Shown here piece by piece: positions 1 to 64,000 of a DNA stretch of 64,000 nt. Source of the DNA: Aeromicrobium sp. Leaf350 (lineage in GTDB: Bacteria; Actinomycetota; Actinomycetes; Propionibacteriales; Nocardioidaceae); NCBI RefSeq assembly GCF_916858655.1, contig NZ_CAKASL010000001.1, positions 1,364,001 to 1,428,000 of the forward strand, written 5' to 3'. Both the position numbers and the translations under genes were made by a program. The number at the start of each line of letters is the position of its first letter. Positions within the stretch are counted from its first letter, which is position 1. The notes beneath the pieces are model-generated. The model ran no database searches, was not told the origin of the DNA, and worked only from the letters and a program-made list of their open reading frames with translations.

Positions 1-737
1 TATGCGCTCTGACGATCGGCGGCAACGCCGACTATGGGGTTGTGCCCGCCGAGCACCTGCTCCCGGTCCCCAAGGGGCTCACGATGATCGAGGCCGCGAG
101 CCTGCCCGAGAACCTGTGCACCGCCTGGGACGCCATCGTGCGCCGAGGTCCGGTCCGCGACGGCGAGACCGTGCTCGTGCACGGCGGGTCCAGTGGACTC
201 GGATCGATGGCGATCCAACTCACCCGTGCGCTCGGGGCGACCGTCGCCGCGACCGCGGGCAACGAGGCGAAGGTGGAGTTTTGCCGCCAGCTCGGCGCCG
301 ACCTGGCCATCAACTACCGCGAGGAAGATTTCCTCCCGGCGGTCAAGGCATGGACCGACGACCGCGGAGTCGACTTCATCGTCGACCTCGTGGGAGTCGA
401 CTACATGCAACGGAACCTCCAGGCGCTCGCTCTGGACGGCCGCCTCTCGGTTCTCGCGACGCTGTCATCGGAATCGATCGCCCCAGTCGACCTTCGCGTG
501 ATGCTGCGTCGGCGGCTCACGATCAAGGCTGCGACCCTCAAGGCTCGATCGGTCGACGAGAAGGCGGAGGTCATCCGCGGTCTTCGGTCCGACGTGTGGC
601 CCATGCTCGAGTCCGGCGCGGTCAAGCCAGCACTCGACAGCACCTACCCATTGGAGCAGGTCGCCGCAGCCCACGCTCGCCTCGAATCGAGCCAGCACAT
701 GGGCAAGATCGTCCTCGACCTCACCGCGTCCTCTTAA
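1..737 (+). CDS. NAD(P)H:quinone oxidoreductase-like MDR protein, 5' end off window
   Basis: The frame is open from the left edge, so the N-terminal catalytic part lies outside the window; about 244 residues remain. A nucleotide-binding motif of the quinone oxidoreductase/zeta-crystallin type is visible (HGGSSGLGSMAIQLTRALGA), followed by the usual 'ADLAINYREEDF' and 'VDFIVDLVG' segments of this branch of the medium-chain dehydrogenase/reductase superfamily. No zinc-ligand cluster is seen in what remains, as expected for the zinc-free quinone oxidoreductase branch. An internal GTG at 42 is in frame but falls inside the conserved fold and is not a convincing start. A MaoC-type gene follows after 3 bp, so the two are probably cotranscribed. 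The family assignment is secure; the substrate is unknown. Confidence 0.85.
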   Translation, partial: CALTIGGNADYGVVPAEHLLPVPKGLTMIEAASLPENLCTAWDAIVRRGPVRDGETVLVHGGSSGLGSMAIQLTRALGATVAATAGNEAKVEFCRQLGADLAINYREEDFLPAVKAWTDDRGVDFIVDLVGVDYMQRNLQALALDGRLSVLATLSSESIAPVDLRVMLRRRLTIKAATLKARSVDEKAEVIRGLRSDVWPMLESGAVKPALDSTYPLEQVAAAHARLESSQHMGKIVLDLTASS

Positions 738-740
738 GGT

Positions 741-1205
741 GTGGGTGCCCTCGTGCGCGTCTTTGACGGTCTCAGCGAGCTGACCTCCGCGGTCGGCACC
801 GAAATCGGCGTCAGTGACTGGTTGTCAGTGACTCAAGACAGGATCAACCAGTTCGCTGAGGCAACCGGCGACCATCAGTGGATCCACACCGACCCGGTCC
901 GCGCCGCGACCGGTCCCTTCGGGTCGACCATCGCCCACGGCTTCCTGACACTGTCGCTCGTCCCGGTTCTCGCCCAGCAGATCTATCGGGTCGATGGCGT
1001 CAGCGTCGCGGTGAACTACGGCACGAACAAGGTCAGGTTCCCGCAGCCGGTGCCCGTCGACGCGCGTCTACGCGCCCGCGCTGAACTGACGGACTCACGC
1101 TCGGTCAAACTCGGGACCCTGGTGACCGTGCGGTTTACCATCGAACTCGAGGGCTCGGCCAAACCGGCCTGCATCGTCGAGGCCCTGACTGTCTACGCAA
1201 CGTAG
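741..1205 (+). CDS. MaoC-type (R)-specific enoyl-CoA hydratase-like protein
   Basis: A 154-residue hot-dog-fold protein. The hydratase signature is clear: 'AEATGDHQWIHTDP' carries the catalytic Asp and His with the spacing D-x4-H known from (R)-specific enoyl-CoA hydratases, followed by 'FGSTIAHGFLTLSLVP' that forms the acyl pocket. The family hydrates trans-2-enoyl-CoA or related CoA esters in the cytoplasm. GTG at 741 sits 3 bp after the stop of the preceding oxidoreductase gene; an in-frame GTG at 753 is an alternative start. Together with the acyl-CoA synthetase further along the window it suggests beta-oxidation-like handling of an imported acid, but the substrate cannot be read from the sequence. 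Confidence 0.85.
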   Translation: MGALVRVFDGLSELTSAVGTEIGVSDWLSVTQDRINQFAEATGDHQWIHTDPVRAATGPFGSTIAHGFLTLSLVPVLAQQIYRVDGVSVAVNYGTNKVRFPQPVPVDARLRARAELTDSRSVKLGTLVTVRFTIELEGSAKPACIVEALTVYAT

Positions 1206-1227
1206 CGACGACGGGAGGTGCCAAAAC

Positions 1228-2304
1228 GTGGACGACTCTAGATCGGATCCACCAGGGTGGCCCTCGGAGTCGGAGATCATCGCCTTCTTCGATGGCCAGC
1301 TGCTTCAAGGCACGAGTCTGGACCGGCTGGTCGAACAGGCGGCGGCGCTCGTAGGCAGTGCTGTCGGTCGACGTCGCACCGATGGTCGTGGGGCGGCGCG
1401 GGACCCACGCGGCGGAACGCTATCGGTGGTCGCACCAGAAGGTGCAACGACCAACTCTGTCGCCACCGGCGGGCTCGTGTGGGTGGACTCCCCCACCGGG
1501 TCGCTCGCCGCGCACTTCCTTGATCGACTGGCGCTGACCGTGACGGTCGTGGAGCGATGGGGCATCTCCGGTGCCAGCGCCATCTCGCCCCCGATTGAGC
1601 TCCTCCTAGACCCCTCTTCGAGCGAGATCGCCCAGGGATGGGCTCGTAAACAACTCGGCCTGACCAACGGCGCGCTGGTACGGGTCGCGATCTGCAGTGG
1701 CCAAGCCGATCGAGTGGACGGCTTCGTCGCCATGCTGGGGGACGTCGAACGCGTCATCTCACGCACCACCCGCCGCGACAAGACGGTGGTGCTCCTCGCG
1801 GCTGCCGACACCGGACCGGTCGCCATCCCTGGAGTCCCGACCGGGGTGCGAGCCGCGCATGGGCGCGTCGTGGAAGCGGAACATGCTCCAACGGCCTACC
1901 TCACCGCGCGCGACGCCTACCGGTTCGCTCGGCCCTCGCCCCATGACCGGGGTCCGTACCAACCGGTCGCAGGAGTGTGGCTCGACGGCGGCCGACTGTC
2001 TGGTTTGGCGGCCTTGTGCCGGCTCGATCGCACGGACATCGAGATTGTCCCGGACGTGAAGGCTCTCGGCAGGCTGGCTGAGCAGCACGGGGAGCATGTC
2101 CTCCAGATGCTGGAGGCCTACGCGACGACGGACTCGCTCCGCAAGGCCGCGGCCCAGATCCATGTTCACCACAACTCGGTGACGTATTGGGTGCAGAAGG
2201 CCGAGAGCGAGCTTGGGTACTCCTTGACCGAGCCCTACCGTCGCGCACAGCTCTTCATTTGCCTGTGCCTGTACCGCCTGTGGAAGGACGACGGCGGGGA
2301 GTAA
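1228..2304 (+). CDS. PucR/CdaR-type transcriptional regulator
   Basis: A 358-residue protein that starts with GTG, preceded by a good GGGAGG ribosome binding site. The last 70 residues contain the PucR-type helix-turn-helix, recognisable as 'SLRKAAAQIHVHHNSVTYWV' followed by 'KAESELGYSLTEPYRRAQLF'. The N-terminal two thirds have no named domain that I recognise; such regions in this family carry a degenerate GGDEF-like or sensory domain. PucR/CdaR proteins usually activate nearby catabolic or transport operons in response to a substrate. The convergent liv operon or the upstream hydratase genes are the natural candidates as targets; this is inference from position only. Confidence 0.8.
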   Translation: MDDSRSDPPGWPSESEIIAFFDGQLLQGTSLDRLVEQAAALVGSAVGRRRTDGRGAARDPRGGTLSVVAPEGATTNSVATGGLVWVDSPTGSLAAHFLDRLALTVTVVERWGISGASAISPPIELLLDPSSSEIAQGWARKQLGLTNGALVRVAICSGQADRVDGFVAMLGDVERVISRTTRRDKTVVLLAAADTGPVAIPGVPTGVRAAHGRVVEAEHAPTAYLTARDAYRFARPSPHDRGPYQPVAGVWLDGGRLSGLAALCRLDRTDIEIVPDVKALGRLAEQHGEHVLQMLEAYATTDSLRKAAAQIHVHHNSVTYWVQKAESELGYSLTEPYRRAQLFICLCLYRLWKDDGGE

Positions 2305-2331
2305 CCGTCCCGCTCCCGCGAGCCGTACGCG

Positions 2332-2385
2332 AAGGAGGCAGGCACACGACCGAGCCCGAGAGTCTCGACGTGCGCCTGCCTCCTT
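2332..2385. terminator. bidirectional hairpin between convergent genes
   Basis: Perfect 12-bp inverted repeat: AAGGAGGCAGGC at 2332-2343 and GCCTGCCTCCTT at 2374-2385, with a 30-nt loop. It lies between the stop of the plus-strand PucR gene (2304) and the stop of the minus-strand binding-protein gene (2421), where a shared terminator is expected. There is no strong T-run, which is common in high-GC actinobacteria. Confidence 0.6.
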
Positions 2386-2420
2386 GCTCCATGAGGAGCG
2401 GGGTGACCCGCAACCAGAGG

Positions 2421-3686
2421 TCAGTCCGCGGAGATGACCTCACCCACGGGGTCGAACTTCTTGGTCTCGGCGTTCCACGCGTACGGACGGAACGACTCGA
2501 TGCCGAACGGGTCCGACTCGCCGTCGACCGAGAAGCTCACACCGTCGATGAACAGCGGCGCCTGGTAGTCCTGGGACTGAGCCGCCTTCATGATGCCGAT
2601 ACGAGACAGACCGTCATCCGAAGCCGCGGCCTCTTCGAGCGCGTTGACCGTGATGTCGGCCATCGCCCAGCCGCTGAGGACGTAGGACGACTTCGGGTCG
2701 GCGCCTGCGGCGGTCACGGCATCGACGTACTCCAGGACAGCCTCGTCGTCCTCGTACTCCTCGAGGATCGGCTCTTTGAACCACCGCAGGATCTCGACGC
2801 CGTCCGCGGCCTCACCTGCCGGCTCGAACACCAGCTTCGCGTCCGTGCAGTTGGACGGGACGATCACGAGTTCCGGCTTCCAGCCGGCACGACCGATGGC
2901 GTTCATCATCGACAGGCAATCAGTGCCGATGCCGCCGATGTTCAGCACCTTGGCGCCGGTCGCTTCAAGGGTCGACGCGGTGGTCGCCGGGTCGACGATC
3001 GGCTCGTTCTTGACGAGCTTGATGTCGGTGCCTTCGATGGCGGCCTCGAATGCCTCGGAGTAAGCCTGTCCCGACTCGTTCGGATTCGAGGCCATGGCGA
3101 CCTCGACTCCGTCGGGGTAGCGCTCCTCGATCAGGCGAGCGATTGCAGCTTCCTCGATGGACGCCGCTGGGAGGTCCTGAGTGGTCCACGGGAACTGCAC
3201 CGGGTCGTAGTACTTCGGCACGCTCGAGATCGCGTTGAGCAGCGGGACGCACTGCTCGTTCTGGTAGTCCGACATGGCGTCGACCTGGCCGCCGCCCAAC
3301 GTCGACAGAACGTCGGCCTGGTCCTGGTCGATGAGTGCCTGGACGTTCGTCTTGGCGCGCTCGGGGGTGAATCCGTCGTCGCGCTTGATGACCGAGATCT
3401 CGACTCCGTCGATGCCACCGTTCTGGTTGGCAAGCTCAAAGCGAGCCTCTGCGCCCTGGAGCACCTGACCAATGGCCTGCGCGGCAGGACCGGACAGAGC
3501 TGCGGAGATGCCCACGACCAGCTCGTCAGTGATCTCCTCAGTGACGGCTGCGGGGTCGGCGCAGTTCTCGCTCGAGAGAGCGTCCTCTGCCGATCCGCTG
3601 GTGGTTCCCCCGGTGTTGGTGCCGCAGGCGCCGGCGAGGGCCAGGGTGATCGCCACTGCGACCACGCCGTACTTACTGGTTCTCAT
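2421..3686 (-). CDS. Liv-type ABC importer substrate-binding lipoprotein
   Basis: A 421-residue periplasmic-binding-protein type I. The N-terminus has a lipoprotein signal with lipobox LAGAC (Cys21), so the mature protein is tethered outside the membrane. The fold markers of the Leu/Ile/Val-binding family are present: 'VVGISAALSGPAAQAIGQ', 'ANQNGGIDGVEISVIKRDDG' and 'DVLSTLGGGQVDAM'. In catabolic clusters this family often binds aromatic or alicyclic acids rather than amino acids, so the ligand should not be assumed to be leucine. ATG at 3686 overlaps the stop of the upstream livM by 4 bp (ATGA), so translation is probably coupled. It is the last gene of the five-gene importer operon and ends at the shared hairpin at 2332-2385. 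Confidence 0.92.
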   Translation of the reverse strand: MRTSKYGVVAVAITLALAGACGTNTGGTTSGSAEDALSSENCADPAAVTEEITDELVVGISAALSGPAAQAIGQVLQGAEARFELANQNGGIDGVEISVIKRDDGFTPERAKTNVQALIDQDQADVLSTLGGGQVDAMSDYQNEQCVPLLNAISSVPKYYDPVQFPWTTQDLPAASIEEAAIARLIEERYPDGVEVAMASNPNESGQAYSEAFEAAIEGTDIKLVKNEPIVDPATTASTLEATGAKVLNIGGIGTDCLSMMNAIGRAGWKPELVIVPSNCTDAKLVFEPAGEAADGVEILRWFKEPILEEYEDDEAVLEYVDAVTAAGADPKSSYVLSGWAMADITVNALEEAAASDDGLSRIGIMKAAQSQDYQAPLFIDGVSFSVDGESDPFGIESFRPYAWNAETKKFDPVGEVISAD

Positions 3687-4882
3687 CGTGAACTTCCTTC
3701 ACTGCTCGCATCATCTGAGTTCGGGCCGGGCGGCTGCTCGGCACCTCCTGCCGCCACCGACTTCTGGCCGGTCGCGTTTCCTCCCGAGTTCTGGGTCGAC
3801 GTCGTAGGGCGCCGGGCTGCCGGGTGATCCGGCGGCACCACGCGCACGAAACGTCGGGCGATGATCTGCAACCGTCCCGCGATGCCCTCTGGCATGAAGA
3901 AGACCAAGACGATCAGCGTCACGCCAAACAGGACGCCTGAGATCGGTCCTGTCGTCCAAGTGCTTGTCAGCTCGGGCAGGAACACTGTGACGGTCGATCC
4001 GATCAGCGGACCGAGTAACGTCCCCGCTCCACCGATGAACATGGCCGTGATGAGCTCGATCGACTTCACGAGGGTGAAGGAGCCGCCGTCCGGCGACAGC
4101 GCTCCGACGTTCATTGCGAAGAGGCCGCCTGCGTAGCCGGTGATCGCGCCCGAGAGGCCGAAGGTGAGGACCTTCGTGCGGGCCACGTCGACGCCGTTGG
4201 ACCTGATGGCGACCTCGTGGTCACGCACGCCACGCATGGCGATGCCCGTTCGGCTGCGCATGAGGTTCCGCACGAGGAGCATCACGACGACGAATGAGAC
4301 GAAGGAGAGGCCGTACAACCACAGTCCGCGTTCAAAGCGGGTCAGACCGGTCCAACTCGGGGGCGTGAGGAATTGGGACCTGATGAGCAGGCCGGCGGCA
4401 CCACCGGTGAAGTCGTCGAAGCGGCGAATGATTTCCGGGAAGGCGATGCCGAGCGCCAACGTGACGAGCGAGAAGTAGAGACCACGGATCCGTAGGGCGG
4501 GTACGCCCACGATGAGACCGACGGCGAATCCGAGTGCGGTCGCTATCGGCAGGGTCAGGATCGGCGAGTAGGCGTAGTCCAAGATCAGGATGCCGGTCGC
4601 GTACGCCCCCACCCCGAAGAGGGCGGAGTGGCCGATCGACAACAGGCCCGTGTAGCCGGTGGCCAGGTTGAGGCCGATGACGGCGATGGCCGTGATCAGG
4701 ACGGCGGTCACCTGCGACATTCGGTAGACCGAGAGGGTCGTGCCGATGAGTGCAAGGCCGATGATCCCGGCAATGATGACGAGCACGACGATCCGGTAAG
4801 CGCGGCTGCCTTCGGCGAGGAGCACGGGGCTGCGCTCGGTTCGGGGCTCGGTCGCCCGTTCGCGGTCGGTGACTGTCGACAT
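3683..4882 (-). CDS. livM: Liv-type ABC importer permease LivM
   Basis: A 399-residue polytopic membrane protein. The LivM signatures are present: 'GLNLATGYTGLLSIGHSALF', 'RIRGLYFSLVTLALGIAFPE' and 'GGAGTLLGPLIGS'. Eight or more hydrophobic segments are visible. The frame stays open far upstream, but ATG at 4882 is chosen because it overlaps the stop of livH as TGATG and because the residues upstream of it are arginine-rich out-of-frame translation of livH. The C-terminus carries about 50 extra hydrophilic residues rich in Ser, Asn and Gly beyond the last membrane helix, which is longer than usual for LivM. It forms the translocation pore with LivH. Confidence 0.92.
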   Translation of the reverse strand: MSTVTDRERATEPRTERSPVLLAEGSRAYRIVVLVIIAGIIGLALIGTTLSVYRMSQVTAVLITAIAVIGLNLATGYTGLLSIGHSALFGVGAYATGILILDYAYSPILTLPIATALGFAVGLIVGVPALRIRGLYFSLVTLALGIAFPEIIRRFDDFTGGAAGLLIRSQFLTPPSWTGLTRFERGLWLYGLSFVSFVVVMLLVRNLMRSRTGIAMRGVRDHEVAIRSNGVDVARTKVLTFGLSGAITGYAGGLFAMNVGALSPDGGSFTLVKSIELITAMFIGGAGTLLGPLIGSTVTVFLPELTSTWTTGPISGVLFGVTLIVLVFFMPEGIAGRLQIIARRFVRVVPPDHPAARRPTTSTQNSGGNATGQKSVAAGGAEQPPGPNSDDASSEGSSR

Positions 4883-5778
4883 CACACACGCTCCAGTTCT
4901 TTGCTGCCGAAGAGACCGTTGGGCCGCACGACGAGGATGAGGACGATCAGGACCATCGCGGTGGTCTGCTGCATAGCGCCGCCGACGAGCGGGACGTAAC
5001 CGGTGACCATGGCTTCGACGACGCCGATGATGAGTCCGCCGATCACGGCTCCGGCGAGGCTGTCGAGCCCACCCAGGAGTGCGGCGGCGCATGCTCCGAT
5101 GAAGATCGGGAACATGGTCGTGACGGACAGCTGTTCGGGTGCCAGTGGTGTGGCGAGCGATCCGGCCAGCGCGCCGATCGCACCGGCGAGGCCCCAACCG
5201 AGCATCAGGATCCGGCTGGTGTTGACCCCGGTCAGTGCGGCGGATTCGGCGTTGTCGGCGACGGCTCGCATGTGCAGCCCGAGCTCGGTCTTAGTGAAGA
5301 GAAGCGTCATGAGGATGGTGACGGCGGCCAACGCGACCCAGGTGATGACTGTGTCGCCGTAGACGCGTGCACCGAAGAGCTCGAAGTAGTCTTCGAGGCC
5401 GTTGGGGACGATGCTCGGCATGACCTTGGTGTCAGTTCCCCAGATCAGCGCAACGGCGGCGTTGAGTCCACTGAAGAGTCCGAGCGCGACGATGAGAGTC
5501 GCGAGTTCGCTCTTTCTCTGCACGGGTCGGATCAGTGCTCGCTCTGCTGCGGCGCAGAGGACGAAGCCGGCGACCATGCCGGCGATGACCGCCGCCCAGA
5601 CGGGCAGCCCTGTTCCGACGAGCCACCAGGCGAAGAAGGCGCTGAAGAGGGCAAACTCGCCCTGGGCGAAGTTCAGGGTTCCGGTGCTCCGGTAGACCAT
5701 CACGAGGGCGAGGGCCAGGAGCGCGAAGATGGACCCGTTGGTCACACCAGCCAGGAGACGTTCGACGAAAAGTTCCAT
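4882..5778 (-). CDS. livH: Liv-type ABC importer permease LivH
   Basis: A 298-residue membrane permease. It begins 'MELFVERLLAGVTNGSIFAL', the standard LivH opening, and has 'MVYRSTGTLNFAQGEFAL' and 'GGLDSLAGAVIGGLIIGVVE'. ATG at 5778 has a GAGGAG ribosome binding site about 8 nt upstream. The open frame continues upstream to about 6126, but that extension is antisense-like translation of livF and is rejected. The start of livM overlaps its stop by one base (TGATG). Confidence 0.93.
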   Translation of the reverse strand: MELFVERLLAGVTNGSIFALLALALVMVYRSTGTLNFAQGEFALFSAFFAWWLVGTGLPVWAAVIAGMVAGFVLCAAAERALIRPVQRKSELATLIVALGLFSGLNAAVALIWGTDTKVMPSIVPNGLEDYFELFGARVYGDTVITWVALAAVTILMTLLFTKTELGLHMRAVADNAESAALTGVNTSRILMLGWGLAGAIGALAGSLATPLAPEQLSVTTMFPIFIGACAAALLGGLDSLAGAVIGGLIIGVVEAMVTGYVPLVGGAMQQTTAMVLIVLILVVRPNGLFGSKELERV

Positions 5779-5788
5779 GGAGATCTCC

Positions 5789-6496
5789 TCAGTAACCCAG
5801 GTAGGCGCGGCGGAGCTCGGTGTCTTCACGAAACGACGCGGGCGTTCCGGAGCGGACCACACGCCCGACTTCGAGCAGGTAGACCGATGAGGCCAGGTCC
5901 ATCGCGAGCTCGGCGTTCTGCTCGACGATGAGCATTGATGTGGCGTCTTCGCTGTTGATGTCGCGAAGGGTGGCGAACAGGTGTTGCACGATGCGCGGGG
6001 CCAGACCGAGGCTGGGCTCGTCGCAGAGCAGGACGCGCGGGCGTGCCATGAGGGCTCGGGCGACAGCGAGCATTTGCTGCTCACCGCCCGACAAGGTGCC
6101 TGCACGCTGGTCGACTCGTTCGGCAAGGACCGGGAACACGCTGGTCCACCGTTCGATGTCTTCCTCGATGGCTGCCCGGTCGCGGCGAAGCGCGGCTCCG
6201 ACCCGAAGGTTGTCGAGCACCGTCAGGGTGCCCAGCGTTCCTCGACCCTGCGGGACCAAGGAGACTCCGGCGTTGACGACGTCGGCGGGCTTCGACCCGA
6301 TCTCCACACCGTCGACTCGAATGCTGCCGCGTCGATCAATCAATCCGCAGATGGCGCGCATCGTTGTGGTCTTGCCGGCGCCGTTCGCGCCGAGAACAAC
6401 AACGACCTCGCCGGCCGGCACCGAGATGCTGATGTCGCGGACCACGTCTGCCGCGCCGTAGCCGGCGCTCAGACCTGAGATCTCGAGGGCGCTCAT
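5789..6496 (-). CDS. livF: Liv-type ABC importer ATPase LivF
   Basis: A 235-residue ABC ATPase of the LivF branch. The motifs are intact: Walker A GANGAGKTT, ABC signature LSGGEQQ, and Walker B VLLCDEPS followed by 'LGLAP'. It energises the permease pair LivH/LivM with LivG. ATG at 6496 overlaps the stop of livG by 4 bp, and livH follows after a 10-bp gap, so the gene lies inside one operon. Confidence 0.94.
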   Translation of the reverse strand: MSALEISGLSAGYGAADVVRDISISVPAGEVVVVLGANGAGKTTTMRAICGLIDRRGSIRVDGVEIGSKPADVVNAGVSLVPQGRGTLGTLTVLDNLRVGAALRRDRAAIEEDIERWTSVFPVLAERVDQRAGTLSGGEQQMLAVARALMARPRVLLCDEPSLGLAPRIVQHLFATLRDINSEDATSMLIVEQNAELAMDLASSVYLLEVGRVVRSGTPASFREDTELRRAYLGY

Positions 6497-7266
6497 GCTG
6501 CCTTGCCCAGGTAGGAGGCGACGACGTCCGGGTTCTCCTGCACCTCGCGCGGAGCGCCCTGGGCAAGGACTCGCCCGAAGTCCAGTGCGACGACGGAGTC
6601 GGAGATTCCCATCACTAGACCCATGTGGTGTTCGACCAGGAGCACGGAGAATCCAAGGGACCTGCTGAGGTCCTTGATCAGCACACCCAGTTCATCGACT
6701 TCGGAGTGGGTGAGTCCGCCGGCGGGCTCGTCGAGAAGAAGAAGTTGGGGCCGTGCGATCAGCGCCCTCGCGAGCTCGACGCGCTTGAGTGTGCCGAAGG
6801 GCAGACCATCAGCGTCCTCGAGTGCGACGTCGATCAGGTCGAGTCGCTCGAGCAGCTCCCATGCGTGCTGGCGGATCTCACGGTGAGCCCGGCGGGATGC
6901 CGGCAGGCCAAGCACTGAGGCGACGAAGCCTGTGTGCCCCAGCGCGGAGGCGCCCGACATCGTGTTCTCGAGCACGGACATCGATGGGAAGAGTGCGAGG
7001 TTCTGGAAGGTTCGTGCGATACCGGCACCGACGATGCGGTGTGGACGCATGGCAAGCAGGTCCGCGCCCTGGAACCGGATCGATCCGACCGTCGGCTCGT
7101 AGACCCGGGTGATGCAGTTGAAGAGGGTCGTCTTGCCGGCGCCGTTCGGTCCGATGAGCCCACAAATCTCACCCTGGCCGACGCTGAACGACACACCCGT
7201 CAGGGCGTTGATGCCGCCGAACGAGATGCCGACCTTCTCGATGTCGAGAACGTTCTGTGCAGTCAC
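6493..7266 (-). CDS. livG: Liv-type ABC importer ATPase LivG
   Basis: A 257-residue ABC ATPase, first gene of the operon. Walker A is GPNGAGKTT, and Walker B is 'LLLLDEPAGGL'. The signature region is the LivG-type variant 'LPFGTLKRVELARAL' rather than LSGGQ. The long insertion after the Q-loop ('MSGASALGHTGFVASVLGLP') is typical of LivG. The start is GTG at 7266 with an AGGAG site upstream. The 136-bp gap ahead of it is the likely place for the promoter of the whole importer operon. Confidence 0.93.
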   Translation of the reverse strand: MTAQNVLDIEKVGISFGGINALTGVSFSVGQGEICGLIGPNGAGKTTLFNCITRVYEPTVGSIRFQGADLLAMRPHRIVGAGIARTFQNLALFPSMSVLENTMSGASALGHTGFVASVLGLPASRRAHREIRQHAWELLERLDLIDVALEDADGLPFGTLKRVELARALIARPQLLLLDEPAGGLTHSEVDELGVLIKDLSRSLGFSVLLVEHHMGLVMGISDSVVALDFGRVLAQGAPREVQENPDVVASYLGKAA

Positions 7267-7402
7267 CGCAGTCTCCTGATCGCGCTACGTGCCACAGCAC
7301 CCGTGTGCCGTGGCTCACACCATACAACTTTAGACAGATTATTTGAAGTCGAACATTTAAATCTCTGTACAGGTCTTCGAGATCGGTACGCGAGCGCTCA
7401 AA
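7267..7402 (-). promoter_or_regulatory. AT-rich leader region of the first liv operon
   Basis: A 136-bp gap between the MFS gene and livG. The part at 7321-7375 is strikingly A+T-rich for this DNA (for example AACATTTAAATC), as expected for a promoter or operator. I cannot assign -35 and -10 boxes with confidence on the minus strand, and no strong palindrome is seen. Confidence 0.3.
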
Positions 7403-8695
7403 TCAACGCGTTGAGGCGACCGACGCAGGCCGTCCAGGCCCATCGGCGTCGTGACGCAAGCTCCGACCGACGCGGTAGGCGGCGAAGGAGATCAGCACAC
7501 CGACAATCCCGAGCCCCGCTCCCCCGAGCATCGCCAGGCTGTAGCTCCCCGTCAGGTCCCGGATCAAGCCCCAGAGCGGCAGCGCGGCCGCGAGCCCCAC
7601 GGCGAACGCGGACAAGGCAAATCCGTAGACCACGGCGAAACGCTCCTGCCCGACAGCACGCAAGGTCACAAGCGGCAGGATGATCGTCGGCACCGACAGC
7701 GACAGCGCGGCCACCGGCAGCAAGAGGAACAACACGCCGCTTCCCAAGTCGCCGAACAGCGCGATCATCGGGAGTCCCAGGACGAATAAGCAGACCAACA
7801 CGGTGTACAGCGCGATCACCCCGAGCCGGTCGTGGAGATAGCCGAGGATGGGCTTAGCGATCAGTCCACTGATCGAGTAGACCGAGACGAGCAGACCAGC
7901 TGTCGTCGCACTGACGCCGAGGTTGTCGTACACCGCGGGCTGGACGCTGACGAACGCGGACTCGAGGGCGAAGAGGAAGAACGCTGCTCCGAGCAGAGCG
8001 GTCACGATTGTGAACCCTCGCGTCAGGCGCCGCCCTCTATCTCGCGCGTCAGGTTCTGCCGACCCAGGTACCTCCGAAATGATCTCGGACGTTTCGCGCA
8101 CCAGGAAGATGGCGGGGAGCACAGCAAACAAGACGACGAATCCGGCGATCGCCGTGAAGGCACCGGTGAATCCGAAGTTGGCGACGATCGGGGGGAAGAC
8201 GAGGCCCCAGAGGAAACCACCGAACGAAAACCCAGTGGCCACGATGCCCACGACGGTCCCGCGCCGACTGTGGGTGTGCCAGACAGTGGTCAGGTGTGTG
8301 GCCACGAGATAGGTACACCCCGTCCAGGACACACCCAGAACGGCCGCCCAGGCGTAAAACGCTGCAAGGTTGGGCGCGAAACCCATCCCCACGAAGCTCG
8401 CAGCCACTCCGATGCTGCCGCCGATCGACATAACCCGAGCGCCGTGGCGTTCCAGCAACCGGCCTGCGTAGGTGTACACAGCGGCCGTCGACAGAGTGAA
8501 GACCGAGTACCAGATCAGGTACCTACCGGCACCCACGCCGAAGTGCTCGGTACCCGGCACCACCGTGAAGCCTGCAGCGGCAACGGTGGAGACCGTCACC
8601 ATCATGCCGAAGGCCGCAATTGTGGCCATCAGTCGCTGGCTCCGGTACCGGCGATCGAGCACTGCGCTCGATCCATCGTGAGGAGTCGGGGTCAT
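7403..8695 (-). CDS. MFS transporter (oxalate/formate antiporter-like)
   Basis: A 430-residue protein with twelve hydrophobic segments in two halves separated by a charged loop around residues 205-225. The inter-helix motif 'GRLLERHGARVMSIGG' after the second helix resembles the MFS motif A, and the corresponding position in the second half is 'GYLHDRLGVIALY'. The general form resembles MFS members annotated as MCT or oxalate/formate antiporter types. It follows the aldehyde dehydrogenase gene on the same strand by 63 bp and is probably the last gene of the Baeyer-Villiger operon, importing the substrate or exporting a product. The substrate is unknown. Confidence 0.85.
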   Translation of the reverse strand: MTPTPHDGSSAVLDRRYRSQRLMATIAAFGMMVTVSTVAAAGFTVVPGTEHFGVGAGRYLIWYSVFTLSTAAVYTYAGRLLERHGARVMSIGGSIGVAASFVGMGFAPNLAAFYAWAAVLGVSWTGCTYLVATHLTTVWHTHSRRGTVVGIVATGFSFGGFLWGLVFPPIVANFGFTGAFTAIAGFVVLFAVLPAIFLVRETSEIISEVPGSAEPDARDRGRRLTRGFTIVTALLGAAFFLFALESAFVSVQPAVYDNLGVSATTAGLLVSVYSISGLIAKPILGYLHDRLGVIALYTVLVCLFVLGLPMIALFGDLGSGVLFLLLPVAALSLSVPTIILPLVTLRAVGQERFAVVYGFALSAFAVGLAAALPLWGLIRDLTGSYSLAMLGGAGLGIVGVLISFAAYRVGRSLRHDADGPGRPASVASTR

Positions 8696-8758
8696 GGGCT
8701 TCCACCTCTGGTGCTGGGGTCGGTCGTGCTGGTCGTCACCGAGTCGACGTGCGGAATG

Positions 8759-10234
8759 TCAGGTGCGCTTGAGCTGGACCTGCTTCCACTCGAGCAGCTC
8801 CTCGACACCCGCGAATCCGCCCTCGCGTCCGATGCCGGACTTCTTGTAGCCGCCGAACGGAAGCTGGAAGGAGCCGCTCGAGAGGTTCACGCTGATGTTG
8901 CCGGCTTCAAGGCGAAGGGCGATCGGGATCGCACGGTCCTCGGACATCGTGAAGATTCCGCCCGCGAGTCCGAATTCGGAGTCGTTGGCCATCGCGATGG
9001 CTTCGTCCTCGGTCTCGTACGACTGCAGAGTGATGACCGGGCCGAAGACCTCCTCGCGCACGATGCGCATGTCGGAGGTGACGTCGGCAACTAGCGTGGG
9101 GCGGACGAAGTATCCCTGGTCCAGGCCCTCCGGTCGCCCACCGCCGGCGATGATCGTGGCGCCCTCCGCTCGGGCGATGTCGATGTACCGCTCCACCTTG
9201 TCGCGGTGTGACGCCGACACGAGCGGGCCGATGTCGGTGTCCGGATCGGAGGGATCGCCGACCACGAGGCCGTCGTAGTACTTGGCGAGCGCCGTACGCC
9301 ACGCCTGCTCCTTCGCCTTCGGCACGAAGAGGCGCGAGTACGTCGTGCAGATCTGTCCGGCCTGGGCCATGGTTCCCGCGAACACGAGTGGGGCGTGCTC
9401 CGCCGGGTCGAGATCATCGAGGATGATTCCGCCTGACTTGCCGCCGAGCTCGAGGGTGAGTGCGGTGACGTTCTCGGCAGCGTCCTTCATGATCTCGATA
9501 CCGGCCTCCGTGCTGCCGGTGAACGAGATGTAGTTGAACTCCGGTCGCTTGGTGATCGCTCCGAGTGACTCACGACGTCCGGGGAGGAAGCTGACCTGGC
9601 CGGCCGGGATCCCGGCGGCCTCGATCGCCTCGGCGAGGACGAAGCTGCCCAGCGGATTCTCCGTGGCGATCTTGATGACGATCGGGCAGGCGGTGAGGAG
9701 CGCCGGCGCCATCTTCACGACGGAGACGTAGAAGGTCGTGTTCCACGGCACGATCCCCAGGACCGGCCCGATCGGCTCTCGGACGAGCAATGCCTCGAGG
9801 TTCCCGACGGTCACCCGTTCGGGGTCGTCGGAGAGCCTCTCGACGTAGCCGATGTGCGCACGGACCAAGGCCGCTGCGCCGGCCGCCATGACTTGGCCGC
9901 TGCGGATCGTTCCTCCGAAGTCGTGCACGTACGCCTGCGCCACCCGGTCGGCTCGTGCCTCGATCTCGACCGCGAGACGCTCGAGGTACTCGGCTCGCTC
10001 GGCGTACGTGAGGTGTCGCCACGGGCTGTTCGCGAAGGCGTCGACCGCAGCCGCGATGGCACGGTCGACGTCTGCCTCCGACGCCTCGGGGATCGAGCCG
10101 ATCACCTCTTCGGTGGTCGGATTGATGATATCGAGGCGGTTGCTGCTCGCGGGCTCGACCCACGCGCCGCCGATGAACAGCTGGTCCCGCGTGAACAGGT
10201 CGTCGTCGAGCTTGCGCTCGGTCGTGATTGTCAT
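8759..10234 (-). CDS. NAD(P)+-dependent aldehyde dehydrogenase
   Basis: A 491-residue member of the aldehyde dehydrogenase superfamily of normal length. The catalytic Glu262 lies in 'LELGGKS' and the nucleophile Cys296 in 'GQICTTYS'. Further family motifs are 'GIVPWNTTFYVS', 'SFTGSTEAG' and the C-terminal 'PFGGYKKSGIGREGG'. It oxidises an aldehyde to the carboxylate in the cytoplasm. ATG at 10234 is preceded by GAAGGAAG. In this operon, after a Baeyer-Villiger monooxygenase, a hydrolase and an alcohol dehydrogenase, it would carry out the last oxidation, comparable to the 6-oxohexanoate dehydrogenase step of cyclohexanol degradation; that analogy is inference. Confidence 0.93.
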   Translation of the reverse strand: MTITTERKLDDDLFTRDQLFIGGAWVEPASSNRLDIINPTTEEVIGSIPEASEADVDRAIAAAVDAFANSPWRHLTYAERAEYLERLAVEIEARADRVAQAYVHDFGGTIRSGQVMAAGAAALVRAHIGYVERLSDDPERVTVGNLEALLVREPIGPVLGIVPWNTTFYVSVVKMAPALLTACPIVIKIATENPLGSFVLAEAIEAAGIPAGQVSFLPGRRESLGAITKRPEFNYISFTGSTEAGIEIMKDAAENVTALTLELGGKSGGIILDDLDPAEHAPLVFAGTMAQAGQICTTYSRLFVPKAKEQAWRTALAKYYDGLVVGDPSDPDTDIGPLVSASHRDKVERYIDIARAEGATIIAGGGRPEGLDQGYFVRPTLVADVTSDMRIVREEVFGPVITLQSYETEDEAIAMANDSEFGLAGGIFTMSEDRAIPIALRLEAGNISVNLSSGSFQLPFGGYKKSGIGREGGFAGVEELLEWKQVQLKRT

Positions 10235-10258
10235 GGTGCTTCCTTCGGGAGTGCGAGT

Positions 10259-11404
10259 TCAGTGGTTGGCGATGACGCTTCGGGCCACGCCACCGCCGGT
10301 GAGCATGCGGGCGTAGCCGTCGTTGATGTCATCGAGTGCGATGTTCTGGGCAACGAGGTCGTCGAGGTTGAAGCGACCCTGCAGGTACAGCTCGGCGTAG
10401 TACGGGACGTCGACCTTGAAGTTCGACGAGCCCATCCACACTGCGCGCACGCTCGCGCCGCGGAGGATCTCGGCGCTCGGGAGCTCGAAACGCGCACCCG
10501 GGGCCTGCATGCCGACGATGTAGACGGTGCCGTCGCGGCCGAGCATCCGATATCCCTGGCCGAGCGGACCGGGCAGTCCGGTCATCTCGAAGGCGTGGTC
10601 GACACCGTGGCCCCCGGTGATCTCGGCCACCGCCTCCACCGGGTCGACGTCGCGGGCGTTGACACCGTGCGTGGCACCGAACTTCTTGGCGAGTTCGAGC
10701 TTCTCGTCCTGGACGTCGACAGCGATGATCTTGCGCGCGCCGACCAGGGCAGCCGCCTGGATGGCGTTGAGCCCCACGCCACCGGCACCGAACACCACGA
10801 CGGTCTGACGCGGGCGCACCTCTGCGCACCGCATGACGACACCCGCACCCGTCGCCACGGCGCAGCCAAGGACGGCTGCGCGGTCGAACGGCACACGCGG
10901 ATCGATTGCCACGAGCATGCTCTGGTGGACGATCGTCTGCTCGGCGAAGCTGCCAATTCCGAGGAACTGCCAGAGCGGCTCACCATCGGCTGTGGTCATG
11001 CGGGGAGGTGCACCAGCGGCGCGAGAAGCACGCTCGGGGTGCCGGCACCAGACAGGGCGGCCTTCGCGACAGTTGTCGCACTCTCCACACGACCCGAGGC
11101 CGCAACCGACCACATGGTCACCGATCGTGAACTCGGTGACACCCTCGGCCACCGCGACGACGACGCCGGCGAGCTCGTGACCGAGCAGTGCGGGGAACGG
11201 TGTCCCGCGATCCTCGGAGACGAAGTTCCAGTCGCTGTGACACAACCCTGCTGCCTTCACGTCGACCAGGACCTCACCGGGTTGCAGGTCGGAGAGACGG
11301 ATCTGCGAGAGGGTGAACTGGTTCGCCGCGACGCGGTCCACCACTGCCGCCCGCACGTCTTGACGCGGTGCGTGTGTGGGCGCCTGGATCGTCGTGTCGG
11401 TCAT
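10259..11404 (-). CDS. Zn-dependent alcohol dehydrogenase
   Basis: A 381-residue zinc-containing MDR alcohol dehydrogenase, nearest in pattern to the class III/AdhX type. Catalytic zinc ligands are Cys55 (GLCHSD), His76 with Glu77 (GHE) and Cys181. The structural zinc lobe is intact: Cys106, Cys109, Cys112 and Cys120. The NAD site is 'VFGAGGVGLNAI'. ATG at 11404 overlaps the stop of the monooxygenase gene by 4 bp (ATGA); the open frame further upstream is out-of-frame monooxygenase sequence. The gap to the aldehyde dehydrogenase is only 24 bp. It probably oxidises the hydroxy-acid or alcohol released by the hydrolase. Confidence 0.92.
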   Translation of the reverse strand: MTDTTIQAPTHAPRQDVRAAVVDRVAANQFTLSQIRLSDLQPGEVLVDVKAAGLCHSDWNFVSEDRGTPFPALLGHELAGVVVAVAEGVTEFTIGDHVVGCGLGSCGECDNCREGRPVWCRHPERASRAAGAPPRMTTADGEPLWQFLGIGSFAEQTIVHQSMLVAIDPRVPFDRAAVLGCAVATGAGVVMRCAEVRPRQTVVVFGAGGVGLNAIQAAALVGARKIIAVDVQDEKLELAKKFGATHGVNARDVDPVEAVAEITGGHGVDHAFEMTGLPGPLGQGYRMLGRDGTVYIVGMQAPGARFELPSAEILRGASVRAVWMGSSNFKVDVPYYAELYLQGRFNLDDLVAQNIALDDINDGYARMLTGGGVARSVIANH

Positions 11405-13059
11405 GCGTTGACCCTTTCGGTCTCGCGGTCCGCGATCTCGCGGACAGCATGTGCGTGGTCGAACCCGGGGTAGCCGTCGGCGGCCACCGCGGAACAAGTC
11501 GTGCGGTAGGTGCTGAACCCGCCCAGGTATGCGAGGAATACGCGGGGCTTGCCGGGAACGTTGACGCCCATGTACCAGGACGCCGCCCGCGGATAGAGCG
11601 TGTGGCTGGCCAGTTCGGCCACCCGCTCGACCCAGTCCGCCTGCGCGGCCGCTGTGGCCTCCGTCCGGGTGATGCCTTCCCGCCGCAGGTGCTCGAGGTA
11701 GTCGGCGATCCACTCGACGTGGTGCTCGATCGAGGCCACCACATTGGTCAGCACCGCGGGGCTGCCCGGACCGGTGACGGTGAAGAGGTTCGGGAATCCG
11801 TGGACAGCGAGGCCGAGATAGGACGTCGCGCCTTCGGCCCAAGCATCAGCCAGGGGCCGGCCGTTGCGGCCGGTGATCTCGATGCGCTCGAGGGCACCCG
11901 TGACGGCGTCGAATCCCGTAGCGAGGACGATGGCATCGAACTCGTGCTCGTGGTCATCGACGACGATGCCATTTCGGGTGAAACGCTCGATCGGGTTCTC
12001 CCGGATACTGACCAGGGACACGTTCGGACGGTTGAAGGTCTCGTAGTACCCCGTGTCGAGGGCGAGCCGCTTCGTGCCGATCGGGTAGTCGTGCGGTTCG
12101 AGCAGCTTCGCGGTCGCCGGGTCCTTCACGATCTGGTTGATCTTGTCGCGTACGAACTGGGCGACGAACGCGTTGGCCTCCTCCGAGACCAGGGTGTCGT
12201 TCAGCGTTGCGGTGACGCCGAGCCCGGTGGTGCGCCAGCGGCGTTCGAGCTCGCCGCGTGCAAGCACGGGATCGACGTCGGCGAAGGAGCCCATGGGCTG
12301 CTCTCCGAGGATTCCTGCGCGGGTGTGGGTGGCGGCTTCCCGGAGCACTGGGTAGTTCGCCTTGGTGACCTGTCGCTCGCGGTCGGTCAGCGGCCGGTTG
12401 GCTGCCGGGACGGTGAAGGTCGCCGTCCGCTGGAAGACGGTCAGTTCGGCTGCCTGCTCGGCGATGAGCGGAATCGACTGGATCCCGGAGGAGCCGGTAC
12501 CGATCACGGCGACCCGCTGGCCGGTGAAGTCGACGCCGCCCCGCGGCCAGCGACCGGTGTGGTGGATCGGACCGGTGAAGGTTTCCATGCCCGGGAAGCT
12601 CGGTTCGGACGGCACTGACAAGTTGCCTGTGGCCGCGATCAGGTACCTCGCCTCGAAGGTGGAGTCCTGGTCCGTCTCCACGACCCAGACGTCCCGGGCC
12701 TCATCGAAGGCCGCCGCCGTGACGGTCGTGTCGAACTCGATGCTGCGACGGACGTCCCAGCGCTCGGCGACGAAGTTGATGTACTCCAGAATCTCTGGCT
12801 GCGCCGCGTACTTCTCGGACCAGTTCCATTCCTGCTGGATCTCGTCGTCGGAGTAGGAGTAGAACTCCGACTCGAAGTCGCACCGCGCGCCCGGGTAGCG
12901 GTTCCAGAACCAGGTGCCGCCGACGTCCTCTCCGCGCTCGAGGACCTTGACGTCGTAGCCGAGCTCGTCGCGCAGCCGGTGGATCAGCAGCATTCCGGAG
13001 AATCCCGCCCCGATGACGACGACGTCGTGGCGCGAAGGTTCGGTGGTCGACTTGCTCAT
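11401..13059 (-). CDS. Baeyer-Villiger flavin monooxygenase
   Basis: A 552-residue type I Baeyer-Villiger monooxygenase. The FAD-binding GAGFSG (residues 17-22), the BVMO fingerprint FxGxxxHxxxWP as 'FTGPIHHTGRWP' (161-172) and the NADPH-binding GTGSSG (187-192) are all present and in the right order. The enzyme inserts oxygen next to a ketone to give an ester or lactone, using NADPH and O2. ATG at 13059 is chosen: it overlaps the hydrolase stop by 4 bp, and the 18 codons upstream do not resemble the family. Hydrolase, monooxygenase and alcohol dehydrogenase genes overlap and are surely cotranscribed. The ketone cannot be named from sequence. Confidence 0.94.
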   Translation of the reverse strand: MSKSTTEPSRHDVVVIGAGFSGMLLIHRLRDELGYDVKVLERGEDVGGTWFWNRYPGARCDFESEFYSYSDDEIQQEWNWSEKYAAQPEILEYINFVAERWDVRRSIEFDTTVTAAAFDEARDVWVVETDQDSTFEARYLIAATGNLSVPSEPSFPGMETFTGPIHHTGRWPRGGVDFTGQRVAVIGTGSSGIQSIPLIAEQAAELTVFQRTATFTVPAANRPLTDRERQVTKANYPVLREAATHTRAGILGEQPMGSFADVDPVLARGELERRWRTTGLGVTATLNDTLVSEEANAFVAQFVRDKINQIVKDPATAKLLEPHDYPIGTKRLALDTGYYETFNRPNVSLVSIRENPIERFTRNGIVVDDHEHEFDAIVLATGFDAVTGALERIEITGRNGRPLADAWAEGATSYLGLAVHGFPNLFTVTGPGSPAVLTNVVASIEHHVEWIADYLEHLRREGITRTEATAAAQADWVERVAELASHTLYPRAASWYMGVNVPGKPRVFLAYLGGFSTYRTTCSAVAADGYPGFDHAHAVREIADRETERVNA

Positions 13060-14018
13060 GACACTTCCTGTCTGTTCGTGAACACCGCGTTGCGGAGATA
13101 CGCGGCAAGCCATTCGATGGCCTCGTTGCTGGCAGGCAGGACGTTCACCATCTGGAAGAAGGCGTGCATCTGCCCGTCAAAAAGTCGTTGCTTCACGGGT
13201 ACGCCCGCCGAAAGAAGTCGTGCGGCGAACTCAACGCCTTCATCCAGAAGGGGATCGTGCTCTGCCAAGACCATGGCGGTCGGCGGGAATCGGGTCAGGT
13301 CATCGACCCGAATGGGACTCGCCCTCGGGTCGCTCCGATCCGCGGTGCCGAGGTAGTGGTCGAGGAACCAACGCATGCTGTCGCGAGTGATGAGCTGTTG
13401 ATTCTGCGGGTCCACGTACGAGGGTCGACCGCTGTCCGTGTCGGTGACCGGGTATATCAGGAGCGCTGCGGCGATCTCGAGGCCCACATCGGCTGCACGC
13501 AACGCGGTGTTGATGGCGAGGTTGCCTCCGGCGCTGTCGCCCGCGACGACCCAGGGCTCTGCGCTTCCCGGGACGTCGGCGAATTGGCTTGTCGCCCACT
13601 GGAACGCGTCCCAGGCGTCATCGACTGGACCGGGAAACGGGTGCTCCGGCGCGAGCCTGTAGCCGATGAGGATCACTGTCGTGTCCGCTGCGGCCGCGAG
13701 GGTGCGCGCGAGGGTGTCGTAGCCGTCGATCTCGCCGAGGACGAAGCCGCCCCCGTGGAAGTAGATGACCGTGCCTCGCGGGCTGTCCGACGGGATGAAG
13801 ATCCGTGCGGGAAAGGTCCCTCCGTCACGTGCCGGTACAGGCACATCGACGACCCGGTGCATCTCGGGGCCGCGACCGAACACTTCCCATGCACCGGCGC
13901 CGGCGGCCCGTGCTTCAGCGGGCGTGGAATCGACCAGGGGTCGCGTGCGGTTCTGCGCGATCGCCTCGAGCAGCTGCTGCGTCGACTGGTCAATCACGTG
14001 CTGCCCGCCCACTTTCAC
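13056..14018 (-). CDS. alpha/beta hydrolase, HSL-type esterase/lactonase
   Basis: A 320-residue hormone-sensitive-lipase-type hydrolase. The oxyanion-hole motif HGGG (residues 88-91), the nucleophile Ser162 in GDSAGG, Asp255 in 'AEHDPL' and His285 in 'MHAFF' give a complete catalytic set. It is the first gene of the Baeyer-Villiger operon and fits hydrolysis of the ester or lactone made by the next gene product. The start is uncertain: GTG at 14018 gives the listed length, while GTG at 13997 gives a form seven residues shorter; neither has a strong ribosome binding site. The 154-bp gap upstream holds a 12-bp palindrome that may be an operator. Confidence 0.9.
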   Translation of the reverse strand: MKVGGQHVIDQSTQQLLEAIAQNRTRPLVDSTPAEARAAGAGAWEVFGRGPEMHRVVDVPVPARDGGTFPARIFIPSDSPRGTVIYFHGGGFVLGEIDGYDTLARTLAAAADTTVILIGYRLAPEHPFPGPVDDAWDAFQWATSQFADVPGSAEPWVVAGDSAGGNLAINTALRAADVGLEIAAALLIYPVTDTDSGRPSYVDPQNQQLITRDSMRWFLDHYLGTADRSDPRASPIRVDDLTRFPPTAMVLAEHDPLLDEGVEFAARLLSAGVPVKQRLFDGQMHAFFQMVNVLPASNEAIEWLAAYLRNAVFTNRQEVS

Positions 14019-14132
14019 GCCGAGCGCGTTCGTGGCGCATGTCGGCTTCGTCTACATCGGTGTGACCCAGCCCACTGGCTGAGGCCCACTCAGTATCGAG
14101 ACCCGGACGGTTGCAAAGCATTGGTCAGATGG

Positions 14133-14144
14133 CACACATGTGTG
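14133..14144. promoter_or_regulatory. 12-bp palindrome upstream of the Baeyer-Villiger operon
   Basis: CACACATGTGTG is a perfect palindrome in the 154-bp gap ahead of the hydrolase gene. The flanking TGTGACCCA (14141-14149) recurs at 14061-14069, 80 bp away. A regulator-binding site is plausible, but no regulator gene lies next to this operon. Confidence 0.35.
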
Positions 14145-14172
14145 ACCCACGTCGCGCCAAATGGCAGACGGA

Positions 14173-15321
14173 CTACGACAACGCCTCGTAGATCGCCGCG
14201 ATGTAGGCGTTCGAGCGGTCAGAGCCGATGATGCCGGGAGCCATCTTGTTCATGGCGTACGCGATGGTCACTCCGTCGTCGGGGTGCATCACCACCATCG
14301 AGCCACCCCACCCTCCCCAGAAGCAGGTCCGCCTGCCGTTGTCCGGGATGGAGGGAACTGTCTGCGGCTCCGGTAGGGCGAATCCCAATCCCCATCGCAG
14401 CGGAATGCCGAGCACCAGGTCGATGCCGTTCGCTTGCTCCTCGAAGATGCGGTCGATCGTGTCCGGGCTGAGCATCTTGGTCCCATCGACGACGCCGCCA
14501 CGGGAGATCGGAGACAGCGTCCTCGCCAATGACCGCGCGTTCCCGTGACCGTTGTGGGCGCCCATGTCGGCTCGGCGCCAACCGAGTGTGTTGGCTGCCC
14601 TGGCGTCGCCGACCGGTCCGGTGAAGGTCTTGACCATCGGGTGATCGGGCGGGAGGGCGCTGAGGTCGAAGTCAATCGGCGGCGGAGGGATGATCTCGGC
14701 GACCCGGGGGTCGTCGGCTTCAACGACGCCGATCTGGAAGTCGGCTCCGAGGGGAGCCGCGATCTCTGTTCGGACGAACTCCTTCAGTGTCATGCCCGTG
14801 ACTCGTCGCACGACCTCTCCGACGAGCTGTCCCAGGTTGCACGCGTGGTATCCAGAGGCGGTACCTGGCTCCCACCACGGCGCCTGACGCGCCAGTTGCT
14901 CCGTCGACCGCTCCCAGTCGTACATGTCCTCGATCACCCACGGCGTCTCCCAACCGGACACCCCGGAGGTGTGAGACATGAGGTGCCTGACCTCGACGGA
15001 TCCCTTGCCGTTGGCGGCGAACTCCGGCCAGTACTCGGCGACGGGAGCTGAGAGGTTGATCAGTCCGCGGTCGGCCAGCAGCAGCGCTGCCATGTTGGTA
15101 ACGGGCTTGGTCGAGGACCACACATTGACGATGGTGTCCTCGCGCCATGGCCGCTCGCGCGCAGCGTCCGCGTAACCGCCCCACAAGTCCAAGACCGTCT
15201 CGCCGTGAATGTCCACGTGGAGGGAGAGGCCTAGTTCCTCGCCCGACTGGAGGTTGTCGCCCACCAGCTTCTTGACATGCGCGAAGCGCGGATCGGCCGT
15301 GCCGTGGAGTTCGTCGGACAT
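14173..15321 (-). CDS. serine hydrolase of the beta-lactamase/EstB family
   Basis: A 382-residue class C beta-lactamase-fold esterase. The nucleophile motif SxxK is Ser69-x-x-Lys72 (SSTK), the Tyr motif is Tyr158 in 'GYHACN', and the third motif region is the W-GG type (FWGGWGGS), as in EstB-type esterases rather than true beta-lactamases. No signal peptide is visible, so it is probably cytoplasmic. ATG at 15321 has an AGGAGGG site. The gene ends 154 bp ahead of the Baeyer-Villiger operon on the same strand and may add a second ester- or lactone-cleaving activity. The substrate is unknown. Confidence 0.88.
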   Translation of the reverse strand: MSDELHGTADPRFAHVKKLVGDNLQSGEELGLSLHVDIHGETVLDLWGGYADAARERPWREDTIVNVWSSTKPVTNMAALLLADRGLINLSAPVAEYWPEFAANGKGSVEVRHLMSHTSGVSGWETPWVIEDMYDWERSTEQLARQAPWWEPGTASGYHACNLGQLVGEVVRRVTGMTLKEFVRTEIAAPLGADFQIGVVEADDPRVAEIIPPPPIDFDLSALPPDHPMVKTFTGPVGDARAANTLGWRRADMGAHNGHGNARSLARTLSPISRGGVVDGTKMLSPDTIDRIFEEQANGIDLVLGIPLRWGLGFALPEPQTVPSIPDNGRRTCFWGGWGGSMVVMHPDDGVTIAYAMNKMAPGIIGSDRSNAYIAAIYEALS

Positions 15322-15408
15322 CGGGGCCCTCCTGGGGCTCGAGCATAACCGTGACCGCTGTCACGGCCGGCACAGACTAAGACGAACAAGACACACGGTC
15401 AAGAGTTG

Positions 15409-15430
15409 GACTGTTACAGTCGGACTTTTA
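15409..15430 (+). promoter_or_regulatory. palindrome with -10-like box, leaderless start of the Nudix-like gene
   Basis: GACTGTTACAGTC (15409-15421) is a 13-bp palindrome in the gap between the divergent esterase and Nudix-like genes. It contains TACAGT (15415-15420), which fits the actinobacterial -10 pattern TAnnnT, and lies 9 nt before ATG 15430. This spacing suggests a leaderless transcript and favours ATG 15430 over the in-frame TTG at 15406. No clear -35 is seen. Confidence 0.35.
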
Positions 15431-15870
15431 TGACCTCGGTATCAGACCTACCCACTACGCACCCGCGCCAGGTCGTCGCAATCGTGCTGCGCTGGCACCA
15501 GAAGGTCGGCCTCTTCCGCAGAAGCCAAGCAGTCGGACACGATCGCGGACTCTGGCACTGCATCACCGGATACATCGACCCCGGCCTCGACCCGCGGACG
15601 CAGGCCCTCCTTGAGGTTCACGAAGAGACCGGACTGCGTACCGTCGACCTTGCCGCACTCCACACCGGTCCGACACTGCAGATCGGCGACACGGGTGGTC
15701 ACCAATGGATCGTGCACACCTTCGTCGGCGAGACCATGCATCGCAGGCTGCAGCTCAACTGGGAGCACGATCGGTACCGGTGGGTTAGTCCACGCGCAGT
15801 GGGTCGGTACACCACCGTGACTTGGCTCGACGAGGTCATTCAGGCGGTGGGCGCGGAGGCGCGCACCTGA
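15430..15870 (+). CDS. Nudix-like hydrolase with degenerate Nudix box
   Basis: A 146-residue protein with the Nudix layout: 'QVVAIVLRWHQKVGLFRRSQ' as first strand and loop, then 'GYIDPGLDPRTQALLEVHEE'-TGL at the Nudix-box position. Against the consensus Gx5Ex7REUxEExGU, the second-half acids (E, EE) and the glycines remain, but the first Glu is Leu and the Arg of the RE pair is Leu. The core metal-binding Glu residues are kept, so activity is possible, but the box is not canonical. The family cleaves nucleoside diphosphates linked to another moiety. The gene stands alone on the plus strand, divergent from the esterase. Confidence 0.65.
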   Translation: MTSVSDLPTTHPRQVVAIVLRWHQKVGLFRRSQAVGHDRGLWHCITGYIDPGLDPRTQALLEVHEETGLRTVDLAALHTGPTLQIGDTGGHQWIVHTFVGETMHRRLQLNWEHDRYRWVSPRAVGRYTTVTWLDEVIQAVGAEART

Positions 15871-16714
15871 AAACTGCGCAGCACCGTCGGCGTCGCAGCA
15901 TTGCTGCTCGCGGTAGCGCTCGCCCAATACCGTCAATACCGCAGATTCGACGACCTGAGTCCGGGCGTCCGCGGCCGGGACGACGCAGGCCGTCCGCTCG
16001 AGGTCCGCAGTGACGAGCGCGACGACTGATTGAGCAAGATGCCTACCGCGAGACTCGTTCGGTATGCCGGTCTCCTGAACAGTGCGCGTGACGGGGCCGA
16101 TGACGCAGGCCGCATCAATCGGGCTCTGCGCGACGTTTCGCTGATACCCACGCCCGGGACGGTGGACGCCCGCCCGGGCGGACCAACTGACACCTCAATG
16201 ACTTTCCGTCCGACACTTCCTCACAGCGCCTCCCGTTCTCGGCACCCGCAGACCTACCGTGAGCTCGTCAAGGGCGCGTAGCGGACGAGGCTTCTGGGGC
16301 ACCCACGATTTGATCGGTGCACAGATCTAGCCCACACCACACCCCGCTGCCCGCGATGAAACAGGTTCTCCCATCGCTTCTGAGCTTGGCGCCCGCGAGG
16401 TCGTCCTTGTCGACTCCCTCCCCCGCAACCACATGGGCAAGGTCCAGAGGAAGCAGCTCCTATCGAACTGACTCGTGAGAAGTTGAACCCACTCCGCGAG
16501 ACGCCCTCAACGCCAAGGACGAAGTCCCTCCTCCGAGACGCGTGGACCATGCGCGTGTCCCGACCTCGAATGGACGGGCTGTCGGCTGAAGTCCGATGAC
16601 TTAACGTGCGAACTCACTTCGCACCACGCAGACCCGACCAGTCAGCCCTGCATGACCGTCACTCGTCTCGCCCTCCTCGGGCACCGAGTGTGGGCGCAGC
16701 TCCGAAGCAGGGCC
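15871..16714. other. 840-bp gap, apparently decayed sequence
   Basis: No intact gene is convincing here. Directly after the Nudix-like stop the same frame stays open to 16029 and encodes a hydrophobic stretch (VGVAALLLAVALAQY) followed by a charged tail, but it has only CTG or TTG as possible starts. Short frames at 16030-16281 (plus) and 16254-16550 (minus) have no family-like features. The only recognisable remnant is the acyl-CoA synthetase tail at 16331-16471. The stretch looks like the scar of a rearrangement between the two catabolic blocks. Confidence 0.55.
16331..16471 (+). pseudogene. C-terminal fragment of an AMP-binding acyl-CoA synthetase
   Basis: The open stretch after the stop at 16328-16330 reads in its second half 'REVVLVDSLPRNHMGKVQRK' followed by QLLSN and a stop at 16469-16471. 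This is the conserved C-terminal motif of the acyl-CoA synthetase/AMP-binding family, which includes the catalytic lysine of the 'PRNxxGKvqrk' segment. Only about 35 residues match; the rest of a roughly 500-residue enzyme is missing upstream. It lies on the opposite strand to the intact acyl-CoA synthetase gene at 24405-26030 and has a different sequence, so it is not simply a copy of that tail. Confidence 0.7.
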
Positions 16715-18883
16715 TCATCGGCCACCTACGCGGGTCTGCCCGACGCGCAGGCCCGCCGGAGCGAGCTCCGCGGCCCAGCGTGAGCCAGCAGCCAGAGTCG
16801 TCGCAGCTTCGGGAAGGAAGGGGAAGAGCGTGTACACGTGCACCGAGTCGTCCACCAACTCAAGTGTCACGTCCGCGCCCGCCGCCTTCGCCCGCTCGGC
16901 GAATCGCGTGGTGTCGCTCTCGAGAACCTCTCCACGGACCGCCGAGAGATAGAGCGGCGGCAACCCCGAAAGGTCGCCGAACAAGGGTGACACCATCGGA
17001 TCGGTCGGCTCATGGTTCTGGAAATACGAGGCGCCCAGGACCGTCAGTGAATCGCGGTGGGAAGCGGGGTCCTCCCCTGAGTACCTGAGCACCGATGGTC
17101 CGCTGAGCGTCAGGTCCGTGAATGGACAGACCGCGAACACTCCTGCCGGGGCGGGAAGTCCTGCTCGGTCGAGGCTCTGCGCGAGCGCGAGCGCGATACC
17201 GCCCCCCGCCGACTCGCCGCTCAGGATGATTGTCCCCGGATCGACCCCCCGGGCGAGCAGCCCCCGGTAGGCGGCGAAGGCGTCGTCGATGGCAGCGGGA
17301 TAGGGATGCTCGGGCGCGAGCCGGTAGTCGACCGTGAAGCACTCGGCATCGAACGAGGCCGAGAGACGGCCGGCGTACTCGAGGGAGCTGCCCGCCGACC
17401 CGAGGACGTACGCACCTCCGTGGAAGTGCAACAGGGTCCGCCCGGGATCGGTCACCGCCGGTGCTGCGACGCGCAGCGTCGGGACACCGTGCAGCTCGAT
17501 CGACGTGACGTCGAGGTCCGGCGGGCTCGGGAACTGCGTGCGCAGGAACCGGTCGTAGGCGGCACGTTGACCCGGATGACCCGCCGCGATGTCCTCCTGA
17601 CCGATCGCGCCTCGCCACAGGTCGAAGGCCCTCTGGCTCTCCGGTCGCTTCATGCGCACGCCTTCCTTGGCCGAGCTCAGTCCGATGACGTCACCGACTG
17701 GCTGGTCCATCGCCGCGACCGGGTCGTGACCCCACGCGAACTCCCACGAGGTCTGCGCCAACGGGTCGATCCGCTGCATGCCCTTCCAGCGCCCGTTGCG
17801 TGCCCGCACGGAGACCTCGTCGGGCTCGTGCGCCATCTTCACGGCGAAGCGTGCGCCGGCCTGGATGCGCGTCGTGCGGGGTTGGCGACGGCGCTCGTAC
17901 TCGATCAGGGCCTCAGCGATGCCGGAGGACCCGTGCCGCTCCAGGCAGACTGCCAACGTCCACGCGTCCTCCATCGCCTGGCACGCGCCCTGGGCCAAGT
18001 AGGGCACCATCGCGTGCGCGGCGTCGCCGAGCAGGGTCACGCGACCCTGCGTCCAGGTGGGAATGGGATCGCGGTAGTACATGCCGGTGATGAAGGTGGA
18101 GTCGATCGCCTCCAGCATCCGCCGGACCTTGGGCTCGGCACCCTCGAAGGATCGGAGCAGCTCGGCGGTGTCGCTGGTGTCGGTCCACGACTCCCGGTGC
18201 ACCTCGGGAGCAGGGACGGCGGCGAGCACGCTGTAGAGGTCCTCGCGCACCCAGTACGAGATGATGTTCCGCTGGACCCCGAACCAGTTGTTGCCCGCGA
18301 CTGGCAGATCCAGTCCCTGGAGTCGCTCACGGGGGATCAGGGCACGCCACATCAGGATGTTGGCGAACTGCTTCTCCTCCGGCCCCACGATCAGGTCGCG
18401 CACCACCGAGTGGATGCCGTCAGCACCGACGACCGCATCGCCGCGGATCAGCTCTCCCGACGCGAGCCGGACCGTCACGCCTTCGGCGTCGTGGTCGACG
18501 CCGGCCACCGCCGAGCCGAGGCGGACGCATTCTTCCGGAAGCGCGTCGCGCAAGATGTCGACGAGGTCCGCACGGTGGACGTTGTACATCTTGGCGCCGT
18601 ACCAGTCGGCGGCCGTCGCGCCCAGGGGTGCGATGTACAGGAGCTCGCCTGTGGCCAGGTCCCGGTAGTCGTACCGTTCGGGCACCGTCGCCACCTTGGC
18701 GAGCGCTGGCTCGAGGCCCAGCTCCCGCATCACGATCGTGCCGTTGGCCGCCACCTGGACGCCGGCCCCGATCTCGGTGAGCTCGTCGGCCCGTTCAAGC
18801 ACGAGGACGTCGATTCCGTGGTGTCGCAGCGCCGCAGCGGCCGTCAGGCCGCCGATGCCGCCGCCGACGATGATGATCTTCAT
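16715..18883 (-). CDS. fused FAD monooxygenase and HSL-type esterase
   Basis: One uninterrupted 722-codon frame joining two complete enzymes. Residues 1-410 are a salicylate-hydroxylase-type flavin monooxygenase: GGGIGG (7-12) binds the FAD ADP part, 'DAVVGADGIHSVVRD' is the DG motif, and 'GDAAHAMVPYLAQGACQAME' is the GD motif. Residues 411-722 are an HSL-type alpha/beta hydrolase with HGGAY (oxyanion hole, usual last G replaced by A), Ser558 in GESAGG and His682; the acidic member is probably Glu652 or Asp657. At the junction an ATG (17653-17651) is preceded at 7 nt by AAGGAAGG, so the esterase may also be made separately. It is the last gene of the long importer/CoA-ligase operon. A ring-hydroxylation and hydrolysis sequence is a reasonable inference; substrate unknown. 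Confidence 0.88.
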   Translation of the reverse strand: MKIIIVGGGIGGLTAAAALRHHGIDVLVLERADELTEIGAGVQVAANGTIVMRELGLEPALAKVATVPERYDYRDLATGELLYIAPLGATAADWYGAKMYNVHRADLVDILRDALPEECVRLGSAVAGVDHDAEGVTVRLASGELIRGDAVVGADGIHSVVRDLIVGPEEKQFANILMWRALIPRERLQGLDLPVAGNNWFGVQRNIISYWVREDLYSVLAAVPAPEVHRESWTDTSDTAELLRSFEGAEPKVRRMLEAIDSTFITGMYYRDPIPTWTQGRVTLLGDAAHAMVPYLAQGACQAMEDAWTLAVCLERHGSSGIAEALIEYERRRQPRTTRIQAGARFAVKMAHEPDEVSVRARNGRWKGMQRIDPLAQTSWEFAWGHDPVAAMDQPVGDVIGLSSAKEGVRMKRPESQRAFDLWRGAIGQEDIAAGHPGQRAAYDRFLRTQFPSPPDLDVTSIELHGVPTLRVAAPAVTDPGRTLLHFHGGAYVLGSAGSSLEYAGRLSASFDAECFTVDYRLAPEHPYPAAIDDAFAAYRGLLARGVDPGTIILSGESAGGGIALALAQSLDRAGLPAPAGVFAVCPFTDLTLSGPSVLRYSGEDPASHRDSLTVLGASYFQNHEPTDPMVSPLFGDLSGLPPLYLSAVRGEVLESDTTRFAERAKAAGADVTLELVDDSVHVYTLFPFLPEAATTLAAGSRWAAELAPAGLRVGQTRVGGR

Positions 18884-18940
18884 ACGTAAGTCCTTCTGGG
18901 GAGAAGTGAAAGGAGGTCGACGGTTTTCGCGTCGACCGAG

Positions 18941-19954
18941 TCAGGACGTGCTGTCGCGCACCTGGAGGACGAGCTTCCCGGTGTTGGCGCCTTGATAGAG
19001 CGCCAGCAGCGTCTGGCCGAAGGCGTCCACGCCACCGTCGACCACGGTCTCCCGCGCCACCAGGGTGCCGTCCGCGATCCAGCCAGCGATCTCGCGCTCC
19101 GCTTCCGCGAACTCGTCCTCGTGATCGAAGATGACAAACCCGGTCATGGAAGCGCGGGCGACCAGAAGCGACATGTAGCGCCGCGGGCCGGGTGGCAGCG
19201 TGGTGCTGTTGTAGCTGGAGACGGCACCGCACAGGACGATCCGTGCACCGCGGGCCAGGTTCGCCAGTCCCGCGTCGAGGATCTCGCCCCCGACGTTGTC
19301 GAAGAAAACGTCTACCCCTTGCGGGGCCACGCCGCGCAGAGCCCGGCTCACGTTCTCGGAGCGGTAGTCGATGGCGTGGTCGAATCCGAGGTCGAGCAGC
19401 CACTGCCGCTTCTCCTCCGTCCCGGCCAGCCCGACCACCGTGCACCCCATCGCCTTCGCGATCTGTCCCGCGACACTGCCGACGGCGCCCGCCGCGGCCG
19501 ATATCAGCACGGTCTCCCCTGCCGACAGGCGTCCGATCCTGAGCAGTCCGACGTAGGCGGTCATGCCAGGGATGCCCAGCGCCCCGAGCCAGGTCGGTGA
19601 CTCCGCCGTTCGCGTGTCGATCAGCCGCACGCCCTGGCCGTCGCTGATCGCGTGCTCACACACGCCGAACATCCCGGTGACCGTGCTCCCCACGGGAAAC
19701 CCGTCGTGGCGGGAGGCGACGACCGTCGCCGCCGCGTTGGCCCGCATCGCGTCGCCGATGGCGACGGGCTCCAGGTAGGAACGGACGTCGTTCAGCCAAC
19801 CGCGCATGCCTGGGTCGACGGAGACGTAGTCCACAGCGACGACGAACTGTCCCGGTGCCGGGTCGGGGACCGAGCGGTCGAGAACCTCCCAGGTCGAGGC
19901 GTCGGGAAGCCCGCTCGGGCGTTCACGCAGGATGACGTCCCGCGAGGGCCACAT
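18941..19954 (-). CDS. NADP-dependent MDR oxidoreductase (curcumin/PTGR-like reductase)
   Basis: A 337-residue zinc-free MDR enzyme of the leukotriene/prostaglandin/curcumin reductase type, which reduces the double bond of alpha,beta-unsaturated carbonyls. Visible markers are 'VDYVSVDPGMRGWLND', the nucleotide motif 'SAAAGAVGSVAGQIAKAMGC', the NADP-selective 'GLAGTEEKRQWL' and 'DVFFDNVGGEILDAGL'. ATG at 19954 overlaps the stop of the binding-protein gene as TGATG; the 45 codons of open frame upstream are out-of-frame translation of that gene. It is followed after 57 bp by the monooxygenase-esterase gene. Confidence 0.88.
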   Translation of the reverse strand: MWPSRDVILRERPSGLPDASTWEVLDRSVPDPAPGQFVVAVDYVSVDPGMRGWLNDVRSYLEPVAIGDAMRANAAATVVASRHDGFPVGSTVTGMFGVCEHAISDGQGVRLIDTRTAESPTWLGALGIPGMTAYVGLLRIGRLSAGETVLISAAAGAVGSVAGQIAKAMGCTVVGLAGTEEKRQWLLDLGFDHAIDYRSENVSRALRGVAPQGVDVFFDNVGGEILDAGLANLARGARIVLCGAVSSYNSTTLPPGPRRYMSLLVARASMTGFVIFDHEDEFAEAEREIAGWIADGTLVARETVVDGGVDAFGQTLLALYQGANTGKLVLQVRDSTS

Positions 19955-21108
19955 CACTCGACCCCCACGAACTCGCCATCGACGGCGTGCGTCCACACGA
20001 GGACGTCTGCGGTGTGCGCGTTGCGTCTCTCGGGACCGAACGTGCCCGGCGTCTTGGTGAAGGTTTCCATCTCGATCCCGGACTCCCACGCCTCGACGAT
20101 CGCGTTCCCGTCGGCGGACGGACCAGCCTCGCGCAGCGCCGCGACCACCATGGAGGCCGCGCCGGCGCCGCCGAGCTCGGGGAATCCACCGACCGGTTCG
20201 ATCCCAGCCGCCTCGAGAAGCTCGTACAGACCCGTCTGATTCTCGAGCACAGCAGCACTGTCGATGATGTTGGCGACCGTGAAGCCCTCGGCCGCGGGAC
20301 CCGCCGCCTCCAGGATCGCGTCCTGCGCCAGCGACATGCCACCGAAGCCGGGCACGTCCAGACCGATGGAGTCGGCCGCGCGCAGGAATCCCGAAGCCAG
20401 TCCCGTCGCGGAGACCGCCACGAACACGGCGTCCGGATCGGCGTTGCGCAGGCGCGACGCTTGCGCGGAGACGTCCGTGGCGTCGAGCGGTGCGCTGGCG
20501 GTGGCGACGATCTCCACGTCCCTGTTCTCCGCAGCCAGCTCCTCGAACAGCTCGGCACCGTACTGGCCGAGCGCGTCCTCCTGGTGGAACACGGCGATGC
20601 GGGTGTGTCCCTCTGCCACCATGCGGTCGAAGATCGCCGGAATCATCTCCTCGTCCCCGACGGTCGCCAGGAACGTGTACGGCCCGCTGATGCCGACCGC
20701 GGTGTTGAGGCCCAGGATCGGCACCTCCGCCGCGGTTGTCACGGCGCTCATGGCCTGGGTGGCGCTGCCGGTGGTCGAGCCGATGATGGCCACGACGCCC
20801 TCGTCGACCAGTGACTGCGCCGCCGAGGCGGCTTCTGTCGGGTTGGTCTTGTCGTCCTCGACGATCAGCTCGATCTTGCGGCCGTCGATCCCACCCTGGT
20901 CGTTGACGTCGTCGATGTAGGCCTCAGCAGCGTCGCGTTCCGGGATGCCGAAGGGTGCAGCCGGCCCGCTCAAGGACAGGACGACGCCCACCTTGATCGA
21001 ACCGCCCTCGTCGTCGCTGGATCCTGCTCCGCAACTGGCGACGAGCAGACTGGATGCTGCGACGGCTGCGGCGACGTGCGTGAAGCGGATGATGCGTCGG
21101 TGTTGCAT
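19954..21108 (-). CDS. second Liv-type ABC importer substrate-binding lipoprotein
   Basis: A 384-residue lipoprotein with lipobox LVASC (Cys26) and the type I binding-protein fold: 'KVGVVLSLSGPAAPFGIPER', 'DDVNDQGGIDGRKIELIVED' and 'VAIIGSTTGSATQAM'. It is clearly different in sequence from the first binding protein in the window, so the two importers probably take different ligands. ATG at 21108 is preceded by GGAGGA. It sits between livF and the MDR reductase in the operon, so the ligand is likely to be the substrate of the downstream enzymes. Confidence 0.92.
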   Translation of the reverse strand: MQHRRIIRFTHVAAAVAASSLLVASCGAGSSDDEGGSIKVGVVLSLSGPAAPFGIPERDAAEAYIDDVNDQGGIDGRKIELIVEDDKTNPTEAASAAQSLVDEGVVAIIGSTTGSATQAMSAVTTAAEVPILGLNTAVGISGPYTFLATVGDEEMIPAIFDRMVAEGHTRIAVFHQEDALGQYGAELFEELAAENRDVEIVATASAPLDATDVSAQASRLRNADPDAVFVAVSATGLASGFLRAADSIGLDVPGFGGMSLAQDAILEAAGPAAEGFTVANIIDSAAVLENQTGLYELLEAAGIEPVGGFPELGGAGAASMVVAALREAGPSADGNAIVEAWESGIEMETFTKTPGTFGPERRNAHTADVLVWTHAVDGEFVGVE

Positions 21109-21138
21109 GGTGTCCTCCGGTTGGTGGGTCGAACGAGG

Positions 21139-21879
21139 TCAGTGAGTTCGGGGCTCGCCGGGGGGCGGTGCCGTCGATTGGAAGTAGGAAGCGAAGACTC
21201 GTTCACGGTCGTCGAGCTCTGCCGCCGGTCCGTGGTGGACGAGAGCACCGGAGCTCAGGACGAGGAAGCGGGTGCAGAAGGTCCGGATAAAGGCCGCATT
21301 CTGTTCCGCGACCAGTACCGCGATGCCCTCGTCGCGAATGCCCAGCAACGCCGTCGCGATGTCGTTCATGACCTTCGGTGCAAGCCCTTGGCTGGGCTCG
21401 TCCAGGAGAAGTACGTGCGGATCGCCCGCGAGCGCTTTCGCGATCGCGACCATCTGCTGCTCGCCGCCGCTCAGCGTGCCCACGCGAGCGCCGGATCGAC
21501 GCGCGAGGAACGGGAAGAGTGTGACGCTGCGTTCAACCAGCTCGGCTCGGCGCGCCCGCGGCGCCAGGCGAGCTCCGAGCAGGAGGTTGTCACGAACCGA
21601 CATCGGTCCGAACACCCCACGGCCCGTGGGCACGAGGGCCAACCCGCCGCGGGCGCGGCCGCTGGCAGACAACCGCGAGAGGTCCCGTCCCATGACGTGG
21701 ATCTGACCGTCGCCGGCGACACGCCCGGCGAGGGACTCGAGCAAGCTGGACTTCCCGGCGCCGTTGGGGCCCAGCAGGCCGACGATCTCGCCCGTTGCCG
21801 CTTCGAGGTCCACGCCGTGGACGACCCGGAGACTGCCGTGGCGCGCGGTCACTCCACGCACGGTCAAGGTGTCTGTCAT
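21139..21879 (-). CDS. livF: second Liv-type importer ATPase LivF
   Basis: A 246-residue ABC ATPase. Walker A GPNGAGKSS, signature LSGGEQQ, and Walker B 'VLLLDEPSQGLAP' are intact. ATG at 21879 overlaps the livG stop by 4 bp. A proline-rich C-terminal tail (TAPPPGEPRTH) extends past the usual LivF end. It works with the LivG, LivM and LivH encoded just upstream. Confidence 0.92.
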   Translation of the reverse strand: MTDTLTVRGVTARHGSLRVVHGVDLEAATGEIVGLLGPNGAGKSSLLESLAGRVAGDGQIHVMGRDLSRLSASGRARGGLALVPTGRGVFGPMSVRDNLLLGARLAPRARRAELVERSVTLFPFLARRSGARVGTLSGGEQQMVAIAKALAGDPHVLLLDEPSQGLAPKVMNDIATALLGIRDEGIAVLVAEQNAAFIRTFCTRFLVLSSGALVHHGPAAELDDRERVFASYFQSTAPPPGEPRTH

Positions 21880-22634
21880 GCCGTGGCCCCGAGGTAGCTG
21901 TCCACGACTGCACGATTCCCGGCGATGGCCTGTGGAGTACCCGTGGCCAGCAGGCGACCACGATCTAGGACTGTCACCGTATCGGCGTGCTGTCGCACGA
22001 AGGCGAAGTTGTGTTCGATCAGGAGCACGCCGAGTCCGTGTGCGGCGAGGCCGCGAATCGAGCTCCCGAGCAACTCGAGCTCGGCCCCGCCGAGTCCGGC
22101 TGCCGGTTCATCGAGCATGACGTACCTGGGCTCCAGCAGGGTCGCTCGAGCCACTTCCACCAGACGCAGCTGCCAGACGGGGATCTCAGACCCACGCCGC
22201 TGGAGGACGTCGGTCAGTCCGAACCGCTCGGCCGCCTCATGGACGGCAGTGACATCTCCGCGTTCCTCGCGTCGGCAGCGGGGGGTGCGCAGGACGCTGC
22301 CCGGAAGCCTGGTGCGATTGAGACGGTGGCGAGCCATGGCGATGTTGTCGGCGACCGAAGCGTCCGGGTCGATCCGCGGAGTCTGGAACGTCCTGGCGAT
22401 CCCCCGACGGGCCCTGCGGTGCGCCGAGGATCCCTCGGCCGCGATCCCGTCGATCCAGACGGTTCCACGATCGATGGCGACAAATCCGGTGAGGCAGTTC
22501 ACCAGGGTTGACTTCCCCGCGCCGTTGGGTCCGATGAGACCGGTGACCTCACCAGGTTCGACGTGCACAGAGGCGCCGTCGAGTGCTTGTACGCCACCGA
22601 AGGCGACGTGGATGTCCGTGGCCGTCAGGCTCAT
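21876..22634 (-). CDS. livG: second Liv-type importer ATPase LivG
   Basis: A 252-residue ABC ATPase. Walker A is GPNGAGKST and Walker B 'YVMLDEPAAGL'. The signature region is unusually far from consensus, 'SEIPVWQLRLVEVARATLLE', beyond the normal LivG variation. ATG at 22634 overlaps the stop of livM by 4 bp (ATGA); the much longer open frame upstream is livM in the wrong frame. All other nucleotide-binding elements, including the H-loop 'LLIEHNFAF', are normal. Confidence 0.91.
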   Translation of the reverse strand: MSLTATDIHVAFGGVQALDGASVHVEPGEVTGLIGPNGAGKSTLVNCLTGFVAIDRGTVWIDGIAAEGSSAHRRARRGIARTFQTPRIDPDASVADNIAMARHRLNRTRLPGSVLRTPRCRREERGDVTAVHEAAERFGLTDVLQRRGSEIPVWQLRLVEVARATLLEPRYVMLDEPAAGLGGAELELLGSSIRGLAAHGLGVLLIEHNFAFVRQHADTVTVLDRGRLLATGTPQAIAGNRAVVDSYLGATA

Positions 22635-23566
22635 GCGGAGGCCTTCTTCCTGAAGGGCGAGACCGGCGTGCTGCGGCGGATGCCGAGCAGACCCCGAGGT
22701 AGGAGCACGATCGCGGCGATGATCAAGAGCCCGTAGAACAGACCGGCGAGGTCCTCTGACGGCAGCAGGTCGAGCGCCAGCACCACGACGAGTGCTCCGA
22801 CGACCGGGCCCACCGGCGAGTAGCGGCCTCCGATGACGGCCATCGCCAGCGCAGCGATCGACATCTCGATCGAGAGTGACTCGGGCGCGAGGTAGCCGCT
22901 GGAGTGCGCGAAGAGGAATCCGGCGAGGCCGGCGACGGCGCCGCTGAGGGCGAAGACCGCGCTCAACCGCACCGGCACGGCAACACCGAGGGAGCCCGCG
23001 AGGACCGGGTCGCTCGCGGCACCACGCACGGTCCTCCCCTCGGCTGAGGTGCTGATGTTCGTGGCGATCAGCACCACGAGGGCCACGACCGCCCAGACGA
23101 CCAGGTGAGTTCCTTCGCGCGAGTCCAGCGGCGCGGGAGCCTCGATTCCGGGTAGTCCGATGTAACCACCCGTCAGATCCCCCCCGCGGGTCAGCGCGAA
23201 GTGGACCAGCTCGCCGAACAACAGGGTCGCCAGCGCGAGTGCCAGTGCGGACAGACGGACCAGGAGACGTGCGAGCACGTAGGCGAGTCCGGCCGCCAGG
23301 GCCATGGCAAGCACCATCCCTGCCCAGGGGTTCCACTCGTAGCGCGTGGTGACGATCGCGGACCCGTAGGCCCCCACGGAGGCGAACGCCGCCTGGCCGA
23401 GGGACAAGATGCCCGCCTGGCCGTAGCTGATGCCGACCGAGAGGGCCAGCAGCGCGTAGATGCCTGCGACTCGCGAGAGCTCGAGCGAGGACGGGTCGGA
23501 CTGGATGAGGACCAGGGCGAGACCGGCACCGACGAGCACGACGGTCGGCCAAAGCAAGGACTTCAC
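22631..23566 (-). CDS. livM: second Liv-type importer permease LivM
   Basis: A 311-residue permease with the LivM pattern 'GISYGQAGILSLGQAAFASV' and 'GGRYSPVGPVVGALVVVLAL'. The start is GTG at 23566, overlapping the stop of livH by 4 bp (GTGA). About eight to ten hydrophobic helices are visible. It pairs with the LivH encoded immediately upstream. Confidence 0.92.
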   Translation of the reverse strand: MKSLLWPTVVLVGAGLALVLIQSDPSSLELSRVAGIYALLALSVGISYGQAGILSLGQAAFASVGAYGSAIVTTRYEWNPWAGMVLAMALAAGLAYVLARLLVRLSALALALATLLFGELVHFALTRGGDLTGGYIGLPGIEAPAPLDSREGTHLVVWAVVALVVLIATNISTSAEGRTVRGAASDPVLAGSLGVAVPVRLSAVFALSGAVAGLAGFLFAHSSGYLAPESLSIEMSIAALAMAVIGGRYSPVGPVVGALVVVLALDLLPSEDLAGLFYGLLIIAAIVLLPRGLLGIRRSTPVSPFRKKASA

Positions 23567-24408
23567 GGCCGGACCGTCCTGTCGTCGAAGTCGAAGACGC
23601 CGCTGGCCAGGACGATGAACACGAAGAGCACGGGCACGGCAGGCCCGATTCCCGCCGGCGCATAGCCCGAGCCGAGCGCCTCGACGACACCGATCGTGAG
23701 TCCGCCCAACACCGCCGTGACGGGGCCGCGAAGTCCGAAGAGGATCACCGCGCCGATCGCCGAAAGCGTCAGGCCGAGTCCGAACTCGAACGAAAGACCA
23801 CTCGTCATGACCAGGAGCGCTCCGGCCAACGCCCCGAGCATCCCTCCGAGCACGAACACCAGCGACTGCAACCGGCTGACTCCGATCCCGACCAGGGACG
23901 CGTCAGCAGGGGAGGCCGCGGAGGCGCGCATCGCCCGACCGAGGCCCGTGTACCGCAGGACCACCACGATCAACCCGAGGATCACGGCGACGGCGGCGAA
24001 GTTCAGGAAGACCTGCGGATTGATCCGAACTCCGCCGATCTCGATCGGAACCTCGAAGTTCGCCTGGAACGCCGGATCGATCCCGAAGATGGCCTGGGCC
24101 AGTGACCCCAGGGCGATCAGCACCCCGACACTGACCAGGCCCGGCGCCATGGGATCGGTCGCCCCGAGGCGACGGAGCGTCACGAAGAGCGCAGCTGAGA
24201 CCAGGCCGCACAATGCGCCCACCCCGAGGGCCAGCGCAAGGCCCGTCGAGCGGTCGCTGGCGGTGGCGAAGGCCATCCCCCCCATGACGGCGTAGCCGCC
24301 GATGGCGAGGTCGAGCGTGTGGGCGGTCAACCACACCAAGCTGAGCGGGATCGCGATCAGGGCGTACAGCGCCCCGAGGGCGAGGCCCTGGACGACGAAC
24401 TCGATCAT
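23563..24408 (-). CDS. livH: second Liv-type importer permease LivH
   Basis: A 281-residue permease beginning 'MIEFVVQGLALGALYALIAI', a standard LivH N-terminus, with 'GGLTIGVVEALGSGYAPAGI' near the end. ATG at 24408 overlaps the stop of the acyl-CoA synthetase gene by 4 bp; the 24 codons of open frame upstream do not resemble LivH. It is the first transporter gene of the operon. Confidence 0.92.
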   Translation of the reverse strand: MIEFVVQGLALGALYALIAIPLSLVWLTAHTLDLAIGGYAVMGGMAFATASDRSTGLALALGVGALCGLVSAALFVTLRRLGATDPMAPGLVSVGVLIALGSLAQAIFGIDPAFQANFEVPIEIGGVRINPQVFLNFAAVAVILGLIVVVLRYTGLGRAMRASAASPADASLVGIGVSRLQSLVFVLGGMLGALAGALLVMTSGLSFEFGLGLTLSAIGAVILFGLRGPVTAVLGGLTIGVVEALGSGYAPAGIGPAVPVLFVFIVLASGVFDFDDRTVRP

Positions 24409-26030
24409 CGCGCCTCCTCTGCACGTGGGTTGCCGATGGCGCCTCGCGCGCGACTCCAGGCGGGCGGGACTTCGATCCATGCCCCGTCCGTGAGCCCGTC
24501 GCGCAGCTCGCGCTTCAAGGTCTTGCCCGCGGCGTTGCGCGGTAGCGCAGCGGTACGCAGGTGGAGCCGCTCGGGCACCTTGAAGGCCGCGACATTCGTC
24601 GCCACGTGCTCGATGACGGTGCGTGCCTCAAAATCCGGTCCCGGGACGATCACGGCTCCCACCCGCTCGCCCAATCTGGCATCGGGGATGCCAACGACGA
24701 CCGCGTCCAGCACTCCGGGAGCGGCGAGTAGCGCGCTCTCGACCTCGACGCTGAAGACGTTCTCGCCCCCGCGGTTGATCATGTCCTTCAATCGGTCAAC
24801 CAGATAGATGCGACCATCGGCGTCGATCCGGCCACCGTCGCCGGTGCGCATCCAGCCCTCGACCGTTTCAGGCGGTCGCAGACCGTCGGAGGCCCAGTAC
24901 CCGCGGGTCACTGTCTGACCACGGACCACCAGCTCGCCAACCCCGCTGCGGGGGTCGGCATCCAGGATGCCCACGTCCATGGCTGGCACGGGGTAACCGA
25001 TGGAGTCGGGGTGCTGGAGAGCCTCGTCACCCATGATCACGGTGGCCAGGGAGCTCGTCTCGGACATGCCGAAACCGTTGGCGATGACTGCCCCCGTGAA
25101 GCCGTCCGCGATCATCGCGACCAGCTCGGGTGAGACGGGCGCTCCGCCGTACACGGCCCACCGGACGCTCCGGACCCGCGATGGCGAGAACGAGGGGTCC
25201 CGCACCAGCGCGTAGTACAGCGCCGGGACCAGCACCAGGAAGTTGGCTCGGTGGCGCTCGACGAGGTCGAGGTACTCGGCCGCCTGGGGTGCGGCCTGGA
25301 TGACAACTGTGCCACCGACCAAGAGGGTCACGATCATCTGTCCGCTGCATCCAGTGACGTGGAACAACGGCACGGCCGCGACCGTGGTGACCTGGCCCTC
25401 GTCATGTGACGGCAGACCGAAGGTTCGTCGCACCGACTCCACGACGGACAGCAAGGCCTCGTGGGAGGAGGTCGCTCCCTTCGGACCGCCCGTGGTGCCG
25501 CTGGTGTAGAAGATGGCCGCAAGGTCGCGCCCCGCCACACTCGAGTCCCAGATGGGGTCGCCCAGAGGGACCTCGTCGATCGATCGGAACACCCGCGCGG
25601 GGTCGCAGTCTCGCAGGATGTGCTCGAGCTCGGCGGGTGAGAGCCGTGTGTTCAACGGGGCGGCGATCGCTCCCGCCGCCATAATCCCGAAGAAGATTTC
25701 CACGAAAGCAGCGGAGTTGGAAAGGACCAGCGCGACTCGGTCGCCCGCCGAGACGCCCTCGCTCCGGAGTCCGCCCGCGATCCGCTGCACGCGATCCCAC
25801 AGTTCCGCGTACGTGATCTCGCGTCCATCCACGTCAACCAACGCGAGCCCGTTGGGATGCGTCTCAGAGCAGTTCCGGAGCGCATGCAAGACCGACCGCG
25901 GCAAGGTCTCATAGCCAACCGCGCCGTCAGATCGGCGCAGGACGCCAGAGGCGCCCCCGGTTCCGTCCTGCCCGCGAGTGATCGGGAAGATGACGCCGCC
26001 GCTCGCGACAGCCGGTTGGGTGTGATGCAT
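24405..26030 (-). CDS. acyl-CoA synthetase (AMP-forming ligase)
   Basis: About 541 residues of the AMP-binding superfamily. The P-loop-like 'YTSGTTGGPKGA', 'GFGMSETSS', 'GWMRTGDGG' and the C-terminal catalytic 'LPRNAAGKTLKREL' are all present. It activates a carboxylic acid to its CoA thioester with ATP. Being first in an operon with a Liv-type importer, it probably activates the acid the importer brings in. The start is uncertain: ATG 26030 (MHHTQ...) is listed, an in-frame GTG at 26090 would add 20 residues, and the region conserved in the family begins only about 40 residues further in. No strong ribosome binding site marks any of these. Confidence 0.9.
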   Translation of the reverse strand: MHHTQPAVASGGVIFPITRGQDGTGGASGVLRRSDGAVGYETLPRSVLHALRNCSETHPNGLALVDVDGREITYAELWDRVQRIAGGLRSEGVSAGDRVALVLSNSAAFVEIFFGIMAAGAIAAPLNTRLSPAELEHILRDCDPARVFRSIDEVPLGDPIWDSSVAGRDLAAIFYTSGTTGGPKGATSSHEALLSVVESVRRTFGLPSHDEGQVTTVAAVPLFHVTGCSGQMIVTLLVGGTVVIQAAPQAAEYLDLVERHRANFLVLVPALYYALVRDPSFSPSRVRSVRWAVYGGAPVSPELVAMIADGFTGAVIANGFGMSETSSLATVIMGDEALQHPDSIGYPVPAMDVGILDADPRSGVGELVVRGQTVTRGYWASDGLRPPETVEGWMRTGDGGRIDADGRIYLVDRLKDMINRGGENVFSVEVESALLAAPGVLDAVVVGIPDARLGERVGAVIVPGPDFEARTVIEHVATNVAAFKVPERLHLRTAALPRNAAGKTLKRELRDGLTDGAWIEVPPAWSRARGAIGNPRAEEAR

Positions 26031-26090
26031 GTCATATACGGTCACGGTCAGGCCGCCGAATAGATACGGACGTCGGAACAGACTCCACAC

Positions 26091-26183
26091 GGACGTTCTT
26101 GTTCGAACTCACAAATTCAGTCCAGGGCGCGCTCGCGGAACGATCGGACACCGCCGCCGCGGGGGACGCACTAGTCTTCCTCG
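26091..26183. promoter_or_regulatory. divergent promoter region, CoA-ligase operon and PucR gene
   Basis: The short gap between the minus-strand catabolic operon and the plus-strand PucR gene. It holds the palindrome GTTCGAAC at 26101-26108. TAGTCT at 26172-26177 fits the TAnnnT -10 pattern and lies 6 nt before the ATG of the PucR gene, which would make that transcript leaderless. Control of both directions by the PucR protein from here is expected for the arrangement but not proven. Confidence 0.35.
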
Positions 26184-27470
26184 ATGCAGCAGCACAGCTC
26201 CGGCCCGCCATCTCGCCTAGGTGACCTCATCGAGGATATGCTCGGTTCACTCGACGTCCTGGCCGTACGCCTGCGCGACCGACTCTTCGAGGAGACCACG
26301 GGCTACCAGTTGCTCGACCCCGACGCCATCCTGGTGGAGTTCGCAGCCAACTTCGAGAGCGTACTGAAGTCGTGCCGGCCCGACGCTGCTGGACCCTCGC
26401 CGAAGGACATTGCGGAGGCCGAGGCGAGGGGCGCTGATCGTGAGCGTCGGGGGATTCCGCTCGAGGACGTGCTCCGTGGTTGGCGAGTCGGGGTGGAAAT
26501 CGTCTTCGAGCACGCGCAGGCGGTCGTGCAGGAGTTCGGCAGGTCCCCGGAGCTTGTCATCGATTTCACGCGGGCAATCCTGCGATCGTCGGACCTCTAC
26601 ACTTCCGCGACGGCACGGGGACATCGTCACGCCGAGCTCGAGATGACTGTGGCCTCCATCGAACGACAGGTTCGCCTCGTCCGACAGATGCTGCTGGAGG
26701 AGGGATCTGCAACTGAGTCCCTCGAGCTGTTGGATGCGGTCGGACTACCGGCACAAGCGCAGATGCGGGCGTTCTGCGCACCTCACGAGTCACCGAGCGG
26801 ACGGTCCGAAATGGCTCGATGGGTGGGGATGGACCGGCCCGACCGGCCCCCGCTCGGCATCGTGGCGGCCGTCGAGCAACACCTCATCGGGTTCTTCGTC
26901 ACGATGCCTGCTCAGGCCCCAACCCTCCTCACGGCGGTGGGATCCTCGGTCGACCGTATCGACCTCCCCCGATCCTTCCGCGAAGCCCGACGAACCCTTC
27001 GCGCGGCGGTCGCCTGCGGGATGACGCCGGGACTGGTGACCCCCGACGACCTAGGGCTGATGCTCGCTGTTCACGACGATCTCGACGTCCGGGAGACGAT
27101 GTCACGTCGCTACCTCGTACCTGTGCTGCAAACGCACGCGGGCGAAGCGGTGCTCGAGACAGTTCGATCCCACTTCTCCCATCGGCAACAGGTACACCAA
27201 ACTGCTGCGGCGCTGTTCGTCCACGCCAACACCGTGCGATACCGCCTCAACCGGTTCGAGGAGCTCACTGGCGCGGACCTGCGTGACGCTTGGACGATCG
27301 CTGAGGTGGCGTGGGCGCTCCGCTCCCACGCCCTCGAGGATGGCAAGCCAGTCACGCCGGGCCGGGACCCGCGCCCGGGCTCGCCGCTGCCCGCCGGGCG
27401 ACCCCGATCCGCGAATCCGCGACGCCGACGTCAGGGAGAGTCCGAGAACGACGATCTGACGTTCAAGTAG
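26184..27470 (+). CDS. PucR/CdaR-type transcriptional regulator
   Basis: A 428-residue regulator. The C-terminal helix-turn-helix reads 'VHQTAAALFVHANTVRYRLN' followed by 'RFEELTGADLRDAWTIAEVA', which is the PucR/CdaR type. The middle region (about residues 150-300) is consistent with the degenerate GGDEF-like domain of CdaR-type proteins. The first 140 residues form a helical region typical of RsbT-antagonist-like N-termini in this group. A basic, proline-rich tail of about 45 residues follows the HTH. Divergent placement beside the importer/CoA-ligase operon makes it the likely local regulator. Confidence 0.85.
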   Translation: MQQHSSGPPSRLGDLIEDMLGSLDVLAVRLRDRLFEETTGYQLLDPDAILVEFAANFESVLKSCRPDAAGPSPKDIAEAEARGADRERRGIPLEDVLRGWRVGVEIVFEHAQAVVQEFGRSPELVIDFTRAILRSSDLYTSATARGHRHAELEMTVASIERQVRLVRQMLLEEGSATESLELLDAVGLPAQAQMRAFCAPHESPSGRSEMARWVGMDRPDRPPLGIVAAVEQHLIGFFVTMPAQAPTLLTAVGSSVDRIDLPRSFREARRTLRAAVACGMTPGLVTPDDLGLMLAVHDDLDVRETMSRRYLVPVLQTHAGEAVLETVRSHFSHRQQVHQTAAALFVHANTVRYRLNRFEELTGADLRDAWTIAEVAWALRSHALEDGKPVTPGRDPRPGSPLPAGRPRSANPRRRRQGESENDDLTFK

Positions 27471-27554
27471 GCTCGCCGATGGTATTTCGTGATGGGTTGA
27501 CGGGCGTCGCCGTGTGGTCGACCGGACAACCCGGGAACGTGACCTCACCCGTTT

Positions 27555-27581
27555 CGTTCGCTGCACTAACCGCAGCGAACG
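27555..27581. terminator. hairpin downstream of the PucR gene
   Basis: Perfect 10-bp stem CGTTCGCTGC (27555-27564) with GCAGCGAACG (27572-27581) and a 7-nt loop, 85 bp after the stop of the PucR gene. No T-run follows. A terminator is the simplest reading. Confidence 0.5.
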
Positions 27582-27627
27582 CCGGAGGCCCATCACGCGG
27601 CTGAGATGTCACGCGACATGTCGACAG

Positions 27628-27647
27628 ATGTGGGCAAAATGTGGGCA
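27628..27647. repeat. 9-bp direct repeat with 11-bp period
   Basis: ATGTGGGCA occurs at 27628-27636 and 27639-27647, one helical turn apart, in the gap between the catabolic and conjugation blocks. A binding site for a protein on one face of the helix is possible; no partner is known. Confidence 0.35.
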
Positions 27648-27667
27648 CGGGTCGGAGGCTCCCGCCC

Positions 27668-27699
27668 CTGACGGATGGCAGCAATCCCTGCCATGTCAG
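27668..27699. terminator. long hairpin between convergent genes
   Basis: CTGAC-GG-ATGGCAG (27668-27681) pairs with CTGCCATGTCAG (27688-27699) around a 6-nt loop, giving 12 bp broken only by a 2-nt bulge. It lies in the 359-bp gap between the plus-strand PucR gene and the minus-strand gene ending at 27830, so it probably terminates the minus-strand transcript. Apart from these hairpins and the 27628 repeat I see no gene in 27471-27829. Confidence 0.5.
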
Positions 27700-27829
27700 C
27701 CGTTTCTGGTGGCCGGCACCTGGCAATGGCGGTGGGATTGCAGCCCATCGGCGCAGCTCGACCTATCCGATTGCCCAGTACGACTCGTCCGTTTCACGGA
27801 ACCTCCGGCGGCCGCAATGCCAGACGGCG

Positions 27830-29116
27830 TCAGCGGTTGGGCGCCGGGGAAGCGCCGGGTTGCGTGGGGACTGGGACGGGGAGCCGCCCCGTCGCCGGAG
27901 CAGCCGGTGCCTGTCCGGTCCGCGCGGCCGACCGGTAGAGGGGATCCAGTGCAGCCGATCGACGAACGGCCTCAACAGAGGCGCTGTACGCCAGATCGAG
28001 GGGTTCGCGGATGATCCCGCGCGCCGGCTGCGGGAGGATGATGGCTCGCGCCTGGTGGAGATCAGCGGCCGAAACCAGGGAACCAAGATTGCCGTTTCGA
28101 GGTACCCGGTCCCGGAGCTGACGGTTGATGGCTCGGGCCGGAGCCATGAGTTCCCGATCATCAACGAGGTCCCGCGCGGCGGCGGTGAGTCCCATCGAGG
28201 TGGCCAGGTGTGCCGTGAACGATTCGAAGATGTCGATGTCCTCAGCGCGTGAGGTTGGTGACGCGAGATCAGCGAACTGGGACCGGACGCCTTCGCCGAC
28301 GGTCAGCAGGTCTGTAGACGGCAGGGCATGGCCGAAGCTGAAGTCGCCGGCCACCTTCGCGACGTCTCGCCAGGCAGTTGCTGCTCCGGCGATGGCGGGA
28401 TCCATCCGGTCGGCGGTGAGGTGGTCGATGACGCCGAGGGAGTGCGCTCGCGCTGTCGCCGCGCGGAAGGCGTCGAAGGTTGCGACTTCCAGGGTGGCGA
28501 CGTGATGCAGGGTGACTGTGGACCTGTCGGACATGAGTGCGCGATGGGCCAGAACGTCCCACCGTCCGAGGGCGACGGCAAGCGAGTCAGCCGGGGTGTC
28601 CGGTCGGAGGGAACCGGTCAGCGCGAGCGTCTCGATCGCCTTGAGCCTCTGCGACACGACTCGTGCGGCGGTCTGCTCGGCCGTCGAGTCCGCTACCCGG
28701 CGAAAGGCCAAGTCGAATGCGTGATCTCGTGCGCGTTCGGACACCAACTCGGATCCGATCCACAGCACAGCAGTCAGGAGTCGCTGCGCCGTCTCTACAT
28801 CGGTGGAGGAGTCCGGGGGCGTGGCACGGGTCGCTGCGACCAGAGCGGTGTGCACCGGCTCGAGAGCGGGACTGGGATTCGCGTTTCCTGGCCACGACTT
28901 GCTCTGCTCCGAGGACGCCATTGCGGCGGACATCAGGGAGATCCGTTCAACGGTGCGGGTCGGGTCAGGTGCCGGCAGCCGGTCGTGAGCCGCGTGGGCA
29001 GCCTTCGCGACTAGCACCCAGCCGCGCACGAGCTCTCCTGCGTCGAGGCCACTGGTGGTCCGCGCCCGGAGCATGTGCATCTGGGCGTCCTTGAGGTGGT
29101 CAAGTGAGTTCGGCAT
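27830..29116 (-). CDS. uncharacterised helical protein of the conjugation-associated operon
   Basis: A 428-residue, Ala-rich, largely helical protein beginning 'MPNSLDHLKDAQMHMLRART'. I recognise no catalytic motif, signal peptide or membrane segment; it ends in a Pro-rich tail (GRLPVPVPTQPGASPAPNR). It overlaps the upstream 120-residue gene by 17 bp and is the last of four tightly linked unknown genes near the relaxase. The position suggests a role in element biology (maintenance, regulation or DNA transfer), but the sequence does not say which. Confidence 0.75.
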   Translation of the reverse strand: MPNSLDHLKDAQMHMLRARTTSGLDAGELVRGWVLVAKAAHAAHDRLPAPDPTRTVERISLMSAAMASSEQSKSWPGNANPSPALEPVHTALVAATRATPPDSSTDVETAQRLLTAVLWIGSELVSERARDHAFDLAFRRVADSTAEQTAARVVSQRLKAIETLALTGSLRPDTPADSLAVALGRWDVLAHRALMSDRSTVTLHHVATLEVATFDAFRAATARAHSLGVIDHLTADRMDPAIAGAATAWRDVAKVAGDFSFGHALPSTDLLTVGEGVRSQFADLASPTSRAEDIDIFESFTAHLATSMGLTAAARDLVDDRELMAPARAINRQLRDRVPRNGNLGSLVSAADLHQARAIILPQPARGIIREPLDLAYSASVEAVRRSAALDPLYRSAARTGQAPAAPATGRLPVPVPTQPGASPAPNR

Positions 29117-29462
29117 AGCGCGCCATTCCGTTCACGACTCTGCCGATGCTCACGAGAACCAGCTCGAGCTCGGTGCCTGGCCCTGCGGCGACCAGATCCA
29201 GGAACTCCTGCGCCAAGGACTCGAGGTCATCTCTGTTCCCCGCAGCCTCGTTGTCTGGCACGGCGAGCTCCTGACCGGCCCACTGGCGAAGTCGCTGGCA
29301 CGCCGCGAGAGCGTCGTAGGAAAGGATCGAAACCTCCGACGTGACATGGAGGTCCTGTCCGGTTGCATTCCACTGGGCGGTCTCGTGGTGGATGGCACCG
29401 AGTGTCTTGATGAGCCGGTAGGCCAGGTCGAAGACGTGCGGATCTCTGGTGGTAGCGGTCAT
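29100..29462 (-). CDS. uncharacterised 120-residue protein
   Basis: An acidic, helical protein (MTATTRDPHVFDLAYRLIKT...) without a recognised domain. ATG at 29462 overlaps the stop of the upstream 50-codon gene by 4 bp (ATGA), and its own end overlaps the next gene by 17 bp, so it is firmly placed in the four-gene operon. It has no membrane segment or signal peptide. Function unknown. Confidence 0.75.
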   Translation of the reverse strand: MTATTRDPHVFDLAYRLIKTLGAIHHETAQWNATGQDLHVTSEVSILSYDALAACQRLRQWAGQELAVPDNEAAGNRDDLESLAQEFLDLVAAGPGTELELVLVSIGRVVNGMARYAELT

Positions 29463-29611
29463 GCGACGATTCCTTCGCTCGGCATTTGGTGCCTTGAGCG
29501 TGCGGTGTGCCGACGTCGGAGAGCGAGTAGGACCTTGTGACCTGTGGACGGCAGCGGCTGTGCACTTATGTGAACCGCGGTCGCCTGCATCGCTTGCCGC
29601 GCGGTCGTCAC
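29459..29611 (-). CDS. uncharacterised 50-residue protein
   Basis: A small gene of 50 codons plus stop supported by its junctions: GTG at 29611 overlaps the stop of the upstream gene (GTGA) and its TGA overlaps the ATG of the downstream gene (ATGA). The product (beginning MTTARQAMQATAVHISAQPL) is basic toward its end (LLALRRRHTARSRHQ), so nucleic-acid binding is possible. Longer in-frame starts upstream would lie inside the preceding gene and are unlikely. Function unknown. Confidence 0.6.
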   Translation of the reverse strand: MTTARQAMQATAVHISAQPLPSTGHKVLLALRRRHTARSRHQMPSEGIVA

Positions 29612-30264
29612 GGAGTCACCCCTCGACTCGTCACCGATGTCGTCACGCGAGCGGGCTGATGCTCGGGTACGCAAGGAGCACGGTGCCGATCGGCGAGGCT
29701 GGCGATGCTCAGGTTCTCGGCGATGTCCAGGCTTGCTATGTCGACGCCCAAGGATCGCGCAACCATCGGAAGATCCTCACCGAGGCGGTGAGCCCCGCGG
29801 CGCGCATCGTCCAGCGACCTCGATGTCTGCTGCAGTGAGCGATTCAATCGCTCCGGCAGCCACGGGTCGGCCGGCGAGGCAGTGACAGCTGGCTGCAGGG
29901 AACGCGCGGCGTCATTGATCGCGAGCTGGACGCTGCGGGTTTCTCGAGCGCTCTGCAGGACCACCCCGATCATGGTTCGTGCATGGGATGCATCGATCTC
30001 GCCGGAGATCGCGCTGGCGAGGTAAGCATTCTCGGCTACCTCCAGCGCCGGGCGGATCGGTTGCGTCAGATCACGAAGCGAACCGGACAGCAGGCGTCGC
30101 AGATCATCGGCACGGTCGATCACGAGCAGGCCGACGTCAGATCGATCGCCCATGCGCTCGACCTCGAGCAGTTCTTCGTACGCGATCGTCAGGCGTCGTC
30201 GCAATTCCGACGTCACGGTGTCGACCTTCTCGATGCGGATGCGAGCTTCATACAGATCGTTCAT
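29608..30264 (-). CDS. uncharacterised 218-residue protein, first of a four-gene operon
   Basis: Begins 'MNDLYEARIRIEKVDTVTSE' at ATG 30264, with an AGGAGG site 6 nt upstream; the longer frame to 30306 lacks such a site. Long amphipathic helices with heptad-like spacing suggest coiled coils. No known domain is recognised. It shares an overlap (GTGA) with the 50-codon gene. A short upstream minus-strand frame ends in TGA overlapping this ATG, but it is too weak to call a gene. Confidence 0.72.
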   Translation of the reverse strand: MNDLYEARIRIEKVDTVTSELRRRLTIAYEELLEVERMGDRSDVGLLVIDRADDLRRLLSGSLRDLTQPIRPALEVAENAYLASAISGEIDASHARTMIGVVLQSARETRSVQLAINDAARSLQPAVTASPADPWLPERLNRSLQQTSRSLDDARRGAHRLGEDLPMVARSLGVDIASLDIAENLSIASLADRHRAPCVPEHQPARVTTSVTSRGVTP

Positions 30265-30436
30265 CAGTGCCTCCTGAGTCTTGTCACACCCGCACGGCCC
30301 GAACACGAAGTGCGAGTGATCAGCTCGCTCGAAGCATCAACACGAAAGATCAGTCCGTCTCGCGCTTCCTCTGCGGCTACCGAAGACACACCGGAGTCAC
30401 GTAGTCGAACAAACGTTCTACTATGCCCGAGTGGGG
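30265..30436. promoter_or_regulatory. divergent promoter region
   Basis: Gap between the minus-strand four-gene operon and the broken plus-strand gene. TACTAT at 30419-30424 is a good -10 box for the plus strand, 7-12 nt before possible starts at 30431 (GTG) and 30437 (ATG). It is preceded by a small inverted repeat GAAC-AAAC-GTTC. Confidence 0.35.
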
Positions 30437-30710
30437 ATGAACCCGAACCGCTTCGACCGCTGGCCAAAGCCAGACCGGGTCCGACACGTCTGGGTCTACG
30501 GCCCAGCCCGTGCCGATCGTCCGCACCAGGGGCTCGTGCTCGAATGGACGCGAAGGTCGCGACTGGAGGGCATAGGTGGTCTGGGTCATCGACAGAGGCG
30601 AGACCTCCGCCGGCGAACCGCCGTACATCGTGGCCTGGGTACCGCGCAAGCTACTCGGTCCAGTCCGATCGGACCCGAACGAAACAGGTCCTCACCGATC
30701 GCGTCACTAG
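30437..30710 (+). pseudogene. broken small gene of a family found beside actinobacterial conjugation genes
   Basis: The reading begins 'MNPNRFDRWPKPDRVRHVWV', continues to 'GLVLEWTR' in one frame, and then the same kind of protein continues in another frame from about 30549 as REGRDWRA, a TAG stop at 30573-30575, and 'VVWVIDRGETSAGEPPYIVA' then WVPRKLLGPV. The pattern (RVRHVWV ... LLLEWRR ... W.A.VVYV ... WVPA..L.PV) matches small uncharacterised proteins I associate with actinobacterial conjugative elements; this is recall, not a search. One frameshift and one nonsense codon break the gene. The minus-strand frame over the same bases is its shadow. Confidence 0.55.
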
Positions 30711-30866
30711 AGCTGACGCCTGCTACTCGCTAAGCAAGTCGCACGATGGCACTTCGAACTGTCCTGCAGCTCGTCGACCGAATAGAGGAGGTTGCGCGGA
30801 ACCAGTTCGAAAGAGCTCACAAACGAGCGTCGAGTTGGTGGACCTCACCAGAGGCAGGATGACGAC
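30711..30866 (+). other. leader of the nuclease gene
   Basis: No gene is seen. An in-frame GTG or ATG start upstream of 30867 for the nuclease is possible, but it would place a polar stretch ahead of the lipoprotein signal and is rejected. I cannot assign promoter boxes here. Confidence 0.3.
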
Positions 30867-31367
30867 ATGAACCTCGTCCGTGCCGCTGCGGCCGCCGTCG
30901 CACTTATCGGCATCGTCGGATGCAGCCTCGTGGAACCGACCGACGAGACTGGGTCAGCAGAGGTCGTCGCGGTTGACCGGGTCGTCGATGGAGACACGGT
31001 GTGGGTCACGACCGCGGCCGGACAGTCCGAGAAGGTCCGCATACTCGGGATCGACACCCCAGAGCTGTCGCCACCGGCCGAGTGCTGGGGGTCCGAAGCG
31101 ACCGCCGCGTTGACGCAAGCAGTCTCGGGAGAGGGCGTCACGGTCGAGCTCGTAGCTGACCCGATGGCCGACGACCGCGACCAGTACGGGCGCCTCCTGA
31201 GGTATGTCGAGGTCGACCAGGTCGACGTCGGCCTTCGGCTCGTCGAGCAAGGTCATGCCTACCTCTACCGCGACGCTGACAACCTCACCCGCACAGCCGC
31301 CTATCAGGACGCGCGCGATTCGGCGCAAGACGGGCAGACCGGACTCTGGGGAGCCTGCGACCGTTAG
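30867..31367 (+). CDS. secreted staphylococcal-nuclease-like lipoprotein
   Basis: A 166-residue thermonuclease-family protein. The first 19 residues are a lipoprotein signal ending in the lipobox IVGC (Cys19), so the enzyme is anchored outside the membrane. The nuclease residues are all present with the spacing of staphylococcal nuclease: Asp43 (VDGDTV), Arg58, Asp63, Thr64 and Glu66 (VRILGIDTPE), and Arg109 (DQYGRLLRYV). It should cleave extracellular DNA or RNA with Ca2+. Such nucleases are frequent companions of conjugation modules, where a surface nuclease may process incoming or extracellular nucleic acid; the specific role is inference. Confidence 0.9.
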   Translation: MNLVRAAAAAVALIGIVGCSLVEPTDETGSAEVVAVDRVVDGDTVWVTTAAGQSEKVRILGIDTPELSPPAECWGSEATAALTQAVSGEGVTVELVADPMADDRDQYGRLLRYVEVDQVDVGLRLVEQGHAYLYRDADNLTRTAAYQDARDSAQDGQTGLWGACDR

Positions 31368-31427
31368 CGGCCCCTTCATTTCCGCGCCGCGCGTCCTCGC
31401 CCTTGGGGCCAAGACCGCATTGGCCCC

Positions 31428-31754
31428 TCACGGAGAAACCTCCACTTCTAGCGCGACCCGCGGTTCAGCAGCCTCTGCGCGGGCCCGCAGTCGCTTGGCT
31501 TCGCCGGGGGACAGGCCCGGCACCCACTCGCCGACTTCAGACACCGGGACATGCTCGTCGCGCGTCAACTTCGACACCGCATTGCCAGCGATTAGGTCCA
31601 GCGAGCGAACCAGCTCGTCACGCTCCTCTAGCGCGATCGCCGCCTCAACACCGAGCGCGGACCTGCGCTTCTCGGCCGCCGCACGCTCGCGACGAAGAAC
31701 CTCCTGAGCTTCAAGCGCTTTCGCTCGCGCCTGCTGCCGGACCGATCGACCCAT
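31428..31754 (-). CDS. small coiled-coil protein next to traA
   Basis: A 108-residue protein, strongly charged and helical in its first 70 residues (MGRSVRQQARAKALEAQEVL, with repeated A/E/R heptads), then 'EVGEWVPGLSPGEAKRLRAR'. ATG at 31754 has a GGAGAAGG site. Small charged proteins in this position, divergent from the relaxase gene, can be relaxosome accessory factors, but I recognise no domain. The 17-codon MITE frame (31765-31818) lies directly upstream and would be translated just before it. Confidence 0.65.
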   Translation of the reverse strand: MGRSVRQQARAKALEAQEVLRRERAAAEKRRSALGVEAAIALEERDELVRSLDLIAGNAVSKLTRDEHVPVSEVGEWVPGLSPGEAKRLRARAEAAEPRVALEVEVSP

Positions 31755-31764
31755 GACCTTCTCC

Positions 31765-31818
31765 TCACCCCGGGCTGCTTCCGCTCCGCAAAGCCCTGCG
31801 AGCCCTCTCGGTGATCAT
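31765..31818 (-). CDS. 17-residue leader peptide, MITE family copy a
   Basis: ATG at 31818 opens a frame encoding MITERARRALRSGSSPG, stopping at 31765. The ribosome binding site of the 108-residue gene (GGAGAAGG) begins directly after its stop. The first 36 nt align without gaps to two other segments in this module (44187 and 58093), and the first 11 nt nearly match a fourth (52453). Conservation of frame and position ahead of another start suggests a translated leader; no ribosome binding site of its own is strong. Confidence 0.45.
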   Translation of the reverse strand: MITERARRALRSGSSPG

Positions 31819-32022
31819 CCGAACCCGATCATCTTGTCGCGATCTCTGGGCGACGTCGACCAAAGCCGACGTTCCAAAACGCCGGCACTTCCCGACCCGA
31901 TCCCCAGAGCGCACCGCCCCGAACCTCGATCGCATCCACGAACCTCCACACACCTCTTGCATTTCCGGTAGTTGAATCGCACACCACCGATCACCGCGAC
32001 CACCATCACGGCCATGCGGGTC
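31819..32022. other. candidate oriT region between divergent small gene and traA
   Basis: Non-coding DNA directly ahead of a MobF relaxase gene is the usual place for the transfer origin. It holds a stem GCCGACGTT (31865-31873) and AACGCCGGC (31878-31886) with a 4-nt loop and one mismatch, and a wider inverted pair CTCTGGG / CCCAGAG around it (near 31844 and 31912). No nic-site consensus can be matched by eye, so this is a position-based inference. Confidence 0.35.
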
Positions 32023-35000
32023 ATGACCATGTCGATTCACAAGCTGACGGCGGGGTCGGGGTACGACTACCTGACACGCCAAGTCGCTGCGATGGATGCG
32101 ACCGAGAAGGGCCACACGTCGCTGGCGACGTACTACACCGACCACGGCGAGACCCCGGGCCAGTGGATGGGCTCGGGGATGGCCGGCATCGACGGCCTGG
32201 ACGCGGGCGACCCCGTCACGGCCGAGCAGATGAAGGCGCTATTCGGCTACGGGTTCCACCCGCTGGCCGACTCCCGGATCGCCCAGCTGACCGACTCGGC
32301 ATCGACCGCCGCCATCAGGCGGGCCCGCCAGCTGGGCACGCCGTTCAAGGTCTACGAGGCGGACGTCCCGCCGTACCGGATCGAGGTCGCCCGCCGCCTG
32401 GAGGACCTCAACGTCGCCGAAGGGCGGCCGCGTGAGGCCGTGGTGTCGCTAGAGGAGCGGGCACGGATGCGCACCGAGGTGGCGCGCGAGTACTTCGTGC
32501 GCGAGCACGGCCGTGAGCCGGTCGACGCCCGCGAGCTCGCCTCCGCCGTCGCGCTGTACTCCCGGCCCAAGACCACCGCGGTGGCTGGGTACGACCTGAC
32601 CTTCTCGCCGGTCAAGTCCGTCTCAGCCCTGTGGGCCATCGCTGACCCGTCGACGTCGGCAGCGATCGAACGAGCTCACAACGCCGCCGTCAAGGACGCG
32701 CTGGCTTTCATCGAGCGAGAGGCCCTGTACACACGCACCGGCACCAACGGTGTGGAGCAGGTCGACGTCCGTGGCCTGGTCGCCACGGCGTTCACCCACC
32801 GCGACTCGCGTGCCGGCGATCCCGACCTCCACACACATGTCGCGATCGCGAACAAGGTCCAGACCGCCAAGGACGGCAAGTGGTTGGCCATCGATGGACG
32901 GCTGATGTTCCAGGCCACTGTCGCCGCGTCGGAGACCTACAACACCGCCCTCGAGCGTCACCTTGAGTCCTCGCTCGGTGTGCGTTTCGAAGATCGAGAG
33001 AACATCGACCGACGCAAGCGACCGGTGCGCGAGATCGTCGGGGTCGACGCACGGTTGAACGAGCGCTGGTCGACCAGGCGCCAGAGCATCGAGGAACGTC
33101 GTGACGTCCTGGTCGCGAAGTTCCACGCCGACCACGGCCGCCCACCGACCGCGGTCGAAGCCGTACAGCTCGCCCAGCAGGCCACGCTCGAGACGCGCGA
33201 CGCCAAGCACGAACCGCGCTCGATGCCCGAGCAGCGTGCCCAGTGGGCCGAACAGGCGGCCGGTGTTCTCGGTGTTAGGGGCCTGGAGCAGATGGTCACC
33301 ACGGCGCTTCGCCCCGCGCCGTTGTCGGCGCAGGCCGCCGCCGATCGCCGCGTCGACGCGGCGCGGATCGAACGCGTCGCCGGTCGCGTCGTCGAGGGTG
33401 TGCAGGACCGGCGGAGCACCTGGAACCGCTGGAACCTCCTTTCTGAGGCGCAGCGTCATGTACGCCGTTCCGACGTGCGGGCCGACCAGGTCCAGCACCT
33501 GGTGAACCTCGTGGTCGACCAGGCGATCGCCATCTGCCAGCCCTTGGGTGTCGTCGACGAGTCGGTCACGGAACCGGAGCAGCTGCAGCGACGTGACGGC
33601 GCCAGCGTGTACACCGTCGTCGGTGCCGAGCTGTACACCTCGCCGCGCATCCTGGCCGCTGAGCAGCGCATCGTCGAGGCCGCAGGGGTCCGCGACCGGC
33701 ACCGCGTGGCTCCGGTCGACGTCGACCTCGCGCTCCTGGAAAGCGCCGCCACCGGCGTCGAGCTCAACTCCGGCCAGGCCGCGATGGTCCGGGGCATGGC
33801 CACCAGTGGCGCCCGCGTCCAGCTGGGGATCGCGGCAGCCGGTACCGGCAAGACCACCGCGATGCGGGTTCTGACCCGTGCTTGGGAGGGCCCCGGCGGC
33901 AACGTCATCGGCCTAGCCCCGTCGGCGGCTGCGGCCGCAGCGCTGCGCGAACAGACCGGCACCACGACCGACACCCTCGCCAAGCTCGTCGACTCCCTGC
34001 AGCGCGGCACGGGAGGCGCCCTGGTCGACCAGATCGGCGCCGGAACGCTCGTGGTGATCGACGAAGCCGGCATGGCCGACACCCTGAGCCTGGACACCGC
34101 GATCACCGCGGTGCTCGAGCGCGGCGCCTCGGTGCGCCTGATCGGTGATGACCAGCAGCTGGCCGCGATCGGTGCCGGCGGCGTCCTGCGCGACATCGGC
34201 GACCGCCACGGCGCGCTCAGGCTCGCCGAGCTGATGCGCTTCTCCGACCCGGCCGAGGGCGCGGCGACCCTGGCGCTGCGCGAGGGACTTCCCGAGGCCT
34301 TCGGCTACTACTTCGACACCAAGCGCGTCCACGTCGGCGACGTCGCCACGCTGACCGACGAGATCTTCACCGCCTGGCGCAGCGACCGCGCTGACGGCAA
34401 GGACGCGGTCATGCTGGCACCCACCCGGGACCTGGTCGCCGAGCTCAACGCCCGGGCACGCGCGGCGCGCCTGGGCGACACCGGCGCGGTCCCCGACCGT
34501 GAGCTGCGGCTGGCCGACGGCAACAGTGCTTCGGTCGGTGACGTCGTGCTGACCCGCAACAACGACCGCCGACTGCGGATCTCGGCCACCGACTGGGTCA
34601 AGAACGGCGACCGGTGGCGCGTCGATGAAGTGCGCGGCACGGCACTGTCGGTGCGGCACGTGGAGACCGGTCTGCGGGTGCTGCTCCCGGCGAACTACGT
34701 CGCCGAGCACACCGAACTGGGCTACGCCTCCACCGTTCACACTGCCCAGGGCATCTCGGCCGACACGATGCATGGGCTCGTGACCGGTGACCAGACCCGC
34801 CAGCAGCTCTACACAATGATGAGCCGCGGCCGCCACGAGAACCATGCCTACGTCGTGGTCGCCAGCGACGGCGACGCGCACGGACTGATCCGTCCCGAGG
34901 CCCTCCGTCCGCCCACGGCCGGCGACGTCCTGACTCAGGTCCTGGCCCGCGATGAGTCCCCCCTCTCGGCCACCACACTCCTCGCGCAAGCCAACGCCCC

Positions 35001-37701
35001 GGAAGCTCGCCTGCAGAGGGTCACCGCGAAGTACGCCGACGCCATCTACGTCGCCGCCGCAGACCTCCTCGGTGACGACGTCGTCGCTGGCATTGAAACC
35101 CAGGCCGAGGTCCTCGTTCCCGGCCTGGTCGACGAGCCGGCCTGGCCATCGTTGCGCTCCCACCTGGTGCTGCTCCAGGCGCAGGGCGCCGACGCGATCG
35201 GCAAGCTCGCCGACGCCGTCGCGGCGCGTGACATCGAGTCGGCCGACGACCGCGCTGCGGTGCTGGACTGGCGCCTCGACTCCACGGGCCGGCGCGGCGC
35301 CGAGCCGGGGCCGCTGCCGTGGCTGCCGGCCGTCCCTGCTCGGCTCGCGGAGGACACCTCTTGGGGCACGTACCTCGGATCACTCGCCGATGAGATCCAG
35401 AAGGTCGCGGTCGAGGTGCACGCTGCCACCACCGAGGCGGACTCCCCGGCCTGGGCGCGTCACGCCCGCCTCTCGCCCACCACGGCGATCGCCGGCGACA
35501 TCGCTGTCTGGCGGGCCGCCACCGGCGTCGACGAGGCCGACCGGCGTCCGACCGGCCCGCGTCAGATGCAGAAGTCAGCGGTCCTCTATCAGCGCGAGCT
35601 CGACACGCGCTTGGACGCAGGTCGCCGTCCGGCGATGGACGAGTGGGGCCCGGCGATCCATGCCCTGCACCCGCGTTCGGACTCCTTCACTCCCCTGCTC
35701 GCTGAGCGCCTGGCCGCGATCAACCGGTCCGGCGTCAACGCCGCCGACCTGCTGGGCTGCGTGGCCGCGGAAGGTCCGTTGCCCGACGAGCACGTGGCCG
35801 CAGCGCTGTGGTGGCGCATCGCCCGGCACTTGTCGCCGGCGGTCGCGGCCGAGCAGAACTCCGGCGACGGCCGGGTGGCTCCCGACTGGGCCGATCTCCT
35901 GCACGAGCACCTCGGCGTCGAAGAGGCGTCCAACGTGACGTCGTCGCCGTGGTGGCCGACGCTGGTGGCCACGGTCGACCAGGCGCACGAGCGTGGGTGG
36001 CCGGTCGAGCAGCTGCTCGACTTCGCCAAGACCAGCGACGTCGAGGACCTCGACCTGGCCCAGGCGATGATCTGGCGCATCGCCCTCGTAACGGACCCGC
36101 CGCCGGAGCACGACTACGACGTCCCCGAGGAGAACCTGCCGCCCGAGGACCTCCATGAGCTGGACCCGCTCGAGTTCGACCACGACCACGACCACGACCA
36201 CGACTACGAGCTCGAGGTCGACGTCGACGTCGACGAGCTGGACGCTGCGGCGCACGACCGCGAGCTCCTGGAGCCGGCCGGAGCGACTGGGTCGGGTCTG
36301 GACCGGATGATCGACCGGGCGTGGGAGCTGCAGGCCTCCCCCGTCCCGGTCCAGCGCATCAACGCCGTCAACGCCGCCGCCGCGGACTACTTCGAGAGCC
36401 AGTTCTCCGGCTCGTGGGCTCAGCTGCACGTGCACGAACGACTCGGTGTCGACCTGGCCGGCGACGAGCGATTCCGCCCCGGCTACGCCCCGGCCGGCTG
36501 GACCAACCTGGTCGACCACCTGCGCGGCCGCGGCTTCACCGCCAGTGAGATGCTCGCCGCCGGCGTCGCCAAGGAAGCCTCCAACGGGCGCGTGATCGAC
36601 CGACTCCGCGACCGCGCCGTCCTACCCGTCATCACCGACGGACGGGTCATCGGGTTCGTCGGCCGACGCAACCCCGACGCCACCGACGACCTCGCCGGAC
36701 CGAAGTACCTCAACTCCCCCGACACCGTGGTGTTCCACAAGGGTGCCCAGCTCTATGGAATCGCCGACGATCACGTGGCCCACGGAGCGGCGCCGGTGCT
36801 CGTCGAGGGACCCTTCGACGCGATCGCCGTCACGATCGCCTCCGGTGGCGCGTTCGTCGGAGTCGCGCCGCTCGGCACGTCGACGACCGAGGAGCAGGCC
36901 GCCCAGCTCGCCGGCCTGCACGCCACCCCGTTGGTGGCCACCGACGGCGACCTTGCCGGGCGGATCGCCGCCGAGCGCGACCTGTGGCTGCTCGCCCCGC
37001 ACCTGGTCACGCCACGGGTCGTGCCCATGCCGGTCGGAGCCGATCCGGCCAGTCTGCTCGAGCAGCGTGGTCCGGCCCAGCTGGTGGCGCTTCTGCAGCA
37101 GCACCGCGACCTCGCCGCACTTTTGGTCGACGAACGCCTCATCAACCTGTCCGACCCGAGACAACGGAGCACCCAGGCAGCCGAGGTCATCGCCGTCATG
37201 GCACCCGAGCAATGGGAAGGGCTCATCGCCACCACCGCTTCAGCTGGAGCGCTGGACGCTGACCAGTTGCGCACCGACGTCGCCTCCGCGGCGCGCGCTT
37301 TCAACGGGGACCAGCAGCATTACTGCACCGAGAAGCTCGGCAACATCCCTCATGTTCGTCAGCGGCTTGAGGGCCATCAGAAGGCACGCCCGGCCGACCG
37401 TTGGGCCGCGCTCGGTCGCTCCCTCGACGGCCGACTGACCACCGGCAAAGACTGGCCGGCAACCGCGACCATGCTGCAGCAGCTCCACGAGCGGGGCATC
37501 GACGTCGAGAAGGTCGCACGACTGGCAGTCACAGCTCGGCCGCTCGGCCCGGACCCCTCACGCGACCTTCGGTACCGCCTCGCCGAGCATCTCGATAGCT
37601 CGCCGATCACAAGCCCAGCGGTTCCGCGCACGGCGCCCGCCCTCCGTGCGGAGGATATTCGCGGTCCGCGCCAGCGGCCCGGTCGAGTACCGCGCCGATG
37701 A
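32023..37701 (+). CDS. traA: TraA: MobF relaxase, helicase and TOPRIM primase in one protein
   Basis: A protein of about 1,892 residues. Residues 1-400 are a TrwC/TraI-type (MobF) relaxase: N-terminal 'MSIHKLTAGSGYDYLTRQVA' with the nicking tyrosine region and a histidine cluster at His270/His272 (DPDLHTHV). Residues 590-1000 are a superfamily 1 helicase with Walker A AAGTGKTT (Lys610) and Walker B VIDEAG (Asp680, Glu681). A linker follows, with an Asp/His-rich run near residue 1386. Residues 1430-1700 look like a DnaG-type primase core: 'DRAVLPVITDGRVIGFVGRR', 'PKYLNSPDT', and a TOPRIM with Glu1595 (VEGPFDA) and TDGD at 1640-1643. The start is one of three nearby ATGs (32014, 32023, 32029) without a clear ribosome binding site. 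It would nick oriT, unwind the strand and perhaps prime it in the recipient. Confidence 0.92.
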   Translation: MTMSIHKLTAGSGYDYLTRQVAAMDATEKGHTSLATYYTDHGETPGQWMGSGMAGIDGLDAGDPVTAEQMKALFGYGFHPLADSRIAQLTDSASTAAIRRARQLGTPFKVYEADVPPYRIEVARRLEDLNVAEGRPREAVVSLEERARMRTEVAREYFVREHGREPVDARELASAVALYSRPKTTAVAGYDLTFSPVKSVSALWAIADPSTSAAIERAHNAAVKDALAFIEREALYTRTGTNGVEQVDVRGLVATAFTHRDSRAGDPDLHTHVAIANKVQTAKDGKWLAIDGRLMFQATVAASETYNTALERHLESSLGVRFEDRENIDRRKRPVREIVGVDARLNERWSTRRQSIEERRDVLVAKFHADHGRPPTAVEAVQLAQQATLETRDAKHEPRSMPEQRAQWAEQAAGVLGVRGLEQMVTTALRPAPLSAQAAADRRVDAARIERVAGRVVEGVQDRRSTWNRWNLLSEAQRHVRRSDVRADQVQHLVNLVVDQAIAICQPLGVVDESVTEPEQLQRRDGASVYTVVGAELYTSPRILAAEQRIVEAAGVRDRHRVAPVDVDLALLESAATGVELNSGQAAMVRGMATSGARVQLGIAAAGTGKTTAMRVLTRAWEGPGGNVIGLAPSAAAAAALREQTGTTTDTLAKLVDSLQRGTGGALVDQIGAGTLVVIDEAGMADTLSLDTAITAVLERGASVRLIGDDQQLAAIGAGGVLRDIGDRHGALRLAELMRFSDPAEGAATLALREGLPEAFGYYFDTKRVHVGDVATLTDEIFTAWRSDRADGKDAVMLAPTRDLVAELNARARAARLGDTGAVPDRELRLADGNSASVGDVVLTRNNDRRLRISATDWVKNGDRWRVDEVRGTALSVRHVETGLRVLLPANYVAEHTELGYASTVHTAQGISADTMHGLVTGDQTRQQLYTMMSRGRHENHAYVVVASDGDAHGLIRPEALRPPTAGDVLTQVLARDESPLSATTLLAQANAPEARLQRVTAKYADAIYVAAADLLGDDVVAGIETQAEVLVPGLVDEPAWPSLRSHLVLLQAQGADAIGKLADAVAARDIESADDRAAVLDWRLDSTGRRGAEPGPLPWLPAVPARLAEDTSWGTYLGSLADEIQKVAVEVHAATTEADSPAWARHARLSPTTAIAGDIAVWRAATGVDEADRRPTGPRQMQKSAVLYQRELDTRLDAGRRPAMDEWGPAIHALHPRSDSFTPLLAERLAAINRSGVNAADLLGCVAAEGPLPDEHVAAALWWRIARHLSPAVAAEQNSGDGRVAPDWADLLHEHLGVEEASNVTSSPWWPTLVATVDQAHERGWPVEQLLDFAKTSDVEDLDLAQAMIWRIALVTDPPPEHDYDVPEENLPPEDLHELDPLEFDHDHDHDHDYELEVDVDVDELDAAAHDRELLEPAGATGSGLDRMIDRAWELQASPVPVQRINAVNAAAADYFESQFSGSWAQLHVHERLGVDLAGDERFRPGYAPAGWTNLVDHLRGRGFTASEMLAAGVAKEASNGRVIDRLRDRAVLPVITDGRVIGFVGRRNPDATDDLAGPKYLNSPDTVVFHKGAQLYGIADDHVAHGAAPVLVEGPFDAIAVTIASGGAFVGVAPLGTSTTEEQAAQLAGLHATPLVATDGDLAGRIAAERDLWLLAPHLVTPRVVPMPVGADPASLLEQRGPAQLVALLQQHRDLAALLVDERLINLSDPRQRSTQAAEVIAVMAPEQWEGLIATTASAGALDADQLRTDVASAARAFNGDQQHYCTEKLGNIPHVRQRLEGHQKARPADRWAALGRSLDGRLTTGKDWPATATMLQQLHERGIDVEKVARLAVTARPLGPDPSRDLRYRLAEHLDSSPITSPAVPRTAPALRAEDIRGPRQRPGRVPRR
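36178..36207 (+). repeat. hexanucleotide repeat GACCAC inside traA
   Basis: Four tandem GACCAC units followed by GACTAC encode an alternating Asp-His run in the linker between the helicase and primase parts of TraA. A second short run (GTCGAC repeats, about 36216-36234) follows. Such runs can change length by slippage in steps that keep the frame. Confidence 0.7.
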
Positions 37702-37718
37702 GCCGCACCGGAGTTTAG

Positions 37719-40700
37719 TTAGCGACGACCTCGGGCAGCGATCATCGTCGCTTCGTGTTTGTCGGGCTTGTCGAGGTACCGAGCCCAGTGAAGCAGCAGG
37801 TAGGCGCCGGCCGAGTCATTGAACTCGTTGGCCACAAGTTCGTGCATGAACTTCAGAACGTCCTGCAACGGATCTACGGCCTTGAGGTGCGTCGCGGACA
37901 CGCGGATCGCCCGAATAACTAGCGGGAGTAGTTCAGGAGTCATCCACGGTCTCGCGATGACCGTGCCGACTAGACGGGCAAGGTTGCGGCCTCTGCCTTC
38001 CGGCGTGGTCTCAAGACGACCGAAGCCGACGCCGGCAGCCGAGATCCAGCCCGCGAGCGCCGACTCGGAGCGCTCCGCGTTCTTTTCAGTGCCGCGGTGG
38101 AAGAACTCAAGTACGGGCTCTTTAGCCATCCAAGTGTCGGGAAGAGTCAAAGCGTTCGCGGCGCCTCCCGGATTCCAGTCGTCCATCGATGCGGCGAGGT
38201 CGAACACGTCTGGCTCGAACTCGAGCGCGACGTGGAAGTCACTGACAAGGCACGACTTCGCCGCAAGGGATTCGTCAGAATCGAGAACGCCTGCCTCCTG
38301 GGAAGCAACAACGAGATCGACCGTCGAGAAGGCCAGACAACCCTTCTGACGGGCGATGCTGGCGAGGACCAAGTCGTCGCACCAGAAGGCAAGCTCGTGG
38401 CTGATGGCGTAGTCGACTGCGCTCAGCCACGCTCCGTCCATATCGAGGTCCTCGAAGTTCGCCACGCGCCACTCGCGACGTTGAGTGCGCGTCAACAGTT
38501 CGACGAGATCGGTCGCCCGTGTCGCCCGAGCCTCCGCGACCTCGATAGGAAGTTCGTAAACCCGCGGATGCTCCTGTCCCACATCCCAGGTCACGCCAGC
38601 TGTCGACCGTGACGCCAGCGAACGCTGGGCCAGGCGAGCATCGCGAAATGCGGCAGCCGTGGTCTCAATCCTGGCAAAACCCGCCAGAAGCGTGTCGCGC
38701 GTGCCGGCCGGCATCGCGCATAGCGATACGGCTGCCGTGGTGTCGAGCACGACGGGACCGGCTCCCACCTCAGCGAGCCGCTCCTCGGCGGTGTCGCGAG
38801 TCGTGCCAGCCGGATTGCTGAAGACGAGTCCTGATGCTCGATTGATGACGATCTCGGCGTAGGACTTTCCGGAGACTTCGGACGCCAGTCCAACGGGAAG
38901 CTGGGCTGTCGTGATCTTCTCGTGAAGGTCCTCGAGCATCGGGTCCGGTGGGCCCTGCATCAACTCCTCGATGCCACGCAACGGGTTCTCAGGATCGATC
39001 GACACTTCGCGTAGCACCGGGCTGTCCGGGAACCGTCCAACGTACTCCTGAGTCAGTTCGCGCAGACGCGCCACATGACTGCTGTTCTCGTCCTGACCGC
39101 TGTCCTCGTCCAGGGCCGCGCTCGACCGACCAAACATCAGAACGGTCAGGAACACGCCCGCGACTTCCTCGTCGTCGCGCCATCTATTGAGCTCGTCAAG
39201 CGCGCGAGGTAGGAAGTGCGGGCTGAGGTCAGCTTCAGAGAGCAGCCGGATCCAGTTCTTCGCCTCGTCAGCAGTTCGAGGCCGGATGGGGCGCCCATTT
39301 CGATTCAGAGCGTCGAAGGCGGCGGCGGGTTCGCCGCGCAGACCCAAGCAGTTAACCAAGGCCCACCGTGCATCGTCGTTGTCGGGAGCCAGCGCCGTCA
39401 TGCGGCGCGCAACGTCGAGCCGTTCGTTGTCGCGCCCGAGTGCGTCGAGGGCACGAAATTCGATCGCGCGGCACTCGAACTCGCCGGACCACTCGGAACC
39501 CGCCATGGTGTAAGCCCGTCGGCACGCGTCCACCGCGGCGTCATAGTCACCCGCATAGGCGTACCGATCCGCGCTCATTTTCATGAGAAGAGCGTGATCC
39601 CAGCGCGCCGCGGCTTCCTCCAATACATTCGCGGCGTCCGCGTACGTTCCCAGCGACGAGAGCTCCTGCGCGAGTAGCACGGCGATCTGTTCGAACTTGT
39701 GCGCATTTGCCCGCAGCTTCGTCAATCGCTGCCCAGGCGTCGTGGCCATTGCGTCGTGAATCGCCCGGATCTCAACCACCTGCTCTTCGAACTCGACCCC
39801 GAGCACATCAATGTTCGGCAGCGTTAAGCCCAGCGGAGCAAGGGAGCGGGCAACTTGCAGTTGCGCGCGAGTGTCTTCAGCGAGATCCCATGCGGACAGC
39901 CAGTGAGACTCCGCTTCAGCCGCACTCTCGGAGTGGGCCGCGAGATGCCCGGCCACAAACTCCTTCATGAAGGGGTCGGCGATGTCAGCGAGCAACCCGG
40001 TCGCTTCCGTGACTCGGCCCGTCATGGCTGCTAGAACAGCCGCCTCTTGACGGACACGCAGATCACTGGCCTCCGCCTGTGTTGCTTCGCCAGCGTCGCC
40101 AGATTGTGTCAGCTCCCATGTCCGGTTCATGTCCCCCGAGAGCACCGAAGACTTGATCGCGACAACGACGGCCTCGCTGCTATCGCCACCCCACTGCCGC
40201 CGAGTGTCGCGTGCCTGCAGCGCTAGCTCGAGGGCACGGGCAAAGTCCGCCTGACGGCTAACTGTTCGTCCGCGATAGCCGCGCGACAAGAGCAACTCCG
40301 CCAGGAGCAACTTGTTTCCGCTCGCCTCGGGTAGTTCGGCGCAGATTTCTTGAAGCAACGAGATGGCTAGACCGTGCGCTCCCTGGCCTTGAGCGGCATG
40401 CGCTCTAAGTGTCGACCGCAAGGCCGCATCGTTGCGAGACTTCGCATCCCAGTCTGAAAGAAGGCTCTCCGCGTCGGACCAACGACCTGACCTCAGAGCT
40501 CGGATTGCTTCACCCAGAGGGTGTGTCGACGAGACCCCACCGAGCAGCTCTTCGGCTTCGGCTGGCCGCGCGTGCGTGTCGTCGATCATCAAGGCCGCGC
40601 GTGCTAACCAGTAGTCAGTTTCCGCCACTCCGAGGTCGACACCCCGCCGGATGAAGAACACGGCGGTCTCGGTGCGGCCGTAATTACTGGCGACCAGGCC

Positions 40701-41390
40701 GAGCCAACACCAGCCCACGCCAGGCGCCTTCTGAAGTTCTGTCGGGGCTTGCGTGCGCCATGCATCGAGCGTTCCACCTCGATCGTGCGAGAGGACGAGG
40801 TGATGAACCAGCGACTGCACCTGTGGCCACTCGCCGACCAGGACGGTGGCCTCCTCAGCCCGCCATTGCTGCAGACGTACCAGATCTTCCCCGAAAACTT
40901 GGGACGGACCCAGCTGCTCCATCATCCGCTCGAACCCGGCTTCGATCCTCTCGTTCGTCCCCTGAGACGTTGCGGTCACGAGCTGCTGCGTTCGCGAAGC
41001 GGCGGCGGCCGTTGCCTGCTGAGGGCTGATTGCGAGAAGGAATTGTTCGCATGCGATCTCGAGCACGGTGACCGCGTCCTGGACCCGCGAATCATCAGAA
41101 CCGGTCAACTCCTGCGCGAGAAGTCGCACGCCATCGACGAGCGCCTGCGACTCTCCGCTCATCAGGTATCTCTGTACGCCGGCATCGGCCAACCAGGCAC
41201 GGATGATGCGCGGATCGATGTCGATGCTTCGAGCCCTAGCGAGTTTCGATGTCCGGCGAGCAATACGTCGCCGTTGTGACTTGCTTTCTAGGAGCGCTTT
41301 GAACTTTGTGGCAGCCGCCCCTCCCGTGAGTTCCGCGAGGAAGCCGAGCGCGACTGACACTCCTGCGTCTATCACGATGGCGACCTCCAT
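37719..41390 (-). CDS. large TPR-repeat protein with C-terminal PIN-like nuclease domain
   Basis: A 1,223-residue protein. The N-terminus (about 1-160) is helical with a hydrophobic start (GVSVALGFLAELTGGAAATK) and a basic stretch (SKSQRRRIARRTSKLARAR). From about 180 to 800 it is a chain of TPR-like helical pairs, for example 'GTYADAANVLEEAAARWDHA' and 'AGDYDAAVDACRRAYTMAGS'. From about 880 a PIN-type fold is readable: Asp883 in 'VVLDTTAAVSL' and the paired Asp1005/Asp1006 in 'LAFWCDDLVLASIARQKGCL', then 'FSTVDLV'. About 200 residues follow. It is convergent with traA (17 bp between stops) and visibly less GC-rich than its neighbours, so it looks like cargo. A GTG at 41375 with GGAGG 8 nt upstream is a better start than ATG 41390. 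Not a protein I recognise by name; a sensor-plus-nuclease role is inference. Confidence 0.85.
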   Translation of the reverse strand: MEVAIVIDAGVSVALGFLAELTGGAAATKFKALLESKSQRRRIARRTSKLARARSIDIDPRIIRAWLADAGVQRYLMSGESQALVDGVRLLAQELTGSDDSRVQDAVTVLEIACEQFLLAISPQQATAAAASRTQQLVTATSQGTNERIEAGFERMMEQLGPSQVFGEDLVRLQQWRAEEATVLVGEWPQVQSLVHHLVLSHDRGGTLDAWRTQAPTELQKAPGVGWCWLGLVASNYGRTETAVFFIRRGVDLGVAETDYWLARAALMIDDTHARPAEAEELLGGVSSTHPLGEAIRALRSGRWSDAESLLSDWDAKSRNDAALRSTLRAHAAQGQGAHGLAISLLQEICAELPEASGNKLLLAELLLSRGYRGRTVSRQADFARALELALQARDTRRQWGGDSSEAVVVAIKSSVLSGDMNRTWELTQSGDAGEATQAEASDLRVRQEAAVLAAMTGRVTEATGLLADIADPFMKEFVAGHLAAHSESAAEAESHWLSAWDLAEDTRAQLQVARSLAPLGLTLPNIDVLGVEFEEQVVEIRAIHDAMATTPGQRLTKLRANAHKFEQIAVLLAQELSSLGTYADAANVLEEAAARWDHALLMKMSADRYAYAGDYDAAVDACRRAYTMAGSEWSGEFECRAIEFRALDALGRDNERLDVARRMTALAPDNDDARWALVNCLGLRGEPAAAFDALNRNGRPIRPRTADEAKNWIRLLSEADLSPHFLPRALDELNRWRDDEEVAGVFLTVLMFGRSSAALDEDSGQDENSSHVARLRELTQEYVGRFPDSPVLREVSIDPENPLRGIEELMQGPPDPMLEDLHEKITTAQLPVGLASEVSGKSYAEIVINRASGLVFSNPAGTTRDTAEERLAEVGAGPVVLDTTAAVSLCAMPAGTRDTLLAGFARIETTAAAFRDARLAQRSLASRSTAGVTWDVGQEHPRVYELPIEVAEARATRATDLVELLTRTQRREWRVANFEDLDMDGAWLSAVDYAISHELAFWCDDLVLASIARQKGCLAFSTVDLVVASQEAGVLDSDESLAAKSCLVSDFHVALEFEPDVFDLAASMDDWNPGGAANALTLPDTWMAKEPVLEFFHRGTEKNAERSESALAGWISAAGVGFGRLETTPEGRGRNLARLVGTVIARPWMTPELLPLVIRAIRVSATHLKAVDPLQDVLKFMHELVANEFNDSAGAYLLLHWARYLDKPDKHEATMIAARGRR

Positions 41391-41606
41391 TAGGTCGTTG
41401 GCGGTAGTAGGTCGAGACCGAGATGCTCCAAGTCAGCGTTAACACCCTTACAGATGGTCCCGACAAGTTCGTGAAGCGGCGGACTACCGGACAGACCACG
41501 GCGAGGAATGCTTGGCCGAGGACAGTGGACGCGCCATCAGGAGCTTCGCAGCGCTACAAGACAGTCAAACTGCAGCCAGCCGGTCGAACCTTGCGATCCA
41601 ATACTC
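41391..41606 (-). promoter_or_regulatory. leader region of the TPR-PIN gene
   Basis: A 216-bp gap between the DUF4913-like gene and the TPR-PIN gene, both on the minus strand. No gene is convincing. It is more A+T-rich than the secretion genes and is the likely place for a separate promoter of the TPR-PIN gene, but I cannot assign boxes or a clear terminator. Confidence 0.3.
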
Positions 41607-42251
41607 TCAGTCCAAAAGTTCACCTGTTTCTGGGTCAACCACGCTGAGACGCGGAGCGCTCGGTGCTGACGCTGTTTCATCCGCCTCGACGCGCGAGGTT
41701 CGAACGTCGCCCGCGTAGGCCTCGGTGCGCTTGCGCAGCTCAACGTCCGAGACGTGGTTCAAGTAGCGACTTCGCGAGGGCCATGGGGTGTGCTGGCGCT
41801 CGCAATGGGACTGCATTCTTGCGCGCATTCGCTCGAGAAACGCTGGAAATGTATACCGGTGCCACTCCTCGATGAGATCGCTGCTGAGCGCTTCATGGAC
41901 CCGGTGTCGCTGGTCGGCCAACACTGCGAGCTCGTGAATCAGGTGAGGGTGGCGAGGCCAGCACGCTGGGATGATCCCGGTCGGGTCGAAGACGTACTCA
42001 TGGTTGATCCACGCCGCGACGCGGTCCAGCCACTTCCAAAGGTCGATGCGCAGGACGGGGTCGGCGCATGTCGCAGGCAGCCACGGACGCGGGAGATCTC
42101 TGACGTTCCCCAGCGCGGCGATTTCTTCTGGTCGGCCATTGGCGGCGACGGACAGCTCACGATAGGCAAGCCGTACCCGCGGAGGAGGCTTCGGGAACGG
42201 CCAGACCAAGCGACCGTCTTCGACTGCCGGAACCTCGCGTTCTGTGCTCAT
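41607..42251 (-). CDS. DUF4913-like protein of the conjugation operon
   Basis: A 214-residue protein. The central part matches my recollection of DUF4913, a family common in actinobacterial conjugation loci: 'LRIDLWKWLDRVAAWINHEY' followed by 'GIIPACWPRHPHLIHELAVL' and 'EEWHRYTFPAFLERMRAR'. ATG at 42251 overlaps the stop of the coupling ATPase gene by 4 bp; the longer open frame upstream is the coupling gene out of frame. It is the last gene of the secretion operon. Function unknown. Confidence 0.7.
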   Translation of the reverse strand: MSTEREVPAVEDGRLVWPFPKPPPRVRLAYRELSVAANGRPEEIAALGNVRDLPRPWLPATCADPVLRIDLWKWLDRVAAWINHEYVFDPTGIIPACWPRHPHLIHELAVLADQRHRVHEALSSDLIEEWHRYTFPAFLERMRARMQSHCERQHTPWPSRSRYLNHVSDVELRKRTEAYAGDVRTSRVEADETASAPSAPRLSVVDPETGELLD

Positions 42252-43684
42252 GTGGGCCACCCGCCGAGTCCTCGACGCTGCGACTCCACAAGCGCCGCCG
42301 TGGCGCGCGCGGCGGGGTCGATCCGGTGGTGACGAGCGGACTCGACACGAGTTCGTGCTTCTTCCTGTGCCCGCAGGAGCTCCCGGCCCGGGGCGCCGTC
42401 GATGCAGCGCTGCAGCTTGGCCAGCACGGGTCGGCCGTTCTCGGCGATGATCAGCGCCTGGCGTTGCTCGAGCTGGCGGATCTCGGCGCCGGTCAGAATG
42501 GGGATTTCGTCGCTGCTGCTCGAGCGGCCGGCCATTGCCCCGCTCTGCCAGTTGAACCGGGTCACCCGGACGGGGCCGAGCATGTCGGAGACCTCCTGGT
42601 TGAAGGAGACGTCCTTGGAGCCACCGAACAGGGCTAGGACGTTTGTCAGGCCGAAGAGGGCTCGGGCTTCCTGCTCGCCGAAGATTGCCGCCAGCTGTCG
42701 CCACGTCTGGGCGGCGTAGATGAAGGACAGGCCGAGCGCGCGCTCGTTGGCCATGCGGGTGCGCAGGGTCGGTAGCGGTGCGGTCGAGGGGAGCTCATCG
42801 AGCACCGCCGCCATCGGCGGGCACAACCGCCCGTGAGGTGACTTGTTGGCGAGCTCGAGGGCGGTGTCCAAGACGTGTTCGGCCACGGCCGTCATTAACG
42901 GTGACGCCGACGCGTAGGGGTCTTCTCGGCCGAGGAGGTAGATCGTGCCGCCGCGGGCGATGATGTCGAGGACGTCGGTGGCACGTCTCCCCCGTCCGGG
43001 GACGCACCGTCGCCGGATGTCGCCCTGGAAGAACAGCGACATCGCCTGCTGGATGGTCGTGGCGGTGTTGCCGGCGGTCCGGTCGTCACCACGCAGTGCC
43101 CCTAGCAGGAGCCCGTGCCAGAACGGTGCGGCGTGGGGGTGATCGCGCAGGATTTCTTCGGGTTCGGTCGCGGCGCGGGGGTTGGCGACCCACTCCAGGA
43201 CGTCGTCGAGGCCGCGGCCGCTGAGAGCGGCGGCGTGGAAGAACGCCTGGATGACCTTGGACGCCTCGGCGGCGTAGAACCGTGCCGCGTCGTCGGTGTG
43301 CGAGGAGCCCTTGACGGTGCCGGCGGTGAACGCCTTCGCTCGCCGTTCGGCGAGCATCGGGTCGACGCACCCGGCGACCGGGTCGAAGACGAACTCCGGC
43401 AGACCGGGCGCGAGACCGAACGGATCCAGCACCACGCACGGCCGGTCGTCGACCGAGCGGGCGTCGATCGTCAGCAGCAGGTCCTCGACCTTGGTCAGCG
43501 TCACCAGGGCGGCGCCGGGCGCGCCGAGCAACGCCGGCACGAGCACGTCGAGCGTCTTGCCCGAACCCTGAGGGCCGATGACTCCGGTGGTGCGGTCCCA
43601 CGGCACCCACAGCTCCTTGCCCGTGCGTGGCTCGTGGGCCTTGCCGAGCTTCCAGCCGACCTGTGTCGGGTCGAACGTCTTCAT
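42248..43684 (-). CDS. VirD4/TraD-type coupling protein, ATPase part
   Basis: A 478-residue soluble ATPase of the coupling-protein family (T4CP). Walker A is GPQGSGKT (residues 37-44), Walker B 'MAAVLDELPSTAPLPTL', and 'ERALGLSFIYAAQTWRQLAA' is the TraM-recognition/motif region. The usual N-terminal transmembrane pair is missing: the protein begins 'MKTFDPTQVGWKLGKAHEPR'. The upstream gene, overlapping by 4 bp (ATGA), supplies two membrane helices, so the coupling protein seems to be split into two chains. It would deliver the TraA-DNA complex to the secretion channel. Confidence 0.92.
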   Translation of the reverse strand: MKTFDPTQVGWKLGKAHEPRTGKELWVPWDRTTGVIGPQGSGKTLDVLVPALLGAPGAALVTLTKVEDLLLTIDARSVDDRPCVVLDPFGLAPGLPEFVFDPVAGCVDPMLAERRAKAFTAGTVKGSSHTDDAARFYAAEASKVIQAFFHAAALSGRGLDDVLEWVANPRAATEPEEILRDHPHAAPFWHGLLLGALRGDDRTAGNTATTIQQAMSLFFQGDIRRRCVPGRGRRATDVLDIIARGGTIYLLGREDPYASASPLMTAVAEHVLDTALELANKSPHGRLCPPMAAVLDELPSTAPLPTLRTRMANERALGLSFIYAAQTWRQLAAIFGEQEARALFGLTNVLALFGGSKDVSFNQEVSDMLGPVRVTRFNWQSGAMAGRSSSSDEIPILTGAEIRQLEQRQALIIAENGRPVLAKLQRCIDGAPGRELLRAQEEARTRVESARHHRIDPAARATAALVESQRRGLGGWPT

Positions 43685-44187
43685 CGCCGGACCCTTCCGG
43701 GTGCGGTGTGCAGATCGGGTCGCACGATGTGGGCGTGCTTGCGTAGGCGGGTCAGGCCGAGGACCTGGTCGACCTCGACCGGCGTGGCCATGCCCTTGAT
43801 GCGCCCCGACCCGAAGCGGCGCAACGTCAGCACCGCAGCCCATGTCGTGGCCACGAGGACGACGAGCTCGAGGAGGATGACCCAGATGATGACCGAGTTG
43901 CCGGAGGCGTGGTTGGCCGGAATCTCGGCCAGGCCAGCGGTCGGGTCACCGGTCAGGATCGCCGGCAGGCTGGTGAAGATCGCCCGCGACTCCGGGAACG
44001 CCCACGGAGCCCCGGAGAACCAGTTCGCCACCGCCCTGGCCACGTGCACGGTGACGATCAGCACGAAGCTGACCACGATCACGACCCCCACGGGGATCTC
44101 CCACGACCACGGGTAGGGGTTGGACCGCCTGTCCTGCTGCAGGTTCGCCATACTCCACAAGGCCCAAAACCCGCTCTCGGTGATCAC
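43681..44187 (-). CDS. membrane partner of the split coupling protein
   Basis: A 168-residue protein with two strong membrane helices, 'IPVGVVIVVSFVLIVTVHVA' and 'SVIIWVILLELVVLVATTWA', followed by a cytoplasmic tail of about 50 residues. This is the layout of the N-terminal membrane domain of VirD4-type proteins, and the ATPase part is encoded directly after it with a 4-bp overlap. The start at GTG 44187 gives MITESGFWALWSM, a copy of the MITE segment found elsewhere in the module; ATG 44151 is the alternative, but neither has a well-spaced ribosome binding site. Confidence 0.8.
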   Translation of the reverse strand: MITESGFWALWSMANLQQDRRSNPYPWSWEIPVGVVIVVSFVLIVTVHVARAVANWFSGAPWAFPESRAIFTSLPAILTGDPTAGLAEIPANHASGNSVIIWVILLELVVLVATTWAAVLTLRRFGSGRIKGMATPVEVDQVLGLTRLRKHAHIVRPDLHTAPGRVRR

Positions 44188-44202
44188 TCCACCGACTGCT
44201 CA

Positions 44203-45738
44203 TTAGGCGGGGGCGTCGACGTTTCCGACGCGCCAGATCTCGTAGATGTTCTTGCCCGTCGAGCTGTAGGGGAAGTTCCCGACGCCCGTCTTGGTGCTGC
44301 GGGCGTCGATCGTGGTCTGGGTGGCGGGGTCGTTGACGATCACGACGTGGCCGACCTGGTTGGGCCCCAGGTAGGAGTCCCAGAAGATCAGGTCCCCGGG
44401 GCGCTCCTGGCCAGGCTCGACACGGAACCCGTTGCCCTGCGCGAGCCAGTCGCGCTGCGTGCCGGCGGTGCGGGGCATGTTGATGCCAATCTGCTTGAAG
44501 GCCATCTGGACCAGGCCCGAGCAGTCGAACCCGGCAGGTCCGGTGCCGCCGAAGATGTAGGGCTTTCCGGCCTGGGCGTTGGCCCAGGTGAGCACGATGG
44601 CCGCTCGTGGGCCTGCTAGTGGCGACAGGCTGGGGTCGCCGTTGCCGCTGCCGTCACCGCAGTTCTCGACACTGCCCATGACGGTGCCGCCTCCGTAGGC
44701 GTGCGCGTAGGTCAGGACGTCGTTGACGTACCAGTCGGCGTGGTTGTAGGCGAAGATCGCGTCCCGCACGCCCTGCTCTCCCTTGGAGACGCCGCTGGCG
44801 GTCAGGTAGTTCGCAGCCGAGTAGATGCTGTCGGCGGTGTTGGTGATGTCCGCGCGGCCGTCGCCGTCGCCGTCGACGCCATACTTGGCGAACGTGGCCG
44901 GCATGAACTGCATCGGTCCCTGGGCGCCGGCGCTGGAGACGCTCGTCAGCGCGCCGTGGCGGGTCTCGATCATCCCCACGGCCGCGAGGACCGTCCAGGG
45001 CATGACGTACTTGTCGGTCGCAGCGACGTAGAGCTGGCGCATGTTCTCGGGGATGGGTGCGGCCGGGGTGTGTGATGAATGCTTGACCGGTGTGCCCGGC
45101 GCCGGCAGAGGGAACCCGATCCCGGCGCTGGCGTCGTCGACGGCTGGTGGAGGTGCTGCGACGGTCTCGACGGGCTGGCGTCCGTCCAGGACGACCCCCT
45201 GGGCGGCCATCCACGGCTTGGGGTCGATCGCTTGTCCGTTCTGTCGGACCTCGAAGTGCAGGTGGGCGCCGCTGACGTCGCCGGTGGCGCCTTCGACCCC
45301 GACCGGGGTGCCGGCCTGCACGCTCTGGCCGACCGCGACTGACGGGGTGCGTGCCAAGTGTCCGTAGCGGGTCTGGATGCCGCCCCCGTGGTCGATGAGG
45401 ACCTGGTTGCCGTAGCCGCCGCGCCAGCCGGCCTCGGTGACCGTGCCGCCGGCGGCCGCGACGATCGTCTTGGAGCCTGTGGCCACCAGGTCGATGCCGG
45501 CGTGCATCTTGTGGACGTTCTGGGTGGGGTGCAGTCGCATTCCGAAGGTGCTGGTGATGCGGTGGGTACCGGTCATCGGGGGGCGCCAGGCGCCGGCGGT
45601 CACCGCGACCGGTCCCCCGCACGACGTCGAGGCGATCGCCGCTGGCGCGATCGCGCCGCCGGCGATCAGTGCCACGGCGACCAGCGGCATGACGAGCACG
45701 GCCACGAGGGCCATGCCGATCCACCCTGCGGACTTCAT
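44203..45738 (-). CDS. three-domain peptidoglycan hydrolase of the secretion system (VirB1-like)
   Basis: A 511-residue secreted enzyme. A membrane signal segment lies at about residues 5-38. An M23 peptidase domain follows with His79-x3-Asp83 and His159-x-His161. A lytic transglycosylase domain has catalytic Glu258 ('VGMIETRHG') and 'AQGPMQFMPATFAKYG'. The C-terminal NlpC/P60 domain has Cys406 ('FDCSGLVQ') and His464 ('GHVVIV'). Having endopeptidase, glycan-strand and P60 activities in one chain is unusual; most conjugation systems have one or two. ATG at 45738 overlaps the VirB4 stop as TGATG. It should open the wall locally for channel assembly. Confidence 0.93.
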   Translation of the reverse strand: MKSAGWIGMALVAVLVMPLVAVALIAGGAIAPAAIASTSCGGPVAVTAGAWRPPMTGTHRITSTFGMRLHPTQNVHKMHAGIDLVATGSKTIVAAAGGTVTEAGWRGGYGNQVLIDHGGGIQTRYGHLARTPSVAVGQSVQAGTPVGVEGATGDVSGAHLHFEVRQNGQAIDPKPWMAAQGVVLDGRQPVETVAAPPPAVDDASAGIGFPLPAPGTPVKHSSHTPAAPIPENMRQLYVAATDKYVMPWTVLAAVGMIETRHGALTSVSSAGAQGPMQFMPATFAKYGVDGDGDGRADITNTADSIYSAANYLTASGVSKGEQGVRDAIFAYNHADWYVNDVLTYAHAYGGGTVMGSVENCGDGSGNGDPSLSPLAGPRAAIVLTWANAQAGKPYIFGGTGPAGFDCSGLVQMAFKQIGINMPRTAGTQRDWLAQGNGFRVEPGQERPGDLIFWDSYLGPNQVGHVVIVNDPATQTTIDARSTKTGVGNFPYSSTGKNIYEIWRVGNVDAPA

Positions 45739-47240
45739 CAGGCTGCGCCGGCGAGGTTCTCGTTGGTGAACGTCAGCTGGTGCTCGGCCGGGTGGAGGAC
45801 GGTCTGCACCTGGTACAGCTGATCGCCGACGCCCCAGAGCGCCCGCCCCTTGCCCTGCATGCCCCACCCCGTGACGAGGTTGCGGGCGATCTGCCCGAGC
45901 CCGAGCAGCTGCTCGAGCTCGTTGGCGACGCCCTGGTCCTGGCCGTGGAGGATCTTGATGTCGACCAGGTGCAGGAGGTCCTTGGCGATCGTCTGCGCCT
46001 GGCTGCCCGCGCTGCCGGCCGACAACAGGTCCGACGGCTTGTGGGCGACGGCGAACTGGATATCGCCGTCGCGGCGCGACAACCGCAGGTCGGCATCGAA
46101 GCTCTTAACGGCCTCCACTCCGAGGCGCAGCTGCTTCCAGGACTCGTCGCGCACCACGACGCGCATGTCACCGGGGGCCGCGAGCTCGCGCATCCCTCGC
46201 CCCCAGGAGTTGAGGCAGGTCAGCGCGATCCCGGTCGCTTCCTCACCCAACGGCTCGAGGCGCGACAGGCTGAGCGACTGGATCGGTGCCGTCCAGTCGA
46301 TGTCGATGTTGGTGTGGCCGTCGAACAGACCCGCGAGCGCGCCGGTGACCAGCTGGGCCAGCGCGTCGCGCAGCAGGCGGGTCTCGTCGAGGAAGTGCCG
46401 CTCGGACTCGTACCGGGTCGAGGCGATCAGCTCGGGGGTCGGGCTGTCGAGCAGGTGCCACAGCTCGGCGATCGTCGTTTCCTTCAGCCGGGCGCTGCCG
46501 CGGTCGTAGCCAGTGAGGGTCTCCAGCGCCCGCTTGATGACCACTTCGTCAGAGGGGCCGAACGGCACGTGCTGGGCGCCGACCTTCTGCGATCCGACCA
46601 GGCCTCGCACGAGGGTCAGCCACCTCGAGAACACCACGGCGGAGCGCTCCTTGGCCTCGGTGGCGTCCAGCTGGTCCCATCCCTGCCCCAGCGGGCCGAG
46701 AGCCAGCGGGTTGATCCGCGTCGACATGCCGGGGCCGATGCTGAACGGTTCGACCCCGAACGCCCGGCACAGCGGCTCGTACTCGTCCTTCGGATCACCC
46801 AGGATCAGGGTGCGGTACCCGAAATCCATCATCCGCAGGCAGAACGCCTTGGTCGTGGCGGACTTGCCGCGCCCGGGCTTGCCGAAGCTCATGATGTTGG
46901 GGTTGGTGACCGGGATCGAGTCGTCGAGCACCCAACCCATCGGGTCGGCGTAGAATGCCGCACCGGAGAGTTGGTCGATGCCCATCTGCGCCCCGGTGGG
47001 CGGCAGACCGGGTGTGGAGATCCACGGCCACAACGCCGGCGTCTGCTCCGACGTCATCTGCCACCGCAGCACCGGAGCCCGGCTGGCCGACCAGCCCCGG
47101 TCGCGCTGGAAGCGCCCGGCGCGAGGGGCCGGGCGGAACAGGCGAGGCTCCTTCACTGTCTCCTCGACCACCGCGGCGGCGGGCAGCTCGTGACCGAAGT
47201 CCGACAGGAGTCGGCCGATGTCACGTCCCTTGGTGCCCAT
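45738..47240 (-). CDS. VirB4-type ATPase of the type IV secretion system
   Basis: A 500-residue AAA ATPase. Walker A is GKPGRGKS (residues 120-127), followed by 'YRTLILGDPKDEYEPLCRAF', the usual VirB4/TraC landmark; the Walker B region is 'MRVVVRDESWKQL'. It is shorter than full VirB4 because the N-terminal domain of VirB4 appears to be encoded by the preceding SCO6880-type gene, a split known for actinobacterial systems. Its ATG overlaps the stop of that gene (TGATG). It powers assembly and substrate transfer at the inner face of the membrane. Confidence 0.9.
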   Translation of the reverse strand: MGTKGRDIGRLLSDFGHELPAAAVVEETVKEPRLFRPAPRAGRFQRDRGWSASRAPVLRWQMTSEQTPALWPWISTPGLPPTGAQMGIDQLSGAAFYADPMGWVLDDSIPVTNPNIMSFGKPGRGKSATTKAFCLRMMDFGYRTLILGDPKDEYEPLCRAFGVEPFSIGPGMSTRINPLALGPLGQGWDQLDATEAKERSAVVFSRWLTLVRGLVGSQKVGAQHVPFGPSDEVVIKRALETLTGYDRGSARLKETTIAELWHLLDSPTPELIASTRYESERHFLDETRLLRDALAQLVTGALAGLFDGHTNIDIDWTAPIQSLSLSRLEPLGEEATGIALTCLNSWGRGMRELAAPGDMRVVVRDESWKQLRLGVEAVKSFDADLRLSRRDGDIQFAVAHKPSDLLSAGSAGSQAQTIAKDLLHLVDIKILHGQDQGVANELEQLLGLGQIARNLVTGWGMQGKGRALWGVGDQLYQVQTVLHPAEHQLTFTNENLAGAA

Positions 47241-48748
47241 CAGTTAGTCCCCCTGGCCAGCGACACTCCGAGCGGGATCGTCGAGGCCGCGAAGGCCACG
47301 TCTTGGGCCAGGTCGAGTCGGAGCGGCGACAACCCGGCACGCCTGATCGAGGAATCCAGGCGACGGCCAGCTTCGCCGGCGCGCACCGTCTTGGGCACGG
47401 TCACCGTGGCCACGGCGTATGGCTGGGTCAGGGCGCTGCCGCGGGCGAGCTTGGTGTCGAGCCGGCGCACCTTGTCGGCGTCCTCGCGCTCGCGCGCCCG
47501 CTGTTTGACCTTGCCCTTCTCGCGCAGACCGTCGGCGATGTCGGCGCCCCACTCGCTGTTGCGGGCCTTGGTCTCGGCGCGCGCCTGGTCGAGGATCGGG
47601 AACGAGACCACCAAGCTGCGCCGTTCTCCCGGTTCGGTGGGGGTGATGATCGGTGCGAGCGCGCCCATCAGCATCCCCTTGTCGGGCAGCTTCAGCGTCG
47701 AGGAGACCGAGTTCCAGGCGTCGTGCGAGTAGTGCCGCACGACGCTGTCGGCGCCCGACGGTCCCGCCAGGGCCCACGGCACGTCGGCGTCGACCCGGGT
47801 GTCGTGGGCGGCCGCATCGAGTGCGTTGACGATGCTCGCGCGATCACCTGGGGCGAACCCGGTCCGGCACGCGGCCGCGAGCGCAGGCGAGGTCAGCCAG
47901 CTCACCTCGGTCATTCCGACCGAGGACTTGAGCTGTGCCTCGACCTCGCCGGCGAGCATGTACAGGCTCTGGGCGCGCCCGGCCAGACCGCCGCCGGCCT
48001 CCTGGGCTTCCTTGGCCAGGCGGCCCTCCGGGACCACGAACGTCACGAACGCCTCGGTGCGCACCGTGCCGCTCGAGAGTGCCTCCTGGAGCTCGTCGTT
48101 GATTCGGCGAGCCAGTTGCGGTCCACCGTCACGGCGGTGCTTGCTGACCCACTGGGTGCGCTCGGCGCCGTCGTCGGGGACCGTGCGGATGGTGACCAGC
48201 AGCTCGTCGATGAGCTCGGTCCGTGCGCTCATCTCGATCAGCTCGGCCAAGCCCAGTCCGTGCCGGTGACGGGTCGACGGCTCGGCCATGCCGATCCCGG
48301 GGTGCACGATCGCTGCCGTCATCGCCCACGTGCGGGTGGAATGGTTCTGGATGATCGCCAACCGTGCCTGTTGCGGACCTCGCGGAGCACCCTCGTGGAT
48401 CTCGACACCACTGAGCGGCCCCGGCAGGTCGGGAACGGCCAGAGCCGTCTCCTGGCCTCGCGCGGCGCGGGAGCGGAACCGGGTCCGTCCCGCCATCGTT
48501 CCGAGCGTGAACGCGGCCAGTGAGACCAGCCATCCTGTCGCGGACCGACCCTTGACGGGCACGACGACCAGCGCGATCGTCAGGGCGCCGAGGAAGGCCA
48601 GGGCGAGGGATTCGAGCACCGCTCCGCGGGAGAGGGCGATGATGGCCGGGAACGCCGCGGCGGTCACCGCGCCGACCTGGAGCCCGGAGAGGCCGAAGAA
48701 CCAACCGACCCGTGCTCGGCCGTAGTCGTTGTAGACGGTTGCGCTCAT
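47240..48748 (-). CDS. SCO6880-type membrane protein (VirB3/PrgI-like plus VirB4 N-terminal-like)
   Basis: A 502-residue protein with two to three membrane helices in the first 90 residues ('WFFGLSGLQVGAVTAAAFPA', 'ALAFLGALTIALVVVPVKG', 'GWLVSLAAFTLGTMAGR'), then a long soluble part. I assign it to the SCO6880 family found in actinobacterial conjugation loci on general pattern and position, directly upstream of VirB4 with a one-base stop/start overlap. By inference it supplies the VirB3-like membrane anchor and the non-ATPase N-terminal part of VirB4. Confidence 0.78.
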   Translation of the reverse strand: MSATVYNDYGRARVGWFFGLSGLQVGAVTAAAFPAIIALSRGAVLESLALAFLGALTIALVVVPVKGRSATGWLVSLAAFTLGTMAGRTRFRSRAARGQETALAVPDLPGPLSGVEIHEGAPRGPQQARLAIIQNHSTRTWAMTAAIVHPGIGMAEPSTRHRHGLGLAELIEMSARTELIDELLVTIRTVPDDGAERTQWVSKHRRDGGPQLARRINDELQEALSSGTVRTEAFVTFVVPEGRLAKEAQEAGGGLAGRAQSLYMLAGEVEAQLKSSVGMTEVSWLTSPALAAACRTGFAPGDRASIVNALDAAAHDTRVDADVPWALAGPSGADSVVRHYSHDAWNSVSSTLKLPDKGMLMGALAPIITPTEPGERRSLVVSFPILDQARAETKARNSEWGADIADGLREKGKVKQRAREREDADKVRRLDTKLARGSALTQPYAVATVTVPKTVRAGEAGRRLDSSIRRAGLSPLRLDLAQDVAFAASTIPLGVSLARGTN

Positions 48749-48784
48749 GGTGTCCTGCTTTCGTTGGTCGTTGTTGTCGAGAGG

Positions 48785-50284
48785 TCAGGCGACCGGGGGG
48801 ATGCCACCGGCGGCCGCAGCTCCGCCGCCACCTGCCGCACCGCCGCCCGCGGCACCACCGCCTGCAGCACCGCCACCACCGGCACCACCACCGCCTCCGG
48901 GTGCGCCGCCACCGCCTGGTGCTCCCCCGCCTCCGGGGGGTTGCGAGCTGGGCGGGCTCGGCGGTGCCGGCGGTGCGGGCAGCTGACCGCCGCCCCCGCC
49001 GCCCTGCGAGGAGTTTTCGCCATCGCCGTCGGTGTCGGCGGTGTGGCGCTGGTCGGGGTTGAACTGGCGAGACCCGCCCTGCTGGTCGGGGAAGTAGTCG
49101 CCGCTGCCGACCGCGGTCTGGTTCATCTCGTCGGCGCCGACCGACGAGAGCTTGCCCGATGCTGAGGTGAGCGCCTGGATGCCCTGCCCGTAGGCGCCGA
49201 GCATCTTGCTGATGCCGCCGGTCATCCGCGCTGACGTCGCGTCGCTGCCCGACTGCTCGCCCTGCGACTGCCCCGAGTCCGACGACGACGAGGCCGCCGA
49301 GCTCTGCCCACCACCGGACTGGCCGCCGAGCAGGCCACCGAGACCGCCGGCGGCGTCCAGGCCGGCGCGCATGGAGGCGCCGCTGCTCGTGCCGGGGTCG
49401 ACGAACGCCAGCAGCCGGAACAGCACGACCGGGGAGCCGATCGAGATGACGATGATGACCACGGCCGGCAGGGCCGTGCCGAGGGTCTTCTCGGTCGAGT
49501 CGGCGAACCCCTGGCCGACGCCGGCGGTCAGCTGCACACCGATGCCGAGGATCAGCACGCTCAGGACCGGGGTGAGGGCGGCGGCGTGGAACCAGCGCAC
49601 CGACTTCCAGAACCAGGACTTGCCCGACTCCGAGACTAGGCCGGCCGCCGAGATGACCGACGTGCCGCCGAGGACCAGCAGGGCTACCGCGCGCATGAGC
49701 ATGATGACGAAGTGGCCGATCGCCGCGACCCAGAGGAAGATCCCCATGACACCCAGGACCGTGGCGAGGGCGACCTGCATCGAGTCTGAGGCGGCGTTGC
49801 CGTAGCCGAGCGGATTCCACTCCGACCAGTTGTCGATGTTCAGCATCGACTTCATCAGAGCCTTGGTCAGGCCTCCTGCAGCGGCGACGATGGCCACGGA
49901 GTACGCGATCCAGCAGAACCAGACGCCGATGAACTGGCCGGCGCCGAGCAGGACCCGGCCTAGGCTCTTGCCGTCACGGCGGAACACGGCCACGCCGATC
50001 TGCGCGACGGCCATGAGGGTGACCAGGGTGGCCGCGACCCAGAAGGTGGTCTTGTAGACCTCCGCGGCGGGTCCGTTCTCGCTGAGGTCGGGGGTCATGA
50101 AGTAGTCGACCGCGCTCAGGCACAGGCGCAGGATCCACAGGCCGGAGTCGAAGATGGCCCACATGATCCCCACCCAGGCGCTGGCGGCGACCTCACCGAT
50201 GGCGTCGCCGGCGATACCGAATGGGTTCAGGGGTCCCAAGAAATCCAGGGGGCCGGCTGCAGGTTGCACGAGTGCGGAGCGCAT
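48785..50284 (-). CDS. VirB6/TrbL-like polytopic channel protein with Gly-rich tail
   Basis: A 499-residue membrane protein. The first 320 residues hold six or more hydrophobic segments, for example 'VYKTTFWVAATLVTLMAVAQ', 'GQFIGVWFCWIAYSVAIVAA' and 'ALPAVVIIVISIGSPVVLF', as in VirB6/TrbL proteins of the transfer channel. The last 180 residues are soluble and of low complexity, ending in a long run of Gly, Ala and Pro. ATG at 50284 follows the upstream gene by 3 bp. The similarity is one of topology and gene order rather than a specific motif. Confidence 0.82.
   Translation of the reverse strand: MRSALVQPAAGPLDFLGPLNPFGIAGDAIGEVAASAWVGIMWAIFDSGLWILRLCLSAVDYFMTPDLSENGPAAEVYKTTFWVAATLVTLMAVAQIGVAVFRRDGKSLGRVLLGAGQFIGVWFCWIAYSVAIVAAAGGLTKALMKSMLNIDNWSEWNPLGYGNAASDSMQVALATVLGVMGIFLWVAAIGHFVIMLMRAVALLVLGGTSVISAAGLVSESGKSWFWKSVRWFHAAALTPVLSVLILGIGVQLTAGVGQGFADSTEKTLGTALPAVVIIVISIGSPVVLFRLLAFVDPGTSSGASMRAGLDAAGGLGGLLGGQSGGGQSSAASSSSDSGQSQGEQSGSDATSARMTGGISKMLGAYGQGIQALTSASGKLSSVGADEMNQTAVGSGDYFPDQQGGSRQFNPDQRHTADTDGDGENSSQGGGGGGQLPAPPAPPSPPSSQPPGGGGAPGGGGAPGGGGGAGGGGAAGGGAAGGGAAGGGGAAAAGGIPPVA
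48787..48990 (-). repeat. low-complexity Gly/Ala/Pro-coding tail
   Basis: The 3' end of the VirB6-like gene is built from short GGC/GGT/GCC-type units encoding repeated GGGGAPGGGG and AAGGGAAGGG blocks. It is prone to length change in steps of 3 bp. The product is a flexible, probably exposed tail. Confidence 0.7.
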
Positions 50285-50287
50285 GGG

Positions 50288-51124
50288 TCAGTCCTTCTGC
50301 TCGAGGGTGCGCCAGCCCGCGTCGAGGCTGCGCTGAGAATCAGGCCAGGTCGACGGGGCCACGGCCGGTGTGGGGCCGGCGGCGATCTCCCACCGGGTGC
50401 CGTCCCACTGCATCCGTTCGCAGTGGCCGAACCCGAAACGGGTCTCCTTGGCCAGCGAGATCTGCACGTCGAACAGGACGCATGCCAGGACCCAGTCGTC
50501 GCCGTCGGTGCCCTTGATCTGGCCGGCGACCGGGAGGGCGCTGGTCTCGATCGTGGGGTCGCCGTTGGTGGTTCCGGCTGAGGCGTGGAACGCCTGGATC
50601 GACTGAGCGATCGGCCACGAGAGGTAGTCCGCCTTGGGGTCGGACCAGCTCTCGAAGACGAAGCGCGCGGCTTCGGTGTCCATGGTGGGAAGCGCCGCGG
50701 TGACGATCGAGGTCAGCTGGGCCACCGCCCCCTCCGGGGTGTGGGGGTAGCCGGTGGGCACATCGGCGGTGCCGGTGCCGGTGGCCCCGGGCATCGTCAA
50801 CGTCTTGGCCGGCTCGAGCGAGGGCGCGGCCGGGCGAAGGTCGGCCTCGGTGATCTCGAGCATCGGCGCCGTCGCCACGGCGTCGCGGTAGCCCTCCCCG
50901 CGGACCCCATCGGGTCCGGCCGGGAACTCCTCGGCAAGCTCGGCGACGTCAGGTGAGTCGGGCTCGGTCGCCGAGGCCACGATGCGCACCGTGGCGTATC
51001 CCAGGCCGAGCACCAGGAGCAGAGCCAGCGCCACGGCGCCGGCGAGGAGGGTGCGCAGTCTCTGACGCGACCAAGGCTCGATCACCGCCGCCGACGCGTA
51101 ACTCTTGCTTCGCTTGGCGAACAT
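50288..51124 (-). CDS. membrane-anchored protein, VirB8-like by layout
   Basis: A 278-residue protein: a basic cytoplasmic N-terminus (residues 1-25), one membrane helix ('RTLLAGAVALALLLVLGLGY'), then an extracytoplasmic domain with two cysteines (in 'VLACVLFD' and 'FGHCERMQWDG'). One helix plus a 200-residue external domain, next to VirB6-like and VirB4 genes, fits a VirB8/TcpC-type assembly factor with an NTF2-like fold. No sequence motif proves this. It is 3 bp from both neighbours. Confidence 0.7.
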   Translation of the reverse strand: MFAKRSKSYASAAVIEPWSRQRLRTLLAGAVALALLLVLGLGYATVRIVASATEPDSPDVAELAEEFPAGPDGVRGEGYRDAVATAPMLEITEADLRPAAPSLEPAKTLTMPGATGTGTADVPTGYPHTPEGAVAQLTSIVTAALPTMDTEAARFVFESWSDPKADYLSWPIAQSIQAFHASAGTTNGDPTIETSALPVAGQIKGTDGDDWVLACVLFDVQISLAKETRFGFGHCERMQWDGTRWEIAAGPTPAVAPSTWPDSQRSLDAGWRTLEQKD

Positions 51125-51127
51125 GGT

Positions 51128-51421
51128 TCACACGCAGCCGTCGCCGAGGATCGCCTGCAGCATGCCGGGAACGATCAGCAGGGCGATCGCGCTGATCATG
51201 ACCACCACGACGGAGATGACGCCGACCTTGGAGGCGTGCGCCATCGCGAACATGCGGCCGCCGACGACCGCGCCGATTCCGACGAGCGCGGCGACGCCCA
51301 TCATGATGATGACGCCCCACATGACGTAGCCCTGCACCTGGTCGACGTGGACCTGGGCACCTGGCGGAGCGATGGGGCATACCTGCGTCACGAGCTGGCT
51401 GCCGAGAGACTTAACGGACAT
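51128..51421 (-). CDS. small two-helix membrane protein of the secretion operon
   Basis: A 97-residue protein with two hydrophobic helices, 'VMWGVIIMMGVAALVGIGAV' and 'VGVISVVVVMISAIALLIVP', and cysteines near both ends. The size and topology resemble VirB2-type or other small channel subunits, and it stands between the P-loop protein and the VirB8-like gene. ATG at 51421 has a GGAAGGAAA site and overlaps the upstream gene by 11 bp. Exact role unknown. Confidence 0.75.
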   Translation of the reverse strand: MSVKSLGSQLVTQVCPIAPPGAQVHVDQVQGYVMWGVIIMMGVAALVGIGAVVGGRMFAMAHASKVGVISVVVVMISAIALLIVPGMLQAILGDGCV

Positions 51422-52208
51422 GAGAGTTTCCTTCCGGAGGGTGAGTAACAGCGGTGAGAACCGACTTCGCCGCCCGCAGGACTGCGGGGGGTAGGGGGGC
51501 GCGATCGAGGCCGGAGATCGCGAGGTGGCGGTCGTACGGGATCGTGTGGAGCCGCCCGCTGTGAACCAGTTGGGTCACTGCTCCGGTCGCGGCGGTGGTG
51601 ACGGCCTTGGGCCACTTCTTGCGGTCGGGTCCAACGACGACCACGTGTACGTCGTCGTCGTCGCGGCCGCACACGCCGAGCGCGGTGTCCAGGGCGCGCA
51701 TGCCGGGCGCCGTGGCCGACGTGGTCAAGAGCAGCGGGTGCGAAGTGAGTGCGTCGCAGATCCACGAGCTCGTCGACAGGATGCGGGTCAGGTCCCAACC
51801 GGCGTCGACGACGGTCAACGCACGCTCGGTCGGTGCCGGCGCGGGGACGTCCTGGGGACGTTCGTAGGAGTTGGTCGTGCGCTCGATGAGCACCTGGTCG
51901 CGGTGGCCCTGGCGCCAGCCGGTCTCGAGTACGCCGAGCTCAGCGGTGGTGGCGTCAGCCAGTCCGGTGGTGTGCATCGGTCCGGCCTCGACTAGGCGCA
52001 CTTCGATGCCGGCGGCTTCGGCGATCGCCGTGGCGGCGACGGTGGCGCCCACCCGCGCTCCGGCGCCGGCGACAACCAGGACGGCTTCGGTGGGGTCCCA
52101 TGCCTCGGCCACCGCGGTGCGGGTCCGCTGACCGGGGAAGCCCGTTCGGTACTCACCCGCCTCGAGCGCGGCCGCGGCTCGGCGGACCTCGTCGACGGAG
52201 TACGCCAT
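51411..52208 (-). CDS. ParA/MinD-like protein with degenerate P-loop
   Basis: A 265-residue protein with the general order of a MinD/ParA-type NTPase: 'EAVLVVAGAGARVGATVAAT' at the P-loop position (residues 41-60), 'ALTVVDAGWDL' at the Walker B position, and 'HVVVVGPDRKKWPKAV' further on. The Walker lysines are absent (G-x-G-A-R-V-G-A-T), so ATP hydrolysis is doubtful. TadZ-like or scaffold roles are possible. ATG at 52208 shares one base with the upstream stop (TGATG). Confidence 0.65.
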   Translation of the reverse strand: MAYSVDEVRRAAAALEAGEYRTGFPGQRTRTAVAEAWDPTEAVLVVAGAGARVGATVAATAIAEAAGIEVRLVEAGPMHTTGLADATTAELGVLETGWRQGHRDQVLIERTTNSYERPQDVPAPAPTERALTVVDAGWDLTRILSTSSWICDALTSHPLLLTTSATAPGMRALDTALGVCGRDDDDVHVVVVGPDRKKWPKAVTTAATGAVTQLVHSGRLHTIPYDRHLAISGLDRAPLPPAVLRAAKSVLTAVTHPPEGNSHVR

Positions 52209-52453
52209 CAGAGACCGCCACCCATCGCGCGGCTGCGGCGAACGATCTCGCTGCGCAGTGCCGGAGCACCCAGTCGGGACAGTTGAGCCTTCGCGGCGCG
52301 CGCCGCTTTGAGCCGGCTGAGTGCGCCGTCGAGGTCAGCTAGGGCGGGTCCCTCTTGCGCTGCCGTATCGAACAGCGCGTCGATCTCGTCGTGATCGCTC
52401 GACATTGTCATCACCTCGCAGCGCAGGGCCACGGCCTCGGATTCGGTGATCAC
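52208..52453 (-). CDS. small 81-residue protein, MITE family copy d
   Basis: Starts at GTG 52453, overlapping the stop of the HTH gene (GTGA), and ends overlapping the ATG of the next gene (TGATG), so the frame is well supported. The first residues are MITESEAVALRC, the same pattern as the other MITE segments; the rest is acidic then helical and basic ('LSRLKAARAAKAQLSRLG', 'IVRRSRAMGGGL'). No domain is recognised. It may be a small regulator or chaperone of the secretion operon. Confidence 0.7.
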   Translation of the reverse strand: MITESEAVALRCEVMTMSSDHDEIDALFDTAAQEGPALADLDGALSRLKAARAAKAQLSRLGAPALRSEIVRRSRAMGGGL

Positions 52454-53283
52454 GCTGCGGCCAACCCATCGGGTGCGCTGGCAACGAAACTGGTCAGCTG
52501 CCGGAGGCAGCGTTGAAGCCGCCTGCGGACGGTGACCTCGTGGACGCCGAGCCGATTTGCGACGACTGTGGCTGCGGCTCGACTGCCGAGTCCGCAAGCT
52601 TCGCGACGTGCTGGCGCTCCGTGGGTGCATTCGAGTTCATCGGTCGCAAGAGCGATGTCCAGCAGCAGCTCGGTATCGGCTGGCGTAATGACGCCCGCCT
52701 CGGTGGCGTCGGCCAGCAAATCCAGGAGCTCATTTGCGGCGGCGAGTGGTGACGTCTGGGTCTTCTCGACCGCGACCTCCCACGCCGTCCACTGCGGGGC
52801 CCACGGGATCGCGGCCGCCCAGGCACGGTCGGCACGCCGACATCCCTCGCCGAAGCCGAGCTCTGCCTGGACCTTGCGGCGGACGACACGCAGAACGCTT
52901 GGCGCAATCGGGGCTGGTTTCTCCCACTGAACTTCACGACAGGCGACCCAGAGCGCACTTGCGGTAAGCCCGTCGACTTTGTCCGCCGGTGCCGGCGACG
53001 TGGATTGGCGCGCGATCGACGTTGCTCCGGGGATGAGTAGCCAGGCGAGGATGGTGGCGGCCGTCGGTTCATCGTGACCCCGTGGGGAGCCGAGTCGGGC
53101 GAGGGCTCGAAGCACGTCGTCCGTCCGGGGATCTCGAGTCCACGACCAGGCGCCGAGCTCGTAGAGCTCGACACCGATGTCGAGTCCAGGCTCCAATCGG
53201 ATCCAGTCGTGCCAGCGATCGCGGGCTTCACGAAGGGCCGGGGTCGCATTCGATTCGACTCCCAGGATGGTGGCGATGTTCAT
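52450..53283 (-). CDS. HTH protein, first gene of the secretion operon
   Basis: A 277-residue protein whose last 50 residues form a helix-turn-helix ('RAAATVVANRLGVHEVTVRR' then 'RLQRCLRQL'), similar to sigma-70 region 4 type helices. The first 220 residues are helical and unassigned. ATG at 53283 is preceded directly by a 16-bp perfect hairpin that contains its ribosome binding site. As the first gene after that control region it may regulate its own operon; this is inference. Confidence 0.75.
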   Translation of the reverse strand: MNIATILGVESNATPALREARDRWHDWIRLEPGLDIGVELYELGAWSWTRDPRTDDVLRALARLGSPRGHDEPTAATILAWLLIPGATSIARQSTSPAPADKVDGLTASALWVACREVQWEKPAPIAPSVLRVVRRKVQAELGFGEGCRRADRAWAAAIPWAPQWTAWEVAVEKTQTSPLAAANELLDLLADATEAGVITPADTELLLDIALATDELECTHGAPARREACGLGSRAAATVVANRLGVHEVTVRRRLQRCLRQLTSFVASAPDGLAAA

Positions 53284-53285
53284 GT

Positions 53286-53323
53286 CGGTTCCTTCCTTGC
53301 TGCGGGTAGCAAGGAAGGAACCG
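53286..53323 (-). promoter_or_regulatory. 16-bp hairpin sequestering the ribosome binding site of the secretion operon
   Basis: 53286-53301 (CGGTTCCTTCCTTGCT) is perfectly complementary to 53308-53323, with a 6-nt loop. In the minus-strand RNA the 3' arm contains AAGGAAGGA, the only ribosome binding site for ATG 53283, and the stem ends 2 nt before the start codon. Translation of the first gene would be blocked while the stem is closed. The same inverted repeat could also be a DNA operator. Confidence 0.75.
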
Positions 53324-53366
53324 TGAGGACGTCACCTCTTTCGCACCCCCCACGCCTCGAAAACGA

Positions 53367-53419
53367 GGGGGTACGTAGGGGGTACGTTCACGTTTGTGCA
53401 GGTCAGGGCACGTACCCCC
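53367..53419. promoter_or_regulatory. 11-bp-period direct repeats plus inverted copy, operator-like
   Basis: GGGGGTACGT at 53367-53376 and again at 53378-53387 (11-bp period), then its inverse ACGTACCCCC at 53410-53419 after 22 bp. It lies between the terminator of the Tad operon and the hairpin leader of the secretion operon, where the promoter of the latter must be. Repeats with an 11-bp period are the known target pattern of SARP-type regulators, and the gene just upstream encodes a wHTH-BTAD protein. Confidence 0.6.
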
Positions 53420-53427
53420 GAAAGTTG

Positions 53428-53471
53428 AAAAAACTTCCCGGTAGCTCTTCCCCGGGGGCTTAAAACGCCCC
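53428..53471 (-). terminator. terminator of the Tad operon
   Basis: On the minus strand a stem CCCGG (53456-53452) / CCGGG (53441-53437) is followed by AAG and then TTTTTT (53433-53428), as in an intrinsic terminator. A second small stem, GGGGC/GCCCC (53467-53471 with 53455-53459), lies just before it. Both follow the stop of the LysM-BTAD gene. Confidence 0.55.
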
Positions 53472-53485
53472 TGCGAGACGACAGA

Positions 53486-56400
53486 TCAGATCGCGCGACG
53501 CAGCAGGGCTGGGTGGTCCTGCAGGACAGCGGCGGTCCGGGCGGGCAGTTCAGTGGGGGCGTCGCCGTCGTCGCTGCGGTTGCAGATCTGCTCACGGACG
53601 AGCCGGACAGCCTCGTCGGTGTGGCCCTCGGCCTCGAGCACCGCCGCCAGGTCCAGGCGCGACATCTCCTCGTCGGGGGCGGCCAGTAGAGCGATGCTGA
53701 CGACCGTCCGAGCCGACGCGGTGTCGCCTCGGGTGAGCATCTCGATGACGACCATGTGAGCGACGTCGGCGATCGCGCAGATCGCGTGCTGGTCGAGCCG
53801 GACACCCCCGTGCATCCACCCCCATCCGGTCGGGCGGAGCTTGTCGAACGGTTGACCACTGACCAGGCCGAGGGCCTTCACGAGGTCGTCGACACCGTCG
53901 GGTCCACGGCTCTCGCCACGGGTGCGCAGGCGGCGGAACAGCTCGAGGTCGATCAACGCGTCGACGACCTGGTAGACGCCGGCGCCTCGGTACGCGGCGG
54001 CCGGAGCCTCGCGCGCATCTGGGAGGTACTTCGCCCCGGTCTGCGGGTCGGTGCCGAGCCAGTCGCGCAGGCGGCCGATGTCGGTGCGGGTGCGCGCCGG
54101 GGTGATGTCGAATGCCTCCGCGACCTCGTCGGTCGTGGCGCCATAGGGACGCGTGGCGAGGTAAGCGAACATCTCGGTGTAGAACGGCCGGCGCTTGTCC
54201 AAGGGCGCTCCGGCGGTCTTCGCCGACACCGACCCAAGCAGACTCAACCGGGGTCGCACCACGGTGTCGGAGTTCCACTCCGCCAGGTCCTCGTCGAGTC
54301 CTGGGTCGGCGTCAGCGACCTGGTCGCGCGTACGCAGAGACACCTTCGGTGCCAGTCGGCTCAGGTCGTCCTCGGTGGTCGTGGCCGCCGACCAGTACGT
54401 CTCGTCCGGCTCGGGAAGGATTGACTCCGACAATTCGATCGCGGCCGCCGAACGGTCGATGCGGTGCTCATCGCGCAGGGCACCGGTGGTGGTCATGAGG
54501 TCGGCCCACGGGTCGTCGCCCTCGAGCTCGGGGGCGGGCTCGTCGACCGTGACCTCTCCGTGCGTCAACAAGGTGGCGCACCCACCGGCCTCGGCAGGGG
54601 TCAGACCGACACCGTCCAGACGCAGGTTCACCGCAGGCACCGTGAGACGACCGAACGCGTCGACGCGGACCTCCATGCCCTGATCGGCGTGCTCGGCGGT
54701 CACCAACAGCGAGCTTCCGGTGCGGCCGCGCTGCGACTCCAGGAGGCCGGCGAACTGGTCGAGCTCGTCGACGTCGGCCGGACCACCGACGATCACTAGC
54801 CGTGAAGGCCACGTGTCGGGATCGGTGCCCGCCGCACGCGCCGCCGAGGCGTCGCGGTCGCCGGAGGCGTCGAGGCGGGTGGCGGTGTTGACCGCCGTGG
54901 CGACGGCCTCGGCCGCGGCGCGGGCGTAGTCGTCGTGGCAGCTGATCCGCTCGGGGTTGATCGGTGCCAGCTCGCCGGCGATACCCAGCAGGTCCAACGC
55001 GGTGTGGCGCGACCAGGGGTTGCACGCGATCTCAGCGGCGACGTAACGGGCGAAGTCCTGTACCTTCTGCGGGTCGCCGGTGACGGTGACCGCCTGGCCC
55101 TCAAGGTTCAGCAGCCAGATCCCGTCGTCGGTGTCGGTGCCGATGGTCACCAGCAGCGGCCACGGGGACGGGTCGTCGAGCGGGTCAGGTCCGATCGAAT
55201 CCAGGTCGGCCGACCGGTCGAGGATCCAGAGCAGGGAGTCCTCCGAGGTCGCCCAAGGCTGCGGCGCCTCGGCCGGAGTGCGCAGGTGCAGGGCGATGTC
55301 GGCGGGGGTGATCTCCACGGCCGCGATGTCGGGGGTCTGCTGGTTCGCGGCGCGCAGGTGGGCGGCGGTGCGGCGCAGAACCTGGTCGACCAGCACGATC
55401 AGGTCGACTGGTTCGGCCCCGGCCGTCGCGATCGAACGTTCAGCCTCCCGCGCGATCGCGGTGGGCATGGCCAGCACGAGACCAGGTCTGCGTGAGCGGT
55501 GCTGGGTGCTGCGTCGCTGGCGCAGCGCCAGTAGAAGTCCACCGGCGAGCAGCGCACCTCCACACGCCATTGACGGCCAGACCCAACCGGGCAGGGAGCT
55601 GTCGTCGGCCGCGTCGGCCTCGGTCGAGACCGTGTCCAGCTCGCCGTGGTCGGCCGGGGTCGGATTGGTGGTCTGGGGGGCGGGAGGCGGTGGCGCCGGG
55701 CTGCTCGGGACGGTTCCCTGCGATCCCGTCATGACGCCGGGGGCCGCGAGGACCTCCGGAACGGCCTCCAGCGCAGCCTCGTCCGGCACGACCACCTCGG
55801 GCGCCGGAGCCGGTTCCGGTTCGGGGGCGGACGACGAGTCCAGCTCCGGAGCGGGAGCAGGCGCCGGGTCGGGGGCAGACGCCGGTGCGGGCGCGGGCTG
55901 AGGGGTCTGGACTTCGGAGGGAGCGTCGGGAATGTCGAGGACCTGACCGGGGTAGATCAGATTCGGGTCGGTCAGCGCGATGGGCTGCTCCAGGTGCTTG
56001 GACGCCTCGAAGATCTCCGGGTATCGGCCTGGGTCACCGAGCTCGTCGGCGGCGATCTGCGACAGAGTGTCACCGGCCTGCACCGTGTAGTCGACGGCTG
56101 CAGTTGCCGGTGCCGTGGTGGGTGCATGCGAAGCGGCGGTGCTGGGCAGCTGGAGGACCCATCCGGGGCGCAGGAGGCTGGCGGAGGCGAACGTCGAGCC
56201 GTCGACCATCGTCAGACCGTCGTTGAGCTGGGCGATCTCGGTCCACCGCTCGGCATCGCCGAGGTGTGTCTGCGCCAGGGCCCAGAGCGTGTCCCCACGT
56301 TCGACGACGACCTCAACGGTCGCCGGAGCCGGGTCGACCGCGGGCGTCTCGGTCCCCGCTTCGGGTGTTGCTTCGGCTGCCGGCGTGACGGCCTCGGGTG

Positions 56401-56785
56401 TCTGCGACGGAGACCGCGTCGGTACTGGTGCGGTGTTGGCCTGCACGGGCGACGGCAGCAGCGGAACGCTGACGAACGCGGCGACGACCAGGCCGATCAT
56501 GGTGCGGGCGAACAGGGTCTGGACGCCGAACGCGCCGGGTGTGCGGTTCAGCTGGTGCGACTTCGCGGCGGCCACGATCTCGAGCGCGATGCACCAGCAG
56601 GTCTGCAGCCAGAACGCCCACACGATCAGGGAGAGCAACTGGATTAACACGGCGTCGGTCAGCTGCATCCCGAGGCTGAGGTCGTCGGGGATCGGTGATC
56701 CCACGAACGCCACAAGCAGCAGCGGTGTGCCGATGATGATGGCGCCGAGCAGCATCAGTGCGCCGAGAGCCTTGATCCACTTCAT
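53486..56785 (-). CDS. membrane LysM protein with cytoplasmic wHTH-BTAD regulator domain
   Basis: A 1,099-residue protein. Three membrane helices lie in the first 112 residues, then an external part with two LysM modules (about 157-214, 'ERGDTLWALAQTHLGDAERW'; and 231-286, 'VQAGDTLSQIAADELGDPGR') and a Pro/Ala/Glu-rich stretch. A fourth helix (401-421) and a basic stop-transfer follow, then a long cytoplasmic part. Residues 844-945 form a winged helix-turn-helix ('LLGSVSAKTAGAPLDKRRPF', 'DITPARTRTDIGRLRDWL') and 950-1075 a BTAD domain, the SARP regulator arrangement. LysM binds peptidoglycan, so the protein could sense the wall outside and act on DNA or partners inside; this is inference. It is the last gene of the Tad operon. 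Confidence 0.85.
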   Translation of the reverse strand: MKWIKALGALMLLGAIIIGTPLLLVAFVGSPIPDDLSLGMQLTDAVLIQLLSLIVWAFWLQTCWCIALEIVAAAKSHQLNRTPGAFGVQTLFARTMIGLVVAAFVSVPLLPSPVQANTAPVPTRSPSQTPEAVTPAAEATPEAGTETPAVDPAPATVEVVVERGDTLWALAQTHLGDAERWTEIAQLNDGLTMVDGSTFASASLLRPGWVLQLPSTAASHAPTTAPATAAVDYTVQAGDTLSQIAADELGDPGRYPEIFEASKHLEQPIALTDPNLIYPGQVLDIPDAPSEVQTPQPAPAPASAPDPAPAPAPELDSSSAPEPEPAPAPEVVVPDEAALEAVPEVLAAPGVMTGSQGTVPSSPAPPPPAPQTTNPTPADHGELDTVSTEADAADDSSLPGWVWPSMACGGALLAGGLLLALRQRRSTQHRSRRPGLVLAMPTAIAREAERSIATAGAEPVDLIVLVDQVLRRTAAHLRAANQQTPDIAAVEITPADIALHLRTPAEAPQPWATSEDSLLWILDRSADLDSIGPDPLDDPSPWPLLVTIGTDTDDGIWLLNLEGQAVTVTGDPQKVQDFARYVAAEIACNPWSRHTALDLLGIAGELAPINPERISCHDDYARAAAEAVATAVNTATRLDASGDRDASAARAAGTDPDTWPSRLVIVGGPADVDELDQFAGLLESQRGRTGSSLLVTAEHADQGMEVRVDAFGRLTVPAVNLRLDGVGLTPAEAGGCATLLTHGEVTVDEPAPELEGDDPWADLMTTTGALRDEHRIDRSAAAIELSESILPEPDETYWSAATTTEDDLSRLAPKVSLRTRDQVADADPGLDEDLAEWNSDTVVRPRLSLLGSVSAKTAGAPLDKRRPFYTEMFAYLATRPYGATTDEVAEAFDITPARTRTDIGRLRDWLGTDPQTGAKYLPDAREAPAAAYRGAGVYQVVDALIDLELFRRLRTRGESRGPDGVDDLVKALGLVSGQPFDKLRPTGWGWMHGGVRLDQHAICAIADVAHMVVIEMLTRGDTASARTVVSIALLAAPDEEMSRLDLAAVLEAEGHTDEAVRLVREQICNRSDDGDAPTELPARTAAVLQDHPALLRRAI

Positions 56786-56794
56786 GGTCGTCTC

Positions 56795-57217
56795 CTAGAG
56801 GCCGTCGGCATCGATCGACTCGGCCGTCCCCGTGCCTGAAATCGAGATCGACGTCAGGCCGGCCAGCGCAAGGATGTTGGTGTTGGTCTGACCCTTGAGG
56901 GTCACGCTCACGCGGCCACCGGTGATCGTGATGGTCGCCGGCGGGGCGCCGACCGAGCGCAGGTAGGCGTCCGCTGCAGCGCGCGCCCGGGCCGGGTCAA
57001 CAGAAGGGCGGCCGCCGTCGCGTAGCGAGTCTTGGTTGAGGGCGTCGGCGCCGACGCGGGCGGCCTGCTCGGCCTGGTTGGTAAGCGTGCGGCGGTCGCC
57101 CAGCGCCGCGCCGCCGTCGACGACCAGACCCGCGGCGGCGAGCATGGCCACGGTCATCAGCACGATGAAGAGCGCTGTGGTCCCGCGCTCGTCGCGGGGC
57201 GTCGTGGGATCGTTCAT
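56795..57217 (-). CDS. TadG-like pilus-assembly protein
   Basis: A 140-residue protein with one N-terminal membrane helix of pseudopilin type ('RGTTALFIVLMTVAMLAAAG') and 'VDGGAALGDRRTLTNQAEQA', the pattern of TadG/TadE-like minor pilins in actinobacterial Tad loci. ATG at 57217 overlaps the upstream TadE stop by 4 bp; the longer open frame is TadE out of frame. It is 9 bp before the LysM-BTAD gene. Confidence 0.8.
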   Translation of the reverse strand: MNDPTTPRDERGTTALFIVLMTVAMLAAAGLVVDGGAALGDRRTLTNQAEQAARVGADALNQDSLRDGGRPSVDPARARAAADAYLRSVGAPPATITITGGRVSVTLKGQTNTNILALAGLTSISISGTGTAESIDADGL

Positions 57218-57633
57218 TTGGACCGGTACTCCTCGATCGGGACCGTCGCGGTGCCGGTGAAGTTCTTGGTCCCGGGCAGTCCGCTGATCGCGACGTCGCT
57301 CAGGTCGGCGATGCACGTGACATCGGCACGGACCACGCCTCCGGGCTGGTAGCTCGAGACGTCGACGTTGACGGTCAGCTGGGCACACGACAGGCCACGG
57401 TTCTGCAGGGACGCTCGGACGGTCTCCTCGCCGCGGCCGGCCGCCAGGGAGGTGTTGCGTTCCAGCGACGCGGCTCGCGCGGCCTCTCCGGCGAGGTCCT
57501 CGACGTCTTGGTGCGCGGACGCGATCCGTCCGAGACCGACGACGAACAGGAAGATCGCGAACAGCAGCGGGGTCAGCACGACGAACTCCGCCGTGCTGGC
57601 TCCCTCATCTGAGCGGCGCCGGCAGCGGCTCAT
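57214..57633 (-). CDS. TadE-like minor pilin
   Basis: A 139-residue protein with the TadE pattern 'DEGASTAEFVVLTPLLFAIF', including the prepilin-peptidase type G-x4-E context, a single membrane helix and an external domain with two cysteines (SCAQL and VTCIADL). ATG at 57633 overlaps the stop of the preceding TadE-like gene by 4 bp. Confidence 0.85.
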   Translation of the reverse strand: MSRCRRRSDEGASTAEFVVLTPLLFAIFLFVVGLGRIASAHQDVEDLAGEAARAASLERNTSLAAGRGEETVRASLQNRGLSCAQLTVNVDVSSYQPGGVVRADVTCIADLSDVAISGLPGTKNFTGTATVPIEEYRSK

Positions 57634-58025
57634 GGGGTGTCGCTTTCCGGGGGCACGTACCGCTCGACGGGCCCGGTCGAGGTCTCGACGATCTTCGGGC
57701 TGATGCCGGGCAGGAAGTTCAGCGCGGTGCCGGTGATCCGGACCGTGACGGTGGTGGCCGTGCGTTCGACTTCCACCGTGCGATCACTCAGCACGTCCGG
57801 GCCGAGCGTGTCCATGGCTCGCGTCGCAGACGACTGCCCGGAGCTCTCGGTTCCGTCGTAGGCGGCGGCGGTCGACATGGCTTCCTGGGCGGCGGCCTCG
57901 GCGACGTTGCGCGCGTGGAGAACGATCCCCAGCTGAATGATGCCCATGACGAACAGGAACATCGTCGCGGAGATCACGAGCGACGATGCGATGCTGCCCC
58001 GATCGTCTCGTTGCTTCACCGTCAC
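57630..58025 (-). CDS. TadE-like protein
   Basis: A 131-residue protein starting at GTG 58025 with GAGGGG 6 nt upstream; longer in-frame starts overlap the MITE leader and lack a site. It has 'DDRGSIASSLVISATMFLFV' followed by a membrane helix and 'ARNVAEAAAQEAMSTAAAYD', as in TadE-like minor pilins, but the usual Glu at +5 after the Gly is missing. It overlaps the stop of the 23-codon leader (GTGA). Confidence 0.8.
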   Translation of the reverse strand: MTVKQRDDRGSIASSLVISATMFLFVMGIIQLGIVLHARNVAEAAAQEAMSTAAAYDGTESSGQSSATRAMDTLGPDVLSDRTVEVERTATTVTVRITGTALNFLPGISPKIVETSTGPVERYVPPESDTP

Positions 58026-58093
58026 GATGGCCCCTCGGTCATGGTTTCGCTGCCCGTCCACCACAAGGCCCTAAAGGGCCTCTCGGTGATCAC
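58022..58093 (-). CDS. 23-residue leader peptide, MITE family copy c
   Basis: GTG at 58093 overlaps the stop of the pilin gene (GTGA) and its own TGA overlaps the GTG of the TadE-like gene (GTGA), so it fills the gap exactly. It encodes MITERPFRALWWTGSETM followed by TEGPS. The first 36 nt align without gaps to copies a and b. The segment AGGCCCTTTAGGGCCT inside it is also a palindrome that could fold. Confidence 0.5.
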   Translation of the reverse strand: MITERPFRALWWTGSETMTEGPS

Positions 58094-58281
58094 CCCAGGT
58101 CGATTCCGTTTGCCTCGCTCATCAGCTTGGCGGTGATGATGACCCCGACGGCGACCGCGGCAGCAGCCAGCAGTCCCATCCAGATCACCTCGGAGGCGAC
58201 TCCGCGCTCGTCGTGGCGCATTTTCTCGGGGCTCAGATACGAGAGCATCCAGGCTGCGATCATGCTCAGCTGAGTGTTCAT
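58090..58281 (-). CDS. Flp-type pilin-like small protein
   Basis: A 63-residue protein with a short charged leader, 'DERGVASEVIWMGLLAAAAV' and a single C-terminal membrane helix, the general form of Flp pilins. The G-V-A-S-E context has the Glu one place earlier than the usual G-x4-E processing site. ATG at 58281 has an AAGGGAG site. Standing between TadC and the TadE genes, it is likely the main pilin of this locus. Confidence 0.75.
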   Translation of the reverse strand: MNTQLSMIAAWMLSYLSPEKMRHDERGVASEVIWMGLLAAAAVAVGVIITAKLMSEANGIDLG

Positions 58282-58298
58282 GGGTGACTCCCTTGTTC

Positions 58299-59195
58299 TT
58301 AGATCGCCATCACGGCCGCGACGGCGGGGTATCCGAGGAACAGCAGGAAGCTGAATCCCAGGAAGAGTTGGGCGTTCGTGATCGAGTTCGAGGCGCGTTC
58401 GGCTGCACCTTCGGCCTCGGCCAACTGACGGGCGCGGGCGGTGGCCGCGCGGGCGCGCAGGGATTCGCGGACCTTTGCTCCGTCGTCGGCGACGAGGCTC
58501 AGCGCGGACCCCAAGTCGCGCAGTTCCGCGACGTCGACGCGCTCGCCTAGCTCGCGCAGTGCCTCCCACGGCGTGGTGCCGGAGTAACGAGCCAGGGCCA
58601 AGGCGTCGGCGATCACGTCGAAGGACCAGCCTCGGCCGAGCTGCGAGGCGGCGGGCAGCGCCTCGGGCACGCCGCGACCGCCGGCCAGGGCCATGGAGAC
58701 CAGGTCGAGGTAGCAGGCCATCGCCCGGCGCAGCTCGTCTCGCCGCACGGCAGCCGCAGTCGCCACCGAGGAGTTGGGAAGCATCGCGAAGCCGACCGCC
58801 AAGGCCAGACCCAGCAGCAGCGGAACGGACAGGCCCGTGCTGACCCCGGCCGCGTTGACGACTAGGCCCACCAGCAGCGGCAGGCTCAGACCGAACCCGG
58901 CCATCGCGAGCATGGAGACCAGGTGCGCCTCGAGCGGACGGTCCAGCAGGGCCAGGTTCGCGCGGAGCTTCGGCACCGCGAATCCGTTGCGCTCCAGCAG
59001 GACGGTCAACCACCGCCCGAGCCGGTCCTTGAACGGCTCCTGGATGTCCTGGTTAGCGGTGATGGTGCTGGGACGGCGCGAGTCGATCGCTGCGACTGCG
59101 GCGGCGAGGTCGCGCCGAGGCGGCACCACGGCCCACACCAGGGCGAGCAGTCCCACTCCCCCGGCGGCGCCGACGAGCAATGCGGCGATCATCAT
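58299..59195 (-). CDS. tadC: TadC-type inner-membrane platform protein
   Basis: A 298-residue type II secretion F-family protein: membrane helices near residues 5-25, 95-145 and 275-298, and the T2SF domain with 'CYLDLVSMALAGGRGVPEAL' and 'LGERVDVAELRDLGSALSLV'. ATG at 59195 overlaps the tadB stop by 4 bp. It forms the platform with TadB. Confidence 0.9.
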   Translation of the reverse strand: MMIAALLVGAAGGVGLLALVWAVVPPRRDLAAAVAAIDSRRPSTITANQDIQEPFKDRLGRWLTVLLERNGFAVPKLRANLALLDRPLEAHLVSMLAMAGFGLSLPLLVGLVVNAAGVSTGLSVPLLLGLALAVGFAMLPNSSVATAAAVRRDELRRAMACYLDLVSMALAGGRGVPEALPAASQLGRGWSFDVIADALALARYSGTTPWEALRELGERVDVAELRDLGSALSLVADDGAKVRESLRARAATARARQLAEAEGAAERASNSITNAQLFLGFSFLLFLGYPAVAAVMAI

Positions 59196-60055
59196 CGGCC
59201 CGCTCCGGTCTGCTCGAGCACGAGGTCTTCCGGGCGAGCCAGGAACCGCTCCGGCAGATGGATTCGTGAGGAGCGGCGGATCCAGGCGAACCCGCCGATG
59301 AAGCAGCCCAACACCAGGACAAGCATCATCTGCCCGACTGGGCTGTTGTAGGGCTCGAGGTAGTCACGCGCGAGCAGCGACACTCCCCCAGCGAACGCGA
59401 GCGTCACGCCGACGATCGTCAGCGAGTCACGTCGCAGCGTCTTGCGGCCTTCCTCGACCCGGGTGCGCATCTCCAGCTCGGAGCGCGCGGTCTCGGCCAG
59501 CGCGGTCAGGGTCCTTGTCAGGCCCGAACCTCGCAGGCGGGCGTTCATGATCAGTGCCGCCACGACTAGGTCGACCGAGGGGTCGTCCAAATCCTCGCCG
59601 AACGCGGCCAGGGCTTGCGGCACGGGCACGTGGGCGCGCAGGCGTCCGACCAGCCGGTTCAGCTCCGTTGCGATCGCGGGCGGCGCGGCTTCGGCGGAGG
59701 CGATGATGGCCTGCTCCAGGCCGACCGCGGCCGCCATGGTGTCGCGCAGCGACTCGGTCCAGATGGCCACCGCCTCCAGGCGTGCCAGGTGTGCGCGACC
59801 CTCAGCCTTGCTGCCGAACAACGCCGGCCACATCCAGGTCACCGCGCCGGCCGCCGCGGCGGCGACCGGCCAACGGGCCAGTATCGCAACGACGATCACC
59901 GCGACCGCCGACTTCCAGAGCCGGTGGCGAGCTGCGGTCAGGCGGGTGGTCGTGCGCGACGGCAGTGGCGGCGGGGACCAGCCGAGCCATGCCGCCACGG
60001 CGAGGGTCACCCCGCCAGCCAGGCCTGCCCCGATCAGGAGTCCGAGGACGCTCAT
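59192..60055 (-). CDS. tadB: TadB-type inner-membrane platform protein
   Basis: A 287-residue type II secretion F-family protein, with T2SF landmarks 'AIWTESLRDTMAAAVGLEQA', 'VDLVVAALIMNARLRGSGL' and 'LARDYLEPYNSPVGQMML'. ATG at 60055 shares one base with the tadA stop (TGATG); the short open frame upstream is tadA out of frame. Confidence 0.9.
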   Translation of the reverse strand: MSVLGLLIGAGLAGGVTLAVAAWLGWSPPPLPSRTTTRLTAARHRLWKSAVAVIVVAILARWPVAAAAAGAVTWMWPALFGSKAEGRAHLARLEAVAIWTESLRDTMAAAVGLEQAIIASAEAAPPAIATELNRLVGRLRAHVPVPQALAAFGEDLDDPSVDLVVAALIMNARLRGSGLTRTLTALAETARSELEMRTRVEEGRKTLRRDSLTIVGVTLAFAGGVSLLARDYLEPYNSPVGQMMLVLVLGCFIGGFAWIRRSSRIHLPERFLARPEDLVLEQTGAGR

Positions 60056-61353
60056 CAGGAACCGTCCCCGTCGTTCCAACCGGTCGCGCGCAGACGTTCG
60101 GCACGCTGGACCGGCACGTTGTAGTTCCGCACCGCGTTGCCGTCGGCGTCGGAGGTGAACACCTCGGAGGCGGAGACACCGATCTGCTCGTCGTACCCGT
60201 TGACCTCCAGGATCGTCCGGACCCGGCGGACGCCGCCATGGGTGTCTCGGCCGACGAACACGACGAACTCCACCGCGCCGGCGATCATCTCGTGGACGAC
60301 CTGGCGTGGCAGACCCTCGGCCTGTTGGGCGTAGCTGCTGATGCGGTTGAAGCTCTCGCGGGCGCTGTCGGCGTGGATGGTCGACAGGGAGCCGTCGTTG
60401 CCCTGGCTCATCGCGTTGAGCATGGGCACGATCTCGTCGCCGAGGACCTCACCGACGATGACCCGTGACGGGTTCTGACGCAGGGTGCGCTTGACCAGTT
60501 GCGCCATGGTGATCCCGCCGGCGCCCTCGGTGTTGGCCGGGCGCGACTCCAGGGCCAGGCAGTTCGGGTGGCGTTCGCGGTCATCGCGCAGGCCGAGCTC
60601 GAGCGCCTTCTCGATGGTGATGATGCGTTCGCGTGGGTCGACCTCGGCCGCCATCGCTCGAAGGAGAGTGGTCTTTCCGGCGTTGGTTCCACCAGCGATC
60701 ACTACGGAGAACCTTGCGGCGACGATCGCGCGCAGGAAGTCGGCAGTCTCGTGGGTCAACGTGCCGAGGCCGACCAGGTCGTCCAGGTCGACCTTCTGGA
60801 ACCGGTGCCGGCGGATGGAGACCGCAGGGCGTTCCGCGACCGACTGGACCGCCGACAGGCGGCTCCCGTCAGGCAGTGTCAGGTCTAGCTCGGGGTTCGC
60901 CGCGTCGAAGGGTCGCGACGACAGGCCGCTGAAGGACGCGAGGGTCTGGATCATCTCGATCAGCTCGGCATCGTTGGCGGCGACCGGTTCCCCGCGTTCG
61001 GGGTAGTCCGCGCCCGCACGGCTGATCCAGACCTCGTCGGCCCCGTTGATGTCGATGTTCTCGATCGCGTCCTCATCGAGGAGACGTTGCAGCCGGCCCG
61101 CACCGAACATGCGCGCGTAGATGGCCTCGGAAATCTCGTCATCGGCGTCGGCATCCAGCGGTTGAAGCCCTTCGGCCATACGGCTCTCAGCATGACCGCG
61201 CAGGACCTCGGCGATCATCTGCCGGGCGAGCTGCTGCTCACTGGCCGGGGAGAGCACCGGCTGGCCGGCCTGGCGGCGTTGCGCCCGCTGGGTCTGCAGC
61301 CGGTCTCCGACCTGCTGCTGCAGGCGGGCGACGAGCTCGCTGTCCAGACTCAT
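60055..61353 (-). CDS. tadA: TadA/CpaF-type secretion ATPase
   Basis: A 432-residue secretion ATPase of the GspE/VirB11 superfamily, TadA branch. Walker A is GGTNAGKTT (residues 221-229), the Asp and Walker B boxes are intact ('SRVIVGEVLGDEIVPML'), and 'GNDGSLSTIHADSARESFNR' is the His box. It powers pilus extension. It is one base into the TadZ stop. No separate VirB11 is seen, so conceivably this ATPase also serves the secretion system, but that is speculation. Confidence 0.95.
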   Translation of the reverse strand: MSLDSELVARLQQQVGDRLQTQRAQRRQAGQPVLSPASEQQLARQMIAEVLRGHAESRMAEGLQPLDADADDEISEAIYARMFGAGRLQRLLDEDAIENIDINGADEVWISRAGADYPERGEPVAANDAELIEMIQTLASFSGLSSRPFDAANPELDLTLPDGSRLSAVQSVAERPAVSIRRHRFQKVDLDDLVGLGTLTHETADFLRAIVAARFSVVIAGGTNAGKTTLLRAMAAEVDPRERIITIEKALELGLRDDRERHPNCLALESRPANTEGAGGITMAQLVKRTLRQNPSRVIVGEVLGDEIVPMLNAMSQGNDGSLSTIHADSARESFNRISSYAQQAEGLPRQVVHEMIAGAVEFVVFVGRDTHGGVRRVRTILEVNGYDEQIGVSASEVFTSDADGNAVRNYNVPVQRAERLRATGWNDGDGS

Positions 61354-62102
61354 CAGTGGACCTCCAGTCCTGCGGTCGCGAGCAGGTGTTCGGCGGCCGT
61401 ACGGGCACCGCGCACCAGCTGAGAGGTGCGGCCACGCCCGGCCGGGGACGCCCCGCTCTGCAAGGCCGTGAGCCCGGGATGATCCAGGGGCAAGTGCGTG
61501 GTGGGGGCGACGATGACGCCGGCCTGTGTCAGGACGTCGTCGACGTCGCGGCCGTCCGCGGCCGCGGACCGGCTGGGGCCGACCATCAGCGGGGCCGTTC
61601 GCCCGCCGGCAACGGTCACATCCAAGAGGTGCGCTCGGGTGTGCAGGATCGACTCGACCGCGCTGGCCATCACCGGGACCCGCACGTCGGCCGAGACCAG
61701 CAGCGGCATCGTGGAGGCGTCGTGGCCGAGTCGGCCGATGTCGGCGATCACGTCAACGTCGGCCGAGGCGGCGGTCACCGCGAGGCGGCGCCACATGTCC
61801 CCGATGCCGCGAGCCTGGGCAGGCAGCTGGACACCCGCGACGACCTGCACGCCACAGGCCAGCGGCTGGGACCACTCCTGCAGAGTCGACTCGCGATCGC
61901 CACGGGTCGCGGCCGCGAAGCCCAACAGGTTCGGGCTCGAGGCCACCGATCCGCCGGATGCCCCCCGGCACCGGTACGCCAGGTCGCCTCCGGCGGGGTC
62001 GGCCTCAAGCAGGATCACCGGTCGCGGCCACACCGCCGCGAGCGCGAGCGCCGTCGACGTCACGCCGGGAGCGCCCTTGGCCGAGTACAGGACAGTCAGC
62101 AC
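61353..62102 (-). CDS. TadZ/CpaE-like protein with degenerate P-loop
   Basis: A 249-residue MinD-superfamily protein that begins 'MLTVLYSAKGAPGVTSTALA'. The deviant Walker A keeps the signature Lys9 but has Val14 where the P-loop Lys is expected. 'VILLEADPAGGDLAYRC' is the switch I-like region. TadZ proteins localise the pilus machine and are often catalytically odd. ATG at 62102 lies 3 bp after the SAF-domain gene. Confidence 0.8.
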   Translation of the reverse strand: MLTVLYSAKGAPGVTSTALALAAVWPRPVILLEADPAGGDLAYRCRGASGGSVASSPNLLGFAAATRGDRESTLQEWSQPLACGVQVVAGVQLPAQARGIGDMWRRLAVTAASADVDVIADIGRLGHDASTMPLLVSADVRVPVMASAVESILHTRAHLLDVTVAGGRTAPLMVGPSRSAAADGRDVDDVLTQAGVIVAPTTHLPLDHPGLTALQSGASPAGRGRTSQLVRGARTAAEHLLATAGLEVH

Positions 62103-62105
62103 GTG

Positions 62106-62804
62106 TCAGTCCCCCGCTGCTGCGGTCTCGACCACGGCCACAAGCCCCGCCGCGGAGTACGCGGCGATCGTGGAGGCGTCGTCCTCGTCGACGACGACCG
62201 TGACCAGGACCGTGGCACCTTCGGTGGCCGATCCCTGCACGTCCAGGACCTCAGCCTCGCGGGCGAGGATCTGCGGGGCGTCCAAGGCGGTGCTCGCGCC
62301 CAGGTCGACCGTGCCGCTCGGCACCGCGACCACACTGACCAAGTCGCCAGCACCGAGACCGGCCGACGGGGCACGTGCCGCGTCCAGGCTCAATCCGACC
62401 GTCGCTCGACCGTCACCGGGGACGGGGTCACTGGTGACCATCGAGTCAGTGACGATCTGCCCGGCGACCATGTCCACCGTCGCCGTGGTGCCCACGACCG
62501 TGTCGAGCGCCGAGACCAGGATCGCGCCGTCGACGCCGCCGACAGATTTGCGCTCGAGATCCTTCTCGGTGATGACCTGTCCCTTGGCGACGTCCTCCTT
62601 GACAGCGAGGACGTCGGTACGGTCACCGAGCTGCGAGAACAGCACCGCGCCGGCCAGGGCCGACCCGGCGATCATCAGACCGGCGACGGCCAGAAGACCA
62701 CGCCGCCGAGGCAGCGCCCGAAGACGCCGGTCGTCAATCCGTCGACCCGACAGCACGCCCTCCCGGCTACTCGACGAAGGCGGCGCGGGCGTGCGAGTGC
62801 TCAT
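62106..62804 (-). CDS. SAF-domain protein, CpaB/RcpC-like
   Basis: A 232-residue protein with a Pro/Ser-rich start, one membrane helix ('LLAVAGLMIAGSALAGAVLF') and an external SAF domain ('VLAVKEDVAKGQVITEKDLE', 'VVGTTATVDMVAGQIVTDSM'). CpaB/RcpC proteins are part of the Tad pilus base. Its ATG overlaps the stop of the secreted protein gene by 4 bp. Confidence 0.85.
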   Translation of the reverse strand: MSTRTPAPPSSSSREGVLSGRRIDDRRLRALPRRRGLLAVAGLMIAGSALAGAVLFSQLGDRTDVLAVKEDVAKGQVITEKDLERKSVGGVDGAILVSALDTVVGTTATVDMVAGQIVTDSMVTSDPVPGDGRATVGLSLDAARAPSAGLGAGDLVSVVAVPSGTVDLGASTALDAPQILAREAEVLDVQGSATEGATVLVTVVVDEDDASTIAAYSAAGLVAVVETAAAGD

Positions 62805-63742
62805 GACTTCCTCTTCTCATCGGGCAAGACGTTGACCGACTGACGCTCCCCCACGACCAAGTTCGCGGTCCCCGCAGGGCCGTCGACCTCACCGAGAGAG
62901 CCCGCAGCCGCCAAGCAGTTACCAGCGCACGTCCAGTTGACGCGCCAGGTGATCGCAGCCGAGACCGGCCACGCCCCGTTGGGTTGGAAGTCGCTCACCC
63001 GCGTGTACTTGTAGGAGCACGATGTCGTCGATCCAGGCGGCATCTGACCGACCTTCCAGACGCGGCCCGCGTCGTAACAGACCTTCGAGCCCGGGCCCAT
63101 GTTCCAGGTCACCCAACGCGGTTCGATCGTGACCGTCACCGACGTCGCGCCGGCCGTGACGGTGTTCGTCAGTGGAGCCCACTGCCCCAGTGGCATCCAC
63201 ATCCACGTGTCCAAGCCGACGTAGGACTTCGCCGGCGGCGCCGGAGCCAGCTGCACCGTCGGCGTCGTCAGTTGCACCGCGCCGAAGGCCTGCTGCGCCA
63301 GCTCAGCAGGGTCAGGCGGCGCGGCCTCACCGTTGGCCACGTAGATCCATAACTGTGGGTTGTCATCGCACGCGTAGAAACGGCCTGTCTCAGGCGTGCC
63401 GCCCGACGTCGCCCATCGCGGGTCGTCGGCAGCAGGCTGATCCATTGCAAACAGGTAGCAGTCGTTTGCCGGAGACCAGCGCGCAGAGCCAGAGGTGCAC
63501 GGGATGGCCTCGCCCGTCGAGCGAGTGCACTGCGTCGGTCCGCCGGTGCCGGGTGTTCCGCCGCCACCCGGATTCCCGCCGTCACACACCCGCGTCTTCA
63601 CAGTTCCGGTGTTCGGGTCTACGTAGGTCTCCTGACCGTTCACACATGCCGCCTGCGCCGAGGGAGCCCGCACCAGAACAGAGGTAAAAGTCAGTACCGC
63701 GAGAAGCGACAGCCCCAGGCTCAATCGGCAGAGAGATCGCAT
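62801..63742 (-). CDS. secreted Cys-rich protein of the Tad operon
   Basis: A 313-residue protein with a signal peptide (MRSLCRLSLGLSLLAVLTFT ... SAQA) starting at ATG 63742; the longer upstream frame is rejected as it overlaps the next gene out of frame. The mature part has about nine cysteines, a Gly/Thr-rich spacer ('GGNPGGGGTPGTGGPTQC') and many Trp and Tyr residues, as expected for an exported, disulfide-bonded protein. No known domain is recognised. A pilus-tip or surface role is possible. Confidence 0.75.
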   Translation of the reverse strand: MRSLCRLSLGLSLLAVLTFTSVLVRAPSAQAACVNGQETYVDPNTGTVKTRVCDGGNPGGGGTPGTGGPTQCTRSTGEAIPCTSGSARWSPANDCYLFAMDQPAADDPRWATSGGTPETGRFYACDDNPQLWIYVANGEAAPPDPAELAQQAFGAVQLTTPTVQLAPAPPAKSYVGLDTWMWMPLGQWAPLTNTVTAGATSVTVTIEPRWVTWNMGPGSKVCYDAGRVWKVGQMPPGSTTSCSYKYTRVSDFQPNGAWPVSAAITWRVNWTCAGNCLAAAGSLGEVDGPAGTANLVVGERQSVNVLPDEKRKS

Positions 63743-64000
63743 GACGCCTCCGCGTCGGCAGAGATGCCACTGACCTTCCAATTGCCCGCCGTGTCTCGCT
63801 GCAAGCCGACGTACTGCTCGTAACCCCCGACGAGGGGTTGCGGCTGCTCGACACCCCCGATGTAGTCGGTGATCTTGCTCGGGTCGATACACCGGGTGAT
63901 GGTGACCAAGGCGTAGCTCTCGGGCGTCACGGTCACCTCGGTCGGCGTCGTCGTCGCGTCCCATCCCGGTTCGTACGCCGACGTTCGACCTTCAGCCTCG
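63721..64000 (-). CDS. uncharacterised protein, 5' part off window
   Basis: The minus-strand frame is open to the right edge; only the last 92 or so residues are visible: 'TPTEVTVTPESYALVTITRC' through 'YIGGVEQPQPLVGGYEQYVG' to a stop at 63721. Its 3' end overlaps the next gene by 22 bp. The visible part has two cysteines and no membrane helix and looks like an exported domain. An in-frame GTG at 63936 lies inside it and is not needed as a start. Confidence 0.65.
   Translation of the reverse strand, partial: EAEGRTSAYEPGWDATTTPTEVTVTPESYALVTITRCIDPSKITDYIGGVEQPQPLVGGYEQYVGLQRDTAGNWKVSGISADAEASCDLSAD

Follow-up and report, generated by a model that had tools for sequence, protein, structure and literature searches.

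A protein of 1,223 residues, encoded within a conjugation module of Aeromicrobium sp. Leaf350, raises the question of what a long repeat array joined to a predicted nuclease does in a mobile element, and whether proteins of this kind have already been described. The gene lies in the 64,000-nucleotide stretch that was analyzed here and is called the window (contig NZ_CAKASL010000001.1, positions 1,364,001 to 1,428,000), and its features are collected in Table 1. An earlier note on this DNA had proposed that the gene is cargo of the conjugation module and encodes an undescribed single-gene defense system; the locus, the protein, and its relatives are considered in turn below.

Table 1. Features of the TPR-PIN locus, with positions counted from the first letter of the window
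Feature	Positions	Strand	Remarks
Left copy of 23-bp direct repeat	27628..27650		Likely element end
traA-type relaxase-helicase with C-terminal DnaG/Toprim primase part	31972..37701	+	Context
Variable cargo slot	37702..41606		From the traA end to the end of the conserved backbone gene
TPR-PIN protein gene	37719..41390	-	1,223 codons; open frame and Pfam
C-terminal extension (residues 1033-1223)	37722..38294	-	All-helical; most relatives have one
PIN domain (residues 880-1032)	38295..38753	-	PF20698 match at 881-1014
Asp1005-Asp1006 codons	38373..38378	-	Distal predicted PIN acids; 31/31 each
Asp917 codon	38640..38642	-	Second predicted PIN acid; 31/31
Asp883 codon	38742..38744	-	First predicted PIN acid; Asp in 30/31, Glu in 1/31
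Linker (residues 787-879)	38754..39032	-	Helical, at the expected GreA/B-C position; 2/93 residues in strand
TPR-type helical-repeat array (residues 162-786)	39033..40907	-	Pfam, model, structural matches
N-terminal domain (residues 1-160)	40911..41390	-	All-helical (model); position of effector-type domains in some relatives
Small conserved backbone gene, 214 codons	41607..42251	-	Context
TraG/TraD-type coupling protein	42248..43843	-	Context
Peptidoglycan hydrolase, TrbL-like and Tad-pilus-type transfer genes	44203..61353	-	Context

The TPR-PIN gene and its slot in a conjugative element

The open reading frame begins with an ATG at position 41390 and contains no internal stops. Where translation starts is uncertain: in the public gene call (P0002) the protein begins at Met77, whereas P0003 and other relatives begin close to residue 1, and residue 6 of the frame is a GTG codon preceded by GGAGG. 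A scan for sigma-70-type promoters of this gene found none, a result that carries little weight in an actinobacterium.

An integrative conjugative element carries the TPR-PIN gene as cargo, in a slot between the relaxase and coupling-protein genes where it is the sole clear gene. Six related elements of the genus have traA and traG on both sides and carry other content, or next to nothing, in the slot, a variability that bears out the cargo claim of the earlier note. Related elements whose relaxases are 58 to 90% identical do not carry the TPR-PIN gene. The slot can also take nondefense genes, which in G032 include one for a COX1 cytochrome oxidase. The possibility that the TPR-PIN gene belongs to the element backbone was rejected, given that six elements have the flanking genes and not the TPR-PIN gene. 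The 23-bp direct repeats are likely to mark the ends of the element, with the right copy at window-equivalent positions 67821-67843, beside tRNA-Ser. Near the left repeat there is only a short partial copy of the tRNA-Ser 3' end, with 12 bases unbroken, and similarity of relatives extending across this repeat was not found. No other defense genes were identified within the parts of the element that were scanned; in the window left of 26 kb, PADLOC on 6 frames gave only short or weak matches.

The earlier note was also right that the gene is convergent to traA, from which 17 bp separate it, and that its base composition is distinct, with a G+C content (63.2%) below that of both the window (67.7%) and traA (70.8%); G+C as low as this occurs in 4 of 302 same-sized window steps, overlapping steps counted. 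Its view that the gene stands beside the secretion operon and outside it holds in part. The gene does adjoin the operon; however, it is on the same strand, 216 bp after the end of the operon's last gene, and read-through from the operon is therefore possible.

Protein architecture and the GreA/B-C domain

Pfam and the structure models agree on the order helical N terminus, TPR array, PIN domain, and helical C terminus, and the architecture given in the earlier note (helical N terminus, TPR array, and PIN domain in 1,223 residues) is confirmed by the open reading frame, Pfam, and AlphaFold2. AlphaFold2 modeled residues 77-1223 (mean pLDDT, 84.4) as a helical-repeat array followed by an alpha/beta domain at 880-1032 and then helices, and a separate model of residues 1-340 is all-helical. 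Pfam TPR matches in the window protein are weak, with the best, TPR_19, at 24.7 bits, just under the cutoff of 25. TPR proteins fill the lists of structural matches of the model, RapI and AimR being among the best for the TPR part, although helical repeats in general give TPR matches as strong as these. The N-terminal domain (residues 1-160) had no Pfam match above the cutoff, and a Foldseek comparison of it with the PDB gave nothing below an E value of 0.2. Within the family, N-terminal domains are swapped over the same core: PF01048 occupies this position in 3 of 30 family rows (P0017, P0018, and P0027) and PF14280 in 3 of 30 (P0019 to P0021).

The PIN domain matches PF20698 (PIN-TPR-GreABC), which carries the Pfam name "PIN domain associated with the TPR-GreAB-C-PIN system," at residues 881-1014 (E value, 2.5e-13; 50.9 bits against a cutoff of 27.8; 137 of 138 positions), and all 15 rows of A1 match PF20698 at E values of up to 1. 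The Pfam match and the secondary structure seen in the model thus both support a PIN fold within residues 870-1050. An alignment of 31 family members, with the window protein among them, shows the acids singled out in the earlier note to be conserved. Asp1005 and Asp1006 are invariant (31 of 31), as is Asp917, which had not been listed earlier; at position 883, 30 sequences have Asp and one has Glu. Some of the sequences that keep these acids are only about 20% identical overall. The PIN domain of the window protein is predicted to be an active RNase.

PIN RNases are best known as the VapC toxins of VapBC systems (see also PMC13092281). The first PIN acid of VapC aligns with that of the window protein, and the distal acids are plausible counterparts; however, the window protein is about nine times longer, no antitoxin partner was seen, and the profile similarity is weak (hhalign probability of 6 to 10% against VapC-type PIN profiles), with the usual third VapC acid out of place, on Trp988, in a reading of that weak alignment. 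In a profile search of the PDB with the PIN profile, the best match was to 3ix7, at an E value of 0.14.

The layout had been thought undescribed, a claim that does not stand, because the PIN domain belongs to PF20698 and a TPR-GreA/B-C-PIN system was proposed in 2021. In that eLife paper (PMC8195603), a protein with an N-terminal module followed by TPR, GreA/B-C, and PIN domains is predicted to be a conflict system, its core is described as rapidly evolving, and in the model put forward GreA/B-C docks the protein at the secondary channel of RNA polymerase. The window protein shares with this system the PIN family PF20698 and the preceding TPR array, an N-terminal module that varies among its relatives over a constant core, and a mostly standalone gene with few conserved neighbors. 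Unlike the system as described there, it has no detectable GreA/B-C domain, and its N terminus is helical, with no match to a named effector. Its PIN domain is followed by a helical stretch of about 190 residues, which may also set it apart from the published archetype (WP_017307658.1).

Neither Pfam nor profile comparison nor the structure model revealed a GreA/B-C domain in the window protein. PF01272 gave no match with a limit of E 10, a search in which the HMMER filters drop most very weak matches, and precomputed Pfam lists it in 0 of 30 family rows, the protein's own row (P0002) included. Profiles of 14 GreA domains compared with the linker reached an hhalign probability of at most 0.2%; this test is of limited sensitivity, with even the PIN domain giving only 6 to 10%, and its positive control, GreA halves against each other (100%), was an easy one between close relatives. 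In the model, 2 of the 93 linker residues are in strand, whereas an FKBP-like fold needs a sheet; confidence there is moderate, with ten-residue block means of 58 to 85. The branch of the window protein therefore appears to lack GreA/B-C. With no detectable GreA/B-C domain, the RNA polymerase docking model is probably inapplicable as written to this branch. Thus, the kind of system was already known from the computational prediction of 2021, and what is new appears to be a branch without GreA/B-C; in a search of chiefly open-access literature, neither an experimental test of any PF20698 protein nor an account of a branch free of GreA/B-C was found.

Distribution and neighborhoods of relatives

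The distribution of the TPR-PIN gene is rare and patchy. It is present in 1 of 98 relatives searched, namely, its own genome, and 49 of those 98 belong to the same genus; at wider ranges it is found in 8 of 391 genomes of the order and 3 of 396 of the phylum, with its own genome counted in both. A housekeeping role was ruled out by its presence in 1 of the 49 genomes of the genus, and together with carriage by a plasmid and by an element this contradicts a family of solely housekeeping genes outside mobile elements. The relative on plasmid pNicSoilB8 adjoins a MOBP-type relaxase gene and mobC. Carriage by phages was also considered and set aside: the phage collection yielded no match, and among viral contigs none was confirmed. 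The protein had no match to a known PADLOC system.

Known defense genes (type I and type IV restriction, Lamassu, PifA-like, and Avs2-like) occur in five of the nine neighborhoods of relatives that were scanned, and a clear known defense gene was not seen in the other four. The neighbors are a type I R-M system beside L006; a type IV restriction enzyme (1,139 bits) and an SLFN-g3 helicase with MazG beside L007; LmuA-like and LmuB (119 bits) proteins beside L021; a PifA-like KAP protein (181 bits) and SLFN-g3/MazG beside L025; and a KAP gene beside L027, with an Avs2-like protein (293 bits) 5.8 kb away. The neighbors thus differ between relatives, though two loci share KAP and two share the SLFN-g3/MazG pair. 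The marker families were chosen after the neighbors had been seen, and the comparison is with whole-genome counts of KAP, LmuB, and Avs2. G741 and G767 each have a single KAP gene, no more than 0.5 kb from the TPR-PIN gene; KAP is sited elsewhere in G608 and G416, and five of nine genomes have none. The one LmuB copy of G608 is next to the TPR-PIN gene, while those of G672 and G831 are sited elsewhere, and the Avs2 match of G767 is the sole one among 11 genomes.

Proposed function

On balance, we favor the prediction that the TPR-PIN protein is a one-protein antiphage system, an autoinhibited sensor-RNase. The TPR array, perhaps with the helical N terminus, would sense the invader by binding a trigger; the PIN domain, held off until then, would be released to cut RNA, and this cutting would stop the infected cell, as abortive infection. 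If GreA/B-C is absent, the TPR array and the helical parts at both termini would have to provide recognition. Points against the antiphage prediction are the missing PADLOC match, the faint resemblance to VapC-type PIN domains and to PDB entries, the nondefense cargo in G032, and the four neighborhoods in which no known defense gene was clear. The single-gene defense role advanced in the earlier note is plausible from the distribution and the neighborhoods, and the role itself continues to be one that we infer. By description, the protein resembles DS-3 of the DefensePredictor paper (PMC13092281), a single protein with a PIN nuclease and no antitoxin, which is thought to be autoinhibited until infection and whose catalytic-residue mutants lose defense. 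DS-3 differs from the window protein in having its PIN domain divided between the N and C termini.

It can be envisioned instead that the protein serves the element, excluding competing plasmids or elements or killing cells that lose it, with the PIN RNase as the weapon. Carriage by an integrative conjugative element, the plasmid relative beside mobilization genes, and the fame of PIN RNases as VapC toxins fit this explanation, which we nevertheless regard as unlikely: no antitoxin-sized partner gene is evident in a slot with this one clear gene, 1,223 residues is far from the size of a VapC toxin, and several relatives adjoin known defense genes. Control of the element's transfer by transcript processing, with the TPR part reading a signal as in Rap-type regulators, would suit a gene that follows the transfer operon on the same strand and a TPR part for which RapI and AimR rank high as structural matches. 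Such matches are, however, general to helical repeats, and related elements exist without the TPR-PIN gene, so that transfer hardly needs it; this role is very improbable.

The protein may also be an ordinary TPR-GreA/B-C-PIN protein that acts on RNA polymerase as proposed in 2021, its GreA/B-C domain having diverged past recognition. PF20698 is the PIN domain of that system, the exchanged N termini fit, the core is rapidly evolving (PMC8195603), and both the insensitivity of the profile test and the moderate confidence of the linker model leave room for such a domain. Against it stand the absence of PF01272 at the E 10 limit and from the family rows, the hhalign result for the linker, and the near absence of strand, and we consider it improbable. 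Returning to the antiphage prediction, we suggest only tentatively, and with more doubt than conviction, that the GreA/B-C-free TPR-PIN class may be a distinct one-protein immune system in which the repeat array alone senses, with no RNA polymerase docking, and which has spread among actinobacteria in a dedicated relaxase/coupling-protein slot of a conjugative element family.

The 2021 prediction ties the PIN nuclease to RNA polymerase through GreA/B-C. A branch without GreA/B-C that has kept the PIN acids and the N-terminal exchange would decouple docking from the nuclease idea, and would make it simple to test where in the protein the invader is sensed. In addition, the cargo slot is a specific position in conjugative elements at which to look for unknown defense genes.

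Domain architecture and relation to the TPR-GreA/B-C-PIN system

The TPR-PIN gene is a single open frame, and residues 881 to 1014 of its product match PF20698 ("PIN domain associated with the TPR-GreAB-C-PIN system") at E 2.5e-13 and 50.9 bits, where the Pfam cut-off is 27.8 bits; the PIN assignment via this family is firm. Weak Pfam TPR matches lie N-terminal to the PIN domain. NCBIfam gave two matches to the protein, both far under cut-off, PADLOC gave none, and a PDB sequence search returned no close chain (best E, 2.6). An AlphaFold2 model of residues 77 to 1223, built on an alignment of 23 sequences (mean pLDDT, 84.4; pTM, 0.54), predicts helical repeats that end near residue 786, a linker that is for the most part helical and of moderate confidence (residues 787 to 879; block means, 58 to 85), an alpha/beta domain at residues 880 to 1032, and a helical C terminus thereafter; its structural matches were dominated by helical-repeat proteins, for the most part TPR. 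A separate model of residues 1 to 340 (16 sequences; pLDDT, 81.5) was all-helical and found nothing in the PDB below E 0.2.

According to its 2021 description (PMC8195603), the TPR-GreA/B-C-PIN system has a constant, fast-evolving core of TPR, GreA/B-C, and PIN, preceded by EAD10 or any of 13 further effector domains, including PNPase and REase; GreA/B-C is proposed to dock on the secondary channel of RNA polymerase, letting PIN cut the transcript being extruded. As in that system, relatives of the TPR-PIN protein exchange N-terminal domains: PF01048 is carried by the database proteins P0017, P0018, and P0027, and PF14280 by P0019, P0020, and P0021. Unlike that system, the TPR-PIN protein has no detectable GreA/B-C.

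One rival reading is that a GreA/B-C domain is hidden in the protein, for which the linker is the expected position. PF01272 had no Pfam match in the protein up to E 10, although the filters of HMMER discard most hits with E above about 0.1, and it was found in 0 of 30 family rows (15 plus 6 new plus 9 new, own copy P0002 included; 10 plain TPR rows are not counted). Against 14 GreA domains out of 20 loci, hhalign gave probabilities of 0.2% or less for the linker, for the C terminus, and for the protein as a whole, whereas halves of that set, which are closely related, found each other at 100%. This comparison proves little by itself, because the control is easy and hhalign hardly recognizes the PIN domain when it is compared with VapC, the PIN RNase toxins of VapBC modules. 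In the model there is no sheet at the linker position, and strands account for 2 of 93 linker residues versus 27 of 153 in the PIN stretch. Taken together, Pfam, hhalign, the model, and the family rows argue against the defining GreA/B-C feature. Since this feature was looked for and not found, we assign the protein to the PF20698 PIN family and regard it as an apparently GreA/B-C-free variant, rather than the system itself.

The family alignment has 31 sequences, from the window, 11 loci, and 19 database proteins; it leaves out the own copies P0001 and P0002, P0014 (truncated), L005 and L020 (incomplete loci), and the proteins from P0023 onward, which were found later. Asp917, Asp1005, and Asp1006 are D in 31/31, and at the Asp883 position 30 sequences have D and one has E; Trp988, Ala1013, Gly1017, and Phe1021 are also invariant (31/31). 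A PIN profile built on 12 of these sequences weakly matched 3ix7 (TTHA0540, a PIN protein; E 0.14) in the region of Asp1005/1006. In profile comparison with VapC-type domains (19 of 30 loci from the same family of bacteria, any with a stop being discarded), the first PIN acid aligned weakly with Asp883 (probability, 6 to 10%); as this weak alignment reads, Trp988 lies opposite the usual third VapC acid. The PIN domain is presumably catalytically active.

A cargo slot in a conjugative element

Coordinates of the features discussed
Feature	Position	Strand	Remarks
TPR-PIN gene	window 37719-41390	minus	1,223 codons
Slot	window 37702-41606
traA	window 31972-37701		1,909 codons, one protein; ends 17 bp from TPR-PIN gene; relaxase-helicase fused to DnaG-type primase part (TrwC, AAA_30, DNAG_N, Toprim)
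23-bp repeat	27628 and 67821
Tyrosine integrase	window-equivalent 64928-66016		just beyond window
HTH/IrrE-type regulator			after integrase, beyond window
tRNA-Ser	window-equivalent 67914-68001
1,238-residue protein	L029:7255-10968		~3 kb past tRNA-Ser
463-residue protein	L067:4229-5617		adjoins FRG-domain gene
MazG-like/Schlafen-group-3 helicase pair	L007:16837-18874; L025:2226-4257		near TPR-PIN genes, two genomes
TPR-PIN relative	L020:8614-11429 (genome G672)		two frames, probably broken

The side of the TPR-PIN gene away from traA carries a small conserved gene, a TraG/TraD coupling protein, a peptidoglycan hydrolase, a TrbL-like protein, and Tad-pilus-type genes. G+C is 63.2% in the TPR-PIN gene versus 67.7% in the window and 70.8% in traA. 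TGTGGGCA, a word inside the 23-bp repeat, occurs four times in 144 kb, twice per repeat site; a related element in genome G019 also lies at this tRNA-Ser and has these repeats as well; for G032 and G029, similarity to the Leaf350 chromosome starts at 67858. The element is thus about 40 kb and likely spans 27.6 to 67.8 kb, its left end being the one we infer. The very large protein past its right end had no match in Pfam (E up to 0.01) or PADLOC (E up to 0.001).

traA has a match in 19 of 49 genomes of the genus. We compared the DNA of the slot, from the end of traA to the conserved small gene before traG, in the six genomes whose matches to the primase-bearing protein were longest (58 to 90% identity); none of these genomes has a TPR-PIN match. 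The slot has one clear gene in the window, the TPR-PIN gene; it holds a COX1 cytochrome oxidase gene, a PIG-L gene, and a transposase in G032 (10.6 kb), short frames only in G002 (1.7 kb), one Schlafen AlbA_2 protein in G019, an IS110 transposase and an FRG-domain gene matching the PADLOC candidate PDC-S15 in G020 (about 7 kb), 19 bp in G010, and about 0.3 kb (extrapolated) in G025. Slot contents differ across the six related elements; therefore, the TPR-PIN gene is cargo, and the slot accepts defence-type and metabolic genes alike. Across the window and loci L071, L064, L066, L067, L068, and L069, the element family thus has a cargo site that is flanked by the genes for relaxase and coupling protein. 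The 463-residue protein in the G020 slot matched nothing in Pfam or PADLOC.

Distribution and neighbours of relatives

Among 98 genomes, only the own one had a TPR-PIN match; wider sets gave, own included, 8 of 391 genomes for the order and 3 of 396 for the phylum. The phage collection yielded no match and viral contigs no confirmed one; of two plasmid records, one is a partial match and the other adjoins a relaxase gene and mobC.

Twenty chosen neighbour proteins at nine relatives' loci (L005, L020, L023, and L024 excluded) were scanned with Pfam, and 7 of them, plus 3 slot proteins, with PADLOC. A known defence gene was present at 5/9 loci: type I R-M (L006), a type IV restriction enzyme (L007), LmuB with an LmuA-like nuclease (HamA-like nearly tied; L021), PifA-like KAP with SLFN-g3/MazG (L025), and KAP with an Avs2-like protein at 5.8 kb (L027). 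Neighbours at the other loci were an annotated PDDEXK nuclease with an AAA protein (L004), an NYN gene (L026), and a transposase (L019); two proteins scanned at L022 gave nothing. In whole-genome counts, KAP was single-copy and adjoined the TPR-PIN gene in G741 and G767, lay away from it in G608 and G416, and was missing from 5 of 9 genomes; Avs2 occurred in 1 of 11 genomes, close to the TPR-PIN gene, and LmuB matches in 4 of 11, adjoining it in 1. These counts illustrate the neighbourhoods and are no proof of enrichment, because the families were picked after the neighbours were seen.

Proposed function

The most likely mechanism is that of an autoinhibited sensor-RNase: the TPR array would sense an infection product, the PIN domain would then cut RNA, and the infected cell would stop. 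According to its description (PMC13092281), the one-protein PIN system DS-3 depends on catalytic residues for defence; it shows that the principle can work, with no kinship implied. Competition between mobile elements and control of element transfer are rival roles for a gene carried beside relaxase and coupling-protein genes, and we place both behind the sensor-RNase. The TPR-PIN protein is a good candidate for defence and a variant of the published system rather than a separate kind.
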